This document shows, one piece after another, positions 1 to 64,000 of a stretch of DNA of 64,000 nt. The stretch covers positions 483,867 to 547,866 of the forward strand of contig NZ_MU255056.1 in NCBI RefSeq assembly GCF_000227725.2, written 5' to 3'. The notes under the pieces are model-generated. The model was not told where the DNA came from. It ran no database searches and saw only the letters and a list, made by a program, of their open reading frames with translations. The DNA comes from Thiorhodospira sibirica ATCC 700588 (GTDB lineage Bacteria; Pseudomonadota; Gammaproteobacteria; Ectothiorhodospirales; Ectothiorhodospiraceae). Position 1 is the stretch's first letter, and each line of letters starts with the position of its first letter. The position numbers and the translations under genes were made by a program.

Positions 1-469
1 AGGCGTTTCCGTTGACCTGCCCGCAGTGCGGCGCCGAGATGCGGATTCTCGCCTTCATCACCGAGGCGGTGGACGTTCGGGCCATCCTGGAGCACATCGG
101 CGAACCCGCCACTCCGCCCCGTATCGCCCAGGCGCGGGGTCCGCCGGAGTGGTACGAGGACGCTACGGAGCATGCCATCGCTGCTGAGGCAGGTTCCGCA
201 GGTGATCCCTACGCCCAGCCCGCGCCGGAGTGCGAGTACGACCAGCGGGTGTCCTGGTAAAGCAGCTCCCTTGGGCTGCTAGCCCCACCGTTGCCCGCTT
301 TCCACAACCCAACCCATCGCCCACCGGAAAAACCGTCTCGCCACCCCTTGGCGGGCCGATTTCGGCCTGATAGGCTGCCGACGCTGCTCAGACGGGGCTT
401 CCGTTGCGACTTGACAGGCACCCGGATCGAAGGGATATTGCGGTGAAGGCGGTTGGATTTCCTATCCTT
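1..469 (+). mobile_element. Right end of an IS91-like insertion element
   Basis: The stretch holds the 3' end of an IS91-type transposase gene and about 210 bases of non-coding end sequence. It stops where ruvB homology begins: the ruvB reading frame (minus strand) is intact down to the Arg codon at 470-472 and unrelated beyond it. A CTTG tetranucleotide lies at 467-470, right at the join, and GAAC lies at 474-477. IS91-family elements move by rolling-circle transposition and insert next to tetranucleotides of the GAAC/CAAG type, so the join fits the family. The left end lies outside the window, so element size and activity cannot be judged. The exact boundary is inferred from loss of RuvB similarity. 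Confidence 0.7.
3..260 (+). CDS. IS91-family transposase, C-terminal fragment (5' end outside the window)
   Basis: Only the last 85 residues are visible; the frame is open to the left edge. The fragment has the zinc-finger-like CPQCG motif, then a stretch reading [17 protein letters not shown] and a Pro-rich, acidic tail ending DQRVSW. This is the typical ending of proteobacterial IS91-type transposases (HUH Y2 transposases, DDE-independent). The catalytic tyrosine and HUH motifs would lie upstream and cannot be checked. The TTG at 12 is an internal codon, not a start. The high GC of the fragment differs from the flanking ruvB and flagellar genes, as expected for acquired DNA. Confidence 0.75.
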
Positions 470-1114
470 GCGTGAACGCTGGGCGATTTCTGTGGCGGCG
501 TCTTGATGCAGCGGCGTTTGCAGGATGTCGGCGGCGCGGGTGACAATGCGCGCCAGTTCTTCGGTGCTGTAAAACTCCAAGCGCTGCACAATGCCAAAGC
601 GGTCGCGCAAAGGCGAGGTCAGCAAGCCCGCTCGGGTAGTCGCGCCCACCAGGGTAAACGGCGGCAGCTCAAGCTTGATGGAACGCGCTCCTGGCCCTTC
701 GCCGATCATGATATCCAGCTGAAAATCCTCCATTGCCGGATATAGCACTTCCTCCACCACCGGCGAGAGTCGGTGAATTTCGTCAATAAACAGCACATCA
801 CGCGCTTCCAGATTGGTCAACAGCGCCGCCAGATCACCGGGGCGATCCAGCACTGGCCCCGAAGTCTGGCGCAGATTGACCTGTAATTCATGGGCGATGA
901 TGTGCGCCAGGGTGGTTTTGCCCAGACCCGGCGGCCCAAAGATCAATACATGATCCAAGGCCTCGGCGCGCATCCGTGCGGCCGGAATAAAAATCTCCAT
1001 TTGCTCGCGCACCACCGGTTGGCCGACATACTCGGCGAGCCGTCGGGGGCGGATGTGCCGCTCCAGGGCGTCTTCGTCAGGGGCAAGTTGGGCGGTTATC
1101 AGGCGCTCGGACAT
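470..1114 (-). pseudogene. ruvB: ruvB, Holliday junction helicase motor, truncated by IS91-like insertion
   Basis: RuvB is the AAA+ ring motor that drives branch migration with RuvA. Residues 1-215 are clearly RuvB: Walker [10 protein letters not shown], Walker B DEIHR, sensor GATTRAG and the arginine-finger segment LRDRFGIV. Similarity ends in the conserved helix that normally reads RGTPRIANRLLRR, at the element boundary. The frame continues to 209 through about 86 codons of antisense element sequence. The usual length is about 335-350 residues, so the end of the AAA+ lid and the winged-helix DNA-binding domain are missing and the product should not work as a motor. No ruvA or ruvC is adjacent; the next gene is flgG in the opposite direction. 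An intact ruvB elsewhere would be expected. Confidence 0.85.
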
Positions 1115-1266
1115 GATGCGTCAAATCTATGGTCATGCGGGCGGCAAAGTTTGCCGCTTCCGCAGTGGCATGAAATCCCTACCCTTCGCCAATCCTGCGA
1201 TATTCCTCACGGTTTCTCCAGCACTCTGTTTGTTTTTTATGACTATTTTTCAATAAATTATAAATC

Positions 1267-1282
1267 AGGCCCGCTTTTTGCA
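1267..1282 (+). promoter_or_regulatory. Sigma-54-type promoter of the flgG operon
   Basis: AGGCCCG-CTTT-TTGCA matches the RpoN consensus TGGCACG-N4-TTGCA with two mismatches. The invariant GG (1268-1269) and GC (1280-1281) are 12 bases apart, as required. Transcription would start near 1293, leaving about 70 bases of leader before flgG at 1366. RpoN with a FleQ/FlrC-type activator drives rod, ring and hook-associated genes in many polar-flagellate gammaproteobacteria. No activator site was recognised. Confidence 0.75.
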
Positions 1283-1365
1283 TTGATGCTTGTCAAGCTC
1301 AGTAAACCCTGTGACTCAGGGCAACACCCTTACATCTAACCAAACACCTAACGAGGATTTTGACC

Positions 1366-2151
1366 ATGAATAAATCACTGTGGATCGGCAAAACGGGCCT
1401 GGATGCACAACAAACCCGCATGGCCGTGGTGGCCAATAATCTGGCCAATGTAAACACCACCGGCTTTAAAAAAGGCCGTGCCTCCTTTGAGGATCTGATC
1501 TATCAAAACGTGCGCCAGGTAGGCGCGCAGGCCGCGCAAAACACCGAGCTGCCTTCCGGGCTGACCATCGGCACCGGGGTGCGCACGGTGTCCACCGAAA
1601 AGCAATTCACCCAGGGCAATCTGATTCACACTGATAATTCCTTTGATGTCGCCATTCAGGGACGCGGGTTTTTCCAGATTCTGATGCCCGATGGCACGGT
1701 GGCCTATACCCGTGATGGCAGTTTCCAGCTCAACAGCGACGGCCAGATGGTCACCTCCAACGGCTATCAGCTTGAGCCGGGGATCGTGATTCCTGAAGGG
1801 GCGGTGGCCTGCTCCATCAGCCTGGATGGCATCGTCAGCGTCCAGCTCGCTGGCGATCCGGCACCGATTGAGGTCGGCAATATCCAGCTGGCTGATTTTA
1901 TCAATCCGGGCGGGCTGGAGGCGATGGGCCAGAACCTGTTTCTGGAAACCCAGGCCAGCGGTGCGCCACTGCCCGGTGAGCCGGGGCTGAACGGTTTAGG
2001 CACGCTGCTGCAAGGTTCGCTGGAAACCTCCAACGTCAATACCGCCGAGGAATTGATCAATATGATCGAAACCCAGCGCGCCTATGAAACCAATGCCAAG
2101 GTGATTGCCGCCGCCGATCAGATGCTGCAATACACCAATAACACCCTCTAA
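1366..2151 (+). CDS. flgG: Flagellar distal rod protein FlgG
   Basis: FlgG builds the distal rod of the flagellar basal body in the periplasm. The 261-residue product has the N-terminal rod signature ([13 protein letters not shown], then [13 protein letters not shown]), the central GRGFFQ segment and the C-terminal helix [16 protein letters not shown] with DQMLQ. Length matches the family (about 260). The ATG at 1366 is chosen because ACGAGGA at 1351-1357 gives a well-spaced ribosome binding site; a TTG two codons upstream would be poorly placed. It is the first gene of flgGHIJKL. The proximal-rod gene flgF, usually just upstream, is absent; a sigma-54-type promoter and the ruvB fragment sit there instead. 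Confidence 0.97.
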
Positions 2152-2176
2152 GCCATCCCAGCGAGGCCATTGCGTC

Positions 2177-2863
2177 ATGAAAACCCTGTACCTGCTGTGT
2201 GTCGTCTTGCTGTTGGCATGGCTCAGTGGCTGCGCCAGTGTGACCCCCGTGCAGCGGGGCGATTCACCCGAATTTAGCGCCATCAAACCACAGTCCCCGC
2301 TGCCGCCGGAACAAAATCAGGGCGCGATTTTTCAGGCGGGGAATGAACGCACCCTGTTTGAGGATTATAAAGCGCGGCGCGTGGGCGATATCTTACAGGT
2401 CTTGCTGATGGAGCGCACCAATGCGCGCAAATCCGCCTCGACCAGCACCAGCAAAGACAGCAGCGTCGAGATTGCCGATCCGGTGATTTTTGGCCGCCCG
2501 ATTACCAAAGACGGTCGTCCGATTCTGGGCGCCAGCATTGGCGGCTCACGCAGCTTTGATGGCGCAGGTGATGCCGCCCAAAGCAACCAGCTCGACGGCA
2601 CCATCACCGTCACCGTCGCCGAGGTCTTGGGCAACGGCAATCTGGTGGTGCAGGGCGAAAAATGGATTGGCATCAATCAGGGCAAGGAATACATCCGCCT
2701 GCGCGGCATCGTCCGCCCGGTAGACATTCGCGCTGATAACACCGTCTTGTCCACACAACTGGCCAATACCCAGGTGATTTATGGCGGCACCGGCGCACTT
2801 GCCGACAGCAGCAGCCAAGGCTGGCTGACCCGCTTCTTTAATCACCCGATCTGGCCCTTTTAA
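2177..2863 (+). CDS. flgH: Flagellar L-ring lipoprotein FlgH
   Basis: FlgH forms the outer-membrane L ring that acts as a bushing for the rod. The 228-residue product starts with a lipoprotein signal peptide whose lipobox is LSGC, making Cys19 the lipidated residue. The FlgH core follows ([17 protein letters not shown], later [26 protein letters not shown]). The start at 2177 is chosen because it puts the signal sequence at the N-terminus; the frame is open further upstream but without signal features. The gene lies 25 bases after flgG and 16 before flgI, so it is cotranscribed. Confidence 0.96.
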
Positions 2864-2879
2864 CCCGGAGTCCCTGACC

Positions 2880-4010
2880 ATGAACCGCTCGACTCATTCT
2901 CTGTGGCACACCGCGCTGGTGCTGTCTGTCCTGATGCTGCTGTTAGTCACCGCCCCGGTATCCGCCTTTGAGCGCGTCAAGGATTTGGCTTCAGTGGCCG
3001 GTGTGCGCAATAACCAGCTGGTTGGTTACGGTCTGGTGGTCGGTCTGGATGGCACCGGCGACCAGACCACCCAGGCCCCCTTTACCGTGCAAAGCCTGAA
3101 AAACATGCTTGGCCAGTTGGGGGTTACCGTACCGCCCAATGTCAACCCGCAGCTTAAAAATGTCGCTGCCGTGGCGATTCATGCCGATCTGCCGCCCTTT
3201 GCCAAGCCCGGCCAGACCATTGATATCACCGTATCTTCCATCGGCAATGCTGGCAGCCTGCGCGGCGGCAGCCTGTTGATGGCCCCGCTTAAAGGTGCCG
3301 ATGGCAATACCTACGCCATCGCCCAAGGCAATCTGATTGTCGGTGGCTTTGGTGTCGCCGGTGCAGATGGCTCGCGGGTATCGGTAAATATTCCCAGCGT
3401 GGGCCGCATCCCCAATGGCGCCACCATTGAACGCGAAGTGCCTTCCTCCTTTGCCCGTGGCGACAGCATCACCCTGAATCTGCACCGCCCGGATTTCACC
3501 ACCGCCACCCGCCTGTCTGAGGCCGTCAACAACTTTCTCGGTCAGGGCACCGCCGCCCCGCTGGATGGCTCCTCGATCCGGGTGCGCGCCCCGATGGATC
3601 CCGGCCAGCGCGTCAGCTTTATCTCGGTGGTGGAAAACATCACCCTGCAAGCCGGCGAGCCACCCGCCAAGGTGATTGTCAACTCACGCACCGGCACCGT
3701 GGTCATCGGCAATAACGTGCGCGTCTGGCCGGCCGCCGTGTCACATGGCAGCCTCACCGTGACCATCACCGAACGCTTTGATGTCAGCCAGCCCGAACCC
3801 TTCAGCCAGGGGCAAACCGTGGTCACGCCACGCACCGACATCGACGTGGAAGAAGCCGGTAGCCCGATGTTCTTGTTTGGCCCTGGCACTACGCTGGATG
3901 AAATCGTCCGCGCCGTGAATCAGGTCGGCGCCGCCCCCGGTGATCTGGTGGCGATTCTGGAAGCCCTGCGTGAGGCCGGTGCCTTGCGCGCAGAACTGGT
4001 GGTGATTTAG
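2880..4010 (+). CDS. flgI: Flagellar P-ring protein FlgI
   Basis: FlgI assembles the periplasmic P ring around the rod, in the peptidoglycan layer. The 376-residue protein has a Sec signal peptide ending near residue 29 (PVSA then [10 protein letters not shown]). Its family-typical N-terminus reads [23 protein letters not shown], interrupted here only by spacing, and the C-terminal part contains [21 protein letters not shown]. Length and composition are normal. A GGAG ribosome binding site precedes the ATG. Its stop codon is two bases from the flgJ start, which suggests translational coupling, and fits the order flgHIJ. Confidence 0.97.
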
Positions 4011-4012
4011 CC

Positions 4013-5074
4013 ATGAATACGCAGTTTGACAGCGCCTATCTGTCCACCGAATTACAAGGCCTTGCGCAGCTGCGCAGCCATGCGGTGCAACAGCCCGACA
4101 GCCCGGAAACCATCGACGCGATTGCCCGCCAGTTCGAGGCCCTGTTCATTCAGATGATGCTCAAAACCATGCGCGATGCCATGCCGGTGGACAGCGGGAT
4201 GCGCAGCGAACATCTGAAGATGTTTGAAAGCATGTATGACCAGCAGCTGGCCCTGGATATGAGCAAAGGCAGCGGCATCGGTTTACGCGAGGCCCTGGCC
4301 CGCGATTTAGCGCCGCATCATCAGGCCGCCCTGGATCCGGATCGGGAACTACGGATGCCCACCGAACGGGTCCCTGCCCTGCGCGCCGCCCTGGAAACCA
4401 TCAAGGCCGCCCGCGAGGCCGATGCCGCCCTCAGCCCTGCCCCGGTACGGGAACGGGGACGGCCCGCCGCCGCTGAGCGTCCAGAGCCTGTCGCCGCCGC
4501 TGCCAACCCGCGCCGCGCCAGACCGGCGGTCAGCGCGCCGACCGATGCCCCGGTACTGGATCACAACTGGCGCCCACAAAACGCCGAGGAATTTATCCGC
4601 GATTTATGGCCCCATGCCCAGCAGGCCGCGCAACGCTTAGGCGTTGACCCCGAGGTCTTGCTGGCCCAGTCCGCCCTGGAAACCGGCTGGGGACGGCACA
4701 TCATGCGCCACGGAGATGGCCGTAGCAGCTTTAATCTCTTTGGGATCAAGGCCGATCGCAGCTGGCAGGGAGAGCGTGTGAATGTCTCCACGCTGGAATA
4801 CGTCAACGGCGCCTTTGAGCGCCAGCGCGCCAATTTTCGCGCCTATCAAAGCCCGGCAGAAAGCTTTGAGGACTATGTCAATTTTCTGCAAAGCAACCCG
4901 CGCTATCGCCACGCCCTGGAAGTCACCCATGACCCGGAGGCCTATCTGCGCGGACTGCAACGGGCGGGCTATGCCACGGACCCGGCCTATGCCAACAAAA
5001 TTCTGAACATTTTAAATCGAGGCTCATTGCCGCAAACCCTCTCGGCGCTTGAGTCTCAAGCTGATAATGCGTAA
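4013..5074 (+). CDS. flgJ: Bifunctional flagellar rod-cap and muramidase FlgJ
   Basis: FlgJ scaffolds rod assembly and cuts peptidoglycan to let the rod through. The N-terminal part (about residues 35-95) carries the rod-binding segment ARQFEALFIQMMLKTMRDAMP. A low-complexity Pro/Ala/Arg linker follows at about 140-185. The C-terminal part (about 188-340) is a GH73 glucosaminidase-type domain with AQSALETGWGRH, whose Glu223 is the likely catalytic acid, and SFNLFGIKA. At 353 residues it is the two-domain form seen in gamma- and betaproteobacteria, not the short single-domain form. The linker is longer than in enterobacteria. It sits directly after flgI. Confidence 0.96.
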   Translation: MNTQFDSAYLSTELQGLAQLRSHAVQQPDSPETIDAIARQFEALFIQMMLKTMRDAMPVDSGMRSEHLKMFESMYDQQLALDMSKGSGIGLREALARDLAPHHQAALDPDRELRMPTERVPALRAALETIKAAREADAALSPAPVRERGRPAAAERPEPVAAAANPRRARPAVSAPTDAPVLDHNWRPQNAEEFIRDLWPHAQQAAQRLGVDPEVLLAQSALETGWGRHIMRHGDGRSSFNLFGIKADRSWQGERVNVSTLEYVNGAFERQRANFRAYQSPAESFEDYVNFLQSNPRYRHALEVTHDPEAYLRGLQRAGYATDPAYANKILNILNRGSLPQTLSALESQADNA

Positions 5075-5120
5075 GCACTTTTTATGTTAATCACCTGCAT
5101 CTATCCGGAGGTTTGCCGCC

Positions 5121-7037
5121 ATGAGTAACAACGGTATCTTAGGCATCGGGACATCCGCCCTGCTCGCCTTTCAACGCGCCCTGGCCACCACAGGCCACAA
5201 CGTCGCCAACGTCAACACGCCCGGCTACAGCCGCCAGCGCATTGATCTGAGTGCCCAGCAACCGGCCAATCATCTGCAGTCCTTTTATATCGGCAGCGGG
5301 GTCCGGGTCGATAACATCCGCCGCGAATTTGATCAATTCATCGAAAATCAGCTGCGCAACAGCGTCACCAGCGCCGAAGACGCCAACGTCTTTTACAGCT
5401 TTTCCCGGCGCATTGACAACCTGCTCGCCGACCCGGCTACCGGCCTGACCCCTGGCATCAACAAATTCTTTGCCGCTCTGCAGGATGTTGCCAGCGACCC
5501 GACCTCCATTCCCAGCCGTCAAGTATTGATCTCGGAAGGCGAATCCTTGGCCCATCGTTTCGGCTTTTTGCAAACCCGCCTCAATGAGCAGCGCGAGATT
5601 GTCGAAGGCCAGATTGGCACCAATGTTGATGAAATCAACCAGCTCGCCAGAGGGGTGGCCGATGTCAACGAACGCATCGCCTCCTTGCGCGGCACCCCAG
5701 GTCAGCCCAACGACCTGCTGGATCAACGCGACCAGCTGATTCAACAGTTGGCCGAACGGGTCAGCGTCACCCTCGTTGATCAGGACAATGGCGCGGTGAA
5801 CGTGTTTATCGGCAAAGGTCAGCCACTGGTGCTGGGCTTTAAGAATTTTGAACTGGAAGTCAACCGCAACGGCCCCGATCCACGCCGCCCAGAGGTGGGT
5901 CTGAAAACCACCGGCGGCACCATTCAGGTCAGCGGCGTGCTGGACGGCGGACGCCTGGGTGCCTTGCTGAATCTGCGCAGCTCGGTATTAGACGAAGCCC
6001 AGAATAACCTCGGGCGCGTCGCCGTGGGTCTGGCCAACGCCTTCAACGAACAGCATATGCTAGGCTATGACCTGGATGGCAATCTGGGACAGGCGTTTTT
6101 CAAATTACCGGAGCCGGATGTACAGGGCTTTCGTGGGAACACCGGGACAGGAAAACCGGTGGTTAGCATTGATGCCAACAATCTTGCCAATCTGACGTTG
6201 GACGATTATGTGTTGGAGCAAGCGGGTGGCAACTGGACGTTGAAATCCATGCAAACAGGACAAGTTATTGATGCGGTAGCCGGTAATTTTGCGCATGTGG
6301 GTTTGAATATTGATACGACGGGTCTAATCGCCACAGACAAATTCTTCATCAGCCCCACACGCAATGCGGCCAGTCAAATGGGCGTACTGATCAAAGAACC
6401 GCGTGAACTGGCGGCTGCCTCTGCCGCCACAGGACGCTCCACTAATCTGGGCACTGGCGTGGTGGAAGGGATTACCTTCCCTGCTCCTTTCAACGCAGAA
6501 GTGTTGCCAATTGTAATTAGAGCCAATGTAGATAATACCGGCGCGATTACCTTTGAAATCAGTGGTGACCCGGTTCCTACGCCGATAACCCCTACCATTG
6601 ATCCAGATACCGGCGCATTTATATTCACGAACATCAACGGCACCGGCATTAACCTTACGCTCTCCGGCACCCCCGAAAATGGCGATGAATTTGTCCTTCC
6701 GCACCCCGGCGAAGTGGGTGATAACCGTAATGCCTTGATGCTCGCTGAATTGCAAAGCAAGCGCTTCCTCGCCAATGGCACCACCTCGATTGAGGCTGAT
6801 TACGGCAACATCGTCGCCAAGGTTGGCACCAAAACCCGCCAGGCCGAAATCACCCATCAGGCCCAGCAACGCCTGCTGGCAGAGGCACGCACCCAGCGCG
6901 AAGAAAAATCCGGGGTCAATCTGGACGAAGAGGCCGCCAATCTGCTGCGCTTCCAGCAGGCCTATCAGGCCTCGGCACAGATCATTGCCGCCTCCAACAC
7001 CATCTTTGACACCTTAATTGCCGCTGTTCGGCGCTAA
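5121..7037 (+). CDS. flgK: Flagellar hook-associated protein FlgK (HAP1)
   Basis: FlgK forms the junction between hook and filament. The 638-residue protein has the conserved N-terminal axial helix (ALATTGHNVANVNTPGYSRQR) and C-terminal helix (NLLRFQQAYQASAQIIAASN). The D1 region follows both ends. The middle, about residues 330-540 (6100-6740), is a variable surface insert whose DNA is visibly more AT-rich and has different codon use. It ends in a short module similar to one in FlgL (GTPENGDEFVLP). The ATG follows CCGGAGG. There are 46 bases between flgJ and this start, with no clear promoter or terminator. Confidence 0.96.
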   Translation: MSNNGILGIGTSALLAFQRALATTGHNVANVNTPGYSRQRIDLSAQQPANHLQSFYIGSGVRVDNIRREFDQFIENQLRNSVTSAEDANVFYSFSRRIDNLLADPATGLTPGINKFFAALQDVASDPTSIPSRQVLISEGESLAHRFGFLQTRLNEQREIVEGQIGTNVDEINQLARGVADVNERIASLRGTPGQPNDLLDQRDQLIQQLAERVSVTLVDQDNGAVNVFIGKGQPLVLGFKNFELEVNRNGPDPRRPEVGLKTTGGTIQVSGVLDGGRLGALLNLRSSVLDEAQNNLGRVAVGLANAFNEQHMLGYDLDGNLGQAFFKLPEPDVQGFRGNTGTGKPVVSIDANNLANLTLDDYVLEQAGGNWTLKSMQTGQVIDAVAGNFAHVGLNIDTTGLIATDKFFISPTRNAASQMGVLIKEPRELAAASAATGRSTNLGTGVVEGITFPAPFNAEVLPIVIRANVDNTGAITFEISGDPVPTPITPTIDPDTGAFIFTNINGTGINLTLSGTPENGDEFVLPHPGEVGDNRNALMLAELQSKRFLANGTTSIEADYGNIVAKVGTKTRQAEITHQAQQRLLAEARTQREEKSGVNLDEEAANLLRFQQAYQASAQIIAASNTIFDTLIAAVRR

Positions 7038-7052
7038 GCGAGGGCCGCCATC

Positions 7053-8336
7053 ATGCGTATCTCCAGCTTCCAGATATACAACACCGGGATCGAAGCGATT
7101 CAGCGCCAGCAAGCCGAACAATCGCGCACCCAATTACAACTCGGCTCCGGGCGGCGTATTTTAACGCCCTCCGATGACCCCAGCGGCGCGGTACAAACCC
7201 TCGAATTTGAAAGCCGCATCGCCAGCACCGAGCAATATCAGCGCAATGGCTCCATGGCCGAACAGCGCCTGCGCCTGGCCGAAAGCACCTTAAGCTCCGT
7301 AGGCGATGCCCTGCACCGGGTGCGCGAGATTGTCATTACCGGCATGAACGCCACGCAAACCAATGAAACCCGAGGCTATCTGGCCGAAGAAGTGCGCCAG
7401 ATCGCCAAACATGTGGTGCAACTCGCCAACACCCGCGAGGCCAACGGCGAATACATCTTTGCCGGGTACAACACCTTGCAACTGCCCTTTGCCGCCAATA
7501 ACGTACCCGACAGCGAGCAGCCGATCCGTTATCTGGGAAGCAACGAACAGCGCGAAGTGCAAATCAGCCCGACCCGCCGTGTTGCTATCGGTGACTCCGG
7601 TCAAACGGTGTTCATGAGTATCCGGGATGGCAATCGTACCTTTGCCATTGATGCGGGGATTCCTGATCTTGCTAATCCAGGTAGCTTATTACCAAATACC
7701 GGCAGCGGCATTGTCGGCGTGGGGTCGGTAGTTGATCCGGTGCAATGGAATGCTAATGCAGATACATATACAGTGACATTCAGTGTAGATGCTAATGGCG
7801 CAAGAACTTATGAAGTTACGCGAGACCCAGCTGGCGCTATTCTTGGGCCAGATGGAAATCCATTAACTTTTCCTGCTGATTACGTCGAAGACGGCACCAT
7901 TGAGTTCAACGGCATCCAGTTCTCCGTCAGCGGCCAACCCGCAGACGGTGACAGCTTCGTGGTGCGGCCATCAGCAAATCTAGACATGTTCCAGATCTTT
8001 GAAGACATCGCCAAAGCCCTGGAAGCCCCGCGCACCGATGAAGTCTCCCAGGCCCGGCAGATGAACGCCCTCAACCACGGCCTGCAACGCCTGGACAACG
8101 CGCAAGAAAACACCCTGCGCATCCGCGCCACCCAGGGTACCCGGCTGCAAGCGGTTGACGAACAGCGCCTGATTCACGACAACCTGCTGCTGAATCTCAA
8201 AACCACGCTCTCGGAAATCCGCGACCTTGATTACGCCGAGGCCATCAGCCGCTTCCAGCTGCAAATGACCGGCCTGCAAGCCGCCCAACAGTCCTACACC
8301 CAGGTGCAGCGACTGTCCTTATTCAACTACCTCTAA
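7053..8336 (+). CDS. flgL: Flagellar hook-associated protein FlgL (HAP3)
   Basis: FlgL is the second junction protein, placed between FlgK and the flagellin filament. The 427-residue protein has the flagellin-like N-terminus (MRISSFQIYNTGIEAIQRQQ, then LQLGSGRRILTPSDDPSGA) and C-terminus (QMTGLQAAQQSYTQVQRLSLFNYL, shown here in two parts of one helix). The middle (about 185-305) is variable, AT-rich DNA and encodes the module IEFNGIQFSVSGQPADGDSF, resembling the insert of FlgK. It lies 15 bases after flgK and is the last gene of the operon; paired hairpins with a T-rich run follow from 8403. No flagellin gene is in the window. Confidence 0.95.
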   Translation: MRISSFQIYNTGIEAIQRQQAEQSRTQLQLGSGRRILTPSDDPSGAVQTLEFESRIASTEQYQRNGSMAEQRLRLAESTLSSVGDALHRVREIVITGMNATQTNETRGYLAEEVRQIAKHVVQLANTREANGEYIFAGYNTLQLPFAANNVPDSEQPIRYLGSNEQREVQISPTRRVAIGDSGQTVFMSIRDGNRTFAIDAGIPDLANPGSLLPNTGSGIVGVGSVVDPVQWNANADTYTVTFSVDANGARTYEVTRDPAGAILGPDGNPLTFPADYVEDGTIEFNGIQFSVSGQPADGDSFVVRPSANLDMFQIFEDIAKALEAPRTDEVSQARQMNALNHGLQRLDNAQENTLRIRATQGTRLQAVDEQRLIHDNLLLNLKTTLSEIRDLDYAEAISRFQLQMTGLQAAQQSYTQVQRLSLFNYL

Positions 8337-8348
8337 ACACACGAAGTG

Positions 8349-8453
8349 GCGGCGGCTTTTAGCCGTCGCAAGCTGTGCTGGACACATCTTGCGCTCGCTG
8401 TGGCGACACCTTCCAGGTGTCGCTTTCTTTTTGCGGCATCAAGATGATGCCGC
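8349..8453 (+). repeat. Paired-hairpin intergenic repeat after flgL
   Basis: Three inverted repeats lie in a row: GCGGCGGCT/AGCCGTCGC (8349-8369, one mismatch), GCGACACC/GGTGTCGC (8403-8423) and GCGGCATC/GATGCCGC (8433-8453). A pyrimidine-rich run (tttctttttg) follows the second one, so it could end transcription of the flg operon. The second and third hairpins recur in the same order at 11751-11802 and 35723-35775, which marks them as a dispersed repeat family and not only a terminator. The sequence between 8370 and 8402 also resembles the ATCTTGCG-TTCGC spacer of the array at 15129. Confidence 0.75.
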
Positions 8454-8519
8454 TACGTTTTGATGCCGAGCTGGGGCTCAGGCTCCCAAGGACGGCGTTC
8501 CAAGCGGTGGTTATAAAAA

Positions 8520-9041
8520 TCAGGGTACGACGTTTGACATGTGACCGACGTAGTAGCGCATGTGGACGAGTTTGCCGTTGACATCGCGAAACAGCAGATT
8601 CATGGTGTGGATGTCTTGGTACATGACGTGGACATGGCCGGTGAGGTGTTGCATGTGGGTGCGCATGCCGCTGACGTCGTGTTCCATGCTGAGCATGTTG
8701 CGGCTGATCATGTCCATTTGATCCACCATGACCGGCATCAGGGCGATGTTTTGGCCCATGGCGCTTACATGGGTGCGCATGCCGCTCATGCGTTCGCTCA
8801 TTTCGCCGAATTGTTCGTACATGGTGGTCATGTTACGGATGATGATCTGGGTTTCCTGTGCCAGGTCGCTGACAAAATACAGATTGACCAGGGCGACCAG
8901 GCCGATGAGCAAAAATACGATTTGTAACAGGCGCTGGGTACGCCGGGCCAGACCTGCGTCAATGGCCTGAGTGGCGCGAATGCTTTCCTCGGTTTGCTTG
9001 AGGCGGTGGAGGATGTGGGCTAGTTCGTCTCGGTGTTGCAT
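8520..9041 (-). CDS. Methionine-rich single-span membrane protein, coiled coil (second of a pair)
   Basis: Family not recognised. The 173-residue product has a basic N-terminal stretch of about 38 residues, one membrane helix (LLQIVFLLIGLVALVNLYF, about 38-57), then a soluble tail of about 115 residues, likely alpha-helical. The tail has 18 methionines at irregular heptad-like spacing, often beside His (THMQHL, VGHM). It is laid out like the product of 9089-9646 and is probably its paralogue. It is the last gene of an operon with that gene and the cyclase-like gene, 47 bases downstream of its neighbour. No enzyme motif is seen. Orientation is uncertain; the basic N-terminus suggests an N-in protein with a periplasmic tail. 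Binding of metal or sensing of oxidants through methionine is conceivable but only a guess. Confidence 0.75.
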   Translation of the reverse strand: MQHRDELAHILHRLKQTEESIRATQAIDAGLARRTQRLLQIVFLLIGLVALVNLYFVSDLAQETQIIIRNMTTMYEQFGEMSERMSGMRTHVSAMGQNIALMPVMVDQMDMISRNMLSMEHDVSGMRTHMQHLTGHVHVMYQDIHTMNLLFRDVNGKLVHMRYYVGHMSNVVP

Positions 9042-9088
9042 GGTGTGATGAGGTGACCTGCAGCGGGTAATGGAAAAGCCTTGCGCGC

Positions 9089-9646
9089 TTAACGCATGGG
9101 ACTAAAGGGCGCCCAGGGCATGAATTGATTGAACATCTGCATGGGCTTGGACATGTGTTGCACGTCACGGGTCATCATGCCCATCTGCGCATCCATGATA
9201 CGAAAGGACTCGCGCATCTCTGAGACCGAGGAGGCCAGCCCTTTGATGTCTTCTTCCATCACGCCCATGTGGGCGTAGATCGTGTGCATATCGCCGCTCA
9301 TGTGGGCGACGCTTTGATTCATGCTGTCCATGCGCCGCACAATGGCGCTCATGCTGTCTACGTCACGGTCCATGCGCGCCATGGCGAGCAGCATGGCGTC
9401 CATGTCTTTGTTCATCTGTGTGAAGTGGGTGTTCATGATGGAGCTGACCTGGCTCATGTGCTTCATCTGCGTTGACATCACCAAAATCAGGAAAAACAAC
9501 GCACCAATCACCAGCGCAAAGCCCAAAAACGTGGCCCGATAGAGAAAATTCAGGCGTTTGGCCATATTGGCGGTATTTTGCGCCTGTAAGGTGTGGATGG
9601 TTTCAAAGCAGCTGAGCGCATTATCGACCTGTTTGGGATTCATCAT
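9089..9646 (-). CDS. Methionine-rich single-span membrane protein, coiled coil (first of a pair)
   Basis: Family not recognised. The 185-residue product has a short N-terminal helix (residues 1-35), one membrane helix (ATFLGFALVIGALFFLILVM, about 38-57) and a long helical tail. Methionine makes up 29 of 185 residues, far above normal, mostly at positions 3, 4 or 7 apart (MKHM, MNKDMDAM, MSGDM, MSKPM). The start overlaps the stop of the upstream cyclase-like gene by four bases (ATGA), so translation is coupled. The layout (N-terminal helix, membrane span, Met-rich tail) matches the next gene, suggesting a duplicated pair that might form mixed coiled coils. The function is unknown. Confidence 0.8.
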   Translation of the reverse strand: MMNPKQVDNALSCFETIHTLQAQNTANMAKRLNFLYRATFLGFALVIGALFFLILVMSTQMKHMSQVSSIMNTHFTQMNKDMDAMLLAMARMDRDVDSMSAIVRRMDSMNQSVAHMSGDMHTIYAHMGVMEEDIKGLASSVSEMRESFRIMDAQMGMMTRDVQHMSKPMQMFNQFMPWAPFSPMR

Positions 9647-11703
9647 GGCGTGGCTCCCTCAGTAGCTGGCGAGAGCTGGGCGCGCAGGCTTTGAATCTGC
9701 CAGGCGACGGCGGCATCCTGGGGATAGCTTTCCTGTAAGGCCAGACATTTCTCCAGAGCGGCCTGGGGTTTGTGGTCGATGTAGCGCAGCGTCAGGGCGG
9801 CTTCATAACGGTTGATGTATTCCTGACAGGGGGCAGCCAGTACGCCTTCGGGCAGGGGGCCGACCAGTTCGTAAATTTTCATCGTGGCGCGCTGGTCGTT
9901 TTGCCGCCGCATGTCGATCTGATCCAGCCAGCGAAAGCAGAAGTCCTTGCTGACCTGGGCATGCAGAACGTCGCTGATGATGATTTGCGTGCCATAGCGT
10001 TTGTTCAGGCGCTCCAGCCAGTGACTGATGGCCACGCCATCGCCGAGCACCGAATAAAACATATATTCATCGGAACCAAAATTGCCCACGATGCATTCAT
10101 CGGTGTGCAAGCCGATACGGATGGCCATCTCCGGGAACTGTTGTTCTCGCCAGCTGCGATTGAGTGTCTGCACGGCCTTGAGAGCGTCGAGGGCGGCGGT
10201 GCAGGCTTTGCGCGCATCCTGCGGATCGGCAAAGGGGGCACCCCAGAAGGCGATGATACGATCATCAATGAATTTGTCGATGATGCCGCTGTGTTGGGCA
10301 ACGGTTTGAAACATTTCGTTTTGATAGCGGGTCAGGTAGGTGATTTTCTGCTGGGTCTGCATGCCCCGGCTATGCCGTTTAAGCTCGGTCACTTCGCTAT
10401 TCATCAAGATGAGTGGGCGCGCCTCGCCGCCGAGTTTGGCCTCGTGTTGGGTGTGTAGAAGCTGACGAATCAGCGCGGTGGGGACGTAGCGGTTAAAGGC
10501 GACCAGACTGCGGCTCATGTTTTTGATCGAGCTGTCGAGGCGGCGAAACTCATTGAACGGGGCATTGACCGGCTTGAGTTCATTAAAGCGCAGCTGCTCC
10601 ATCAGGTCGGTGTTAGCGACCACTTGCTGTAGGGGGCGGGTCAACTGGTTGGCAATCACATAGACAATGTAGGTGGCCACAATCAGCAGGATCAGGGCCA
10701 GCATCAGCGAGGTGTACAGCCCCCGGTTGATGGTTGCCAGCACCTCATAATCGGGCACGATGCCCAGCAGATACCAGTCCTGATTAAAGCCTCGGGTAAG
10801 CTGCGAGGCTTTGATGAAGTAGCGCTTGCCGTCCAGCGTCAGATTGAGCACCGCCCCGCCGCTGCTGGGTGCGCTGTTGAGCTGGGCCTGGACGGCCTCC
10901 CAGGCCTGGGCAATCCAGGGCGGGTTGATGTGCGCCAGTTTGAGAATGGATTCATCCCGCTGGGTGCTCCTGAGCGCCAGATTTTGGGAGTTGGCGAGCA
11001 CCTCTTCTGCGCCGTTGATGATGAATAAATGCCCCAGACGCGATTCGCTTAGAAACTGGTTGAGATCTGCCAAACCGATGTCGATTCCGGCCACCCCTTT
11101 GAGTTGCCCCTCGCTGTCCAGAATTGGATAGGAGATGGTGATGCCCAGCCCTTCGCCATCTTGCAGGGTGTAGACATCGCTCCAGTGGGGCTTGGGCGTA
11201 GTAGAAACCGCCTGATACCAGGGCCAGTCGCGCGGATTGTAGTCCAGCGCTTTGGTAATGCGCGCAAGCGGTTGATAGTCCGGATCGCGGTAAATCCATT
11301 CTTCATAGCCGTCGGCCTGACTGAAGTAATTGATGCGGGTAAGTTGATAGGGCTGTTTGCGCGCCTGCAAGAAATTGCCGTGTTGGTCTGCGATATAGCT
11401 GGCGCGATAAAAAGGCGAGCGCTGGTTTAAGGTCCACAGTAAGGCCATGACCTCCTCATGTTCGGCGATGAGATCTTTATCCTGCACCACCAAAGACAGC
11501 ATCGACAAGCGATTGCCGGTGAGTTCGACCAGATTGTTGATGCGTAACAGCATTTGATCCACGGTGCTGTCAATGATCCGGCTGCTCAGATCAATCACGC
11601 CGGAACGCGCCTGATAATAGCTGTTGAGCGCCACCACCGAGACGGTGATCACCAGCAACAGACTGAACAACACCAGAATAACGCTTTTAAAACCGACTTT
11701 CAT
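9643..11703 (-). CDS. Cache-HAMP class III cyclase-like receptor, probably catalytically inactive
   Basis: The 686-residue membrane protein has a first span at about residues 7-27, a large periplasmic dCache-type sensor (about 35-310; YYQARSGVIDLSS through GVAGIDIGLADLNQ), a second span at about 325-345, a HAMP-like linker and a class III cyclase fold at about 425-620. The fold is recognisable from IIDKFIDDRIIAFWGAP and VGNFGSDEYMFYSVLGDGV. Key residues are changed: the first metal-binding Asp appears as Ser436, the transition-state Asn as Ala558 and the Arg as Trp562. The second Asp and the purine-contacting Lys remain. A C-terminal stretch (620-686) looks helical. It is probably a sensor whose cyclase fold serves as a binding or dimerisation module. 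It leads an operon with two Met-rich membrane proteins. Confidence 0.85.
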   Translation of the reverse strand: MKVGFKSVILVLFSLLLVITVSVVALNSYYQARSGVIDLSSRIIDSTVDQMLLRINNLVELTGNRLSMLSLVVQDKDLIAEHEEVMALLWTLNQRSPFYRASYIADQHGNFLQARKQPYQLTRINYFSQADGYEEWIYRDPDYQPLARITKALDYNPRDWPWYQAVSTTPKPHWSDVYTLQDGEGLGITISYPILDSEGQLKGVAGIDIGLADLNQFLSESRLGHLFIINGAEEVLANSQNLALRSTQRDESILKLAHINPPWIAQAWEAVQAQLNSAPSSGGAVLNLTLDGKRYFIKASQLTRGFNQDWYLLGIVPDYEVLATINRGLYTSLMLALILLIVATYIVYVIANQLTRPLQQVVANTDLMEQLRFNELKPVNAPFNEFRRLDSSIKNMSRSLVAFNRYVPTALIRQLLHTQHEAKLGGEARPLILMNSEVTELKRHSRGMQTQQKITYLTRYQNEMFQTVAQHSGIIDKFIDDRIIAFWGAPFADPQDARKACTAALDALKAVQTLNRSWREQQFPEMAIRIGLHTDECIVGNFGSDEYMFYSVLGDGVAISHWLERLNKRYGTQIIISDVLHAQVSKDFCFRWLDQIDMRRQNDQRATMKIYELVGPLPEGVLAAPCQEYINRYEAALTLRYIDHKPQAALEKCLALQESYPQDAAVAWQIQSLRAQLSPATEGATP

Positions 11704-11750
11704 GTTTCGTGTGCTCTAGTTTGGATCGTGCCCCAACCCTACCTTTAGTG

Positions 11751-11802
11751 GCGACACCTGGAAGGTGTCGCTTTTTTTGCAGCGGCATCTCAAAGATGCC
11801 GC
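11751..11802 (+). repeat. Paired-hairpin intergenic repeat
   Basis: GCGACACC/GGTGTCGC (11751-11771), seven Ts, then GCGGCATC/GATGCCGC (11782-11802). The layout is the same as at 8403-8453 and 35723-35775; only loop bases differ. It lies between the cyclase-like gene and the end of the RND gene, both on the minus strand, where it may shape mRNA ends. Confidence 0.75.
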
Positions 11803-11808
11803 CACCGC

Positions 11809-14800
11809 TTAGTCTGCACGGGCGGTGATCAAGTGTAGCCGCGTGCGCACATAGCTGTAATACAAGACCGGGATGAGGATCAAGGTCAGCGCGGTGGAGA
11901 CAAAGATGCCAAAGATCAGGGCAATCGCCAAGCCGCTAAAAATCGGGTCATCGAGAATAAAGAAGGCCCCGATCATCGCCGCCAGGCCGGTGAGAATAAT
12001 CGGCTTGGCGCGTACGGCACCGGCGTTGATCACCGCCTGCTCAATGCTTTGACCACGGCGCACCTCATCGTTGATGAAGTCCACCAACAAGATGGAGTTG
12101 CGCACGATGATCCCCGCCAGCGCAATCATGCCGATCATGGAGGTCGCGGTAAACTTGGCGTCCATGAAGAAGATATCCATGAAAGCATGACCAGGCATTA
12201 CCCCGATGATGGTCATGGGAATCGGCGCCATGATAATCAAGGGCACGGCATAGGAACGAAACTGCGCCACCACCAGCAGATAAATCAGCAGCAGTCCCAC
12301 GGAATAGGCAATTCCCATGTCGCGGAAGGTTTCGTAGGTCACTTGCCATTCGCCATCCCACTTCAGGCTGTAAAACGCCGGATCCTCGGGCGGCTGGATG
12401 AAAAACTGCTCCAGCGGCTTGTCATAGACCATGGGGATATCACGCAGCTCCGAGGACAAGGCAAACATGCCGTATAAGGGGCTGTCGAGTTCACCGGCCA
12501 TATCCCCAAACACATAGACCACCGGCAGCAGGTCTTTGTGGAAAATGCTCTGCTCACGGGTGGTTTCACGCACCGTCACCAGTTCGCCGATCGGCACCAT
12601 CGCCCCGTTTTGTGCGCGCACTTTAAGCTGCATCACCTGATCCAGACTGGCCTTGTCCTGTGAGCGGAAATCCAGGCGGATGGGCACGGCATATTTCACA
12701 TGACTGTCATATAAAAAGCTGACATCCTCGCCGTTTAATACCGCCTGCACGGCATGGGCGATGCTGTCTTGCGCCACCCCCAAAAGGGCCGCTTTTTGCC
12801 GGTCGATTTCCAGGATATAGCGTGCTCCGGGGTATTCCACGCTGTCATCAATATCCACAATCCCGCGCCCGCGTTCAAAGACCTCGCGCAATTGCGTGGC
12901 CACAGCGATTTGTCCCTGATAATCCGGGCCATAGATCTCGGCGACAATGGGTGACATCACCGGCGGGCCGGGCGGCACTTCGACGACCTTGACCCGTCCA
13001 CCGTGGCGGCGGGCGATTTCATGCAAGCTTGGGCGCACCTGCGTGGCAATCACATGGCTTTGCAGGCTGCGATCATCTTTGTGGATCAGATTGACCTGGA
13101 TATCGCCCTGATGCGCTTCGCTGCGCAGATAATACTGACGCACCAGACCGTTAAAGCCTATCGGTGCCGAGGTTCCGGCATAGATTTGATAATCCGTGAC
13201 CTCCGGGATGGTCGCCAGATAGGCCCCCATTTCCGCCAGCACCGCTTGGGTATGCTCCAGCGTGGTGCCCTCGGGCATGTCCAGCACCACCTGAAACTCG
13301 GATTTATCATCAAAGGGCAGCATCTTGAGCACTACCCACTGAAAATACACCAAGGAAACCGAGGCGATAATCAGCAGCAGGATGCTGAAATACAAGAGCA
13401 GGCGGCGTTTGGCCGCCCAGGCGCCGCGCAGAAACGGCCCGATGATGGCATTGGCAATGGCATATAGGCGATCCGAGGCCGCTTCGCCGCCCCCCGCATG
13501 GCCATGTTCCGGGGCTGTTCCCGCCGGGGCAGCGTGGGCGTGAGCATGGCGGCGCAGCAGTTTGTAGGTCATCCACGGGGTGACGATAAAGGCCACAGCC
13601 AGAGAGATCAGCATTCCCATGCTGGCATTGATCGGAATCGGGCTCATGTACGGCCCCATCAGGCCGGTGACAAAGGCCATCGGCAACAGTGCCGCAATCA
13701 CGGTAAAGGTGGCCAGAATGGTGGGGCCGCCGACCTCATCCACCGCCAGCGGAATCGCCTCCAGCAAGGTTTTCTCGCCGAGCTGCATGTGACGGTGAAT
13801 ATTCTCCACCACCACAATCGCATCATCGACCAGGATACCGATGGAGAAAATCAGCGCAAACAGTGAAACCCGGTTGAGGGTAAAGCCATAGGCCCAGGAG
13901 GCAAACAGCGTCAGGGCGAGGGTGATCACCACGGCGGTGCCGACAATCAAGGCCTCACGCCAGCCCAGCGCAATCCACACCAGCACCACCACCGCACTGG
14001 TGGCAAAGATCAGTTTTTTGATCAGATGCTGGGCTTTTTCATTGGCGGTTTGTCCATAATCGCGGGTGATGGTGTATTCCACTCCCTCCGGGATTAAGGT
14101 GCCTTGCAATTGCTCCAGGCGCTGGCGTAGCCCTTGGGAGATATCCACCGCATTCATGCCGGGCTGTTTGGCCACAGCGATGGTCACTGCCGGATGGAGC
14201 AGCCCCGCCGGTTGCGCGCTGGCAGCCCCGTGTGCAAAGCTGACATATTGATGCGACGGGGCCGGCCCGTGTACGATCTCGGCAACATCGCCCAGATACA
14301 CCGGACGGCGTTCAAAGACGCCGACCACCAGCTGTGCCACTTCCTCCACCGTGCTGAGAAAGGTGCCTGCCTGCACGGGGATTTGCAGGTTATCGCGGAT
14401 CAAGACTCCGGCATCATAGGAGCCATTACTCGCCGACAGGGCGCGCCGCAGATCATCCAGGGTGATGCCATAACCGGCCAGGCGGTGTGCATCCAGCAGC
14501 ACCTGCACCACATGATCCGGGCCGCCGAGGGTGTAGAGATCCCGCGTTCCCGGAACCCGTTTGAGTTCGGTTTCAATGGCATGGGCTACGCGCAACAATT
14601 CATGACTGCCCCGCGTTGGATCCTCGGTCCACAGGGTCACGGTAAAAATTGGCACATCATCAATGCCGCGTGGTTTGACAATGGCCTGACCAACCCCCAG
14701 CCCGCGAGGCAACCAATCCTGATTGGAATAGATCTGGTTATACAGTCCGACAATGGCCTCGGTGCGGTCGCGTCCAACCTTGAATTGCACCGTGACCATC

Positions 14801-15075
14801 GCCATCCCTGGACGTGAAACCGAATAGATATGCTCCAGCCCTTCGATTTCGGATAACACCTGTTGTGCCGGAATACTGACCAGCTGCTCCACTTCCTGCG
14901 CACTCGCCCCTGGAAAGGGGATAAACACGTCCACCAGCGTGACGTTAATCTGCGGCTCTTCCTCACGCGGTGTGATCAGAATCGCAAACAATCCCAGCAA
15001 CAGCCCGACTAAGGCCAGCAAGGGCGTGATTTGTGATGTCAAAAAGGCCTTGGCTACGCGCCCCGAAATACCCAT
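11809..15075 (-). CDS. RND-family efflux pump, inner-membrane permease
   Basis: The 1088-residue protein is a proton-driven RND permease of the AcrB/HAE type. It would take substrates from the periplasm or membrane and pass them through an adaptor and an outer-membrane channel. The fold is complete: first span near residue 10, two large periplasmic loops, twelve spans in all. The TM4 proton-relay pair is seen as GILVDDAIVVVENI (near 415-425), and the TM10-11 part reads NSILLVDFIND. A cytoplasmic loop near residue 510 is rich in His and Ala (HAHAHAAP, EHGHAGG), which is unusual. The ATG at 15075 has a GGGG-rich ribosome binding site; an upstream ATG at 15168 would translate repeat DNA. The adaptor gene lies upstream; no TolC-like gene is near. 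The substrate is unknown. Confidence 0.93.
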   Translation of the reverse strand: MGISGRVAKAFLTSQITPLLALVGLLLGLFAILITPREEEPQINVTLVDVFIPFPGASAQEVEQLVSIPAQQVLSEIEGLEHIYSVSRPGMAMVTVQFKVGRDRTEAIVGLYNQIYSNQDWLPRGLGVGQAIVKPRGIDDVPIFTVTLWTEDPTRGSHELLRVAHAIETELKRVPGTRDLYTLGGPDHVVQVLLDAHRLAGYGITLDDLRRALSASNGSYDAGVLIRDNLQIPVQAGTFLSTVEEVAQLVVGVFERRPVYLGDVAEIVHGPAPSHQYVSFAHGAASAQPAGLLHPAVTIAVAKQPGMNAVDISQGLRQRLEQLQGTLIPEGVEYTITRDYGQTANEKAQHLIKKLIFATSAVVVLVWIALGWREALIVGTAVVITLALTLFASWAYGFTLNRVSLFALIFSIGILVDDAIVVVENIHRHMQLGEKTLLEAIPLAVDEVGGPTILATFTVIAALLPMAFVTGLMGPYMSPIPINASMGMLISLAVAFIVTPWMTYKLLRRHAHAHAAPAGTAPEHGHAGGGEAASDRLYAIANAIIGPFLRGAWAAKRRLLLYFSILLLIIASVSLVYFQWVVLKMLPFDDKSEFQVVLDMPEGTTLEHTQAVLAEMGAYLATIPEVTDYQIYAGTSAPIGFNGLVRQYYLRSEAHQGDIQVNLIHKDDRSLQSHVIATQVRPSLHEIARRHGGRVKVVEVPPGPPVMSPIVAEIYGPDYQGQIAVATQLREVFERGRGIVDIDDSVEYPGARYILEIDRQKAALLGVAQDSIAHAVQAVLNGEDVSFLYDSHVKYAVPIRLDFRSQDKASLDQVMQLKVRAQNGAMVPIGELVTVRETTREQSIFHKDLLPVVYVFGDMAGELDSPLYGMFALSSELRDIPMVYDKPLEQFFIQPPEDPAFYSLKWDGEWQVTYETFRDMGIAYSVGLLLIYLLVVAQFRSYAVPLIIMAPIPMTIIGVMPGHAFMDIFFMDAKFTATSMIGMIALAGIIVRNSILLVDFINDEVRRGQSIEQAVINAGAVRAKPIILTGLAAMIGAFFILDDPIFSGLAIALIFGIFVSTALTLILIPVLYYSYVRTRLHLITARAD

Positions 15076-15128
15076 ATTCCCCCCACGGGAGCGCCGAGCC
15101 CTCGCTCGGCACTCACGACTGATCAATC

Positions 15129-15294
15129 GTGGCGGACGCATCTTGCGTTCGCTTGGTTTAAGCGACACCTGGAAGGTGTCGCCACAGGCAGGTGCATCTT
15201 GCGTTCGCCTGGTTTAAGCGACACCTGGAAGGTGTCGCCACAGGCAGGTGCATCTTGCGTTCGCCTGGTTTAAGCGACATGAAGATGATGTCGC
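15129..15294 (-). repeat. Tandem array of a 56-bp palindromic repeat
   Basis: GCGACACC/GGTGTCGC hairpins begin at 15162 and 15218, and a variant (GCGACATG/GATGTCGC-like) at 15274. The period is exactly 56 bases. Each is preceded by GCATCTTGCGTTCGC and the linker TGGTTTAA. The first unit, flanked by GTGGCG...CGCCAC, is the reverse complement of the element inside tnpB at 44185-44242. The array fills the gap between the adaptor gene and the RND gene and would be transcribed with them. Confidence 0.85.
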
Positions 15295-15312
15295 CACTTT
15301 GCGTCAGGATGC

Positions 15313-16362
15313 CTAGCGCTGGGCCTGTTGTTTTAGGTATAAGCCCGCCCTGATCGGCTCCAGCGCCACCCGCTCACCCGCCTGCAGGCCAGCTAATACC
15401 TCGGTGAAGACCTCATCTGCATGGCCGCTGCGAATCTGGCGCAGGTGTACGCGATTATCCGCCCCCACCACATACACGGCGGTTAATTCACTGCGATGCA
15501 TCACCGCCGCACGAGGAACCACCAGCCGCTGTTTTTGGCCCACGGTAAAGGCCACTTTCACCGACATCCCCGGAAACAGGCCTGAGATGCCGGTGGGCAA
15601 ATCGGCACGCACCCGAAAGGTATTGGTCTGCGGATCGGCATAGGGGAAAAAGGTCAAGGTCTGGGTCGGTACGCTGAGCCGATCTTCCATGTGTACCGTC
15701 GCCTGGCGATGTTCGCGCACCGCGTTGATATGGCGTTGTGGCACATCGGCGGTGATGCGCAAGGCATCTAGCGAAATGCCTGCCATCAAGGGCTGGCCGG
15801 GATTCACCGTCTCGCCAATTTCGACATAGCGCTCCAGCACAATCCCGGCAAAGGGCGCCCGCACCCGGGTATATTCAAGCTGTTCGTTCGCCTCATCACG
15901 GCTGGCGCGGGCGGCATCCAGGCGGGCACGGGCCGCATCGCGGGCGCTGGTGGCCCGATCCATATCCGCTCTGGACACGAGATTGCGGGCGAAAATATCG
16001 CTGATGCGTTTAAATTCCGCCTCGGCCTCGCGCAAACCGGCCTGGGCCTCATTGAAGGCGGCGTTGGCCTGATTGACGCGCGCCCGTTGTTCGGTGTCGG
16101 TCAAGCGAACGATCAGGCTGCCCGCTGTCACATAATCATCCACATCGTAGGCAATCTCCATGATCCGCCCCGAGCCTTGCGCGGAGACGGTGGAGCGATG
16201 CACGGCTTCAATGCGCCCATCCAGCACTAACTGTTGGGCGCTGTCTTGATACACCGCCGTCTCGGTGGCAAAGGGAAGGCTCGCCGCTGACAGCCCAGCC
16301 GCATACCCCCCAAAAAGCCCCAAACACACCACAGCCCACAGCCACTGCCGCATTTTCTGCAT
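15313..16362 (-). CDS. RND efflux pump, periplasmic adaptor (membrane fusion protein)
   Basis: The 349-residue protein has a Sec signal peptide (cleavage near residue 26, after AAGLSA). Next comes a split biotinyl-lipoyl domain (IEAVHRSTVSAQGSGRIMEIAYDVDDYV and APFAGIVLERYVEIGETV, each only in part conserved). Between them is an alpha-hairpin (about 90-165; AAFNEAQAGLREAEAEFK). A beta-barrel and a membrane-proximal domain follow (FFPYADPQTNTFRVRADL). It would link the RND permease at 11809-15075 to an outer-membrane channel. The start ATG follows AGGGGAA at good spacing. The 237-base gap to the RND gene is filled by the repeat array, so the two genes are probably still one operon. The upstream region (16363-16420) is very AT-rich and may hold the promoter. 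Confidence 0.92.
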   Translation of the reverse strand: MQKMRQWLWAVVCLGLFGGYAAGLSAASLPFATETAVYQDSAQQLVLDGRIEAVHRSTVSAQGSGRIMEIAYDVDDYVTAGSLIVRLTDTEQRARVNQANAAFNEAQAGLREAEAEFKRISDIFARNLVSRADMDRATSARDAARARLDAARASRDEANEQLEYTRVRAPFAGIVLERYVEIGETVNPGQPLMAGISLDALRITADVPQRHINAVREHRQATVHMEDRLSVPTQTLTFFPYADPQTNTFRVRADLPTGISGLFPGMSVKVAFTVGQKQRLVVPRAAVMHRSELTAVYVVGADNRVHLRQIRSGHADEVFTEVLAGLQAGERVALEPIRAGLYLKQQAQR

Positions 16363-16498
16363 AGCGTTCCCCTGACGATAAAAGATTAAAAAATTAGGAT
16401 ATTTTTATAAATACAGCGCAACGCACGGCGACGGCCTGGATGCCTTCGCTCCCCGGCAAAGAACGACCAAAGCCGTGCGCAGACCCGATAAACTCACA

Positions 16499-17359
16499 TC
16501 ACTGGCAATCGACCCACTGCATAGAGGGTGGTTGTGCGGGAATATAAAACACTTCGCGGCCATCTGCACCTAAGCTGGTTTCCAAAGCCAGCTGTAGCGG
16601 ACTGCGCTCACTCGGATCAATGGGCTGATCCGCGCCAGCGGGCATCACCTCAACGCCACGCTCGGCGCTGTCATCCGTATCCTCAGCAAAGGGATTATCC
16701 CCCAGACTGGGATCGAGGGTTAAAATCGCTGGCGGTGCATCCAGCAAAAAGGTCACACCATCAAGATTGGTAAAGGCTGCTTGCCCAGCCGGCACAATCA
16801 CCTCGCCCACACTCAGGGTTCCTACCAGTGTCTGGGTATACAAACCATCTGGCGGCGGATCAATGCCGATATGTTGCAAATCCATGCAATCGCCCCAGTC
16901 ACGCCGACAAAAGCGCAGCCGAAACTCGGTGCCACGGATACCGATGGTGGTCACCGGGGTGTGCAGACGATAGCTTTCTTGCTGCGCATCCCCCACCGCC
17001 CCGGTGACCGCCCGCAATCCGCCGCGAATCAGGCGCTGCACCTGTGTATCTTGCGTGACATCGCCGCTATATTGATAGGACTCAATCAGCAGACGGCTCA
17101 CCGGGCGCAAGGTCAGCGCGCCCCCGTCTGTAAAGCGCAGACGGGCACGGCTGTTGACCCCGGTCGCCACCGTATCCCCGACAAAAACCGGATCATCCTG
17201 CGACAAGGCACGCACCTCAAGGTCTCGCTCCAGTGCGGCAGTCACCGAACCACTCAAGGCGGTGACATGCGCCGCTGGATCAGCAGCCAGAACGGTCGAT
17301 ATCGTCAGCAGCCAAAGGCCCATGCAGAGGAGACCGCGTTTAATATATGTATGGTGCAT
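16499..17359 (-). CDS. Exported FecR-domain protein of the two-partner secretion operon
   Basis: The 286-residue product has a Sec signal peptide (GLLCMGLWLLTISTVLAAD, cleavage near residue 26), then a FecR domain at about 35-150 (FVGDTVATGVNSRARLRFTDG, split by variation, and TPVTTIGIRGTEF). The tail is acidic and Pro-rich. Classical FecR proteins are membrane-anchored sigma regulators; this one lacks a membrane span and has no sigma-factor neighbour, so it is more likely a periplasmic or surface protein working with TpsA/TpsB. The start at 17359 is chosen for its GAGGAG ribosome binding site. It follows tpsA by 11 bases and is clearly in its operon. Inverted octamers (CGCACGGC 16422-16429, GCCGTGCG 16472-16479) lie after its stop. 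Confidence 0.85.
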   Translation of the reverse strand: MHHTYIKRGLLCMGLWLLTISTVLAADPAAHVTALSGSVTAALERDLEVRALSQDDPVFVGDTVATGVNSRARLRFTDGGALTLRPVSRLLIESYQYSGDVTQDTQVQRLIRGGLRAVTGAVGDAQQESYRLHTPVTTIGIRGTEFRLRFCRRDWGDCMDLQHIGIDPPPDGLYTQTLVGTLSVGEVIVPAGQAAFTNLDGVTFLLDAPPAILTLDPSLGDNPFAEDTDDSAERGVEVMPAGADQPIDPSERSPLQLALETSLGADGREVFYIPAQPPSMQWVDCQ

Positions 17360-17370
17360 GGCGTCACTCC

Positions 17371-20300
17371 TCAACGACACATTAGTTGCTGGCCGACGAT
17401 ACCCCCGCCGCTAACCCCAATCAGCGGCTGCGTGCGCAGATCATCCTCATCCGCCGCCCCGTTGATGCTGGCCGTCTGCGGATGCATCTCCCACGCTGCA
17501 TCGTCTCCTGCAAGCGGTGTATCCATCAGCTGCATAATGGACTGCTCGACCTCGGCCACCACCCGTTGCTCGGCCATTCCTGGCGTGGGTTCGGGTTCTA
17601 CGGGTTGTTCAGGTTCTACGGGTTGTTCAGGTTCTACGGGTTGTTCAGGTTCTACGGGTTGTTCAGGTTCTACGGGTTGTTCAGGTTCTACGGGTTGTTC
17701 AGGTTCTACGGGTTGTTCAGGTTCTACGGGTTGTTCAGGTTCTACGGGTTGTTCAGGTTCTACGGGTTGTTCGGGTTCTACGGGTTGTTCAGGTTCTACG
17801 GGTTGTTCGGGTTCTACGGGTTGTTCAGGTTCTACGGGTTGTTCAGGCTCTACCGGTTCTTCTGGGTCTGTTGGTTCTTCTGGGTCTGTTGGTTCTTCTG
17901 GATCAACGGGGTCTTCTGGGTCTGTTGGTTCTTCCTGCAATTCCCCATCAAATCTGATTTCACCGAAAGCACTGAGGGTAATATTGTCGTTGATGTTGAT
18001 GGAGCCGCCTGGGGCATACAGATCGATATCGCCCGCCGTGGAGGTGATGTTGCCATCGACATTTAAATCACCGATGGTCGCCGCTTCAAGGTAGATATTG
18101 TTCATCGCCAGCACCCCGCCCTGGCCGATAGATAAGGGGCTGTTGGCGATCAGGGTCACAGCCCCTGCTGGCGCCGAAAGCTCGTATAGCGGGCTGGTGA
18201 ACAAAGGGCCGTAGTTGGTGATATAAACATCCCCAGAGGCGGCATGGATCTCATCTAATCTTAAGGTGGCCGGATTGGCGGGGCCATGATTGACCAGATA
18301 GATACCACCGGCATTCACCGTGGCACTTAGTTCGGCGGTGTCTGTGTTCAAGGCCGCCGTTGGGCTTCCCATCCCCTGGCGGGCCTGAAGATGCAGGCGC
18401 GGTGCGATGAGCGACGCCGAGAGCAGGGTCAGACGCCCGGCGGTCTCCAGATGGATCGCATGAAGCGCCGTCAGTGTGTGCGGTAGTTCGAGGTTTTCGC
18501 GGCTGTGAAGATTCAGAGTATCAAAGGTGGGCGCAATATTTCCCCCGCTCCAGGCAAAATCATCAGTGACTATCAAATCCCCCGTACCCTCAAGTAGGCC
18601 CCCCTCAAGGGTTAGCGCGGCAATATCGCCTCCTGCCAATAGCGCCACCCTGCCACCGCTTACTGCCAAGGCATCAAGCGCACCCGTGTCATGCAAGGAA
18701 AGTTGCCCTGATGTTACCGCCAGGCTGGCGATCTGATAACCACCCTGCAGATCCAGGGTGCCGCCAGAGACAGACAGGGCACCTGTAATGGCGGTGGAGC
18801 CGGTGACATTCAGCGTCCCACCCTGCACATCCAGCGCATTATTGGCCGCAATATCAAGTCCGTTGATGGTGGTTTCCAGTGCCGGATTGACGCGGCCATA
18901 GGTAACGGCGTAGCCGGGGGCGCCGCTGATCAATACCTCATGCCCGGCCTCGGGCAAGCCGCGTGACCAGTTGCCCGCCGTCTCCCAGGTCAGTCCTCCT
19001 GCCGCATTGGTAAAGACGTTGGCAGTGTCGCTCACCCCGCCATAAATCAAGCGCGCTGCCTCGCCCTCGCTCAAGGCATAGCCGAGGTTGAGCCCGGCAA
19101 ACTCCGGCCAGACCTCAAACGCATTGAAGCGACCGTTTAATGTACCGTCAACCTGCAAAAAGGGAAAAACGCTGCCGGGTGCAGGCTGGTAGTTATTCAG
19201 TAAACGCGCCTCCAGAAGGCCATCGAGGTGAATATCACCGACCACGCGAATGCGGCCAAACTCGCCGTCTTGCGTTCCCTTGATGCCCAGCTTGATGCGC
19301 GCCTCGGCAGTATTGACGAAGTTGCCGGTAATCTCCAGCGTATCCAGGGTGTCTGAATCGACCAGCACCGCCACATCACCGTTATTGCGCAGATTGCCCG
19401 CAATCGTACCGCGTCCAATCAGCTCGCCGTGATTGATCACCTCCGCCGCCTCAATGGTATGCGCCCACAGGGAATACGGCCCGGCATGGTTCTCAAACGC
19501 CACACCGGCGGCGACACTCAGGCGATCACTGCTCAGCGTGTAGGGAATCTCCACAGCGTCCAGCGCTCCCCGCGCCCGACGCAATAAATCCTCGCCTTGC
19601 ACCTCGGCACCGGCGGAATCCAGTCTGAGCAGACCGAGCTGCAGGCGCTGATCGTCCAGATGGCTGGCATTGTAATACCAGCGCACATAAGCACCGGGGG
19701 CGTCTGGGCGTCCGGCGATATAACTGAGCAAGGCGCCCGGTTGCTGCGGGATTTGACTGCCCTGCAAGGGCGTCTGGAAGAGCCCATTGGCATCGGTCAC
19801 CGATTCGCTAATCAATACACCGTCAATGTAGGTGCGCACCACCCAGCCGCTATTCACATAAGCCCCAGCGGCATCCAGCACAAAGCCTGAAACGACATAA
19901 TCCGCTGGCGCAGACGCGGCCCACGTCAGATAGGGATAAGAGGCCCCTTCATCAATGCCCCATAGAGCACTGAAATCCCAGCCAGTGAAACTGACACGCC
20001 GCATCATGGCATCACTGTCCAGGCCGGTGCAGCCGTCAATGACGCCGCCGCTGCCAGCGCACTGGCTCAGCCCGGAAGTGGTCGTGTTCCAGTAGGCAGA
20101 GATTACCTCGTTAGCGCCCCTATCCTCGCCAATCAAGCCGCCGATCTGGTCGCTTCCTGTCACCGCGCCGGAGGCATAGCTGTGTGCAATGCGGGTGCGT
20201 TGCGCGTTATAGCCCACCAGCCCGCCCACTTGCGTCGCACCGGCCTGACCGACATGGCCTGCGGCATAGCTGTTTTCAATAGTGCCTGCATTCGCACCCA

Positions 20301-23235
20301 CCAAACCGCCCAGCTGCTGGCTATCCTGACCGGCGGTAATGTGGCCTTGAGCATAGCTTTGCTGAATGAGTCCATCGCCTTCCGTCACCGTGGTGGAACC
20401 GCTGACATTTTCCCCCACCAGACCACCGAGCCTCTCACTGCGATCTCCTGCACTGACATTCCCGGTGGCATAGCTTTGCGTGATCTCTGCATAGCGGTTT
20501 TCGCCGACCAACCCGCCGAGCATCCGGCTATCATGGCCGCCTTGCACCTCCCCCGTGGCATAGCTTGCGATAATGATGGCATTGTCATTTTCTCCCGCCA
20601 AACCGCCCAGCTTTTCGCTGTTATCATGGCCGCGTATGTAGCCGGTGGCATGGCTATGCTCGATACGCCCCCAGTTACTGCCCACCAGACCGCCGACATA
20701 GCCGATGCCCTTGGCATAGCCCGTCGCATCACTGTTAAGAATTTGGCCACTGCGCAGATTTTGCCCGACCAATCCGCCGATGCGTGATCCAGACATTTCA
20801 AAATGGACATTCACCGCGCTATGGCTGTCAGTAATGCTTCCCTGATTGGAGCCCACCAGCCCGCCCACCTCGCTGATCCCGGTAAACTCCGGATTGGCCT
20901 GCATCCAGCCCTGCGTGTGGCTTTGCAAGATCTGACCGGCATTATTGCCGACCAGCCCGCCGACGCTGCTAACCGAGGATGCCTGGATTTCCAGCATGAC
21001 CTCTGCCTGGCTGGCCTCAATCGCCCCCTGATTGTGTCCCACCAGACCGCCGATGCGGCGACTGCCTTGCGTATCAATCTCGATAAGGACATCCTTAGCC
21101 TCACTGGCATCAATGCGCCCCGATGTCGTACTCCCTGCCACGTTATAACCGACCAGACCGCCGACCCGATCTTCACCGCGCACAAGGCCGCTGTTCACCA
21201 CCCCGGCGTGTACACTTCCCTGCTGATAACCTGCCAGCATCCCGACATTTTGCCGGCCTGTGACCTGACTTTGTACCACCGAGCTAGAGACCAGCGCACC
21301 ATAATTTCTGCCGACCAGCGCGCCTACATGCAAATCCCCGGCGATAGTGGCCCCCTGCAGCGTCAGGTTGCGCACCACGGTATCTGTTCCGGTGTAGCCA
21401 AACAGCCCCACATCCAGGGTTTGTGGCCGCTGGATGTGCAGATTGCTAATGCGATGCCCCAAGCCCGCAAACACGCCGCCAAAGTAGTGACTGACACCCG
21501 TACTACCGGAACCAATGGGCATAAATCCCGCGCCCTCATTCCAGGTGCGGGTATTGGAGGCATCAATGTCTTGACCCAGCACATAGTCCTCATTGCGCAG
21601 CGAAGGATGGGCAATGGCCTGCAAGGTGGGGCGTTGAGGCGGAGCAGTGTGATCCCCGGCCTGTCCGAGTTCGGTGATCACCGTGTATTGGCGTTCGGCA
21701 CCATCTGAGCCTAACTTGGTGGAAAAGGTGCTGGTGGCCGACAAAGACACCGGCTGATGCACGTAATATTCGGCGGGATTATTCGCGGCCACGGCTTTTT
21801 GCCCATACTCCAGCGCCAGCCCCGCGCCCTCAAGGGCCGACATGGGAGCATTGATATGAATATCATTCCAGGCGCTCAGGGTCAGCGTATGGGCACTCCA
21901 GGACACCGCATCATCGACGAGGATATCGCCATTGCCCGTGGCATCATCCGCTACATTGCACGCCACCCCCGTACACGCCACGCCGACAGCGAGGGTCTGA
22001 ATGGTCACATCGGTGCTCGCCAAGGCCGCTGACAGTGCCGCGCCGGTAATATCGCCGCCGCTGGGGGCTATGGTGAAATCCTGCGGATCAATCAGCCAGG
22101 TGCCGGTTTTGCCCTGCGGCGCGGCGGTGGTAATCACCGCATCCGGGGCAATACTGACCTGTGCCGCCGAGGTTTCGATAAAGCCACCATCGCCCCCCTG
22201 CGGGGCCGAGGCATCCAGCACACCGCCAATCTCAATGCGATTATCCTCAACGATGCGCCCCTCGTGCATCCCGCCGAGGATAAAAATCTCGCCCTCATGC
22301 TCTTCAATGGTTTGCGCCCGCACCAGTCCTTGATTGTTCACCACCGTCGCTTTCAGGCCATTGGCGACCCGCGCCGTCATGATGATGCGCCCGCCATCGG
22401 CGAGCAGTTCACCGATATTTTCCACCCCCGCCAGGGCGCTCAAGGTCGCCCGATCCACCGAAAGATTGATCAGTTGATCACCGTCGATGTCCAGCGTGAT
22501 GCGTTCCCCGCTGACCAGCGCAATATCACCGAGACGAGCCTGCACAATGCCCTCATTGCGGGTGTAATCACCGGCGAGAATCACATAGCCCGCATTGGCA
22601 TTGATCAGGCCGCGATTGATCACCCCGACCCCGTGCGTCGGTGCATCCACCGGGCGCTCAAATACAAAGCGCCCGGCCATGAAATCCTCATTGTGAATAT
22701 CCAGCGTAGACGCCACCAGACCCTGCACATCCACCCGGCTTTGCGGGCCGAAGACAATGCCTTGCGGATTGATCAAAAACACCTGCCCGTTGGCCTGTAT
22801 CTGCCCCAGAATCTGGCTGGGATTTTGCCCCAGAATGCGATTTAAGGTTGCAGCGTCAGCGCCGGGCTGTACAAAGCGCACCAGCGCATCGACATTCACA
22901 TCAAAGCGTTGCCATTCAATAATGGCGCGCTGGCTATGCTGTTCAATCAGTGTGGTATGCGCATCCGGGCGCGAGATCGTCGCCTCACCGGCGCGCAGCT
23001 GTTCGCCACCGGGGCCGCCCCATCCGGGCACGGGAAGCAACAAGGTGACACATAAAAGACTGCTGGAGGCCAGCGCGCTTGGCCTCAAATATGGCGTGGC
23101 CCTGGGTCGTCGTTGGGTACCAGCCTTGATGGCCTGCTGTATCGCCAAAGCCAGTGGCGTGCATGGATGCGGGGGGCGTGTGCGGATAACGCCTGTGCGG
23201 GGAGAAGGAAAACCATCAGATCGTCTTGATTTCAT
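17371..23235 (-). CDS. Two-partner secretion exoprotein (TpsA, filamentous-haemagglutinin type) with GLUG repeats
   Basis: The 1954-residue protein begins with a long basic leader of about 70 residues. A TPS secretion domain follows (about 75-330; GQVFLINPQGIVFGPQSRVDVQG). The middle, about 630-1060, is an array of some 18 GLUG-type repeats (pattern GGLVGxNxGxIxxSxAxGxV) expected to form a beta-helix. Regions at 1060-1760 look like further beta-rich stalk. A linker at about 1785-1885 is made of DPEEPT and EPEQPV repeats. The 70-residue tail ends QQLMCR. It should be secreted by the TpsB at 23263-24924 and held on or released from the surface, perhaps as an adhesin. The ATG at 23235 is preferred over the GTG at 23244 because a CAGG sits eight bases ahead. 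Confidence 0.92.
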   Translation of the reverse strand: MKSRRSDGFPSPRTGVIRTRPPHPCTPLALAIQQAIKAGTQRRPRATPYLRPSALASSSLLCVTLLLPVPGWGGPGGEQLRAGEATISRPDAHTTLIEQHSQRAIIEWQRFDVNVDALVRFVQPGADAATLNRILGQNPSQILGQIQANGQVFLINPQGIVFGPQSRVDVQGLVASTLDIHNEDFMAGRFVFERPVDAPTHGVGVINRGLINANAGYVILAGDYTRNEGIVQARLGDIALVSGERITLDIDGDQLINLSVDRATLSALAGVENIGELLADGGRIIMTARVANGLKATVVNNQGLVRAQTIEEHEGEIFILGGMHEGRIVEDNRIEIGGVLDASAPQGGDGGFIETSAAQVSIAPDAVITTAAPQGKTGTWLIDPQDFTIAPSGGDITGAALSAALASTDVTIQTLAVGVACTGVACNVADDATGNGDILVDDAVSWSAHTLTLSAWNDIHINAPMSALEGAGLALEYGQKAVAANNPAEYYVHQPVSLSATSTFSTKLGSDGAERQYTVITELGQAGDHTAPPQRPTLQAIAHPSLRNEDYVLGQDIDASNTRTWNEGAGFMPIGSGSTGVSHYFGGVFAGLGHRISNLHIQRPQTLDVGLFGYTGTDTVVRNLTLQGATIAGDLHVGALVGRNYGALVSSSVVQSQVTGRQNVGMLAGYQQGSVHAGVVNSGLVRGEDRVGGLVGYNVAGSTTSGRIDASEAKDVLIEIDTQGSRRIGGLVGHNQGAIEASQAEVMLEIQASSVSSVGGLVGNNAGQILQSHTQGWMQANPEFTGISEVGGLVGSNQGSITDSHSAVNVHFEMSGSRIGGLVGQNLRSGQILNSDATGYAKGIGYVGGLVGSNWGRIEHSHATGYIRGHDNSEKLGGLAGENDNAIIIASYATGEVQGGHDSRMLGGLVGENRYAEITQSYATGNVSAGDRSERLGGLVGENVSGSTTVTEGDGLIQQSYAQGHITAGQDSQQLGGLVGANAGTIENSYAAGHVGQAGATQVGGLVGYNAQRTRIAHSYASGAVTGSDQIGGLIGEDRGANEVISAYWNTTTSGLSQCAGSGGVIDGCTGLDSDAMMRRVSFTGWDFSALWGIDEGASYPYLTWAASAPADYVVSGFVLDAAGAYVNSGWVVRTYIDGVLISESVTDANGLFQTPLQGSQIPQQPGALLSYIAGRPDAPGAYVRWYYNASHLDDQRLQLGLLRLDSAGAEVQGEDLLRRARGALDAVEIPYTLSSDRLSVAAGVAFENHAGPYSLWAHTIEAAEVINHGELIGRGTIAGNLRNNGDVAVLVDSDTLDTLEITGNFVNTAEARIKLGIKGTQDGEFGRIRVVGDIHLDGLLEARLLNNYQPAPGSVFPFLQVDGTLNGRFNAFEVWPEFAGLNLGYALSEGEAARLIYGGVSDTANVFTNAAGGLTWETAGNWSRGLPEAGHEVLISGAPGYAVTYGRVNPALETTINGLDIAANNALDVQGGTLNVTGSTAITGALSVSGGTLDLQGGYQIASLAVTSGQLSLHDTGALDALAVSGGRVALLAGGDIAALTLEGGLLEGTGDLIVTDDFAWSGGNIAPTFDTLNLHSRENLELPHTLTALHAIHLETAGRLTLLSASLIAPRLHLQARQGMGSPTAALNTDTAELSATVNAGGIYLVNHGPANPATLRLDEIHAASGDVYITNYGPLFTSPLYELSAPAGAVTLIANSPLSIGQGGVLAMNNIYLEAATIGDLNVDGNITSTAGDIDLYAPGGSININDNITLSAFGEIRFDGELQEEPTDPEDPVDPEEPTDPEEPTDPEEPVEPEQPVEPEQPVEPEQPVEPEQPVEPEQPVEPEQPVEPEQPVEPEQPVEPEQPVEPEQPVEPEQPVEPEQPVEPEQPVEPEQPVEPEPTPGMAEQRVVAEVEQSIMQLMDTPLAGDDAAWEMHPQTASINGAADEDDLRTQPLIGVSGGGIVGQQLMCR
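17596..17865 (-). repeat. Fifteen-fold 18-bp tandem repeat inside tpsA
   Basis: The unit ttctacgggttgttcagg (plus strand) recurs 15 times with a period of exactly 18 bases. A few units have G for A, and the last has drifted. It encodes the hexapeptide EPEQPV. The near identity of units at the DNA level points to recent expansion or active homogenisation by slippage or recombination. Copy number changes of one unit keep the frame and only alter linker length. Confidence 0.9.
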
Positions 23236-23262
23236 GATGCGCACCTGCTGTCGCTAAACACC

Positions 23263-24924
23263 TTAAAAGGTCGTTGCCAGATGAACCCAATACAGGCTGC
23301 GGTCATCGTGGGCCTGCTCACCGCTCAAGGCATAGGCCCAGTGCAGACTCAACTGGTGGCGTTGTTGCAGTAACACCGCGCTACCCAGCCCCGCTGCCGT
23401 CAGCGAATCACTGCGCGAGAGACCCTCAGGTGGCCGTATCCGCTCCACCCAGCCGCTATCGACAAAGCCACGCAGACTGAGGTCAGCCTGCTCCAGGCGC
23501 ACATAGCGGCGCAGTTCAGCGCTTGCCTGTAGTCCTTGATCACCGCGCTGGCGCGAGGGCACAAAGCCACGCACGCTGTGCGGCCCGCCGAGGCTAAATT
23601 GCTGGCTATCGGGCAAGGGATCCAGCGAAAGCTGGGCGCTACTGCGCAGATGCACGCCCCAGTCCGGGTTTAGCAGGTAATCGAAGCTACCGCTGAGCGC
23701 CAGGCGACCCTGCATCGCATCCTCATTTGGGCCATCATCATGACAGCGCAGATTGCTGGCAAAACTGGCACTCAGTGAATAAAAGGCCTGCGCCAGCCGT
23801 CGATCAAACTGTAAGCGGGTGTCGAGGTATTGGATGCTGGCATCGGTCAAAGGCACCCCGTCCAGATCAGAGCGGCCTTTGCTGTGTACCAGCGCCGCAC
23901 TCAAAGACAGATTTTGCACCCGGCGACGCTGTAGCGGATAGCTGTATTGCAGGCGCGCATGTTCACTCACCCCATCCATATTCAGCGCGGCAAAATCGCC
24001 CCCGACATCATAGTCGGCACGGCTGTAAGCCAGACTGCCAACCCCGCCGCGATAGCCCACCGGGCGCGACCACTCCACGCGCCCCTGACGCAGTAAATTG
24101 GATTCCGCCACGGTGATGCCCAGACCCAACTGATCACCCCTGCCGCTCAGATTATAAAGATTGGCGGCCGTACCCACGCGCCACTGCCCGACACTTTCGG
24201 GGCCATGATTATCCACACTCAGGCGCAGATTCCAGCGCGTTTCTTCCATACGCAGGCGAATGTGTGAGGTGCCGTATTCCTCACCGGGAATGATCACCGA
24301 ACGCGCCACCAACCCCGGTAGATCGTTGAGCAGCAAAATCTCCCGCTCAATGACATCAAAGCGCAGCACCTCGCCGAGTGCAATCCCGCTCAGATGGCGA
24401 TGCAGGGTGTCATCCTGATAGCGCTGATTGCCCTCAAACAAAATCCCGGCAATCTGGCCCTCAATGATCTCAATCCGCACCCGCCCATCACTGACCCGCT
24501 GCGCCGGAATGGTGGCACTGGCCACACTGTAGCCGTGCTGCTGATAAAAAGCGGTAATCTCATCGGCCGTGGCATAAATCTCCGCCAGGGTCAGCGCCTG
24601 TCCATAGCGATCTGCAATCACTGCTTGCAGCGCCTCATTGCTGAAAACCTGATTGCCGACAAACTCAAAGGCATGGATGGTCACGCGAGGCCCGCCAGCA
24701 GGAATGTCGGCTGGCAACGGTGCGGTCATGGCAGGGGGGAGTGGATCAGCGGGAGGACGTGCGGGGGGAACAGGGGGACGTAGTGATTCTTCAACAACAC
24801 CAGGGCTTGGAAACTGCGCCATTGCCGGTGGCGTCAAGCCCAGCAATATCAGCACCCCAAACGCATATAGCACCCCGCAAACATGGGCTGCAAACAGCCC
24901 GCGAGAAGAGCGGTACACGAACAT
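23263..24924 (-). CDS. Two-partner secretion outer-membrane transporter TpsB (FhaC/ShlB family)
   Basis: The 553-residue protein has a signal peptide (cleavage near residue 36 after PPAMA) and a Pro-rich stretch. Two POTRA domains follow (about 78-155 and 155-230; VTIHAFEFVGNQVFSNEAL and ILFEGNQRYQDDTL). The rest is a 16-strand barrel ending in Phe (HLATTF). The barrel has the conserved SLGGPHSVRGF motif of the plug-loop L6 (VRGF/Y). It secretes the TpsA encoded 27 bases downstream. The ATG follows GAGGAAT. The length equals the family norm (about 550). The promoter should lie in 24925-25177, but no convincing -35/-10 pair was seen there. Confidence 0.94.
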   Translation of the reverse strand: MFVYRSSRGLFAAHVCGVLYAFGVLILLGLTPPAMAQFPSPGVVEESLRPPVPPARPPADPLPPAMTAPLPADIPAGGPRVTIHAFEFVGNQVFSNEALQAVIADRYGQALTLAEIYATADEITAFYQQHGYSVASATIPAQRVSDGRVRIEIIEGQIAGILFEGNQRYQDDTLHRHLSGIALGEVLRFDVIEREILLLNDLPGLVARSVIIPGEEYGTSHIRLRMEETRWNLRLSVDNHGPESVGQWRVGTAANLYNLSGRGDQLGLGITVAESNLLRQGRVEWSRPVGYRGGVGSLAYSRADYDVGGDFAALNMDGVSEHARLQYSYPLQRRRVQNLSLSAALVHSKGRSDLDGVPLTDASIQYLDTRLQFDRRLAQAFYSLSASFASNLRCHDDGPNEDAMQGRLALSGSFDYLLNPDWGVHLRSSAQLSLDPLPDSQQFSLGGPHSVRGFVPSRQRGDQGLQASAELRRYVRLEQADLSLRGFVDSGWVERIRPPEGLSRSDSLTAAGLGSAVLLQQRHQLSLHWAYALSGEQAHDDRSLYWVHLATTF

Positions 24925-25177
24925 GCAGAATTCCTCATCGTGGTGGGCAGAGCAAACGCATCAGAACGTGATCACCGGCAACAGACAACGCAATATTTTC
25001 CGCCGGATCCCCATGAGCTGCCCGTCAACATAACACGCCTCCTTGCATGAGGAAAAGTGCAAATACGCATTCACGCACATTCACGGGTGTCGCGCAAGAT
25101 CGACCTTGGGAGCGCCGCGACCTGCGGCTCAAGGCCACAGCTACAGCGCTGAGATGCTTGTTGATAACCCTGCGGTG

Positions 25178-25534
25178 TTAATCCTTGGGTGGCGGGGGTT
25201 GTATGGCTTCCAGTGTTTGAATATGTGCGCTCAGGCCGACGGCGCGGCTTACGTCCAGCTCCAGGGCGATGCCGGTGTTCAGATTTTCATCCAGTCCGCC
25301 AGCACTGACAATGGCATCCAGAACCACCGAGGAGCGGCGATCTTCCACCAGAATCAAGATCACGCTGCGAAAGGCCATGAATTCCAGGCCAAAGAAGGTG
25401 AATTGGCGATGCAGACCGTGACCTTGTGCATCTTTGATGACGGTAGCCCCGGTGGCGCCGGCGGCTCTGGCAGCATCAAGCACGATGCTGGTTTTTTCTT
25501 CGTCAACAAACACCATAATCAGTTTGAATTGCAT
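25178..25534 (-). CDS. Small PII-like signalling protein
   Basis: The 118-residue product has the size and strand-helix pattern of PII/GlnB-like trimeric regulators (MQFKLIMVFVDEEKTSIVLDAA at the start, an AGATGATVI segment, a second half with LVEDRRSSVVLDAIVSAGG). The uridylylated Tyr of GlnB and the usual T-loop sequence are missing; the loop region reads DAQGHGLHRQFTFFG. So it is not GlnB or GlnK but one of the divergent PII-like groups, ligand unknown. The ATG at 25534 is chosen for its AAGGAAACC ribosome binding site; the frame is open further upstream. It ends in a Pro-rich tail. No transporter or enzyme partner is adjacent, which is unusual for such proteins. Confidence 0.75.
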   Translation of the reverse strand: MQFKLIMVFVDEEKTSIVLDAARAAGATGATVIKDAQGHGLHRQFTFFGLEFMAFRSVILILVEDRRSSVVLDAIVSAGGLDENLNTGIALELDVSRAVGLSAHIQTLEAIQPPPPKD

Positions 25535-25632
25535 GGGGTGGTTTCCTTGTGGCATGTGAGGAGCAAAAAACAGGTTGCAGGCTTTGCCCATTCAGCGGCT
25601 AAGCGGCGTTTTGCCGGAGACTTGCTGCGCTT

Positions 25633-25663
25633 GTCTTGCGACGGCGGCAAGCCGTCGCAAGAC
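25633..25663 (-). repeat. Perfect 13-bp-stem hairpin between glyS and the PII-like gene
   Basis: GTCTTGCGACGGC and GCCGTCGCAAGAC pair perfectly around a five-base loop. The stem core is shared with the first hairpin of the repeat at 8349. No T-run follows on the minus strand, so it is not a clear rho-independent terminator, but it may mark the 3' end of the glyQS mRNA. Confidence 0.7.
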
Positions 25664-25686
25664 TGCGTTGCGCCGGGTTATAGCCG

Positions 25687-27756
25687 TTACAGCCGCGATA
25701 AATCAGCCGCCTGGGAGAAGGTGTCATTAAGCTGTGCCAGCAGGGCCAGGCGGTTGTTGCGGACTTTGAGATCATCGGCCATAACCATGACCTGCTCAAA
25801 AAAGGCGTCCACCGGTTCGCGCAAGGCAGCCAGCGCGGTCAGGCCCTGGACATATTCGCCGCGTGCAAAGTGCGGCGAGGCGACTGCGGCAACCCGCTCC
25901 AGGGCTTGATGAAGCTGCTGTTCAGCGGCTTCGTGCAGATACAGCAGCTCAATGGTGCGCGGCGGGCTGCCTTCGGTTTTTTTGAGGATGTTGTGGATGC
26001 GTTTATGGGCGGCAGCAAGGCTTTGCGCCTCCGGTAACTCCAGAAACTGGCTGACTGCATGAACGCGCTGGTCAAAATCCAGCGGGACGGTGGGGCCTAA
26101 AGCGAGCACGGCTTCAAATACCTCCAGGCGGATGCCGCGATCCTGATAATAGGCGCGCAGCCGCTCCATCATGTAGGCAAAGAGTTCGGGAATCGCTGCG
26201 CTGGCGGGCACGCGAGGCTCAAGCTCGGCAGCGGCGCGTTGCAGTAGCGTCTGCAGATCCAGCGCCAGACGCCCTTCAATCAGGATGCGCAGCACGCCCA
26301 GCGCGGCACGGCGCAGACCGAAGGGGTCTTTGGTTCCGGTGGGGCGCTGGCCAAGGGCAAAGATGCCGACCAGGGTGTCGATACGATCACTGATAGCCAG
26401 TGCCTGAGCCAGAGGGCTTTGCGGTAATTGATCTCCGGCATGGCGCGGCCAGTAGTGCTGTTCCAGGGCCTGGCTGACTTGACTGGGTTCGCCGTCGTGT
26501 TGGGCATAATAACGCCCCATGATGCCTTGCAGCTCGGGGAATTCATGCACCATCTGGGTTTGCAGGTCACATTTGGCCAGACGGGCGGCACGCAGGGCAT
26601 CACTGGGATTGATCTTGAGGGTCTCGGCCAGATGGCTGCACAGTTTGGCGACGCGCTCGCTTTTGTCATGCAGGCTGCCGAGTTTTTGCTGAAAGGTGAC
26701 GCTGCGCAGACTGTCAATGCGCTCGGCCAGGGCGTGACGCCGGTCTTGCTGCCAGAAAAAGCGGGCATCGGCCAGACGCGGGCGGATGACCCGCTCGTTG
26801 CCCTCACGCACCTGCTTTGGATCGTGTGAGGCGATGTTGCTGACGGTGATGAAATGCGCCATCAAGGCACCGTGCTCATCGACCACCGGGAAATATTTCT
26901 GATTGCCCTGCATGGTGGAAATCAATGCCTCTTGGGGCACTTCCAGAAAATGCGGCTCAAAATGCCCGGTCACTACCACCGGCCACTCAACCAGTGCCGC
27001 CACCTCCTCCAGCAGCGCCTGATCTTGCAGCGCGTAGCCGCTGAGTGCCTGGGCAGCAGCGCTCACCTGCTCCTTGATCAGGGCACAGCGTGCCTCAAAA
27101 TCGGCCTGCACATAGCCGCGTTCCGCCAGCACACGGACATACTCGCCGGGGGTTTGCAGGGTGATCGGCTGGGGATGATGAAAGCGATGGCCGTAGGTAA
27201 TGCGCCCGGCGTGCAGGCCGAGAATTTCGCAGTCCAGCACCTGCTCACCGAGCAGTGCCACCACCCAATGCACCGGTCGCACAAATTCGGTTTCGCCACT
27301 GCCCCAGCGCATCCGTTTGGGCACGGGCAGGGCCTTGAGCGCTGCCTCGACCCGTTCAGGAATCAGCGCCGCTGCCGCCTGACCGGCCTCCTCGCTGCGA
27401 TAACACAGCCAGGCGCCTTTGTCGGTTTCCAGGCGTTGCAGCTGCGCGACCTCAACCCCACAGGATTGCGCAAAGCCGATGGCGGCCTTGGTCGGGGCGC
27501 CATTGGCGTCAAATGCCGCTGCCAGCGCCGGGCCACGGCGTTCGATCATCCGGCTGGCTTGGGTCAGCGGCAGTTGCTGGCAATACACTGCCAAACGACG
27601 CGGCGTGGCGTAGTACTTTATGCTCTGGGCGCCAATACCGGCCGCGTTAAGCCCCTCGCCAAGCTCCTGGGCAAAGGCCGCAGCCAGGGATTTGAGCGCC
27701 TTGGGCGGCAGTTCCTCAGTACCAATTTCAATCAGCAGATCGTCACGCAGATCCAT
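25687..27756 (-). CDS. glyS: Glycine--tRNA ligase, beta subunit
   Basis: GlyS is the large subunit of the bacterial alpha2beta2 glycyl-tRNA synthetase and binds tRNA. The 689-residue product has the typical start (LLIEIGTEELPPKAL), the central block GNQKYFPVVDEHG, the HD-like segment with EFPELQGIMGRYYA and the family-typical DALVG-like DRIDTLVGIFALGQRPTGTKDPFGLRR, shown here over two motifs. The C-terminal anticodon-binding DALR-like region is present (ALREPVDAFFEQVMVMADD). The start codon overlaps the glyQ stop (TAATG), so translation is coupled. Length is normal. Confidence 0.97.
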   Translation of the reverse strand: MDLRDDLLIEIGTEELPPKALKSLAAAFAQELGEGLNAAGIGAQSIKYYATPRRLAVYCQQLPLTQASRMIERRGPALAAAFDANGAPTKAAIGFAQSCGVEVAQLQRLETDKGAWLCYRSEEAGQAAAALIPERVEAALKALPVPKRMRWGSGETEFVRPVHWVVALLGEQVLDCEILGLHAGRITYGHRFHHPQPITLQTPGEYVRVLAERGYVQADFEARCALIKEQVSAAAQALSGYALQDQALLEEVAALVEWPVVVTGHFEPHFLEVPQEALISTMQGNQKYFPVVDEHGALMAHFITVSNIASHDPKQVREGNERVIRPRLADARFFWQQDRRHALAERIDSLRSVTFQQKLGSLHDKSERVAKLCSHLAETLKINPSDALRAARLAKCDLQTQMVHEFPELQGIMGRYYAQHDGEPSQVSQALEQHYWPRHAGDQLPQSPLAQALAISDRIDTLVGIFALGQRPTGTKDPFGLRRAALGVLRILIEGRLALDLQTLLQRAAAELEPRVPASAAIPELFAYMMERLRAYYQDRGIRLEVFEAVLALGPTVPLDFDQRVHAVSQFLELPEAQSLAAAHKRIHNILKKTEGSPPRTIELLYLHEAAEQQLHQALERVAAVASPHFARGEYVQGLTALAALREPVDAFFEQVMVMADDLKVRNNRLALLAQLNDTFSQAADLSRL

Positions 27757-28694
27757 TACACAGTCTCACGGTGTTGGGCGGTGGCAGAAGCATGTGCGGC
27801 GGCACACAGCGGAAAGCCCAGCGCCTCGCGGGCTGCATAGTAGGCCTGCGCCACCGCACGGGCGAGTTCACGCACCCGCAGGATATAACGCTGGCGCTCG
27901 GTCACGGAAATCGCATGACGGGCATCGAGCAGGTTGAAGGTATGCGAGGCCTTGAGCACCTGTTCATAGGCCGGCAATGGCAGACCCAGCTCCACCAGGC
28001 GCTTGCTTTGCGCCTCACAGGTATCAAACCAGGCAAATAATGAGGCCGTGTCGGCCTGTTCAAAATTATAAGCCGATTGCTCGACCTCGTTTTGGTGGTA
28101 GATATCGCCATAGCGCACCGTGCCGTGCGGCCCCTGCGTCCAGACCAGATCATAGACACTGGCGACACCCTGCAGATACATCGCAATGCGCTCCAGCCCA
28201 TAGGTAATCTCACCACTGACCGGGCGACAGTCCAGCCCGCCGACCTGCTGAAAATAGGTAAACTGGGTCACTTCCATGCCGTTTAACCACACCTCCCAGC
28301 CCAGCCCCCAGGCCCCCAGCGTGGGCGATTCCCAGTTATCCTCAACAAAGCGGATATCGTGCACCAGCGGGTCAAAGCCCAGCGCACGCAGCGAATCCAG
28401 ATAACGCGCCTGAATATCCAGCGGCGAAGGCTTTAAAAGCACCTGAAATTGATAATAATGCTGCAAACGGTTGGGATTTTCCCCATAACGTCCATCCGTA
28501 GGACGCCGCGAAGGCTGCACATAGGCCGTCAGCCAGGGCTCTGGACCAATGGCGCGCAAAAAGGTCGCCGGGTGAAAAGTCCCCGCACCGACCTCCATAT
28601 CATAGGGCTGTAACACCGCACAGCCCTGGCGGGCCCAAAAATCCTGCAGGGCGAGAATCAATCCCTGAAAGGTAGTGACATCATATGAAGACAT
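27756..28694 (-). CDS. glyQ: Glycine--tRNA ligase, alpha subunit
   Basis: GlyQ is the catalytic class II subunit that activates glycine. The 312-residue protein has the hallmark start ([18 protein letters not shown]), the block [19 protein letters not shown], the motif [19 protein letters not shown] and the downstream FTYFQQVGG. Length is normal (about 300). A good sigma-70 promoter lies 30 bases upstream on the same strand, giving a very short leader without any sign of a T-box. The gene overlaps glyS by one base. Confidence 0.97.
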
Positions 28695-28723
28695 GGCTTG
28701 GCTCTTGGATACCTAAAGCCGGG

Positions 28724-28752
28724 ATTATACTGCCCCACGCCATCCCCACCAA
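28724..28752 (-). promoter_or_regulatory. Sigma-70-type promoter of glyQS
   Basis: On the minus strand TTGGTG (28752-28747) and TATAAT (28729-28724) are separated by 17 bases. The -10 box is perfect and the -35 box has four of six matches. Transcription would start near 28717, about 23 bases before the glyQ ATG. Confidence 0.75.
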
Positions 28753-28887
28753 ACCGCGTTATCATGATCTGTATACGGCTCATGCCGGGGCGGCCGCCGT
28801 CGGTGCTGACGACCTTCCCCTGCATCCCACTTCAAAGCGTGATCATCCCCCGTTCCAGGCGGAACCGTCATTGAATTCGGCGACAGG

Positions 28888-30525
28888 CTATACACGGAAT
28901 TGCTTGATCTTGGTCTGCAGGTCTGTGGCCAGGCTGGAGAGCTCTTCGCTGGCAGAAATGATCTGACGCATGCTGTTAGCCGTTTCATCCACCGCATGGG
29001 TGATGTTGGCGACGTTGCGGTTGATCTCTTCGGTGACGGCGGATTGTTCTTCAGCGGCGCTGGCGATTTGAGTATTCATATCGGTGATCGCGGTCATTGA
29101 CGCCGTGATGGCATCCAGTCGTTCGCCCGCCTGTCCGGCTTGCGCCACGCTGTCTTGCACGCGTTCCTGACCTTGCTCAATCGCGCGCACCGCATCGGCT
29201 GAGCCTTTTTGCAGGCGTTCAATCATCGCGTTGATTTCTTTGGTCGAGGACTGGGTACGGCTGGCCAGGGTGCGTACTTCATCGGCGACCACCGCAAACC
29301 CACGCCCCTGCTCCCCGGCGCGGGCGGCTTCGATGGCCGCATTCAGAGCCAATAAATTGGTCTGTTCGGCAATGCCCTGAATCACTTCCAGCACTTTGCT
29401 GATGGCCTCGCTGTCCACCGACAGGCGTCGAATGACCTGGGCGATATTTTCGACCTCGCGAGCCACTGAATCAATGGCCTGAATCGTTTGCTTTACCCGA
29501 TCACTGCCGATATCCGCCTGCCGGTCGGTATCCTGTGCCGCTTTAGCCGCCTCGGCGGCATTGCGGGCCACCTCGGCCACAGTGGCGGTCATTTGATTGA
29601 TGGCGGCGGCGACCTGATCGGATTCATGATGCTGGCGGGTGACCAGTTCCCGCGTCTGGGTACTGCTGCTGCTCAGTTCCTCGGCAGCCGCTGACAGCCA
29701 GGAAGTCACATCCATCGTTTGTTTGACCAGTCCGTGAATTTTATCGACGAAGCGGTTAAATGCCCGAGCCAGCTCTGTCAGTTCATCTTTGCCGGTTTCA
29801 TCAATGCGGTGGGTCAAATCACCATCGCCGTGGGCAATATCATGCATGGCCTGTACCGTCTTTTTTAACGGCTGGATGATGCTTTGGGTAATCCAGAAAA
29901 CCAGCACGGCGATCAGAGCTGAAAAAGCGAGGGTGATGGTGAATACCGTGACGACATAGGCCCTGAATTCGCGTTGAATATCGTCAATATAAATGCCCGA
30001 GCCCAACACCCAGCCCCAGGGTCTGAACAGTTCAACATAGGAGATTTTTTGCACGGGTTGCGTACTATTGGGTTTGGGCCAACGATATTCCAGCCAGCCA
30101 GCTCCTTGAGCGCGGGCTAAACGTGCCGCTTCTAAAATGAGCGCTGTTCCATCCGGGTCTTTAAGACCTGATTGCTCCTTGTTTTCCAGCGCAGGATTTA
30201 GCGGGTGCATCAATACCACCGCTTGCAAGTCATTGATCCAGAAATACTCACCTTCGGCATAGCGCAGCGTACGAATGACCCTCATGGCCTGTTGCTGGGC
30301 CTGTTCCCGGCTTAAGGTCTGGTTTTGTTCCAGGGTATGATAGTGCCTTAAAACACCAGAGACCGTCTCGACGATATGGTGAACCTTTTCTGCTTTGCTG
30401 GCCTGCAAGGCATGGTAATTTTGATACAGGGTGACGCCGCTTAATAAAAAAAGGGTGATAACGGTCACGCCCAGAATAAGCCACAAACGAGCGGCAATGG
30501 ATAGCGTGCGCAGGTGCTTTAGCAT
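28888..30525 (-). CDS. Methyl-accepting chemotaxis receptor with sCache domain
   Basis: The 545-residue transmembrane chemoreceptor has a first span at about 10-32, a periplasmic single-Cache (sCache_2) sensor at about 38-190 ([32 protein letters not shown]), a second span at about 195-217, HAMP, and a signalling domain with the conserved tip [20 protein letters not shown]. sCache_2 sensors often bind small organic acids; the ligand here is unknown. The C-terminus lacks the NWETF-like CheR/CheB tether. The ATG at 30525 has GGAG nine bases ahead and overlaps the end of the upstream aminopeptidase gene by seven bases, so the two may be cotranscribed. Confidence 0.93.
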
Positions 30526-31943
30526 GTGAGGGATCTCCGCTGAGCAAGAGTGGTGGTAAGCCATGCAAAGACGGTTCGCAGGCCCATAGCCTCGCCGCCT
30601 TTGGGCCTTCCCGGACGTTGGCGTGTATTCCAGGCCATGATGTCAAAATGCACCCACGGCCTGTGCTGGACAAAGGCTTGCAAAAATAAGGCCGCCGTAA
30701 TCGCCCCGGCATACCCGCTCTCGCTGCTATTGGCCAGATCAGCAATATCACTGTCGAGCATCGCTTTATACGGTGCATGAAGCGGCAAACGCCACAGCGG
30801 GTCACAGGGCAAGGTGGCATGATGCATGAGCGCATCGGCCAGCGTGTCATCATTACTGAAAAACGCGGCAATTTCAGTGCCCACCGCCACACGCGCCGCC
30901 CCGGTAAGCGTGGCAAAGTCGATCATCAGATCGGGCGCCTCCTCGGCAGCCGCACTGAGCAGATCAGACAACAACAAGCGCCCTTCCGCATCGGTATTAT
31001 CAATCTCAATACTCAGTCCCTGACGCGACAGCAACACATCTCCCGGTTTAAAGGCATTGGCAGACACCATATTTTCTGCCGCCGCTACCAACACCCGCAA
31101 ACACACTGGCAAATTCGCCGCCATAATCATGCGCGCCAGCCCCAAGACATGCGCCGCCCCACCCATGTCTTTTTTCATCCAGCGCATTCCCTTGGAAGGC
31201 TTTAAATCCAGTCCACCGCTATCAAAGCACACGCCTTTACCAATCAAGGTCAGTTTAAACCCCGCCGGATCACCCCAGCGCAAATCCAGCACCCGTGGCG
31301 CGTGCTGGCTGGCACGTCCCACTGCATGCACCAGCGGATAACCGGCATCCGGGAGGCGTTCGCCGATCGTCTGGGTACACTGTGCGCCAAATTCACTGGC
31401 CAGTCGCTCAAACGCCTCGCCCAGATGCGCCGGAGTCATATCGGCGGCGGGCAGATTGATCAAATCACGCACCCAATAGTGCGCGCTGACGGTATTTTCA
31501 ATCTGCGCAATCTCAGCCGCCGTGAAGGTATCCGGCCCTTCGGGTAAGGCCAACTGACTCAGCAGCGGCTCGGTTTTTTTATAGCGATTGAAGCGATAGC
31601 TCCCCAAGCCCCAACCAATGGCCAAATTCACACGCTGCGTCTGAGGCCAATCTGCGTCCAGGTAATAGACCCCTGCGGGTAATTTTTCCGGCAGTGCCGC
31701 AATGAACCACATCGGCTCAGCCTGATCCAGGCCGACCAGCACACGCTCCAGTCGTCCCGCCACATCCGGCAGCAAACAAAGGCTTTGCGGTTTCGCCTTG
31801 AAACGCTGAACATCCAGCCACTGTCGTGTTGCCAGCGCTTGCGCCTCAAGCCAGGCATCCAAAATTTCGGGAGACAGCGGGGTCAGTGGTATCGCACGAT
31901 CCAGCGTGCCGTGATAAAAACAGGTTAAGTGCAGTGCTTGCAT
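30519..31943 (-). CDS. M17-family leucyl aminopeptidase (PepB-like)
   Basis: The 474-residue cytosolic metallopeptidase would release N-terminal residues from peptides. The catalytic domain shows the family motifs: [16 protein letters not shown] with metal-binding Lys and Asp, MKKDMGGAA, and NTDAEGRL with the metal Asp and Glu and the catalytic Arg. The N-terminal part is divergent from PepA and is closer in layout to the shorter PepB-like group. The ATG at 31943 (MQALHL) is preferred: an AAGG lies eight bases upstream, and the open frame up to 32024 gives an atypical start. The last seven bases overlap the chemoreceptor gene. Confidence 0.93.
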
Positions 31944-32445
31944 TACTAAGGCCTTATGCTGTGCAAAATTGGCAGGGGATTCAGCGCATATTTTAGCGCC
32001 TTTGCCGAGATATTGCCGCGCCATAGCGCACCTTTAAAAGTCCGCCTGCCTCCAAGGCCAGCACCTCCCCCTCAAAACGCCGTCAGCGTCTGCGAAAAAA
32101 TAAAGATAAGCGCATGAATCCTAATAATAATAAAATAAAGAAGCTTTCCCATTTTGCAAAAAAGCAAAAAAAATCCCCAGACAGCTTGCATTTATTGAAA
32201 AATAGTATAAGCTTTCTCTTATATACTTAATTTTCCCTGCAATATGAAATTAAGTTATACGGGTGCTGCCAAAAAGCGTATACGCACATTCATGCGTATT
32301 TTGCTCAGCGCAAGACTTGCCATCTGAGTGGAAATCGCTATAGAGTAGCAACACCATAGGCTATGGATGATCATCCCTCACATCCTGCAAGGCCAGTATC
32401 CTGAGTTGGGGGAAGCACAACAATCAACCCGTTTTCGGAGATAGC
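31944..32445. other. AT-rich intergenic region upstream of the sulfur globule gene
   Basis: About 500 bases without a gene (apart from a possible N-terminal extension of the aminopeptidase to 32024). From 32095 to 32260 it is far richer in A and T than the surroundings, with A-tracts. A 9-bp perfect inverted repeat, ACTTAATTT (32225-32233) and AAATTAAGT (32247-32255), could be an operator. TATAAG at 32202-32207 and similar boxes could be a -10 element, but no full promoter stands out. AT-rich, curved-looking DNA of this kind often enhances a strong downstream promoter. Confidence 0.5.
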
Positions 32446-32859
32446 ATGATGAAAAAAATCACCAAAGCACTTGCTGCAGCCGCCGTTTTAGGCGTTCTTG
32501 CCATTCCTATGCAGGCCAGCGCCTGGTGGGGCGGCGGTCCTGGCTACTGGGGTGGCCCAGGCTATGGCTACGGTCCTGGCTACGGTGGCTATGGCCCAGG
32601 ATACGGTCGCGGCATGGGCGATATGTTCGGCGACATGTGGGGCGATATGGACTTCAGCGTACGCGGTCGTGGCACGGGTACTGGTCGTGGGTATGGCTAC
32701 GGCTACCATGACCCCTACCGTTATGGCGGTTATGGCGCTCCTTATGGCTACGGCGCCCCTCATGGCTTTGCTCCTTACGGTGCACCTTATGGCGCTCCAG
32801 GCTTTGCTCCTTACGGTGCCCCACAGCAGCCCGCCCCGCAGCCACAAGGCAATCAGTAA
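32446..32859 (+). CDS. Sulfur globule protein (SgpA/SgpB-type envelope protein)
   Basis: The 137-residue precursor has a Sec signal peptide ([20 protein letters not shown]..., cleavage after MQASA, residue 26), which puts it in the periplasm. The mature part is dominated by Gly, Tyr and Pro ([18 protein letters not shown]), has a short acidic Met/Asp block ([14 protein letters not shown]) and ends in Ala/Pro-rich GAPYG repeats and a Gln-rich tail. This pattern matches the proteins that coat intracellular sulfur globules in purple sulfur bacteria such as Allochromatium. The ribosome binding site is CGGAGAT, and a strong terminator follows. It is monocistronic. The gene is the best taxonomic and physiological clue in the window. 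Confidence 0.85.
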
Positions 32860-32886
32860 CACATGCACTAAGGTGTGTGTAAAAAG

Positions 32887-32913
32887 CGGCCCCCTCCAGG
32901 GGCCGTTTTTTTT
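32887..32913 (+). terminator. Rho-independent terminator of the sulfur globule gene
   Basis: CGGCCCC (32887-32893) pairs with GGGGCCG (32899-32905) around a five-base loop, and eight Ts follow. It lies 28 bases after the stop codon. Confidence 0.92.
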
Positions 32914-33223
32914 GGCGCACACTGCACGCCGCATGGCCTCAAAACAAAGGCGTGAGACCTTGCCCGAGGCCCTTTTCTTCGATGTAACGGACACCCCGAA
33001 GCAGGCGCTTCAACCGTAATACCTTCCATAACTTCAGCGATATCCGGCAGTATTACAAAGGACTGAGCTGGCCATCGTTTCTCCGTCTTCTGTTTAAAGC
33101 TTGATCCAGTTCATATACAGTAGGCCAAGGCTGCAGGATACTTATACCTTCTGAGCTCAGGCTATCTTTGTCTAGCTTTATTCACCACGCAGTACTCACC
33201 GCGCAAGCTGGGAGATTTTTATC
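32914..33223. other. Intergenic region before the SPFH gene
   Basis: About 310 bases with no gene seen on either strand. The short open frames have no ribosome binding site and no recognisable product. The last 100 bases are AT-richer and should hold the promoter of the SPFH/NfeD pair; GGGAG at 33210-33214 is the ribosome binding site of the next gene. Confidence 0.5.
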
Positions 33224-34165
33224 ATGATCAGCCTATTTGAAATTGTCGCTCTGGTTGTTGTCATTGTTGCGATTGTAACTCTGATCACGGCGGTTAAAGC
33301 GGTTCCCCAGGGGGAAAAGTGGACGGTGGAACGCTTTGGTCGCTATACCCATACCCTTGAATCCGGGTTGAATTTTATTGTGCCCTTTATCGACGGCATT
33401 GGTCGCAAGCTGACGGTGATGGAGCAGGTGCTTGATGTTCCCGCGCAGACGGTGATTACCCGTGATAATGCGGCAGTGGTGGCCGATGGAGTGGTTTTTT
33501 TCCGCATTGATGATGCTGCAGCAGCGTCTTATCAGGTGCGCAATCTGGAAGAGGCGATTGTCAATCTGACCACCACCAATCTGCGTTCGGTGATCGGTTC
33601 CATGGATCTGGATGATACCCTGTCCAATCGGCAGAAAATCAATGATGTTTTGATGACGATTGTCGATGAGGCGACCAATCCCTGGGGTATCAAGATCGTG
33701 CGCATTGAAATTCGCGATTTGCGCATGGAAGCTGAATTACAAAAAGCCATGAATATGCAGATGACCGCTGAACGGCGGCGGCGCGCTCAGGTACTGGAAG
33801 CCACCGGCGAGCGTGAGGCCGAGATCTTGCGGGCCGAAGGTGAAAAACAGGCGGCGATTCTGCGTGCGGAAGGTGCCCGCCAGGCGGCCTTTCTGGAAGC
33901 CGAGGCCCGTGAGCGTGAGGCGCAGGCTGAAGCAGAGGCCACGCGCATGGTGTCGGAGGCCATTTCAGCGGGGAATGTTCAGGCGGTGCAGTATTTCCTT
34001 GGGCTGAAATATGTCGAGGCCTTGCAGACCATCGGCGGGGCGGATAACAGCAAGCTGGTTTTGATGCCGATTGAGGCCACCGGGGTGACGGGTGCTATCG
34101 CCGGGGTCTCTGAGCTGTTGCAGCAGATCGCGGCATCGAAGTCGCCAACGCTTGGCAATAAATAA
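33224..34165 (+). CDS. SPFH-domain membrane scaffold protein (stomatin/QmcA type)
   Basis: The 313-residue protein has an N-terminal membrane anchor (about 3-23), the SPFH/band 7 domain (about 24-180; VPQGEKWTVERFGRYTHTLESGL is its opening, in part) and a long charged coiled coil (about 180-250, repeated REAEILRAEGEKQAAILRAEG units). It ends with a hydrophobic Ala/Gly-rich tail. Such proteins form large ring-shaped cages in the membrane and partner with NfeD proteins. An NfeD gene follows 38 bases downstream. The role in the cell is not well defined; links to membrane microdomains and FtsH-type proteolysis are known for relatives. Confidence 0.93.
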   Translation: MISLFEIVALVVVIVAIVTLITAVKAVPQGEKWTVERFGRYTHTLESGLNFIVPFIDGIGRKLTVMEQVLDVPAQTVITRDNAAVVADGVVFFRIDDAAAASYQVRNLEEAIVNLTTTNLRSVIGSMDLDDTLSNRQKINDVLMTIVDEATNPWGIKIVRIEIRDLRMEAELQKAMNMQMTAERRRRAQVLEATGEREAEILRAEGEKQAAILRAEGARQAAFLEAEAREREAQAEAEATRMVSEAISAGNVQAVQYFLGLKYVEALQTIGGADNSKLVLMPIEATGVTGAIAGVSELLQQIAASKSPTLGNK

Positions 34166-34203
34166 TCGCCGCATCCTGCCTAAGCTTATACAGAGCGCAC
34201 GAA

Positions 34204-34710
34204 ATGGAAACCGCCTTAACCAACCCCTGGTATTGGGTCATTGCTGGTGTGATCCTGATTGGTCTGGAGATCGTTGTCCCCGGCGTGTTTTTGCTGTGGA
34301 TTGGCTTGGGAGCCTTGTTGTCGGCCCTATTGATCGTCTTATTTCCTGATCTGCCCTCCGGCTGGTATTTTTTGTTTTTTGCGGTGGCCTTGCTGTCTTC
34401 CGGTTCGCTGGGCTTTTGGATTCAGCGCCGTGGCAAACAAAAAGCCGCCGGCCTGCCGGTGCTTAATCAGGAAATGGACGGTATGCTGCATAAGGAATAT
34501 ATCGCCGCCGTTGATTTTAGCGTCGGGCGTGGACGCATCCGCGTCGGCGATACCACCTACACCGCCCTCGGACCCGATAGCATCAAAGCCGGGGATGTGG
34601 TGCTGGCCTATGAACACCAAGGCATTCAGTTCAAGGTTCGCCCCGTCACGCCGACCGGGCAGGACGAGGACCCTCCCCCCCTGCCACCCGAAGTCTTGGA
34701 AAAAGACTAA
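34204..34710 (+). CDS. NfeD-family membrane protein (YbbJ type, short form)
   Basis: The 168-residue protein has two or three N-terminal spans (about 10-80; WYWVIAGVILIGLEIVVPG and a second span ending in LGFWIQRRGK). A C-terminal OB-fold domain follows (about 95-155; GRGRIRVGDTTYTALGPDSIKAGD). It is the short NfeD form without a ClpP-like protease domain. Pairing with the SPFH gene just upstream is the common arrangement, and the two probably act as one membrane assembly. An acidic Pro-rich tail ends the protein. It converges with rluC; only 24 bases separate the two stops, and no terminator hairpin is evident. Confidence 0.92.
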   Translation: METALTNPWYWVIAGVILIGLEIVVPGVFLLWIGLGALLSALLIVLFPDLPSGWYFLFFAVALLSSGSLGFWIQRRGKQKAAGLPVLNQEMDGMLHKEYIAAVDFSVGRGRIRVGDTTYTALGPDSIKAGDVVLAYEHQGIQFKVRPVTPTGQDEDPPPLPPEVLEKD

Positions 34711-34734
34711 GCCTGGCTCTTGGCGCTTTGAGGG

Positions 34735-35697
34735 TTAGCGGTGTTCCAGCCGCTGGAGTAGCTGTTGCAGCGGGGTATCCAGCGGGGCCTTGATGTGCCA
34801 GTTGCGTGGCTGGTCAGGCCAGGGGAAGCGCAGGATGTGGGCATGTAAAAACAGGCGTTTTAAGCCCAGCGCCCGCAGCTGGCGGTTGGCGGCGAAGTCA
34901 CCGTAATGGCGATCACCGGCCAGCGGATGGCCCAGATGGGCGGCGTGGACGCGGATTTGATGGGTGCGTCCGGTCATGATCTGCGCCCGCACCAGGGTGA
35001 CTTGGGGATAACGCACCAAGGGGGTGAACAGGGTCTGGGCATCTTTACCGTCTTCTTCGTCTACGCAGACCAGGCGTGCGGCCTTGCTTTGCAGGGTGCG
35101 CGCCAGGGCTTTATCCACCTCACGCGGGCCGCCCTGCCAGCGCCCCACCACCAGCGCCAGATATTCCTTGATCACCTGCCCATCGCGCCACAGTTGCTGT
35201 GCCTGCAGCAAGGCCTCGCGCTGTTCGGCCAGAAGCAGGCAGCCGCTGGTATCACGATCCAGCCGATGCACCAGCTCCAGAAAGGGGCGTTCGGGCCACA
35301 GACGCCGCAGCGCCTCAATCACCCCGACGGTGATGCCACTGCCGCCATGCACTGCCAGTCCGGCGGGTTTATTCAGGCATAAAAGCCCCTGGCCTTGCCA
35401 GAGCAGCGCCGCTTTCAGGGTTTGCGCCAGTCCCTCGGGTAAGGGCGCGCTGCCCAGATCGGCCTGGGCGGGCAGGCGCAGTGGCGGCAGGCGGATGATA
35501 TCGCCCCCCTCCAGACGGCGCTCAGGCTTTACCCGGCCTTTGTTGACCCGGACTTCGCCGGTGCGCAACATGCGATAGATATGGCTTTTGGGAACGCCTT
35601 TGAGTTCGCGCATCAGATAATTGTCGAGGCGTTGTCCGGCATGTTCCGGGCTGACTTCGTGGTAGGTAACGCTGTGTAATTGGCTGTTTTTTGTCAT
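34735..35697 (-). CDS. rluC: 23S rRNA pseudouridine synthase RluC
   Basis: RluC makes three pseudouridines in 23S rRNA (positions 955, 2504, 2580 in E. coli numbering). The 320-residue protein has an N-terminal S4 RNA-binding domain (AGQRLDNYLMRELKGVPKSH in part) and the RluA-family catalytic domain with HRLDRDTSG, which holds the catalytic Asp. KPAGLAVHGG and GRTHQIRVHAAHLGHPLAGD are also present. Length and order fit RluC better than RluD. RluC often lies beside rne; here the neighbours are an NfeD gene and a glycosyltransferase gene. Confidence 0.9.
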   Translation of the reverse strand: MTKNSQLHSVTYHEVSPEHAGQRLDNYLMRELKGVPKSHIYRMLRTGEVRVNKGRVKPERRLEGGDIIRLPPLRLPAQADLGSAPLPEGLAQTLKAALLWQGQGLLCLNKPAGLAVHGGSGITVGVIEALRRLWPERPFLELVHRLDRDTSGCLLLAEQREALLQAQQLWRDGQVIKEYLALVVGRWQGGPREVDKALARTLQSKAARLVCVDEEDGKDAQTLFTPLVRYPQVTLVRAQIMTGRTHQIRVHAAHLGHPLAGDRHYGDFAANRQLRALGLKRLFLHAHILRFPWPDQPRNWHIKAPLDTPLQQLLQRLEHR

Positions 35698-35722
35698 ACT
35701 ATGTGGTGTTGCCGTAAAGGTG

Positions 35723-35775
35723 GCGACACCTTCCAGGTGTCGCTTTTTTTTGCGGCGGCATCACGATGATGCCGC
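35723..35775 (+). repeat. Paired-hairpin intergenic repeat
   Basis: GCGACACC/GGTGTCGC (35723-35743), an eight-T run, then GCGGCATC/GATGCCGC (35755-35775). It is the same module as at 8403 and 11751, here between the divergent rluC and glycosyltransferase genes, where neither gene needs a terminator. This supports a mobile repeat rather than a dedicated terminator. Confidence 0.75.
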
Positions 35776-35839
35776 CACGTTTTTATGCCAGACAAACAGA
35801 CCGCTCCCTCCCTGATAACCCTGAGTCGCTTAGCCATTC

Positions 35840-36913
35840 ATGCATTCTCCCGCTGAACATTGTGCTGTATCCACTGCGCTGCCTTCGTCTGCCCCCAGTC
35901 TGTCGGTGGTGATTCCATTTTATAACGAGGAAGATAATATTGCTCCGCTGGTGGCGCGGGTGCACGAGGCGCTGGCGGCGCTCCCGTGTCCGTGGGAGCT
36001 GCTGCTGATTGATGATGGCAGTGCAGATCGCACCCTGACACAAATGCAGGCCCAGCAGGCGCATTATGGCCCGCATGTGCAGGTGCTTGCGCTGCAACGC
36101 AATTTTGGCCAAACGGCGGCGATGCAAGCGGGCATTGATCATGCGCGAGGCACGGTGATTGCGCTGCTGGATGGCGATTTACAAAATGATCCGCACGACA
36201 TTCCGCTCATGCTGGCCCTGCTGCTGGATGAGCAGCTTGATATGGTAGCGGGCTGGCGCAAGGATCGCCAGGATGATTTATGGCGACGCAAAATCCCCTC
36301 ACGCATCGCCAATCGCCTGATCCGGGCGATTACCAAGGTGAATCTGCACGACTATGGTTGCAGTCTCAAGGTGTTTCGTGCCGAGGTGCTCAAAGGGGTG
36401 CGCCTGTATGGCGAGATGCACCGTTTTATTCCCGCCTGGATCGCCACCCAGACCTGTCCGGGGCGCATCGGTGAATATGTGGTACGCCACCATCCGCGTG
36501 CCAGCGGGGTCTCAAAGTATGGGCTGTCACGCACCCTGCGGGTGATTCTGGATTTATTATCGGTGTATTTTTTCATGCGCTACAAGGCCCGTCCAGGGCA
36601 CTTTTTTGGCAGCATCGGCCTGTTTTTCGGCGCCCTGGGCGGGCTGATCCTCAGCTATCTGTTTACCTTAAAGCTGGTGTGGGGCGCTTCCATCGGCACC
36701 CGACCGCTGTTGATCATTGGTGTGCTGTGTGTGCTGGTTTCGGTGCAGCTGCTCACCACCGGGGTGCTCAGCGAGATGATCTCGCGCACCTATTTTGAAT
36801 CTGGCCACGCCCGCTCGTATGTCATCCGCACCGCTAACAGGCCGCTACCACCCGCCGGCTGGTTTACACCTCGCCCCACCGCTTCCTCTGACACTCCCGC
36901 CGCAGATGCCTGA
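35840..36913 (+). CDS. GT2-family polyprenyl-phosphate glycosyltransferase (GtrB/ArnC type)
   Basis: The 357-residue membrane enzyme would move a sugar from a nucleotide donor to a polyprenyl phosphate on the cytoplasmic face. The GT-A domain (about 18-240) shows SVVIPFYNEEDNI, DDGSADRT, the metal-binding DGDLQNDPHDIP and the acceptor-side segments HDYGCSLKVFR and GEMHRFIPA. Two C-terminal membrane helices follow (about 255-275 and 290-312). The strong HDYGC and GEMHRFIPA blocks are seen in ArnC and GtrB. The sugar cannot be told. No flippase or acceptor-transferase gene is adjacent. The Pro/Thr-rich tail of about 30 residues is unusual. The 222-base gap downstream (36914-37135) is AT-rich and gene-free. 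Confidence 0.88.
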   Translation: MHSPAEHCAVSTALPSSAPSLSVVIPFYNEEDNIAPLVARVHEALAALPCPWELLLIDDGSADRTLTQMQAQQAHYGPHVQVLALQRNFGQTAAMQAGIDHARGTVIALLDGDLQNDPHDIPLMLALLLDEQLDMVAGWRKDRQDDLWRRKIPSRIANRLIRAITKVNLHDYGCSLKVFRAEVLKGVRLYGEMHRFIPAWIATQTCPGRIGEYVVRHHPRASGVSKYGLSRTLRVILDLLSVYFFMRYKARPGHFFGSIGLFFGALGGLILSYLFTLKLVWGASIGTRPLLIIGVLCVLVSVQLLTTGVLSEMISRTYFESGHARSYVIRTANRPLPPAGWFTPRPTASSDTPAADA

Positions 36914-37135
36914 AAATCCGCAGGCAATGCGCGTATCCACAGCGCCACAAAAAATTAATGCACAACAATAGATAAACATCATATCCCATTAAAAAACATT
37001 TAAATTTACTTGAATTTTTATTTTTATCGTCCACAATATCAGATGGGTACTTGTAGCATATTATTTCGGTGTTGTGTTTGTGTTGCATCCGCCTGATCCT
37101 GCATGCGCGCGGTCGGCCTATGAGGGATTCGCCGG

Positions 37136-38512
37136 ATGCTGAATGTGAGGGGGTGTATTGTGAAACCAGCAGATGTTGAACTACAGCGGCGTCAAGTGCT
37201 GCGGCTGTTGCTGGCCGGGGGCTTGGGCGCCACCGCTTTGTTGGGGCCAGGATTGCTCCATGCCAATACCCAGGCGCGCATTACGGGGATGCGCGTCTCC
37301 AATGAAGGTCAGGTCACACGCCTGGTCTTTGATCTCTCGGGCGCAGTTGAGCACAAGGTCTTTACCTTGAGTAATCCTGATCGCGTTGTCATTGACTTAA
37401 CGCGCACCCGCAGTACGGCCAATCTGAATCTGCCCGCCAATGCGCCGCCGCCCTTGCGCGGCGTGCGCCATGCCCCACGCAATACCCATGATCTGCGCCT
37501 TGTCCTGGATCTCAGCGCGCCTACGCAGCCGCGCAGTTTCCTATTGCGCCCAGGGCAGGGTGCCGGGCATCGGCTGGTGATTGATCTGCAAGGGGGAGCA
37601 GCAGCGCCGCGTCCGGTAGTGGCCGCCGCCCCGGTCTCGCGGTCGCGGGATGTGATCGTCGCCATTGACGCCGGTCATGGCGGCAAAGATCCCGGTGCCA
37701 TTGGCCAGGCGGGAACCTATGAAAAGGACATCGTATTGGCCATTGCCCGGCGACTCGAACGCCTGGTGAATAACGAGCGCGGGATGCGTCCGGTGATGAT
37801 TCGCACCGGCGATTACTTCCTGCCCTTGCGCCAGCGCATTGACCGCGCCCGCGAACAGCAGGCCGATGTGTTTATCTCCATCCATGCGGATGCTGCGCCC
37901 AATCGCAACGCCCAAGGCTCCTCGGTCTACATCCTGTCTGATCGCGGAGCGACCAGTGAAGCCGCCCGCTGGCTGGCCGCGCGCGAAAATGAGGCCGACC
38001 GACGTTTAGGCAGCGTCCCGATTACGAATAAAGATGATGTACTGGCCTCGGTCTTGCTTGATCTTTCACAGACCGCCACCCTGGAGGCGAGCGCCACGCT
38101 GGCCGATGCCTTGATCGGTGAGATGCACCGCGTTGGTAAAGTGCGCAGTCGGCAGGTTGAACGCGCCGCCTTTGCCGTGTTGCGTTCCCCGGATGTGCCC
38201 TCGGTGCTGGTGGAAGCCGCCTTTATTTCCAATCCGGAAGAAGAGCGCAAACTGCGCGATGCCAATTTCCAGCAATCCATTGCTCAAGCCATTCTCGGCG
38301 GACTGCGCGCCTATTTTAATCAACATGCCCCACCGGGCACCCTGATTGCCGAAACCCGGCGCCAGCAGCATGTGATCCAGCGCGGCGAAACCCTCTCCAC
38401 CATTGCCCAGCGCTATCAGCTCAGCGCCGCCGAGCTGCGTCAATACAATAATCTGCGCAATGACCGGGTGCAGGTCGGCCAGGTATTGCGCATTCCGCAA
38501 CGCAGCAGCTAA
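37136..38512 (+). CDS. amiC: N-acetylmuramoyl-L-alanine amidase AmiC type (AMIN, Amidase_3, LysM)
   Basis: The enzyme cuts the stem peptide from peptidoglycan to let daughter cells separate. The product is 458 residues from the ATG at 37136, or 450 from a GTG at 37160; both leave the twin-arginine signal RRQVLRLLLAGG intact. The AMIN septal-targeting domain (about 50-150) is followed by Amidase_3 (about 175-395) with the zinc ligands in IDAGHGGKDPGA, YEKDIVLA and FISIHADA and the catalytic Glu in LVEAAFISN. A C-terminal LysM domain (HVIQRGETLSTIAQRYQLS) binds peptidoglycan. Tat export is known for E. coli AmiC, but the added LysM is more typical of other gammaproteobacteria. Confidence 0.94.
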   Translation: MLNVRGCIVKPADVELQRRQVLRLLLAGGLGATALLGPGLLHANTQARITGMRVSNEGQVTRLVFDLSGAVEHKVFTLSNPDRVVIDLTRTRSTANLNLPANAPPPLRGVRHAPRNTHDLRLVLDLSAPTQPRSFLLRPGQGAGHRLVIDLQGGAAAPRPVVAAAPVSRSRDVIVAIDAGHGGKDPGAIGQAGTYEKDIVLAIARRLERLVNNERGMRPVMIRTGDYFLPLRQRIDRAREQQADVFISIHADAAPNRNAQGSSVYILSDRGATSEAARWLAARENEADRRLGSVPITNKDDVLASVLLDLSQTATLEASATLADALIGEMHRVGKVRSRQVERAAFAVLRSPDVPSVLVEAAFISNPEEERKLRDANFQQSIAQAILGGLRAYFNQHAPPGTLIAETRRQQHVIQRGETLSTIAQRYQLSAAELRQYNNLRNDRVQVGQVLRIPQRSS

Positions 38513-38524
38513 AGAGGCACGTCC

Positions 38525-39283
38525 ATGAACGCGCAATGGCACAACCACGGGCTTAGACCGCAATGGCCGGCACCGTCACGGGTCTCTGCCTTCAGCACTA
38601 CTCGCTTGGGGGGTAACAGTGCGGCCCCCTTTGCTGAGCTGAATCTGGCCTTGCATGTGGGCGATGAGGCCGCCGTGGTAGAAGAAAACCGTACCTGGCT
38701 GGCCACCCAGCTGCAACTGCCGGGGCCGCCGGTCTGGCTGACGCAAGTGCATGGCTGTGAGGTGATTGATGCTGCCGACTTTGTGAATGCCCAAGCCCCC
38801 CCGCAGGCGGATGCCGCCTTTAGCCAAACGCCCAATGTGGTATGCGCGGTCATGACCGCCGATTGCCTGCCGGTGTTGTTGTGTACTCAGCACGGGGATG
38901 CAGTAGCCGTCGCTCATGCCGGCTGGCGCGGGCTGGCCCAAGGTGTGCTGGAAGCCACCGTGCAGGCGCTAAAGACCCCAGCCTCTCGGCTCTATGCCTG
39001 GCTTGGGCCGTGCATCGGACCATCTGCCTACGAAGTGGGCAGCGAGGTTTACCACGCCTTTGTCGATCAGGACAGACAAACCGCTCCCGCCTTTACCTAT
39101 TTAACCCAGGAGCGCTGGCTGGCGGATTTACAGGCACTGGCCCAGCATCGTTTGCAGCAGCTCGGCGTCGTGAACATCAGTGCCGAGCCATCCTGCACCT
39201 TTCATGATCTGCGCCGCTTTTTTTCCTACCGCCGCGACGGCCAGACCGGACGTATGGCTACGCTGATCTGGTTTGCGCCATAA
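38525..39283 (+). CDS. pgeF: Peptidoglycan editing factor / purine nucleoside phosphorylase PgeF (YfiH)
   Basis: The 252-residue protein belongs to the YfiH/laccase-domain family: cytosolic zinc enzymes with purine nucleoside phosphorylase and adenosine deaminase activity, linked to fidelity of peptidoglycan precursor synthesis. The signature residues are seen: QVHGCEV (His ligand), TADCLPVLL (Cys ligand), AVAHAGWRGL (His ligand), LGPCIGPSAYEVG and SCTFHDLRRFFSYRRDG. It lies 12 bases after amiC, so the two are probably cotranscribed, a plausible cell-wall pairing. Length is normal. Confidence 0.94.
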   Translation: MNAQWHNHGLRPQWPAPSRVSAFSTTRLGGNSAAPFAELNLALHVGDEAAVVEENRTWLATQLQLPGPPVWLTQVHGCEVIDAADFVNAQAPPQADAAFSQTPNVVCAVMTADCLPVLLCTQHGDAVAVAHAGWRGLAQGVLEATVQALKTPASRLYAWLGPCIGPSAYEVGSEVYHAFVDQDRQTAPAFTYLTQERWLADLQALAQHRLQQLGVVNISAEPSCTFHDLRRFFSYRRDGQTGRMATLIWFAP

Positions 39284-39406
39284 TGCATGCAAAACCCCCC
39301 CTGCCAGCGGCGCCAAACCAGGACGCACCTCCCTGCCAAGGGAACGTCGCGCCGCAGGTGGAGCGGATGCTCATCCAAGAGATGCCACCACACCCAAGGT
39401 ATGCTT

Positions 39407-39622
39407 ATGTGTCTAGCGATTCCCATGCAGGTTGTAGAGATTGACGGGTATAACGCCCGCTGTGAGGCCAAAGGCATCAGCCGCGATGTCAGCCTGTTTT
39501 TATTGCAGGGCGAACCCATCATCCCCGGTGATCATGTGATTGTGCATGTGGGCTATGCCATCCAGAAAATCAGCGCCGAGGAAGCCCGCAGCGCCTGGGA
39601 ACTCTACGATGCCATACTATAG
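39407..39622 (+). CDS. hypC: Hydrogenase maturation chaperone HypC (HupF)
   Basis: HypC carries the iron-cyanide-carbonyl unit with HypD and delivers it to the large subunit of NiFe hydrogenases. The 71-residue product starts MCLAIPMQV, with the essential Cys2, and has the family pattern ISRDVSLFLL, GDHVIVHVGYAIQKIS, EEA. The ATG at 39407 is chosen because the Cys must follow the initiator Met and AAGG lies seven bases upstream; the upstream open frame is not conserved in character. No hypA, B, D, E, F or hydrogenase gene is nearby, so it is detached from the usual cluster. The 120 bases before it are gene-free. Confidence 0.92.
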   Translation: MCLAIPMQVVEIDGYNARCEAKGISRDVSLFLLQGEPIIPGDHVIVHVGYAIQKISAEEARSAWELYDAIL

Positions 39623-39688
39623 CACGTTGATAATTCAGCAAATGGCGGCAACGAAGGTGGCATTTTCCCGCCACCACCGTGGGAGCGC

Positions 39689-40003
39689 ATGATGTATAAA
39701 CTGGTTTTTTTCGTACCACCAGAACACGCCGAAACCGTCAAAGCCGCCGTGTTTGCCACCGGCGCAGGACAGATCGGCGATTATGAGCACTGCTGCTTTG
39801 AAACCCTCGGACGCGGGCAGTTTCGTGCAATGGCACACGCCAATCCCTTTGTCGGCGAAGCCGGACAGCTCAACCATATCGAAGAGCTGCGCGTAGAGCT
39901 GGTATGTCGTGATGAACTGATCGCGCACGCCGTAGCCGCCCTGCGCGCCGCCCACCCCTATGAAGAACCCGCCTTTGATGTCTGGCGCATGGCGGATTTT
40001 TAG
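39689..40003 (+). CDS. YqfO-type NIF3-associated domain protein (CutA-like fold)
   Basis: The 104-residue protein matches the stand-alone form of the domain found in the middle of some NIF3/YqfO proteins. Features are the start YKLVFFVPPEHAETVKAAVF, the segment GAGQIGDYEHCCF, then GRGQFRA and the end HPYEEPAFDVW. The fold is a small alpha/beta trimer like CutA1 or PII. The function is not known; metal or small-ligand binding has been suggested for the family. GGGAG precedes the ATG pair at 39689 and 39692. It stands alone between hypC and sodB. Confidence 0.88.
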   Translation: MMYKLVFFVPPEHAETVKAAVFATGAGQIGDYEHCCFETLGRGQFRAMAHANPFVGEAGQLNHIEELRVELVCRDELIAHAVAALRAAHPYEEPAFDVWRMADF

Positions 40004-40185
40004 CCATTTTTTTCACCAAGCGCTATGGCGCTTTGAGCGGAAATTTTATATGTGCTCGCTCTGGGAGGATATGCGCCGCTCCTGTCAGCTTGTGCAAAAT
40101 AGTGTATGTTTAGGGGGCCAGCTCAAACTAGCCAAACGCCTCGCCCAGGGGTGAGGTTTTCACAACGACATGAAGGATTAAAATC

Positions 40186-40767
40186 ATGCAACATCAATTA
40201 CCCGAACTGCCTTATGCCAAAGATGCGCTGATGCCGCATATCTCACCGGAAACGCTGGAGTTTCATCACGACAAGCATCATGCGACCTATGTGGACAATC
40301 TCAATAAGCTGATTGCTGGCACGGAATTTGACGGTCTGAGTCTGGAGGAGATCGTCAAAAAGGCTCCTGCCGGTGGCCTTTTCAATAATGCCGCGCAGGT
40401 GTGGAATCATACTTTTTATTTCAATTGCCTGGCCCCGCAGGCGGGTGGCGCACCATCCGGTTCATTAGCGGCCCTGATTGATCAGCACTTTGGTTCATTT
40501 GAGGCGTTCAAAGAAAAATTCAGCGCCTCAGCGACCGGCAACTTTGGCTCTGGCTGGACCTGGCTTGTGCAAAACGCGGCCGGTGCGCTGGAGATTGTGA
40601 ACACCGGCAATGCCGCCTGTCCGCTGACCGAGGGCAAAACGCCACTGCTGACCATCGATGTCTGGGAACATGCCTATTACATTGACTACCGCAATGCCCG
40701 GCCCAAATACCTGGCCGCGTTTTGGGAATTGGTCAACTGGCCGTTTGTCGCGGCACAATTGCGCTGA
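40186..40767 (+). CDS. sodB: Iron superoxide dismutase SodB
   Basis: SodB converts superoxide to oxygen and hydrogen peroxide in the cytoplasm. The 193-residue protein has the iron ligands in [10 protein letters not shown] (His27), VWNHTFYF (His) and [13 protein letters not shown] (Asp and His). [12 protein letters not shown] is the pattern typical of the iron-dependent enzyme. Length is the family norm. The ribosome binding site is GAAGGATT. The upstream 180 bases hold a promoter region but no clear Fur box. Aerotolerance through SodB fits a sulfide-oxidising bacterium living at oxic-anoxic borders. Confidence 0.96.
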
Positions 40768-40859
40768 TCCGCCAGCGAAGGGTTGCGCGTTTGCTGTAAA
40801 GCAAACGCGGGCCACACAGCACTCGCGGGAGGCGCGCAAACCGTTGATAGGGGGTTGTC

Positions 40860-41525
40860 ATGCTGCGAATGGCTCGATGCCGATGGCCGTTATTTGGCTG
40901 GGCGCTGTGGTGGTGTTTGTCGCCCGCGACGCTGTGGGCGATGGATGTACAAGTATTGGCGGTATTCAGTGATCGTGCGGTAATCCAGATCGGTGATGAA
41001 CGCACCCAGCTAAAAATCGGTGAATCCAGTACCAGCGGTGCCCGCCTGCTATCCACCGATGCGCGCATGGGGCGCGTCCGCCTGCTGATGGATGATCAGG
41101 AACGCGAATTCACCCTCGGTGGACGGGTCGGCGGAGCTTATCAGACACCGCGCCAGGCCAGCACCCGCATTTATCGCGACTCTTCCGGAGCCTACACGAC
41201 CACCGGCAGCATTAACGGCACCGCCGTGCGTTTTTTAGTCGATACCGGCGCCAGCTCAGTCGTTCTCAGTGCAACCCAGGCGCAGCGCCTGAATATCGAC
41301 TATAGCCGTGGCGTATTGACGCCGGTGATGACTGCCTCTGGAAATACCCTCGGTTATCGCATCGTACTGGATCATGTCATCATTGGCAGCATCCGCCAAC
41401 ACCATGTGCAAGCGCTGGTTTTACCCGGCGACAGCCCGCACATCGCTTTACTCGGCATGTCCTTTCTCAATGCACTCAACCTGCGCAACGAATCCGGCGC
41501 CCTGGTGCTGGAACAGCGTTATTAA
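40860..41525 (+). CDS. Retropepsin-like aspartic protease (TIGR02281 type), exported
   Basis: The 221-residue protein has an N-terminal signal or anchor (about 8-27; FGWALWWCLSPATLWAMD), a small beta-rich stretch and a retropepsin-fold domain (about 112-221). That domain shows the active-site motif FLVDTGASSVVLS (DTG) and the later segments VLDHVIIGSI and LLGMSFLNAL. Such single-domain clan AA proteases act as dimers. The substrate and role are not known; the signal places it in the periplasm. Its stop is three bases from an IS1-type fragment, so the gene just escaped interruption. Confidence 0.88.
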   Translation: MLRMARCRWPLFGWALWWCLSPATLWAMDVQVLAVFSDRAVIQIGDERTQLKIGESSTSGARLLSTDARMGRVRLLMDDQEREFTLGGRVGGAYQTPRQASTRIYRDSSGAYTTTGSINGTAVRFLVDTGASSVVLSATQAQRLNIDYSRGVLTPVMTASGNTLGYRIVLDHVIIGSIRQHHVQALVLPGDSPHIALLGMSFLNALNLRNESGALVLEQRY

Positions 41526-41527
41526 CC

Positions 41528-41626
41528 GTGATTAAAAATGGCCGTATCCATAACCACAAACCCAAATTCGCGTGCAAGGCCTGTGGTCGGCAGTTTATCA
41601 AGCATCGCATCAGCGCGGATCAATAG
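41528..41626 (+). pseudogene. insA fragment of an IS1-family element, inverted copy
   Basis: Translation gives VIKNGRIHNHKPKFACKACG, then RQFIKHRISADQ and a stop. This is the middle of the InsA zinc-finger region found on the opposite strand at 41993-42062; about 70 bases match with few differences. It has no start and no DNA-binding helix, so it is a fragment. Together the two copies form a long imperfect inverted repeat around the element relic. Confidence 0.8.
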
Positions 41627-41679
41627 GCACTGATGGATAATCGAAGTCGGCTAGGAACCCAAGGGCTTTAGGCCCCTGG

Positions 41680-41823
41680 CTGACTTCGATCCCCGACACA
41701 CACGCCGACCCTTTCGCCCATATCCTGATCGATCGCTCACCAAACCCAGGATTTATGATGCTGGTTTCCCACAAAAGACCACCGCGCATCGCATGGGATC
41801 ACACGCTTGCCTTTGGTTTTTTT
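41680..41823 (-). pseudogene. insB' relic (IS1-family transposase catalytic part), interrupted
   Basis: In the -1 frame relative to insA, the translation reads VIPCDARWSFVGNQHHKSWVW, a TGA stop (41739-41737), then AIDQDMGERVGVCVGDRSQ. This is the start of the InsB DDE domain (CDExWSFVGNK, then GVHIGDRS in relatives). The run of seven A on this strand (41823-41817) is the expected -1 frameshift site (A6C type) that links InsA to InsB in IS1. Only the first 40 or so residues remain and a stop interrupts them, so no transposase is made. Confidence 0.75.
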
Positions 41824-42092
41824 ACCTGCACCTTTCGAGGTGTTCCTTTGTATTTTTGATTCACATAGCTGTGTAGCCAACGCTCTGAAACCCCAACGAC
41901 CCGAGCGATACCGGCCCGTGAAATGCTTTCCAATAAGAGCTTATCAATGAGTGCTTTTTTATCCTCACTGATTCGATTCTGGGGATTCTCGACAAACTGC
42001 CGACCGCACGCCTTGCACGCGAATTTCGGCTTGTGGTTATGGATGCGACCATTTTTAATCACATTTTCTGAATGACACGAAGGACACTGCAT
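41799..42092 (-). CDS. insA: InsA-like DNA-binding protein of an IS1-family element
   Basis: The 97-residue product has a zinc finger at residues 3-33 (CPSCHSENVIKNG and CKACGRQF) and a helix-turn-helix (ISRAGIARVVGVSERWLHSYVN). Its basic tail ends at the frameshift run. InsA binds the element ends and represses transposition unless frameshifted into InsB. It is open and intact, but its InsB partner is a relic, so the element is dead in this copy unless helped in trans. The zinc finger is duplicated in inverted form at 41528. Confidence 0.85.
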   Translation of the reverse strand: MQCPSCHSENVIKNGRIHNHKPKFACKACGRQFVENPQNRISEDKKALIDKLLLESISRAGIARVVGVSERWLHSYVNQKYKGTPRKVQVKKPKASV

Positions 42093-42395
42093 GGCTTTTT
42101 ACGCTTTAGAACCCATCACCTCTACATCTTACCACATTCAGCACTACCATTTTCAGGGCTACCAATTCATCTACGCTGATGTGGGTGAGCAGTTCAGCCT
42201 TTCAGCACAGTGGATCATCTGCGCCATTACCAGCTATGCCGAAGCCTGCAAGGCGCGGGGTGTTGGCGTCCCGCTGGCCATCGTGGTTTCGCGCTACACT
42301 AGCCGGACCTGTCCAAGCATAGCGCAAGCCTTTCGGCTTTAGCTTTAGCCCTGGGGGCACATGAGTGAAGATTTAAGTAGCACGCACAGGAAACG
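42093..42395. other. Intergenic region between the IS1 relic and a chemoreceptor gene
   Basis: About 300 bases without a recognisable gene. A plus-strand open frame of 83 codons (42091-42342) overlaps the insA start, has no ribosome binding site and no family likeness. The left end of the IS1-family element should lie in the first 40 bases (GGTGATGGG-type end on the minus strand), but without a matching partner it cannot be fixed. CAGGAAACG just before 42396 is the ribosome binding site of the next gene. Confidence 0.45.
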
Positions 42396-43607
42396 ATGAT
42401 GACAACCGTATCAAACATCAAGAACAATTTTTTTGCCTCTGATCCAGAGCATTCAACACGGCCTGCATCCGGGATCGCACTGGCACCGCTATTGCTGGGC
42501 ATCATCGCCGCAGCGCTTGTGTTTATCCTGGCCCAGGGCTTTGCCCGTTGGCTGGCTGGCGGTGGTTTGCTGGTTCTGGGTGTGGCGCTGTCGTGGTGGG
42601 TTCATGCAAGCCTGCAGCGTTGGGAGCAAACAATGCTGCAGCGCCAGGCCCGTGCGGTTGAGGCGAGTCATGCACAGGCGGCTCCGGTTTCTTCGCCCTT
42701 AGCGCAGGTCTGTGCGTCGGTGATTCCCATCTGGCGTCGTCATGTGGCGGCCAGCAGTGCGCATACAGAGGACTCGGTTGCTCAATTGGCGACGCGCTTT
42801 GCCGATATCAACCGGCGCCTGGAGCAGGCTCTGGTCGCCTCCGGCACATCGTCGGGGAGCCATGAAGACGATGTGGTCACCACCTTGCACAAGGCCCGCG
42901 AAGAGCTTAACGATGTGCTGGGAAATATGCGCCAGGCCTTGGGAACCAAGCGCGATTTATTGGCGCGGATTAGCGAACTGGCGAATTTCACTCAGGAAAT
43001 GCAAGGAATGACCGACGCGGTTTCGGCACTGGCCTCACAAACCAATTTGCTGGCATTGAATGCAGCTATTGAAGCGGCGCGGGCGGGTGAGCATGGGCGC
43101 GGTTTTGCCGTGGTGGCCGATGAGGTGCGCACCTTGTCCACCCAGTCGGGCGAGGCCGGCAAGAATATTGCGCATAAGGTGCAGGCAATCAATGCGGCGA
43201 TTCTGGCGACCCGTGATTCCGCCGCACATTTTGCCCAGCAGGATGAGCAGTTATTCAATCATGCGCAACAGACCATTGAGCATGTGCTGACCCGTTATCA
43301 GGCGGTGATGGCCTCGCTGGAAGCATCTGCCCAGGTATTGCACACAGAAAGCAATGCGGTGCAGGCTGAGGTGACGGAGGTTCTGGTATCCCTGCAATTT
43401 CAGGATCGGGTGACCCAGATTCTGGGGCATGTGATGCAGGATATGGATAATCTGATTTCTTGTATGCAGGAACAGCGCTGCGCCCAGGTGGATCTGAAGA
43501 CCTGGCTGGAGGCTTTGCAATCTTCCTACACTACGCCAGAGCAGCATCATTATCATAGCGGCGAACAGGCAAATAAGCCCACGCCCAGTGAAATCACCTA
43601 TTTTTAG
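42396..43607 (+). CDS. Membrane-anchored chemoreceptor-like protein without periplasmic sensor
   Basis: The 403-residue protein has two close membrane helices (about 28-48 and 50-70) with almost no periplasmic loop. A cytoplasmic linker (70-180) follows, with a coiled coil, then an MCP signalling domain with the conserved tip ([20 protein letters not shown]). The tail is [19 protein letters not shown], His-rich near the end (PEQHHYH). Input must come from the membrane or cytoplasm. The FQDRV-type segment is seen in other short MCPs and in proteins that work with CheA outside classical chemotaxis. It sits between two transposon relics, so it may have been gained with them or may mark a tolerant site. 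Confidence 0.88.
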
Positions 43608-43696
43608 ATCTGATGAGCGCCCGGCTTGCAGAGTAGCGAGACCGGAAGCCTTGCTGTAACCGCTTTCGCGGTGTGGTGAGGGCCATTCATCAGTTT

Positions 43697-43768
43697 GCGC
43701 GGGAAACCCCGGCCGCAAGGCCAAGGAGGGATAGCGCGGCTTGCGAAGCAAGCCTCCCGTTCCCGCGC
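43697..43768 (+). repeat. Long imperfect hairpin in front of tnpB, possible IS605-type left end
   Basis: GCGCGGGAA (43697-43705) and TTCCCGCGC (43760-43768) are perfect inverted repeats. They enclose smaller hairpins, including GGCTTGC/GCAAGCC at 43738-43754. IS200/IS605-type elements have subterminal hairpins at their ends, and this lies 50 bases before the tnpB start. The match is structural only. Confidence 0.45.
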
Positions 43769-43815
43769 TCCTTTCTATGTTGAGGTTTTACACAGTGCGC
43801 TATCGCGTGTAATGT

Positions 43816-44617
43816 ATGGATATGGACATCAAACGCGCCTACCGCTTCCGGTTTTATCCGACGCCCGCGCAGGAACAAACCCTTGCCCGGACGTTCGGTT
43901 GTGTGCGTTTCGCGTACAACCACATGCTGCGGCTGCGTACGGATGCGTGGTTCAAAGAACAAAAGCGCGTCGGCTATCACGAGACCTCCGCGCTTCTGAC
44001 CGAGTTGAAGAAGACGCCAGAACATGCATGGCTCAACGAGGTCAGCAGCGTTCCGGTACAGCAGGCGTTACGCCATTTGCAAACGGCGTTCGCCAACTTT
44101 TTTGCCAAGCGTGCCGGGTATCCCGCGTTCAAGCGCAAGGACGGCTCGCAGTCAGCGGAATACACGACGAGCGCCTTCAAAGACGTGGCGGCACCTTCCA
44201 GGTGCCGCTGAAAACCAAGCGAACGCAAGATGCGTCCGCCACGTGCGCTCAACCCGGTTGATCAACGAAAACCAAGTGATCGCCGTCGAGACGCTGGCCG
44301 TGAGCCACCTGCAGAAGAACCGCTGTCTGGCGAAGTCCATCAGTGATGCAGGCTGGTCGGAGTTTGTCCGGCAGTTAACGTACAAGGCGCAATGGTGTGG
44401 GCGAATGCTGGCGGGCATCGACCGCTGGTATCCGTCGAGCAAACGCTGTTCTGAGTGTGGACACACCGTAGCGAAAATGCCGCTGTCTGTCCGAGATTGG
44501 GTCTGCCCGGAATGCGGCAGTCTCCACGACCGTGACATCAATGCAGCGCGCAATGTGTTAACCGCCGGGCTGGCGGGGTTAGTCTGTGGAGAGAACGTAA
44601 GTCCCGTGTTGCTGTAA
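43816..44617 (+). pseudogene. tnpB: tnpB (IS605 OrfB), internally deleted and interrupted by a repeat element
   Basis: TnpB is the RNA-guided RuvC nuclease carried by IS200/IS605 elements. The N-terminal part (43816-44183) is intact: AYRFRFYPTPAQEQTLARTF, later FFAKRAGYPAFKRKDG. Translation then enters a 58-base repeat element (44185-44242) and stops at 44209-44211. The C-terminal part resumes in another frame at about 44244 (STRLINENQVIAVETLAVS) and keeps the RuvC-II Glu, the zinc finger (CSECGHT, CPECGS) and the RuvC-III Asp (HDRDINAARN). About 140 residues are lost between, including the RuvC-I Asp (GVDLG in relatives). It cannot be an active nuclease. No tnpA is present. Confidence 0.88.
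44185..44242 (+). repeat. 58-bp palindromic repeat inside tnpB
   Basis: The stretch is flanked by GTGGCG and CGCCAC. It contains a GCGGCACC/GGTGCCGC hairpin (44188-44208), then AACCAAGCGAACGCAAGATGC. It is the reverse complement of the first unit of the array at 15129-15186, with only a few substitutions, one pair of which compensates within the stem. It sits exactly where tnpB loses its middle. Confidence 0.85.
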
Positions 44618-44659
44618 AGCGGCATCGGCTGGTCTCGTTGAAACAGAAAGTCCTGATCG

Positions 44660-44735
44660 TGAGGTTAGGAATCCCCGTCCTTCCTGCCTGCCGCGACGCA
44701 CGCGGCGCAGGCAGGTAGGGCGGGGTGGATGTCAA
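44660..44735 (+). ncRNA. Omega-RNA-like scaffold and right end of the tnpB element
   Basis: TnpB guide RNAs overlap the 3' end of tnpB and end at the right end of the element. Here CCCCGTCC (44673-44680) pairs with GGGCGGGG (44718-44725, one G-U), and ATGTCAA (44729-44735) follows, the usual ending in this group. The loop is much larger than usual: it holds a second hairpin (CCTGCCTGC...GCAGGCAGG). Bases after 44735 would be the guide. With TnpB broken it can only work in trans, if at all. Confidence 0.55.
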
Positions 44736-44793
44736 GATGCCGCTTAACGCCGTTAAGTCCATCACACGCACATCAGTCAACAGGATCGTTTGA

Positions 44794-46050
44794 ATGTTTG
44801 CCAGTCTTTTGAATGTCTATTCCCTCTTGCTGGGCATGGGGATTTTACTTGCCGGTTCTGGGCTGCTGGGAACCTTGCTGGGCTTACGGGCCGGGCTTGA
44901 GGCGTTTCCGCAGTGGTTGATCGGCCTGATTATGTCGGCCTTTTTTATCGGCTATGTGCTGGGTTCTTATTTGTGTCCGATGTTGATCCGTCGGGTCGGG
45001 CATATCCGTGCTTTCGTGGTGTTTGCGGCGATTGCTTCGGTGGCTTCTTTTGCGCACGGGCTACTGGTCTATCCCTTGCTGTGGTGGATTTTGCGGGTGG
45101 TGGTCGGGGTCAGTGTGCTGGGTTTGTATATGGTGGTGGAAAGCTGGCTCAACGAGACGGTACGCCAGCAGCGCGGTCAGGTGTTTGCCATTTATATGAT
45201 GATCAGTCTGATTGCCCTGGGGCTTGGGCAGTATCTGATTTTGCTGTATGGGCCGGGGGAGTTGGCCAGCTTTGCCCTGGTGGCCATGCTGTTTTGTCTG
45301 GGACTGATTCCGGTGGCGATGACACAGGTTTCACAGCCGACCCAGGTTGAGATTCCGCGTTTTTCCTTTCGCACACTGTATCGGGCCTCGCCGGTGGGCT
45401 TTTGGGGGACATTTACCTCGGGCATGATTACCGGCGGTTTTTGGGGCTTGTCGGCACTGTATGCCCAATCCATCGGGCTTTCCAATGTCGGGATTGCCAG
45501 CTTTGTCAGTGCAGCGATTCTGGGCGGGGCATTATTGCAGTGGCCCATCGGTTTGCTCTCGGATCATCGTGACCGGCGTATCGTGCTGGCCTTGGTGTGT
45601 ATCGCCGGGGCAGTCGCAACCGTGGGTATTTTTCTGGTGGCGGGGCAGTCCTTGCCGGGTCTGCTGGCTATGACCGTGTTGTATGGCGGCTTTTCCTTTT
45701 CGCTGTACGCGCTGTGTGTGGCACATACCCACGACCGCGCTGACATCAGTCAGGTGCTGGAGATCACCCGTGGCCTGTTATTACTCAATGGCATCGGCGC
45801 CAGCTTCGGGCCCATTATCGGCGGTCTGGTGATGCAGTTTGGTAGCAGTGCGCGTCTGCCGCTGGTGTTTGGCGCGATTATGGTCATGCTGTCGCTGTTT
45901 ACGCTGTATCGCATTTATACCGACCGCCCCGTGCCCCCCGAGGAGCGCTCGGTGTTTGTGCCGGTCACCCGCACTTCAGCGATGGCGGCTGAACTGGATC
46001 CGCGCAGTGACCTGGAGCGTGAGCTGGAATTGAAACCGCCGGTCGATTGA
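44794..46050 (+). CDS. MFS transporter (YcaD-like)
   Basis: The 418-residue protein has 12 predicted membrane helices and MFS features: the A-like loop YVLGSYLCPMLIRRVGHIR between helices 2 and 3, and the second-half equivalent GLLSDHRDRRIVLA. The segment WWILRVVVGVSVLGLYMVVESWLNE is characteristic of the YcaD/UMF-type group. An acidic C-terminal tail (about 390-418) is cytoplasmic. The substrate is unknown. It begins 58 bases after the dead tnpB element, whose end may have replaced its original promoter region. It converges with the receptor gene at 46057. Confidence 0.88.
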   Translation: MFASLLNVYSLLLGMGILLAGSGLLGTLLGLRAGLEAFPQWLIGLIMSAFFIGYVLGSYLCPMLIRRVGHIRAFVVFAAIASVASFAHGLLVYPLLWWILRVVVGVSVLGLYMVVESWLNETVRQQRGQVFAIYMMISLIALGLGQYLILLYGPGELASFALVAMLFCLGLIPVAMTQVSQPTQVEIPRFSFRTLYRASPVGFWGTFTSGMITGGFWGLSALYAQSIGLSNVGIASFVSAAILGGALLQWPIGLLSDHRDRRIVLALVCIAGAVATVGIFLVAGQSLPGLLAMTVLYGGFSFSLYALCVAHTHDRADISQVLEITRGLLLLNGIGASFGPIIGGLVMQFGSSARLPLVFGAIMVMLSLFTLYRIYTDRPVPPEERSVFVPVTRTSAMAAELDPRSDLERELELKPPVD

Positions 46051-46056
46051 TGCGCC

Positions 46057-47376
46057 TTATGTGCTCTGCTGTGCTGCGGAGTGCAGGCGGGCCAGCAGGA
46101 TGACACCGCCATAGTGTTGTTGCTGGCTGAGCACCTGATCCAGTTCGCTGGCGATCTCGGCGAGGGCGCTGGAGGCCGGGGCATGAGTAAACCAGTTCTG
46201 TGCCAGGCGGGTTTCGGCGGGGTTGAGGCTGGCGCGCAAAAACTGCGTCAGTTTTTTTGCGCTATAGGGGTGTCCTGCCTGCAGGGCAGGGCGCGATAAC
46301 ATCAGCAGGTTGACGTGTGTGTGCTGGCCAAAGAGTTGCCGGTGGCGTTCATACAGCGGCTGCATCGTGGCGTGATCCAGCGGCTTGAAAATATGGCTGA
46401 GCTGGCGTTCCCACCAAAGCGCCGCCCGGCTGGCTTGAGCGTCACTTGCTGCTGTCCCGTAGACGATATACAGCGTCTTTGGTTGCAGGACATGGGCATA
46501 AAAATGGCCGGATGCAGCGCCTACCAGGGTCATAAAGAATTCCCAGTGGCCTTCCTCTAAGGTGTGCGCGGGGAATCGGGCACGCCGCAGGGCGCTTTGA
46601 TTGCTGATCCGGTTGGCGTCAAGCAATTCATCAAACTGGCGTTGAATGGCGGTGCGCTCAATCTCATCCATCAGGCAGATGGTGCGATCCAGTTCATGAA
46701 ATTCACGCAGTCGGGGCACCGGGGCAATATTGTCGGGTGACACTTTCTGGGAAAGGGCCTGCAGGCGTAGTTGCAAGCGGGTGAGGGCTTTATTGAGCAT
46801 CCACAGCAGATAGACCGCCAGCAATAGCCCGACCAAGGCCGCCACGCTGATGCTGATCAGCGCCTGCCATGCCGCATGTCTGAGCATGTGGCGGTAGGTG
46901 GTGGTTTCCAGCACGATCCCGACAATCACCGGCATCCGCTCGGCATCGGCCGGGGTGCCGGAGGCAAATACGGTGAAATATAAAGCTGCGTCGTTGTCAG
47001 TGTGGCTACGGCTCAGTCCGGCGATATGGATTCCTGGCGCGGTGCGTAGTGCCTGCGCCTCGTCAGGCAGATCCCAGTTCGGCGGACGGGCGAGAAGGTA
47101 GCGCGGGATGTCATCGGGCGTCATCGGGGGTAAAAAAATGCTGTGTACCGTGGTGGAATTCAGGGCGCGCACCAGTGGCAGATAGCGGCTATCCAGGGCC
47201 TGGGTACCGCGCTCGGTCAAAAATTCCGCCATCACCACGGCCACGGCGCTGCCTTCCTGGCGGAGATTGTCCAGATATTGCTGACGCTTGAGCGAGACAT
47301 CAAACAAAGAGGCCAGCGCCGCCAGACTGACAAACAGGAGAATCACCAGGGTGGGCAAAATGATGCTGAGTCTCAT
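46057..47376 (-). CDS. Membrane receptor with degenerate SpoIIE/PPM-like output domain
   Basis: The 439-residue protein has a membrane helix at about 5-25, a periplasmic part of about 140 residues, a second helix (about 170-195) and a HAMP-like linker with coiled coil (200-265). The C-terminal part (about 270-439) resembles the layout of SpoIIE-type PP2C phosphatases (RISNQSALRRARFPA, then GAASGHFYAHVLQPKTLYIVYGTA). The metal-binding Asp residues of the GGDFYD and GDVSGHG motifs are replaced (SGHFYA, YGTAAS). It is therefore probably a pseudophosphatase; the fold assignment is an inference. The ATG at 47376 is chosen since it overlaps the previous stop (ATGA) and has AAGGAG ahead. It is the last gene of the operon 46057-51450. 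Confidence 0.7.
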   Translation of the reverse strand: MRLSIILPTLVILLFVSLAALASLFDVSLKRQQYLDNLRQEGSAVAVVMAEFLTERGTQALDSRYLPLVRALNSTTVHSIFLPPMTPDDIPRYLLARPPNWDLPDEAQALRTAPGIHIAGLSRSHTDNDAALYFTVFASGTPADAERMPVIVGIVLETTTYRHMLRHAAWQALISISVAALVGLLLAVYLLWMLNKALTRLQLRLQALSQKVSPDNIAPVPRLREFHELDRTICLMDEIERTAIQRQFDELLDANRISNQSALRRARFPAHTLEEGHWEFFMTLVGAASGHFYAHVLQPKTLYIVYGTAASDAQASRAALWWERQLSHIFKPLDHATMQPLYERHRQLFGQHTHVNLLMLSRPALQAGHPYSAKKLTQFLRASLNPAETRLAQNWFTHAPASSALAEIASELDQVLSQQQHYGGVILLARLHSAAQQST

Positions 47377-48695
47377 GCGGCGGGACTCCTTAACGGACAC
47401 AGTGACTCCCAGGCAATCACCGGGCTAAGGGTTTTGCCGGGATATAGCACTGGCACGGGTTTAGCAGCCCGCGCATCGCCCAGCACATCGCCGGCAAGGT
47501 GGCGCAGGCTGTCATCTTGCATCAATAGCAAAGCGCCCTCGCCGGGTTTAAGCAAAGGGCGCGCAGCGGCGCTAAAAGCGTTGAGCTGTTGCTGTTCCGC
47601 CAGCCACAGACTTTTGAAAAGGCCAGCGAGATCCACGAGCAAACGCAGCTGTGTGGCATCGTATAAGGTCTTTGCAGGGTCGGTGAAGTGCAGCCAATAC
47701 AGCCCCGCCTTGGGATCCAGACTGATCAGATAGCCATGATGCAGCCGCTGCATCATTCCCTGTAGCTGCTGGGCCGCGTGGTCATGGGCGCTTTCTGTGG
47801 CGCGTTGCTTGCGCAGATTGCGGGCCTCGGCGGTGACTTCCTGATGCGCTTTGGTCAGCTCCCGGCGTAACTGCTCAATCCCGGCAGCGATGGGCGCAAG
47901 CTCAGGGACCGTATGCATCTGCTGATTCAGGGGCGTGGTTGAACCCGCCGAAGTGCGGGCCGCCAGGGTTTTGAGTGCTTGCATGGCGCCACTTAAGCGC
48001 TGCGCAATAAACCAGGTGATGGCCAGTCCGGCACTGAGCGCGGCCAGGCCCAGCAAAAACACCGTCAGCAAGGCAACCCGGGTGCGCGCTCGAATCACGC
48101 TGACGTTCACATCTGCCCCGGCGGCGGCGACAATATCGCCGTGCCGGTTCTTGATAGGCGCAAAGCCGGATTTCAACAGTCCCCACTCCTCCCACGCCTG
48201 CACCGGCGAAATGTAATACGGCGCCCCGCCAATCACCTGATACATGCCGTGCATCGCATCAGCCGGCAGGGTATCGGGAGTGCCGATGGGCGTGTGATCA
48301 TCGTCCTGATTGGCATCAAAGACGTAAATCACCTCATTTTCTTCCTGTCCGTGTACCTGGGTAAATAAATAGGTCAGGCCCAGGCGCGTGCGAATCTCCC
48401 GCATGGGCCGGATATGATCAAGATAGCGCGGATCACGGCTGAGTTCCTTGGCGCTGGCCTCCTGATGGAGGCGCTCATTGAGCAGCGCCTGATGGCTCTC
48501 GGTGTTAATAAAGGCGCTGGTGACCACGCTGGAGGCAATCAACAGCCGATCAAAACCATCAATGATGGATTGATTCAAACCCTTGTAAATCAACACCGTC
48601 AGGGTGGTGGTGACCAGAATTGCAGCAGGAACCAGCACCAGCAGCACCTTACTGCCCAGACCCATGACGGGCGAATTATGTGGATGCATGGCCAT
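47373..48695 (-). CDS. Membrane sensor protein with HAMP-like linker and unrecognised C-terminal domain
   Basis: The 440-residue protein has a membrane helix (about 15-36), a periplasmic Cache/CHASE-like sensor of about 165 residues (TRLGLTYLFTQVHG, GAPYYISPVQAWEEWGLLKS, AAAGADVNVSVI), a second helix (about 207-228), and a HAMP-like and coiled-coil region (230-310). A C-terminal domain of 130 residues follows (GYLISLDPKAGLYWLHFTDP). The C-terminal domain may be distantly related to that of the next gene, but no catalytic motif is visible. Its start overlaps the HEAT-transporter gene by 20 bases and its end overlaps the next gene by four, so all three are tightly coupled. Confidence 0.72.
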   Translation of the reverse strand: MAMHPHNSPVMGLGSKVLLVLVPAAILVTTTLTVLIYKGLNQSIIDGFDRLLIASSVVTSAFINTESHQALLNERLHQEASAKELSRDPRYLDHIRPMREIRTRLGLTYLFTQVHGQEENEVIYVFDANQDDDHTPIGTPDTLPADAMHGMYQVIGGAPYYISPVQAWEEWGLLKSGFAPIKNRHGDIVAAAGADVNVSVIRARTRVALLTVFLLGLAALSAGLAITWFIAQRLSGAMQALKTLAARTSAGSTTPLNQQMHTVPELAPIAAGIEQLRRELTKAHQEVTAEARNLRKQRATESAHDHAAQQLQGMMQRLHHGYLISLDPKAGLYWLHFTDPAKTLYDATQLRLLVDLAGLFKSLWLAEQQQLNAFSAAARPLLKPGEGALLLMQDDSLRHLAGDVLGDARAAKPVPVLYPGKTLSPVIAWESLCPLRSPAA

Positions 48696-51450
48696 GCGCT
48701 AAGCGTTCCAGATCAGTGATAAAGGTATGCAGTGCGGTCTGCTCCTGGGAATCCCCGCTGTTGGTGCGGTTATCCGCCGCCAACACCAGCGTGGCGGCCT
48801 GACGCACCAACGGCGTACTGCCATGCAGCAGATAATAGCGTGTCACCCGCGCCCGCTCAGGCATCACCAAACCAACGGTCGCGACCAGCGCCACCGCCGT
48901 TTCCAGTGGGTCAAGCTCGGCGGTCTCCAGCACCTCGGCCAACCAGGCGGCAAGCTCGGTCGGCGTGCCGGATGGCAGCACTTCCAGCGCGGCGATGCTC
49001 GCATCAGCATCCAGCAGGCGTATCAGGCGGATAACCTGCTGCTTGTTAAGCCCCTGTTCGATGGTTTCCAGCGCATTGGCGCGATCTTTGGGGTTTTTTG
49101 AGCAGAGCGCCTGATCCAGACTGGCAAAACTGGGCAATCGGCCTGATAAAGCCGCCAGCTCAATCACCCGCAAGCCGGCATGTTTGGCGCTGGCGCTCAG
49201 CAGTTGATGCAGCAAGGCCAAGGCGCGTGGCGGTTTGGCCGACAGGGTGGCCAAGCGATAGTCCAGCTGTTGCGCATAGGCCCGAAGCCGTAAGCCCCGC
49301 TCAAGCTCCTCATCCATAATGCTTTCAAACAAGGGAATCGCCTGATTCAGATCAATCCGTGCCGCCAAATTAGCGGCTAAGCTGCGGGTACGATGCCCAA
49401 AGCCGGTATCTGCAAGTACGCGCATCGCCGGCAGCAATACCTGAATGCCCAGATGGCCCAGGGTGTGCTCAAGGCGTTTCAGCTCGGCGGGTCGCAGGCG
49501 ATCAGCGAGTTGCAGCATGGGCAACACCAGCCGGGGGTCTTCCAGAATCCCCAGACAATCAATCGCCAACAGACGGCTATCGCTGTCCTCCTGTGCGAGA
49601 ATATCCAGCAATTTCTCCCCCAGCCCCGCCGTAGCCATGCCTTGGCGCAAGGCCCCTTGCAGCGCCTTGAGCGCCGCATGACGGATACGCGGCTCCTGGC
49701 TATCCAGCGCATCCTTGAGCGCATGCAGACTGAGCGGGTCGCCCATGCAGCCGTAGGCCTGAATGGCCAGTATCCGCTCGTGAGTATCGCCCTGCGCAAG
49801 CTGATGCAGGGTCTGTACGGCATCCTTGACGTAACGCACATCGCCCAGATGCCACAGCGTTAATGCAGCCGCAGCGCGCAGATGGGGCGTGGCATCGCTG
49901 AGCCAGGCCACCGCCCGCGAGGTGGAAATCAAGCCAGCATGTGCCGCCTCGACCGCCTGCTGCTGATCCAGCCCATGCAGGCCATGCCATTCTGCCGCCA
50001 GACACAAAGTCACCCAACGCTCCATCGTCTTGGCCCCGCCTTTACCCGGTTCAGTCAGGCGGGCATCGCCTTCGCGGCGGTGTGGATGATTCATGCGGCC
50101 TGAGGTCTGCTGCTTGGCCATGGTCTGAATATTCGCCGCCATCGCCCCACGGTAATAATGACGCAACAACAAGGCCAGCCCGATCAAAACCACCGTCACC
50201 AGCAAGGCAATGCCCGCAAGACTGCGCGGATCAAGCAAGGGCACGGCAATCAGCAAAAACAGCCCGGAAAACAGGCTGGCGCTCGGCTCAACCAGGCCTT
50301 CGATGTAGGTGCGGATGGATTTTTTATACTGCCCCGGCACCGCATTAAACAAAATGTTCTGGGTATTGTATTCCAGCGAAGTCAACACTCCGTGATAGGC
50401 CCAAAAAGCCAGCACCGCCGCCCATAAATGATCAGTAATAAACAGCACCGCAAAGGTCAGCAAATACACCATCGGCATGACCAGCATCAGGGTACGGATG
50501 CCCAGCCAGACCACCAGACGACTGTAGAGAAAGAGATTAACAACCAGATTAAACAGCGCACTCAGCGCATACAAAAGCCCAAACAGCACCGCCAGCTCAG
50601 CCGCATCGCGATCCCGCCCTAAAATCTCAAAATATTGATATTCAATCAGATTGGTCAAGATCAGGGTCACGAACAAGACCCCGGCGAGAATCAGACTAAA
50701 CGGAGAATTGAGCAAGGCGCCCAACATCGAGGTCGGGCCGCGTCCCGCCTGTGCATCGTCGTCAGCACCGGTATCCGCCAAGGGCTGAAAGCGCTTTTTC
50801 AAAAACACCAGCAGCGGCAGCGTCACCAACGCCAGCAGCGCCCACAGAAAAAAGAAAAACGCCATCGGCACATGCGCCGCCAGCAGCGTCACCAGCCCCG
50901 CACCGAAAATACTGCCCAGGGCCATCCCGGCGCTAAACAGTGGAAATAAACGCTTGGCATCCTGAATGGTGAAATAACTGTCGGTGAAATTCCAAAACAG
51001 GGTATATAAAAGGATGTACCAGATGGCCGCATACAGCTTGATGCCGATAAACAGCGCCTGACGCAGCCCCTCCGGCCAGCCCTCCGCCTGGCTCACCGCC
51101 CAGGCAATCAACACGCCAAAGATCACCAGAACAACAAAAGTGTGCTCTGCCAGACGGTTGATGCCATGACGCTGCAACCAGGTAGCATATCCGGGCGTCA
51201 GTATCGCCATCAACAGCGGCGTGAGGATAAACACCAACCACAGCTTATCCGCCCCCAGATGGTTCAAAAACACCGCATCACCGGCCGCCATCCCGATGGT
51301 CATACCGCTTTGCAACAAAATCGCAAACAGCGCAAAGGCGACTACCTGACGACCTTCGCCCGGCATCACCTTGCAATAGCGGCTAAAAAACGAAATCTTG
51401 CAAGGCGGAGCGCCATCAGCAGGCACTGACATGGGAGAATCTTTGGGCAT
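48676..51450 (-). CDS. Nucleotide-transporter-like (ADP/ATP carrier-type) membrane protein fused to HEAT repeats
   Basis: The 924-residue protein has about 12 membrane helices in the first 440 residues. They resemble the NTT/TLC ADP/ATP translocase fold (IKLYAAIWYILLYTLFWNFTDSYF, AKRLFPLFSAGMALGS, LEYNTQNILFNAVPGQYKKSIR). A basic cytoplasmic linker (about 445-480) leads to a C-terminal solenoid (about 490-910) of alpha-helical HEAT-like repeats (RILAIQAYGCMGDPLSLHALKDAL, RHAALKALQGAL). True NTT proteins exchange ATP and ADP in parasites and plastids; free-living bacteria carry HEAT-fused relatives of unknown substrate. The ATG at 51450 has AGAGG five bases ahead. It heads an operon with two receptor-like proteins, so a sensory role is as likely as transport. 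Confidence 0.75.
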   Translation of the reverse strand: MPKDSPMSVPADGAPPCKISFFSRYCKVMPGEGRQVVAFALFAILLQSGMTIGMAAGDAVFLNHLGADKLWLVFILTPLLMAILTPGYATWLQRHGINRLAEHTFVVLVIFGVLIAWAVSQAEGWPEGLRQALFIGIKLYAAIWYILLYTLFWNFTDSYFTIQDAKRLFPLFSAGMALGSIFGAGLVTLLAAHVPMAFFFFLWALLALVTLPLLVFLKKRFQPLADTGADDDAQAGRGPTSMLGALLNSPFSLILAGVLFVTLILTNLIEYQYFEILGRDRDAAELAVLFGLLYALSALFNLVVNLFLYSRLVVWLGIRTLMLVMPMVYLLTFAVLFITDHLWAAVLAFWAYHGVLTSLEYNTQNILFNAVPGQYKKSIRTYIEGLVEPSASLFSGLFLLIAVPLLDPRSLAGIALLVTVVLIGLALLLRHYYRGAMAANIQTMAKQQTSGRMNHPHRREGDARLTEPGKGGAKTMERWVTLCLAAEWHGLHGLDQQQAVEAAHAGLISTSRAVAWLSDATPHLRAAAALTLWHLGDVRYVKDAVQTLHQLAQGDTHERILAIQAYGCMGDPLSLHALKDALDSQEPRIRHAALKALQGALRQGMATAGLGEKLLDILAQEDSDSRLLAIDCLGILEDPRLVLPMLQLADRLRPAELKRLEHTLGHLGIQVLLPAMRVLADTGFGHRTRSLAANLAARIDLNQAIPLFESIMDEELERGLRLRAYAQQLDYRLATLSAKPPRALALLHQLLSASAKHAGLRVIELAALSGRLPSFASLDQALCSKNPKDRANALETIEQGLNKQQVIRLIRLLDADASIAALEVLPSGTPTELAAWLAEVLETAELDPLETAVALVATVGLVMPERARVTRYYLLHGSTPLVRQAATLVLAADNRTNSGDSQEQTALHTFITDLERLAHGHAST

Positions 51451-51644
51451 GGAGCCTCTCAAGCAAAAACATAGCGCGCCCACAGTATAATATCTAAGCT
51501 GTGGCGGTGTGCAGCATCATACCTTTGCACCGGCGTCTATGCCAACAGCACACACCCGCGAGTGCAAGACGGATGAAAACCACGCAAAGCCCACCGCTTC
51601 ATGCCGTGGCCGGTGCTCGACGCTCAGGCTGGGAAAATTGAGAC

Positions 51645-51672
51645 TTGCGTTTTATTTTTTTTCGACTATAAT
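51645..51672 (+). promoter_or_regulatory. Sigma-70-type promoter of the initiator tRNA gene
   Basis: TTGCGT (51645-51650) and a perfect TATAAT (51667-51672) are 16 bases apart. Transcription would start near 51679, seven bases before the mature tRNA. Confidence 0.75.
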
Positions 51673-51685
51673 GCCACCTTCTTGA

Positions 51686-51762
51686 TGCGGGGTGGAGCAG
51701 TCTGGCAGCTCGTCGGGCTCATAACCCGAAGGTCGCAGGTTCAAATCCTGCCCCCGCTACCA
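51686..51762 (+). tRNA. Initiator tRNA-fMet (anticodon CAT)
   Basis: All four arms fold: acceptor GCGGGG/CCCCGC, D stem GAGC/GCTC, anticodon stem TCGGG/CCCGA with loop CTCATAA, T stem GCAGG/CCTGC. CCA is encoded. The three G-C pairs at the base of the anticodon stem and the unpaired position 1-72 (T and T) identify it as the initiator and not the elongator. The size is 77 bases. The 1-72 mismatch is C-A in E. coli, so T-T is a variation of the same rule. Confidence 0.97.
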
Positions 51763-52012
51763 CTTTTGTGGTTAAATGCTCTCTTATCAGTTCTTCTCTG
51801 TTTTTCCTCTGCGTTATCCCCTGTTATCTTTTCTTCACGCTGCTTTCCTTGATTTTATCGGTGTTCCGTGTTTTATTGGCTGTCTACGGCAGCGATGCTG
51901 GCGTGTTTTTGGCTAATATCTGACAACAACACCCGCAACCCATTGACCCCGCACATACGATTTATCTAGCGACGGATGCTGCCTGAGCCTCGATGAGGAA
52001 TGCCATCAATTT

Positions 52013-55000
52013 ATGCTCAATCCTTTGCATATTGCCTTGTTGTATGCGTTGTTTGCAGCGTTGTGGATTGTAAGCTCAGGGTATGCGCTGGATTTGCTCG
52101 CACAAGACCCTGAGTTTCTGGCGCGCCTGGAGCGTATCAAGGGCTTGATCTTTGTTGCAGTAAGCAGCGCCTTGCTGTATCTGTTGCTGAAGCTGCAAAA
52201 CCTTGGTCCACGAGCCATACGCGCCTCCTCGCAGACGGTGCCATTACGCGGCGACGGGCAACGATACCGCCTGGTCATCCTGGGTCTGGTGCTGCTGATC
52301 ATGACCCCCTTGCCGGGGCTGCTCATTTTAAAGCTGCAAAAACCGCAGATCATGCAGGAAGCCTATCAGGATTTGCAGGTCATCTCGCGCTTTAAGGCCT
52401 CGCATCTGCAACAGTGGCTCACTGAGCGGCGCACGGATGGCCTGAGTCTGGCGAGCAATGCGCTGTTTGTGGAGCTGGTACAGACCGCCAGCGTGGCCCA
52501 AGACGCACCGTTGATGGAGCGGTTGCGCACCCGTTTGGAGGTGTTGCGCGGCATCCGCGACTATCGGGCGGTGGTGTTGTTTGATGCACAAGGGCAACTG
52601 CTGCTCGCGGTGGGCGAGCAGCTTTGGGGGGAAGGCGCGAATCATCCGTGGCAAGACAGGGCGTCGCTGCCTCGGGACATACAGCATACGGATTTATATC
52701 ACGATACCCACGGTGCCCTGGCCCTGGATTTTTGGATACCTTTGCGGCGCTCCGGCGCACCGGCAGATGAGCTGGCCGGTTTTGTGCTCTTGCAAACGCA
52801 ACCCGAGGTTTTTTTCACGGAGTTGCTCATGGATTGGCATGATGCCACTCACCGCGCAGAAAGCCTGTTATTGCGTGAGGAGCACGGGGCACTGTGGCTC
52901 GTCTATGGGGCGCACCCAGATCAGCGGTGGCAGGATGATGGGCCATTGGCCTTGCGCAATCCCCGCAGTATTTTTTATCGCTGGGATGCGATGTCTCCGG
53001 GCAGTATGCTTGAGGGCCTGGATCATCGACAAACGCCGGTGCTGGCGGTGTCTCAAGCGATTCCCTCGACCTCCTGGTTCCTCGTGATCAAGCGCGATCA
53101 GCGCGATATTTTTGCCAATCTCAACACTTTAAGCCTGTGGGTCACACTGATCAATTTTTTTGCCCTCAGTGCGCTGATGGCGGCGCTGGTATTGCTGTGG
53201 TTTCAGCAGCAGCGGGTGCATGAACTGACCCTGAAAGCACAGTCTGCACAGCGTGACCGGCTGCTGAAATACTTTTTTGATTTGCCCTTTATCGGCATGG
53301 CCATTACCCAGCCATCGGATCGGCGCTGTCTGAACGTCAACCAACGCCTGTGCGATATTTTGGGCCGTTCCCGCGAGGAGTTGATGACGCTAAACTGGTC
53401 GCAGCTGACTCATCCCGAGGATCTGGTCGAGGAGATGACGCATTTTAGCCAGATGCTGGGCGGCAAGGCCGACGGTTATCAGATGGAGAAGCGTTTTTTG
53501 CGCCCGGATGGGCGGGTGGTATTTGCCTTGGTCAATGTGAAGCCCATTCTCGCTGAAGGGGGCGATGTCGAGCTGGTGATGGCCACGGTGGAGGATATCA
53601 CCGAGCGCTGGCTGGTGGCGCAGGAGCTGCAGCGACAAAAAGATTTGTACGATACCCTGTCGCAGACCAATCAGGCGATTGTGCGCTGCACCCGACAGGA
53701 AGAATTGTTTCCGGAATTGTGCCGGATTGCGGTCAAGCATGGCGGTTTTTGTCTGGCCTGGATTGGCCTGTTGAATGCCACTGACGGTGGGATCGTGCCG
53801 GTGGCCTTGCATATTCGCCAGACACGGGCCTTAGCATCATTGCAGGACTTGTTTAGCCACTCACCTGCGCTGGTTGATCAGGATCTGGCGGTGCGGGCGC
53901 TACGCCTGAATCGCTATGTAATCCAGCGCCAGGGCATGACGGAAACCTATGACCCGCAGCCACACACGCCTTGGCTTGAGGCCTTGACGCAGGCACACCT
54001 TCAAGAGGCCGGGGCCTTTCCGATTTATCATCAGGGGTGCGCCATCGGGGCGATGATTCTGTATTCGGATCAGCGTCCGTTTTTTTCCGGCGACATCTGC
54101 CGCACGCTCGAAGAAATGGCGATGGATATCTCCTTTGCGCTGGATATGTTCACCCAGCGGGCCGCGCTGGAAAAAACCACCGAAGAATTGAGCGGGTTTT
54201 TCGATGTCGCTTTGGATTTATTGTGTATCGCCGATCTGGATGGGCATTTCCTCAAGCTCAACACGGCCTGGGAGCAGGCCCTGGGGTATTCCTGCGAGCA
54301 GCTGCAACGCTGTCGCTTTCTCGATTTTGTCCATCCCGAGGACCTGGCGCATACCCATGAGCAAATCGCCCGGCTGGCGCAGGGCGAGTATGTGATCAAT
54401 TTCGTCAATCGCTACCGCTGTCCCGATGGCCAGTATCGTTGGCTTGAGTGGCATGCTGCCCCCAGTCCAGGCGGGGAGTGGGTGTATGCCGCCGCCCGCG
54501 ACATCACCGAACAGCGCGCCCACGAGCAGGCCCTCAAAGCCTGGGATCATCTTCTGGGTTATATCATTCAGCATGATCCCAATGCGATTGCCGTGCATGA
54601 TAAGGAACTGCGCTATATCTACGTCAGCGAGCGTTATCTGCAGGATTACAAGGTGGAGCAAACGCAGCTGATTGGCTATCGACACTACGAGGTATTTCCG
54701 GATATTCCGCAAAAATGGCGCGAAGTACATCGCCGTGCGCTGGCCGGTGAGGTCTTGCGCTGTGAGGAAGATCGCTTTGAGCGCGCCGATGGGCACGTGG
54801 AATGGACACGCTGGGAATGCCGCCCATGGTTTGATCAGCATCAGCAGATTGGCGGCATCATTTTGTATACCGAGGTGATCACCGAGCGCAAGCAGGCCGA
54901 AATGGCACTGCGTCAAGCCGCCTGCGTGTTTGAAAGCACTCGCGACGGGGTGTTGATCACCGACCTGAATGCGCGGATTGTGGCGGTTAATCGCGCCTAT

Positions 55001-56599
55001 ACCGAGATCACCGGCTATCACGAACACGAAAGCCTCGGGCAAACCCCGCATATCCTCAACGCCCAGCACCATCCGCCCGGCTTTTACACGCAGCTATGGC
55101 AGTGTTTGCAGGCGCAGGGACATTGGCAAGGCGAGATCTGGAATCGGCGCAAAAACGGCGAGCTGTATCCGCAATGGTTGACCATCAGCACGGTGTATAA
55201 CGAAGCCCGGCAGCCCACCCATTATGTCGGGGTATTCACCGACATCAGCCAGCTCAAGCAGTCTGAGGCGCGGCTGGAACACATGGCGCATTATGACCCG
55301 CTGACCAACCTGCCCAATCGCGTGCTGGTGCAGTCTCGTTTGCAGCACGCCATCGAGCAGGCAAAACGGGAAAAACAGCAACTGGCCGTGTTATTCATTG
55401 ATCTGGATCGCTTTAAAAACGTCAATGACAGCCTCGGTCATCCCACCGGCGATGCCCTGCTGGTGGCGATTACCCAGCGCATCAGTGCGCGTTTGCGTGA
55501 AGCAGATACCCTGGCCCGACTGGGGGGCGATGAATTTTTATTGCTGATGGAAGGAGTGCCGCATGGCCGGGATGCGGGCCGGGTGGCGCAGTTAGTCCTG
55601 GATTTGCTCGAAAAGCCGTTTTTATTAAATGATCAGCACGAGATCTATGTTGGGGCGAGTATCGGCATCAGCGTGTATCCCGACGATGCGCACAGCGTAA
55701 CCCATTTGATTCAGCACGCCGATGCCGCGATGTATCAAGCCAAGGCGCAAGGCCGCAACACCTATCGCTTCTATACCCGCACCCTCACCGAGGCCGCCGA
55801 CCGGCGCCTGCGCCTGGAAAACCAGTTACGCCGGGCGGTGGAGCATGGGGAATTTGAGCTGTATTACCAGCCGATTGTCTGCGCCAGCACGCACCAGCTA
55901 CATGCCTTGGAGGCTCTGTTGCGCTGGCATCCGGTGGATGCTCCGGCCCCGATTCCGCCCAGTGAGTTCATTCCGCTGTGTGAGGAAAACGGCCTGATTT
56001 TGCCGCTGGGGCAATGGGTGTTGCAGCATGCCTGTACACAGGCCAAGCATTGGTTGGCAGCGGGGAGTGTGCCATTTCGGCTGGCGGTGAATCTCTCGGC
56101 CTGTCAGCTGCGCATCAAAGAGATACCGCAGCAGATCGCGCAGACACTGGAACACAGCCAATTACCCGCAGACTGTCTGGAGCTTGAACTGACAGAAAGC
56201 GCCATCATGGAACAAGGCAGCGAGGCCATTCACTTGCTGCAGGAATTCAAGGCGCAAGGGCTGCACATTGCCATTGACGATTTTGGCACCGGCTATTCCT
56301 CACTGGCCTATCTCAAGCGCTTTGCCGTGGATACCCTCAAGATTGACCGGCAGTTTGTGATGCATCTGACCGAGGATCAAAGTGACTATGAGATTGTCAC
56401 CACCATTGTGGCGATGGCGCGCAATCTGCGCCTGAATGTGGTCGCCGAAGGCGTGGAAACCGAGGCACAAATCAAGGCCCTGGAGGCTATCGGCTGCGAT
56501 GCCCTGCAAGGTTATGCCTTCAGTCGCCCCTTGCCCGCAGCCGCTATCCACTCCCTGCTATTCCCCGCTAATCCGCCCTATACACCGCCCGATGCATGA
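52013..56599 (+). CDS. Membrane-bound PAS/GAF diguanylate cyclase and phosphodiesterase (GGDEF-EAL)
   Basis: The 1528-residue protein can make and break cyclic di-GMP. Two or three helices lie in the first 110 residues, a periplasmic part spans about 110-365, and another helix is near 370-395. Next come PAS (about 420-535), GAF (about 545-720), three PAS domains (about 730-1090), GGDEF (about 1095-1260) and EAL (about 1275-1515). Active-site residues are present: LGGDEF (1171-1175), an RxxD inhibitory site five residues before it, LEALLRW (EAL 1300-1302), DDFGTGYSSL, KIDRQFV and AEGVET. Both activities are possible. The ribosome binding site is weak (AGGA 13 bases ahead). The region 51763-52012 before it is gene-free. 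Confidence 0.93.
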   Translation: MLNPLHIALLYALFAALWIVSSGYALDLLAQDPEFLARLERIKGLIFVAVSSALLYLLLKLQNLGPRAIRASSQTVPLRGDGQRYRLVILGLVLLIMTPLPGLLILKLQKPQIMQEAYQDLQVISRFKASHLQQWLTERRTDGLSLASNALFVELVQTASVAQDAPLMERLRTRLEVLRGIRDYRAVVLFDAQGQLLLAVGEQLWGEGANHPWQDRASLPRDIQHTDLYHDTHGALALDFWIPLRRSGAPADELAGFVLLQTQPEVFFTELLMDWHDATHRAESLLLREEHGALWLVYGAHPDQRWQDDGPLALRNPRSIFYRWDAMSPGSMLEGLDHRQTPVLAVSQAIPSTSWFLVIKRDQRDIFANLNTLSLWVTLINFFALSALMAALVLLWFQQQRVHELTLKAQSAQRDRLLKYFFDLPFIGMAITQPSDRRCLNVNQRLCDILGRSREELMTLNWSQLTHPEDLVEEMTHFSQMLGGKADGYQMEKRFLRPDGRVVFALVNVKPILAEGGDVELVMATVEDITERWLVAQELQRQKDLYDTLSQTNQAIVRCTRQEELFPELCRIAVKHGGFCLAWIGLLNATDGGIVPVALHIRQTRALASLQDLFSHSPALVDQDLAVRALRLNRYVIQRQGMTETYDPQPHTPWLEALTQAHLQEAGAFPIYHQGCAIGAMILYSDQRPFFSGDICRTLEEMAMDISFALDMFTQRAALEKTTEELSGFFDVALDLLCIADLDGHFLKLNTAWEQALGYSCEQLQRCRFLDFVHPEDLAHTHEQIARLAQGEYVINFVNRYRCPDGQYRWLEWHAAPSPGGEWVYAAARDITEQRAHEQALKAWDHLLGYIIQHDPNAIAVHDKELRYIYVSERYLQDYKVEQTQLIGYRHYEVFPDIPQKWREVHRRALAGEVLRCEEDRFERADGHVEWTRWECRPWFDQHQQIGGIILYTEVITERKQAEMALRQAACVFESTRDGVLITDLNARIVAVNRAYTEITGYHEHESLGQTPHILNAQHHPPGFYTQLWQCLQAQGHWQGEIWNRRKNGELYPQWLTISTVYNEARQPTHYVGVFTDISQLKQSEARLEHMAHYDPLTNLPNRVLVQSRLQHAIEQAKREKQQLAVLFIDLDRFKNVNDSLGHPTGDALLVAITQRISARLREADTLARLGGDEFLLLMEGVPHGRDAGRVAQLVLDLLEKPFLLNDQHEIYVGASIGISVYPDDAHSVTHLIQHADAAMYQAKAQGRNTYRFYTRTLTEAADRRLRLENQLRRAVEHGEFELYYQPIVCASTHQLHALEALLRWHPVDAPAPIPPSEFIPLCEENGLILPLGQWVLQHACTQAKHWLAAGSVPFRLAVNLSACQLRIKEIPQQIAQTLEHSQLPADCLELELTESAIMEQGSEAIHLLQEFKAQGLHIAIDDFGTGYSSLAYLKRFAVDTLKIDRQFVMHLTEDQSDYEIVTTIVAMARNLRLNVVAEGVETEAQIKALEAIGCDALQGYAFSRPLPAAAIHSLLFPANPPYTPPDA

Positions 56600-56668
56600 G
56601 GATCGTCGTCCGCACCATCAAGGCACTGGCTGAGGCTTGACGCAGCTGGGTGCGCGCAGCCCCTGGCT

Positions 56669-58822
56669 CTACCCCAGCAGGTTTTTGAGGGTGTCCAGCA
56701 GGTTATTTTGATCAAAGCTGCCCTTGATAATATAGGCATCCGCGCCGACCTCAATGCCTCGGCGCTTGTCTTCTTCTTTTTCCCGCGAGGTGATGATGAT
56801 GATCGGGGTGTGGCGGTAGCGTTCATCCTGGCGCAGGGCGGCGGTTAAGCTGAAGCCGTCCATATTGGGCATTTCGACATCGGTCAAAATGGCATCAAAA
56901 GACTGTGAGCGCGCCTTTTGCAAGCCATCCAGGCCATCCTCGGCCAAGGTGATCTGATAGCCGTGGGCTTCCAGCAAATCCTTTTCAATCTCGCGGGTGT
57001 TGAGTGAATCATCAACCACCAGCACGCGCTGCCCTGTTGTGCTACTGGCCTCAGTGGTGCGGGTCGCGGTGGTGCTGATGTTGTGCCGGGCGAGATCCAT
57101 CAAGGCCGGGGCATGCAGGATGCTGATCAGCTCACTGTTGCCGGTCATGACCATGCCAGCGATTAAAACTCTGTCACGCAGGTGTGCTGGCAGCGGTTTG
57201 ATCACCATATCCTGCTCATCGACCAGATCATTGACTTTGAGTGCTAATTTGGCGTTGCGCACCCGTACCACCACCAGCAGATGCACCTTGCGTGTACTCT
57301 GGGCAGGGCTTGGCAGAGAGAGCAAGGCCGCCAGATCCAGCACCGGGACGAATTCATTATCAATCACCACAGTCTGACGTTTGGCCACCAAAAACAGTTG
57401 CCGGTCTTCGACCTCCAGCAATTGTGCAATGTATTGCGCGCTCAGACCAAAGCACTGCGTCCCGGTTTGCACCAATAACACCCGCATCATCGCCAGCGAC
57501 AGCGGTAAACGCAGGCTGAAGGTGGTCCCCTGACCGGGTAAGGTTTCCACCGAGATCGCCCCCTGCAATTCATCCACTACGCAGCGTTTGACCACATCCA
57601 TGCCCACCCCCCGGCCGGAGACATCGGTGATGATGGCACTGGTACTAAAACCGGGGGTAAAAATCAGCTCAATCAGCTCATTTTCTGGCAAAGCGGCCGC
57701 TTGCTCGGTAGACAGCAGACCCTTGCGAATGGCCTTGTCACGGATCAGCGCCAGCGGCAATCCCGCACCGTCGTCGCTCAGTTCTATCACCACAAAACCG
57801 CCATCCTGACGGGCATTGAGCTGCACGGTGCCATAGCGCGGCTTGCCAGCGGCTTCCCGGGTCTCAGGCGGCTCAATGGCATGATCGACGGCATTGCGTA
57901 ACAGATGCACAATGGGGTCATTTAAACGCTCAATCACCTGACGATCCAGCTCGATGTCCATGCCGCTGATTTTGCACTCAATCTCTTTACCCATCGAGCG
58001 CCCCAGCTCGCGCACCATCCGCGCCGCCGGTTCAAACACCAGCGCCAGCGGTAACATGCGCATGATCAGCGCCTTGTTGTGCAACTCCTCCATCAGCAGG
58101 GCCTGTTCAAATACATCATCTTGCAGCTGACGGGCAAAGCGGTGCAGCGGGGCGCTGAGCGCAGCGGAGACATCGGCCTCACGTTCAATGCCGCGAATAT
58201 CGCTCACCCGCTGGCGCAACCGTGCATGACTGGAGATGACCTCGCCCATCAATTTGATCAGCTCATCCATCTTGACCAGAGGAACCCGCACGGTGGCCGC
58301 CGTTTTGAGTCGCACCTCCGGCGCGCTGGATTCTACGGCGGCGGGCGCGTCATCCGGGGGCGGGGCGGGAGATTCCGCCGGGGAGACGGGAGGCTGATCG
58401 ACGACCGGCGCAGACACCTCAGTGGGCGCTGTGGCGGTTGCGCTCAGCGGCGCTTTCAAGGCCGCACACAGCGCCGCATCCGCTGGGGACAGCTCGTTCC
58501 CTGCTTCCAGCTGATCCACCTGGCTTGCCAAAGCATCACAGGCTTGGCGCAATAGGCGTCCCAAGCCCGCAGTAAAGGCCACATTGCCCTCGCGCAAGTC
58601 CCCGAGCACATCCTCCAGGGCATGGGCCGTGTCGGTAATCGGCAACAGCTTGAGCATTCTGGACGAACCTTTGATCGTGTGCGCCGAACGAAACAAGGCA
58701 TGCACCGCCTCAATATCTTGCGGTGTTGTCTCCAGATGATTGATCCGCTCCTCCATCTGGCGCAGGTGTTCGCGGGCCTCTTCGACAAAACGAATGAGAA
58801 AGCGTTTGATGTCTATCGCCAT
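56669..58822 (-). CDS. CheA-type hybrid histidine kinase with CheW and receiver domains
   Basis: The 717-residue cytosolic kinase has an Hpt domain (about 1-110) with phosphorylatable His48 (SAHTIKGSS), a Pro/Ala-rich linker (about 130-185) with no P2 domain, a dimerisation region and an HATPase domain (HLLRNAVDHAIE, DDGAGL, GRGVGMD, GQGTTF). A CheW-like domain (about 440-580) and a C-terminal receiver (about 597-717) with LTDVEMPNMDG (phospho-Asp) follow. This design is common in ChpA/PilL-like and WspE-like systems that control pili or c-di-GMP instead of flagella. The next gene over, on the opposite strand, is the c-di-GMP enzyme, so such a link is plausible. The ATG at 58822 lacks a strong ribosome binding site. 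Confidence 0.9.
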   Translation of the reverse strand: MAIDIKRFLIRFVEEAREHLRQMEERINHLETTPQDIEAVHALFRSAHTIKGSSRMLKLLPITDTAHALEDVLGDLREGNVAFTAGLGRLLRQACDALASQVDQLEAGNELSPADAALCAALKAPLSATATAPTEVSAPVVDQPPVSPAESPAPPPDDAPAAVESSAPEVRLKTAATVRVPLVKMDELIKLMGEVISSHARLRQRVSDIRGIEREADVSAALSAPLHRFARQLQDDVFEQALLMEELHNKALIMRMLPLALVFEPAARMVRELGRSMGKEIECKISGMDIELDRQVIERLNDPIVHLLRNAVDHAIEPPETREAAGKPRYGTVQLNARQDGGFVVIELSDDGAGLPLALIRDKAIRKGLLSTEQAAALPENELIELIFTPGFSTSAIITDVSGRGVGMDVVKRCVVDELQGAISVETLPGQGTTFSLRLPLSLAMMRVLLVQTGTQCFGLSAQYIAQLLEVEDRQLFLVAKRQTVVIDNEFVPVLDLAALLSLPSPAQSTRKVHLLVVVRVRNAKLALKVNDLVDEQDMVIKPLPAHLRDRVLIAGMVMTGNSELISILHAPALMDLARHNISTTATRTTEASSTTGQRVLVVDDSLNTREIEKDLLEAHGYQITLAEDGLDGLQKARSQSFDAILTDVEMPNMDGFSLTAALRQDERYRHTPIIIITSREKEEDKRRGIEVGADAYIIKGSFDQNNLLDTLKNLLG

Positions 58823-58881
58823 GAGAATCTGTTTGCAAGGTACAGGAAAAAGATGAACTGCAAAGTGGCCCGAACAGGATA

Positions 58882-58910
58882 AAAAAATCCCGGTGTGATG
58901 CCACACCGGG
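58882..58910 (-). terminator. Rho-independent terminator of the CAP-domain gene
   Basis: CCCGGTGTG (58889-58897) pairs with CACACCGGG (58902-58910) around a four-base loop. Read on the minus strand, seven Ts follow. It lies 39 bases past the stop at 58949, before the kinase gene. Confidence 0.9.
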
Positions 58911-58948
58911 AATCTTACAGGATACTGCGCCAAACCGCATGGGCTGGC

Positions 58949-60550
58949 TTAGGCCACAAGCGCCTCATCACTGGGCACCAGTCCAGCCAGAATCACCGGG
59001 GTATCTGCCATCTGTATGGCACCTGTGCTAACGGCAACCCCGTTGATGACATCCAGCTTCAGGTTTTCATCGCCGACGATGACACGCTGGCTGATAGGGG
59101 CGGATAATTCTGGGCCGGAGAAGATCACTTCATAGCTTCCGGGACGTACAGGTATGCTGTAGGCGCCTGCCTCAAAGGCTGCAAAATCCTGCCCATTCAC
59201 CGTCACCGTAACCCCGGACAGGCCTTCGCCAACCGTGTAAAACTGGTTATTGTCCAGGTCGTTATAGATCACCCCCGTCAAAAATACGAAATCGGAATTA
59301 AAATCACGGCCAAATTTCTGGGTGATCATGGAGGTCAGAAAGGTATTGCCTTCTTGAGTAAAATGACCCTCGCGTTGTCCGATGCCGACTTCGTGATAGT
59401 GTTCTCCAAGGATATTGACCCGATGTCCCGGTGAAAGGAACAACCCGTCATGCTGGCTATGAATTGAGGCGATCAGATCAATCTGCGCACCGGTATTCCC
59501 AGTCCAGGAAACATTTTCACCCACAAAGGAAGAACCATACCCCGCCGCCTGGGCGCGATCTGCCGGATTTGTGCCGTTGATGCCCGTATGCGAAAAAATA
59601 TTATGGTTTAACATCCAGTCGCTGTGGTCACGGGCGGCTTCCATCAAAATGGTGTTAAACGCCAGTGGTGCTTTGCTGTCTGTGGAAATGCGCTGATTGG
59701 CGGCAATGCCTTGATTCAGATCAATATTTAAGCGCTGCGCCTCAGTCACGGGGTCTTGGCGGGCCTGATTGATCAGCTCCAGCATGAGGATTTCATGAGC
59801 TGTGGGTTGCGGGCCTTGCGGGACCGGGGGTTCTACCGGGGGTTCTACCGGGGGTTCTACCGGGGGTTCTACCGGGGGTTCTACCGGGGGTTCTACCGGG
59901 GGTTCTACCGGGGGTTCTACCGGGGGTTCTACCGGGGGCTCGGGATCAACTGGACGCGTGATAGCAAATAGTCCTTCCCGCGCCTCATCCAGCAATCCCC
60001 TGATACGGACCGGTGTGGTCATGCTGTCAATTTCTGCCGTCAGCGAGGTCGCCAAGGCCAAAAAGGCCGCCTGCGCTTCGGGGTTAAGCTGATTGAAGGC
60101 CGGAATATCTTCACGCCTTTGCAGATCGTAAAACCCCTCACTGACGTTGACAAAGTTTTGATACAACACCTGAGTATCCGCCGCCTGTGCATTGGCCCAC
60201 ATGCCATCAAGCATCATCATGACCAGGGTGCCTAACTCTGAACCCAGCAGACTGGGCTGTTGAGCAATCTCATCCTGCCAATACTTAAACCCTTCCGCAT
60301 CGGGTTCGCTGACCTGGAAGATATTTGCATACAGCGCCCTGAGCAGGCCATCGCCGTGCAGACCCGCATATTTTTCCTGAATCAGCGCTTGATCAAAAAA
60401 GCTCTGCGCCACATTGACATAACTGAATCGTCCACTGGCAATGGCCCCAACCCAGTAATCCACTCCCTCGGCATCGGGTGCCGCCCCCCAAACACCGGCA
60501 TAAATCTCCATCACCCTCTGTGCAATGCCATAATTCTCTGGTCTGGACAT
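58949..60550 (-). CDS. Secreted-type CAP-superfamily protein with DUF4214 and Pro-rich linker
   Basis: The 533-residue protein has no signal peptide. The N-terminal part (about 1-195) has two DUF4214-like segments (AGVWGAAPDAEGVDYWVGAI, ANIFQVSEPDAEGFKYWQDEI), often found in type I-secreted and S-layer-like proteins. A linker of about nine PPVE repeats (about 202-240) follows. The CAP domain (SCP/YkwD type, about 245-400) shows HEILMLELINQAR, HSDWMLNHNIFSHTG, VGENVSW and SPGHRVNILGEHYHEVGIG. A B-type beta domain (LTGVIYNDLDNNQFYTVGEG) and an acidic hydrophobic C-terminus come last. This layout suggests a T1SS substrate, but no transporter genes are near. The function is unknown. The ribosome binding site is GAGGAGG. 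Confidence 0.83.
   Translation of the reverse strand: MSRPENYGIAQRVMEIYAGVWGAAPDAEGVDYWVGAIASGRFSYVNVAQSFFDQALIQEKYAGLHGDGLLRALYANIFQVSEPDAEGFKYWQDEIAQQPSLLGSELGTLVMMMLDGMWANAQAADTQVLYQNFVNVSEGFYDLQRREDIPAFNQLNPEAQAAFLALATSLTAEIDSMTTPVRIRGLLDEAREGLFAITRPVDPEPPVEPPVEPPVEPPVEPPVEPPVEPPVEPPVEPPVEPPVPQGPQPTAHEILMLELINQARQDPVTEAQRLNIDLNQGIAANQRISTDSKAPLAFNTILMEAARDHSDWMLNHNIFSHTGINGTNPADRAQAAGYGSSFVGENVSWTGNTGAQIDLIASIHSQHDGLFLSPGHRVNILGEHYHEVGIGQREGHFTQEGNTFLTSMITQKFGRDFNSDFVFLTGVIYNDLDNNQFYTVGEGLSGVTVTVNGQDFAAFEAGAYSIPVRPGSYEVIFSGPELSAPISQRVIVGDENLKLDVINGVAVSTGAIQMADTPVILAGLVPSDEALVA
59828..59938 (-). repeat. 12-bp tandem repeat in the CAP-protein gene
   Basis: The unit gggttctaccgg (plus strand) recurs about nine times with a period of 12 bases and almost no variation. 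It encodes PPVE. The unit shares the core GGTTCTAC with the 18-bp repeat of tpsA, so the two linkers have similar DNA as well as similar peptides. Confidence 0.9.
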
Positions 60551-60674
60551 AAACCCTCCTCACGTTGCAAACGAAAGATATCAAGCGGCACACGCCTAGC
60601 CTGCCCGCCGGCTTAAAGATACCCCAAATCTTGATGATTGTATCAATTTTATGGGTGAGCATCTTTTGCTGTGG

Positions 60675-60700
60675 TTGAAACTGGCGCGGCTTGCCCCCAT
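60675..60700 (+). promoter_or_regulatory. Heat-shock (sigma-32-type) promoter of clpB
   Basis: GGTTGAAAC (core TTGAAA 60675-60680) and CCCCAT (60695-60700) are 14 bases apart, which matches the RpoH consensus (CTTGAAA, N13-14, CCCCATNT). It lies 42 bases before the clpB start. Confidence 0.85.
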
Positions 60701-60742
60701 GCTAGCGGCATCTCAATTCATCATCCACAGGAATCAATCACC

Positions 60743-63700
60743 ATGCGAATGGAAAAACTGACGACGAAATTACAAACGGCGCTGGCCGATGCCCAGTCTT
60801 TGGCGGTGGGCCGGGATCATCAGATGATCGAGCCGGTGCATCTGCTGATTGCGCTGCTGGATCAGGATGGCGGGACGGTGCGGCCGTTATTGGCACGCAG
60901 CGGGGTGAATGTAAATCTGCTGCGCTCACAATTGGGCGAAGGGCTGGATCGCTTGGCCACCGTTGAAGGCGCCGGGGGGGATTTGCATATCTCTCACAGT
61001 CTCGGGCGCCTGCTGAATCTGTGTGACAAATTGGCGCAAGAACGCAAGGATCAATTTATTTCCTCGGAATTGTTTGTGCTGGCGGCGCTGGAGGATAAAA
61101 GCGGGCTGGGTGAGCTTTTGCAAAAAGCCGGGGCAAGCCGGGCGGCGCTGGAAAAAACCATTGAGCAGCTGCGCGGCGGCCAGCGCGTACAGGATCAAAA
61201 TGCCGAGGAGCAGCGCCAGGCGCTGGAACGCTACACCATTGATCTGACCGAGCGCGCCGAGCAAGGCAAGCTGGACCCGGTGATCGGGCGCGATGAGGAG
61301 ATTCGCCGGGCGATTCAGGTCTTGCAACGGCGCACCAAGAATAATCCGGTGCTGATCGGCGAGCCGGGCGTGGGTAAAGCTCAACCCTTGTATGCCAAGA
61401 TTAAAACACCGTCTGGCTGGACAACGATGGGCGAAATTCAGGTCGGCGACTGGGTCAGTACGCCTGATGGAGGTAAAGCAAAAGTAACAGGCGTTTTTCC
61501 TCAAGGTGAAAAGCAAATTTATCGCTTGCATTTTCGAGATGGGCGCTATGCGGATGCCTGCGCCGAACATTTATGGAGCGTTTATGGGCCACATAAGCAT
61601 GATAAAGAATGGAGAACCGTTACCACGCGGCATTTGATGAGTCTATTAAATCGCGTTCATGCACGCTGGAAGATCCCGTTGGTGACTGAGGTAAATGAAG
61701 AAGCTAAAAATCAGTTGCCTATTGAGCCTTATTTATTGGGTGTTTTGTTAGGCGATGGCAATTTCACACAAAACTGCATTCGCTTTACTAATCAAGATGA
61801 CGAAATAATCGAGCGAGTACAGACCCTTTTGGGCGAAGATTTTATTTTGTCAAAGTCAGGAGGCGACAATCGTCCTTACGATTATAGGATTTTGATGTCA
61901 GAGACCAACTTGTCAAAATACGCAAAACGCTTTAAAGGGAAAATTGCACATGATTTGCTGCGATCCATTCGAGATCTAGGATTGCTGGGCAAGCATGCCT
62001 ATGAAAAATTTATTCCTGATGTTTACAAAACCGCTTCTATCGAGGCGCGTTATGCTTTATTGAGAGGTTTGTTGGATACAGATGGCACAATCACAAAAAC
62101 GGGCAGTATTTCATTGTGTACCAAGAGCATGCGGTTGGCGAGCGATGTGCAAAATCTCGTATGGTCTCTCGGTGGTTTGGCTTCCATTAAAACTAAGCAG
62201 TCCTTTTACACATATGAAAATGAGCAATGTTTTGGAAGGATTACTTATAACGTAAAAATTCGACACCCCAAACCGAAACGCCTATTTTCCTTGACGCGAA
62301 AATTAGCGCGTGTGCCTAACGAATACCAATATAAATATCTTAAAAATCGTTTGGTTTCCATTGAACCACTTTCAATTGAACATGCTCAGTGCATCATGAT
62401 TGATCACCCTGAGCATTTGTATATTACCGATAACTATGTCGTGACACATAACACGGCGATCGTCGAGGGGCTGGCGCAGCGCATTATCAACGGCGAGGTG
62501 CCCGAAGGGCTTAAAGAGAAGCGGCTGTTGTCTTTGGACATGGGCGCCTTGATTGCCGGGGCGAAATTTCGCGGCGATTTTGAGGAACGCATGAAGGCGG
62601 TGATCAATGATCTGGCCAAGCAGGAAGGCCGGGTGATTTTATTCATCGACGAAATTCATACTGTGGTTGGCGCAGGCAAGGCGGAGGGCTCCATGGATGC
62701 GGGCAATATGCTCAAGCCGGCCTTGGCCCGAGGTGAATTGCATTGCATCGGCGCCACCACGCTGGATGAATACCGCCAATATATCGAAAAGGATGCCGCA
62801 CTGGAGCGCCGTTTCCAGAAAGTTTTGGTGGATGAGCCGACGGTGGAAGATACCATCGCCATTCTGCGCGGCCTCAAGGAGCGTTACGAGGTGCATCATG
62901 GGGTGGAAATCACCGACCCGGCGCTGGTGGCGGCAGCGGTGTTATCGCAGCGCTACATCTCGGATCGCCAGCTCCCCGATAAGGCCATTGATCTGATGGA
63001 TGAGGCGGCGGCACGCATCCGCATGGAGATTGACTCCAAGCCGGAGATGATGGATCGCCTGGAACGGCGCCTGATTCAGCTCAAAATCGAACGCGAGGCG
63101 CTGAAAAAGGAATCCGATGAGGCCTCTAAAAAGCGCTTTGGGGCACTGGAGGCCGAGATCGTGCGCCTGGAGCTGGAATATCGCGAGCTGGAAGAAATCT
63201 GGCATGCCGAAAAGGCGGCGCTGTCAGGCACGGCATCCATTAAAGAGGAGCTGGAACGCGCCCGGCTGGAGCTGGATACCGCCCGCCGGGCCGGTGATCT
63301 GGCGCGCATGTCGGAACTGCAATATGGCCGCATCCCGGAGCTGGAGCGCCAGCTGGATATGGCCGCCCAGGCCGAAATGCACGAGATGAAACTCCTGCGC
63401 AGCCGCGTCAGCGATGAAGAGATTGCCGAGGTGGTATCCCGCTGGACCGGCATTCCGGTAAGCAAAATGCTCGAAGGCGAGCGGGAGAAACTTTTGCGTA
63501 TGGAAAGCGCTTTGAGCACGCGGGTCATCGGCCAGGACGAGGCCGTCTCGGTGGTCTCCCATGCGATTCGCCGCTCGCGGGCCGGATTATCAGACCCCAA
63601 CCGTCCCAATGGCTCGTTTTTGTTCTTAGGGCCAACCGGGGTGGGCAAGACCGAGCTGACCAAAACGCTGGCCGCCTTTTTGTTTGATACCGAGGAGGCC

Positions 63701-64000
63701 ATGGTGCGGGTGGATATGTCCGAATTTATGGAAAAGCACTCGGTGGCGCGTTTGATCGGTGCCCCGCCAGGCTATGTGGGCTATGAGGAAGGCGGCTACC
63801 TGACCGAGGCGGTGCGGCGCAAACCCTATTCGGTGATTTTGCTCGATGAAATTGAAAAGGCACATCCGGACGTGTTCAACATCCTGCTACAGGTGCTTGA
63901 TGATGGCCGTCTGACCGACGGGCATGGCCGCACCGTGGATTTTCGCAATACCGTGATTGTGATGACCTCGAATCTGGGCTCGCAGCTTATCCAGGAAATG
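60743..64000 (+). CDS. clpB: ATP-dependent protein disaggregase ClpB with in-frame intein (3' end outside the window)
   Basis: ClpB solubilises aggregated proteins with DnaK. Reading is open from 60743 to the window end: 1086 codons, of which 358 are an intein. The extein shows the N-terminal Clp domain (about 5-145), AAA-1 with Walker A GEPGVGK/T split by the intein between Lys212 and Thr213, then [13 protein letters not shown], a middle coiled-coil domain (about extein 410-530), and AAA-2 with Walker [10 protein letters not shown] and the Walker B/sensor part [15 protein letters not shown]. The start follows AGGAA. The sequence ends near extein residue 728 of about 860. Unspliced protein would lack the first ATPase site. 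Confidence 0.97.
61379..62452 (+). mobile_element. Intein in ClpB Walker A, class 3 type with LAGLIDADG endonuclease
   Basis: The 358-residue intein begins with Ala ([20 protein letters not shown]) and ends VVTHN before the extein Thr. It lacks the Cys or Ser at position 1 that most inteins use. Block B reads CAEHLWSV, block [13 protein letters not shown], block G VVTHN. This gives Trp66, Cys338 and Thr356, the WCT set that defines class 3 inteins, in which the block F Cys starts splicing. The endonuclease has two LAGLIDADG-type motifs ([12 protein letters not shown] near 117-128 and [12 protein letters not shown] near 226-237). The DNA is visibly AT-richer than the clpB parts, which points to late arrival. 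Confidence 0.92.

Follow-up and report, generated by a model that had tools for sequence, protein, structure and literature searches.

MetA, MetB, and their neighbors in the window

The window, that is, the entire stretch of 64,000 nucleotides of Thiorhodospira sibirica DNA that was analyzed, contains a series of minus-strand genes in the order TpsB, TpsA, FecR, MFP, RND, receptor, MetA, and MetB. MetA (9089..9646, minus strand) encodes a protein of 185 amino acids, composed of a short cytosolic N terminus, a single transmembrane (TM) helix, and a Met-rich coiled-coil tail of approximately 120 residues with the C-terminal motif KPMQMFNQFMPW. The TM helix was assigned from sequence and hydropathy to about residues 38 to 57 (9476..9535, minus strand); Arg31 and Arg37, which are located ahead of it, suggest that the N terminus is inside and the tail periplasmic. 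MetB (8520..9041, minus strand) encodes a paralogue of 173 amino acids with the same architecture. The earlier note on this DNA had claimed two Met-rich single-span proteins, one of them with 29 Met among 185 residues, and both open reading frames were confirmed at this site. MetA contains 29 Met (15.7%), 7 His, and 1 Cys, and MetB contains 19 Met (11.0%), 12 His, and no Cys. Since the background Met content is 2.6% (SD, 1.8) in the called genes of at least 200 amino acids in the loci analyzed, these values are far beyond chance. An origin by DNA tandem repetition was rejected, because the DNA in question is not a tandem repeat. The two proteins share 25% identity (E value of 1.6e-5 in a within-genome comparison) and are joined in one family tree, in agreement with their initial description as paralogues. 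The start of MetA overlaps the stop of the receptor gene by ATGA (9643-9646), and MetB starts 47 bp downstream of MetA; the overlap originally ascribed to both genes thus holds for MetA and not for MetB.

The receptor gene (9643..11703, minus strand) encodes a periplasmic dCache_1 sensor, a TM segment, and a degenerate class III cyclase domain. This domain scores 21.8 bits with the Guanylate_cyc profile, for which the Pfam cut-off is 21.9. The first metal-binding Asp is replaced (NSEV/NTGI, compared with FADI and FSDI in two cyclases of neighboring loci), the second Asp is kept (IDD), and the Arg of the VNxASR region is a Trp. Catalysis is unlikely, as neither the catalytic Arg nor the first metal-binding Asp has been retained, and the designation pseudo-cyclase given to this gene at the outset agrees with these changes. 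The window also contains a Cache chemotaxis receptor at 28888-30564, a homologue of which (51%, 454 amino acids) is found near a receptor-MetA-MetB trio at L058:4992-6944.

Upstream of the receptor gene is that of an RND permease of the RND-1 subfamily (11809..15075, minus strand; ACR_tran, 520 bits). It is listed from a GTG at 15168, but this codon lies within a repeat element, which makes the ATG around 15075 the likelier start. The permease is 55 to 71% identical to the homologues counted as RND-1, and it scores 458.8 bits as HAE type versus 253 bits as CusA/CzcA. It is preceded by genes for a membrane fusion protein (MFP; 15313..16362, minus strand; HlyD_D23, 62 bits), which is 39% identical to the MFP of a TolC-MFP-RND-A-B operon at locus L095, and for a FecR-domain protein (16499..17359, minus strand), whose membership in the unit is uncertain. 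A two-partner secretion pair is encoded upstream of FecR-MFP-RND on the minus strand, with TpsA (1,954 amino acids, GLUG motifs) at 17371-23235 and the transporter TpsB at 23263-24924. No TolC gene for an outer membrane factor was found among the window neighbors, whereas such a gene is present at L095 and in most operons from outside the Gammaproteobacteria. The repeat element is REP-like and consists of the perfect palindrome GCGACACCT-TCC/GGA-AGGTGTCGC, which has 20 sites in the genome. Its sites in the window are at 8403-8423, 11751-11771, 15162-15182, 15218-15238, and 35723-35743; four of them are located at or beside the ends of the RND-receptor-MetA-MetB cluster, including the one over the listed GTG start.

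Methionine in the coiled-coil core of the tails

Searches of MetA and MetB against Pfam and NCBIfam gave no match above a curated cut-off, and the matches below it were generic coiled coils; PADLOC likewise gave generic coiled-coil matches and no convincing one. The short membrane-anchored coiled coils of Pfam families DUF948 and DUF1664 were weakly matched by 7 and 8 of 19 MetA-like proteins, respectively. The window proteins reach 18 to 19 bits with DUF948, far below its gathering cut-off of 37.2, and the similarity to both families is probably that of generic coiled coils. Profile searches of the PDB retrieved generic coiled coils only (chemotaxis receptors, Lpp, GCN4 fusions, and designed bundles), among which MmpL4, with an E value of 3e-4, was no better than the others, and for this reason we claim no homology to PDB entries. 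The MCPsignal domain had no match in MetA, MetB, or the receptor. A literature search for Met-rich coiled coils associated with RND permeases or with a DUF302/ParA/dynamin cluster retrieved no report of this family. As neither a curated family above cut-off nor a published account was found, the remark in the earlier note that it knew of no described system with this composition is supported.

The anatomy of the tail was analyzed in 121 members that have a single strong TM segment. Past this segment, the tail has a median length of 124 residues (5 to 95% range, 113 to 138) and is 12.7% Met; the ratio Met/(Met+Ile+Leu+Val) is 0.42, compared with 0.10 in background genes, and Cys is found in 1 of the 121 tails. 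A register-free analysis of 81 nonredundant tails revealed (i) a peak period of 3.5 for Met plus hydrophobic residues, (ii) an excess of Met pairs spaced by 7 residues (3.6 times expectation) and by 14 residues (3.4 times), and (iii) Met pairs spaced by 1, 2, 5, 6, 8, 9, 12, and 13 residues at 0.06 to 0.26 of expectation, with Met-x-Met (spacing 2) at 0.12, an approximately eightfold depletion. Because Met recurs every 3.5 residues, it corresponds to a buried coiled-coil seam rather than an exposed set of ligands. In the fitted heptad register, Met is the commonest residue at d (55%), position a is 33% Met and 45% Val or Ile, Asn, Asp, Ser, and Thr predominate at e and g, and 96% of all Met are at a or d; these figures are partly built in, because the register was fitted on hydrophobic residues, including Met, and thus favors them at a and d. 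Most tails have one register break about 45 residues past the TM segment. AlphaFold2 was run on seven sequences and predicted MetA as a single helix from residue 4 to 175, with a pLDDT of about 80 to 91 over the TM segment and most of the tail; MetB was all-helical at lower confidence, with a break at residues 97 to 102. A helix of 118 to 124 residues would be approximately 18 nm long, which is near the width of the periplasm. The tail ends with a conserved motif around Pro-Met/Ala-x-x-Phe-Asn-x-x-x-Pro-Phe.

We then followed the columns of the window tail Met through 22 MetA and 21 MetB proteins. These columns are 46% Met and 38% Ile, Leu, or Val in MetA and 51% Met and 40% Ile, Leu, or Val in MetB, and five columns in each protein are at least 70% Met. 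Free replacement of Met by Leu, which according to the earlier note would speak against its view of these proteins, was thus found by half: Ile, Leu, or Val occupy some 38 to 40% of the cells, yet Met remains the most frequent residue at d. Judged from these alignments, Met is preferred but can be swapped with other core residues, a pattern that fits a soft seam or another structural role rather than a fixed metal site. The proximity of Met to His noted initially is mostly peculiar to this genome, as the window His columns are kept by no more than 6 of 22 homologues, with the exception of His160 of MetB, which is His in 10 of 21.

These data bear on the initial proposal that MetA and MetB sense copper or oxidants. 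Proteins that bind copper or silver or sense methionine oxidation would account for the high Met content of a probably periplasmic tail and for the proximity of an RND permease and a CusB-like MFP domain. However, Met-x-Met is depleted, Met occupies the heptad core and interchanges with Ile, Leu, and Val, conservation of His is lacking, the tails are almost devoid of Cys, and the permease fits the HAE type far better than CusA/CzcA. We therefore rejected a copper or oxidant ligand role as the leading reading, given the spacing and core placement of Met and the lack of His conservation, and consider it highly improbable.

Distribution of the pair and linkage to receptors and transporters

The receptor-MetA-MetB trio is present in 3 genomes of the family to which the window belongs, where MetA and MetB are 43 to 50% and 41 to 45% identical to the window proteins, respectively, and in 7 Thioalkalivibrio/gammaproteobacterial records from a named collection; the two sets probably overlap in part. 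Beyond the trio, profile A5, which describes MetA-like proteins, detected relatives with an E value of at most 1e-5 in 72 of 272 sampled gammaproteobacterial genera, and it also matches many other Pseudomonadota. The count of 72 is an upper bound, because among the weakest listed matches are long proteins, probably chemotaxis receptors. A plasmid copy of the family was looked for and not found. Tandem A-B pairs recur across the family, with several paralogues per genome, and in every one of the 22 pairs examined A is followed by B. A tree of 56 proteins that included these 22 pairs gave a single supported clade (95/83) for the A copies; one extra change is required for the B copies and another for the singletons, and the B subclades mirror the A subclades. 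The simplest reading of this topology would be a single old duplication that has been retained as a unit, which matches the expectation for a hetero-oligomer. MetA and MetB are a real, unnamed, and widespread two-protein family, present in the Gammaproteobacteria and in one other pseudomonadotal group. Singletons with a Met content of about 16% form a further Met-rich subfamily (L028, L030, L034, L046, L050, and L053); those of L046 and L050 are encoded upstream of proteins that, by the start of their sequences, resemble type I secretion components.

The linkage to RND permeases was strongest outside the Gammaproteobacteria, where the usual order is TolC-MFP-RND-MetA-MetB and most pairs are encoded directly behind the permease. 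In 15 of the 20 non-gammaproteobacterial RND-1 genes entered, MetA is 33 to 75 bp away and no receptor gene is beside it, and at five loci (L114, L115, L116, L118, and L120) the RND stop and the MetA start overlap by 4 bp. The pairs of L117, L128, and L130 have no adjoining RND permease, and one further RND-1 gene beyond the 20 entered, that of G489, had no Met-rich match. The same order (TolC, MFP, RND, MetA, MetB) is found at L095, whose permease is 61% identical to that of the window. Among the Gammaproteobacteria, RND-1 adjoins MetA in just 2 of the 37 cases entered, a count that left out the RND-1 genes of genomes without a Met-rich match, and an A/B subclade comprising L096, L097, L100, L103, L104, and L105 has no adjoining RND permease. 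RND-1 is common without MetA and MetB, so the pump can do without the pair.

Two other transporter types have Met-rich neighbors. A second RND type, RND-2 (42 to 45% identical), often has a single Met-rich paralogue nearby: a Met-rich gene was found within 10 kb in at least 18 of 45 gammaproteobacterial and at least 20 of 34 other cases, which are lower bounds because the contigs are short. With a few Met-rich genes in a genome of 3 to 4 Mb, we estimate that chance would bring one to within 10 kb of any particular gene in a few percent of cases at most. Rather than a pump partnership, a larger conserved cluster may underlie the linkage to RND-2. At the loci examined, this cluster contains genes for a ParA-like ATPase, a DUF302 membrane protein, a single Met-rich coiled-coil protein, a dynamin-like GTPase, an RND-2 permease whose C terminus carries a long extension, and in some cases a TPR protein, and it was seen in many Gammaproteobacteria and other Pseudomonadota (loci L041, L042, L044, L111, L112, and L052). 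The literature search yielded no paper on it. At L102, L106, and L131, a single A-like gene adjoins a LolA-like gene and an MMPL transporter gene.

Various other genes follow MetB. At L114:7349-9226 and L129:7472-9427, the next gene encodes a cyclic-nucleotide-binding domain fused to a membrane part resembling sodium:sulfate symporters, and EAL-domain proteins are encoded immediately after MetB at L115:7589-8389 and L098:8295-9074. An EAL-like protein, judged by the start of its sequence, is found at L125:7835-8656. The gene at L124:6147-6968, which also follows MetB, encodes a protein with a sulfatase-modifying-factor (FGE) domain, and similar-looking genes are present in L126 and L127.

The coupling of the pair to the pseudo-cyclase, put forward in the earlier note, can be assessed against this background. 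According to this explanation, the two proteins would serve the Cache receptor as its dedicated partners and form a transmembrane relay or lattice for a periplasmic signal, with the pseudo-cyclase as the cytosolic docking part. It accounts for the conservation of the trio, with MetA directly after the receptor, in the window and the 7 Thioalkalivibrio/gammaproteobacterial records, and signaling genes (for EAL and cyclic-nucleotide-binding proteins and cyclases) recur near the pairs. Moreover, locus L094, the nearest outgroup to the window clade in the A tree, retains a Cache protein with two TM segments, but no cyclase, ahead of A and B; what is common to the receptor lineage is the sensor and not the cyclase. 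However, the receptor is limited to one clade, is mostly absent from the 22 tree pairs, and does not adjoin the A-B pairs of the 15 non-gammaproteobacterial RND-1 operons. The receptor is probably a lineage-specific addition, and because it is confined to that clade, we rejected a fixed partnership with it as the role of the family at large; we regard dedicated receptor partners as a rather doubtful explanation. The coupling initially proposed is hence supported by the recurrence of the trio but does not extend to most of the family, which is unlinked to a cyclase, and of the suggested membrane-bound helical assembly under receptor control, the paralogous, membrane-bound helical pair is retained, whereas the link to the receptor is not general.

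A proposed Met-cored stalk for RND exporters and its comparison with known systems

As the family is encoded most often right behind efflux pump genes, it probably helps pumps to reach across the intermembrane space. Our preferred reading, to which we assign a probability of about one-half, is that MetA and MetB, as its two subunits, make up a coiled-coil stalk that is anchored in the inner membrane and works for exporters of the RND superfamily. The A and B tails would pair in parallel to form a rod of approximately 18 nm, near the width of the periplasm. This rod would stand beside the RND-MFP assembly, and the conserved C-terminal tip, Pro-Met-x-x-Phe-Asn-x-Phe-x-Pro-Phe, would reach the outer membrane side. 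The Met core may act as a soft seam that is able to slide or open during the pump cycle, so that the stalk would work in a manner resembling the Met-lined stalk of MmpL4 but be built from separate proteins. In the window genome, as in Thioalkalivibrio, the stalk genes would have gained, directly upstream and translationally coupled, a dCache receptor whose cyclase domain looks dead; this receptor probably gates or assembles the stalk upon a periplasmic signal.

An alternative is a general envelope scaffold or spacer that spans the periplasm from the inner membrane to the wall or outer membrane, and that several systems, including pumps, have recruited. The narrow range of tail lengths near the periplasm width, the conserved tip motif, the varied neighborhoods in the Gammaproteobacteria, and the several paralogues per genome are all compatible with it. 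The linkage to three types of RND-superfamily transporter and the RND stop-start overlap are nevertheless more specific than a scaffold predicts, and we consider this explanation unlikely. A bolder form of the stalk reading is that the pair forms a hetero-oligomeric, Met-lined helical conduit or brace, encoded in trans to RND exporters and under Cache control in one lineage, as a Gram-negative counterpart of the Met-lined MmpL stalk. We offer it tentatively, as a possibility; if true, Met lining would be a convergent principle of RND export.

Bacteria export many of their drugs and metabolites through RND pumps, whose list of parts (permease, adaptor, and channel) is treated as settled. A widespread, unnamed, periplasm-length helical pair directly behind one RND subfamily would extend this list of subunits. 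In addition, the replacement of Leu by Met in a heptad core would make the unexplained Met lining of MmpL4 testable in a Gram-negative system, where a separately encoded stalk can be deleted or mutated with the permease left intact.

The closest comparison is with the mycobacterial MmpL transporters. The coiled-coil stalk of MmpL4 has a predicted lining of 45 methionines, whereas MmpL6 assembles a stalk with few methionines, and the authors of this preprint, which is partly based on predictions, therefore suggest that the methionines act in transport (PMC12803245). The stalk of MmpL4 and MmpL5 is required for export, and it resembles the proposed one in being an RND-associated coiled coil that extends far into the periplasm and is Met-lined inside (PMC12803245). 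It is, however, an alpha-hairpin insert of the permease that trimerizes, whereas MetA and MetB are separate membrane-anchored proteins that would each contribute a single parallel helix. Met is at core positions in MetA and MetB (period of 3.5; d, 55% Met), and a role as a channel is putative. No homology beyond the coiled coil could be demonstrated, and the likeness is one of working and not of membership. MmpS4 and MmpS5 are similar in that they are single-TM accessory proteins whose genes share an operon with that of an RND-superfamily transporter, but the periplasmic domain of MmpS is a beta-sandwich, whereas the models of MetA and MetB are all-helical.

Small accessory proteins are also known from tripartite RND pumps. 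AcrZ is a short TM peptide accessory to AcrAB-TolC. YbjP is an outer-membrane lipoprotein accessory to the same pump (PMC13095208). Neither of the two has a long Met-cored coiled coil. Copper proteins of the CusF, CusB, and CopC type are periplasmic and Met-rich, and some are RND linked; their Met are exposed in clustered Met-x-Met or Met/His sites. In MetA and MetB, by contrast, Met is spaced in a 3-4-7 pattern within the core, and there are no conserved Met-x-Met or Met-His motifs. Overall, MetA and MetB are a probable accessory stalk of RND transporters, and copper sensing is unlikely.
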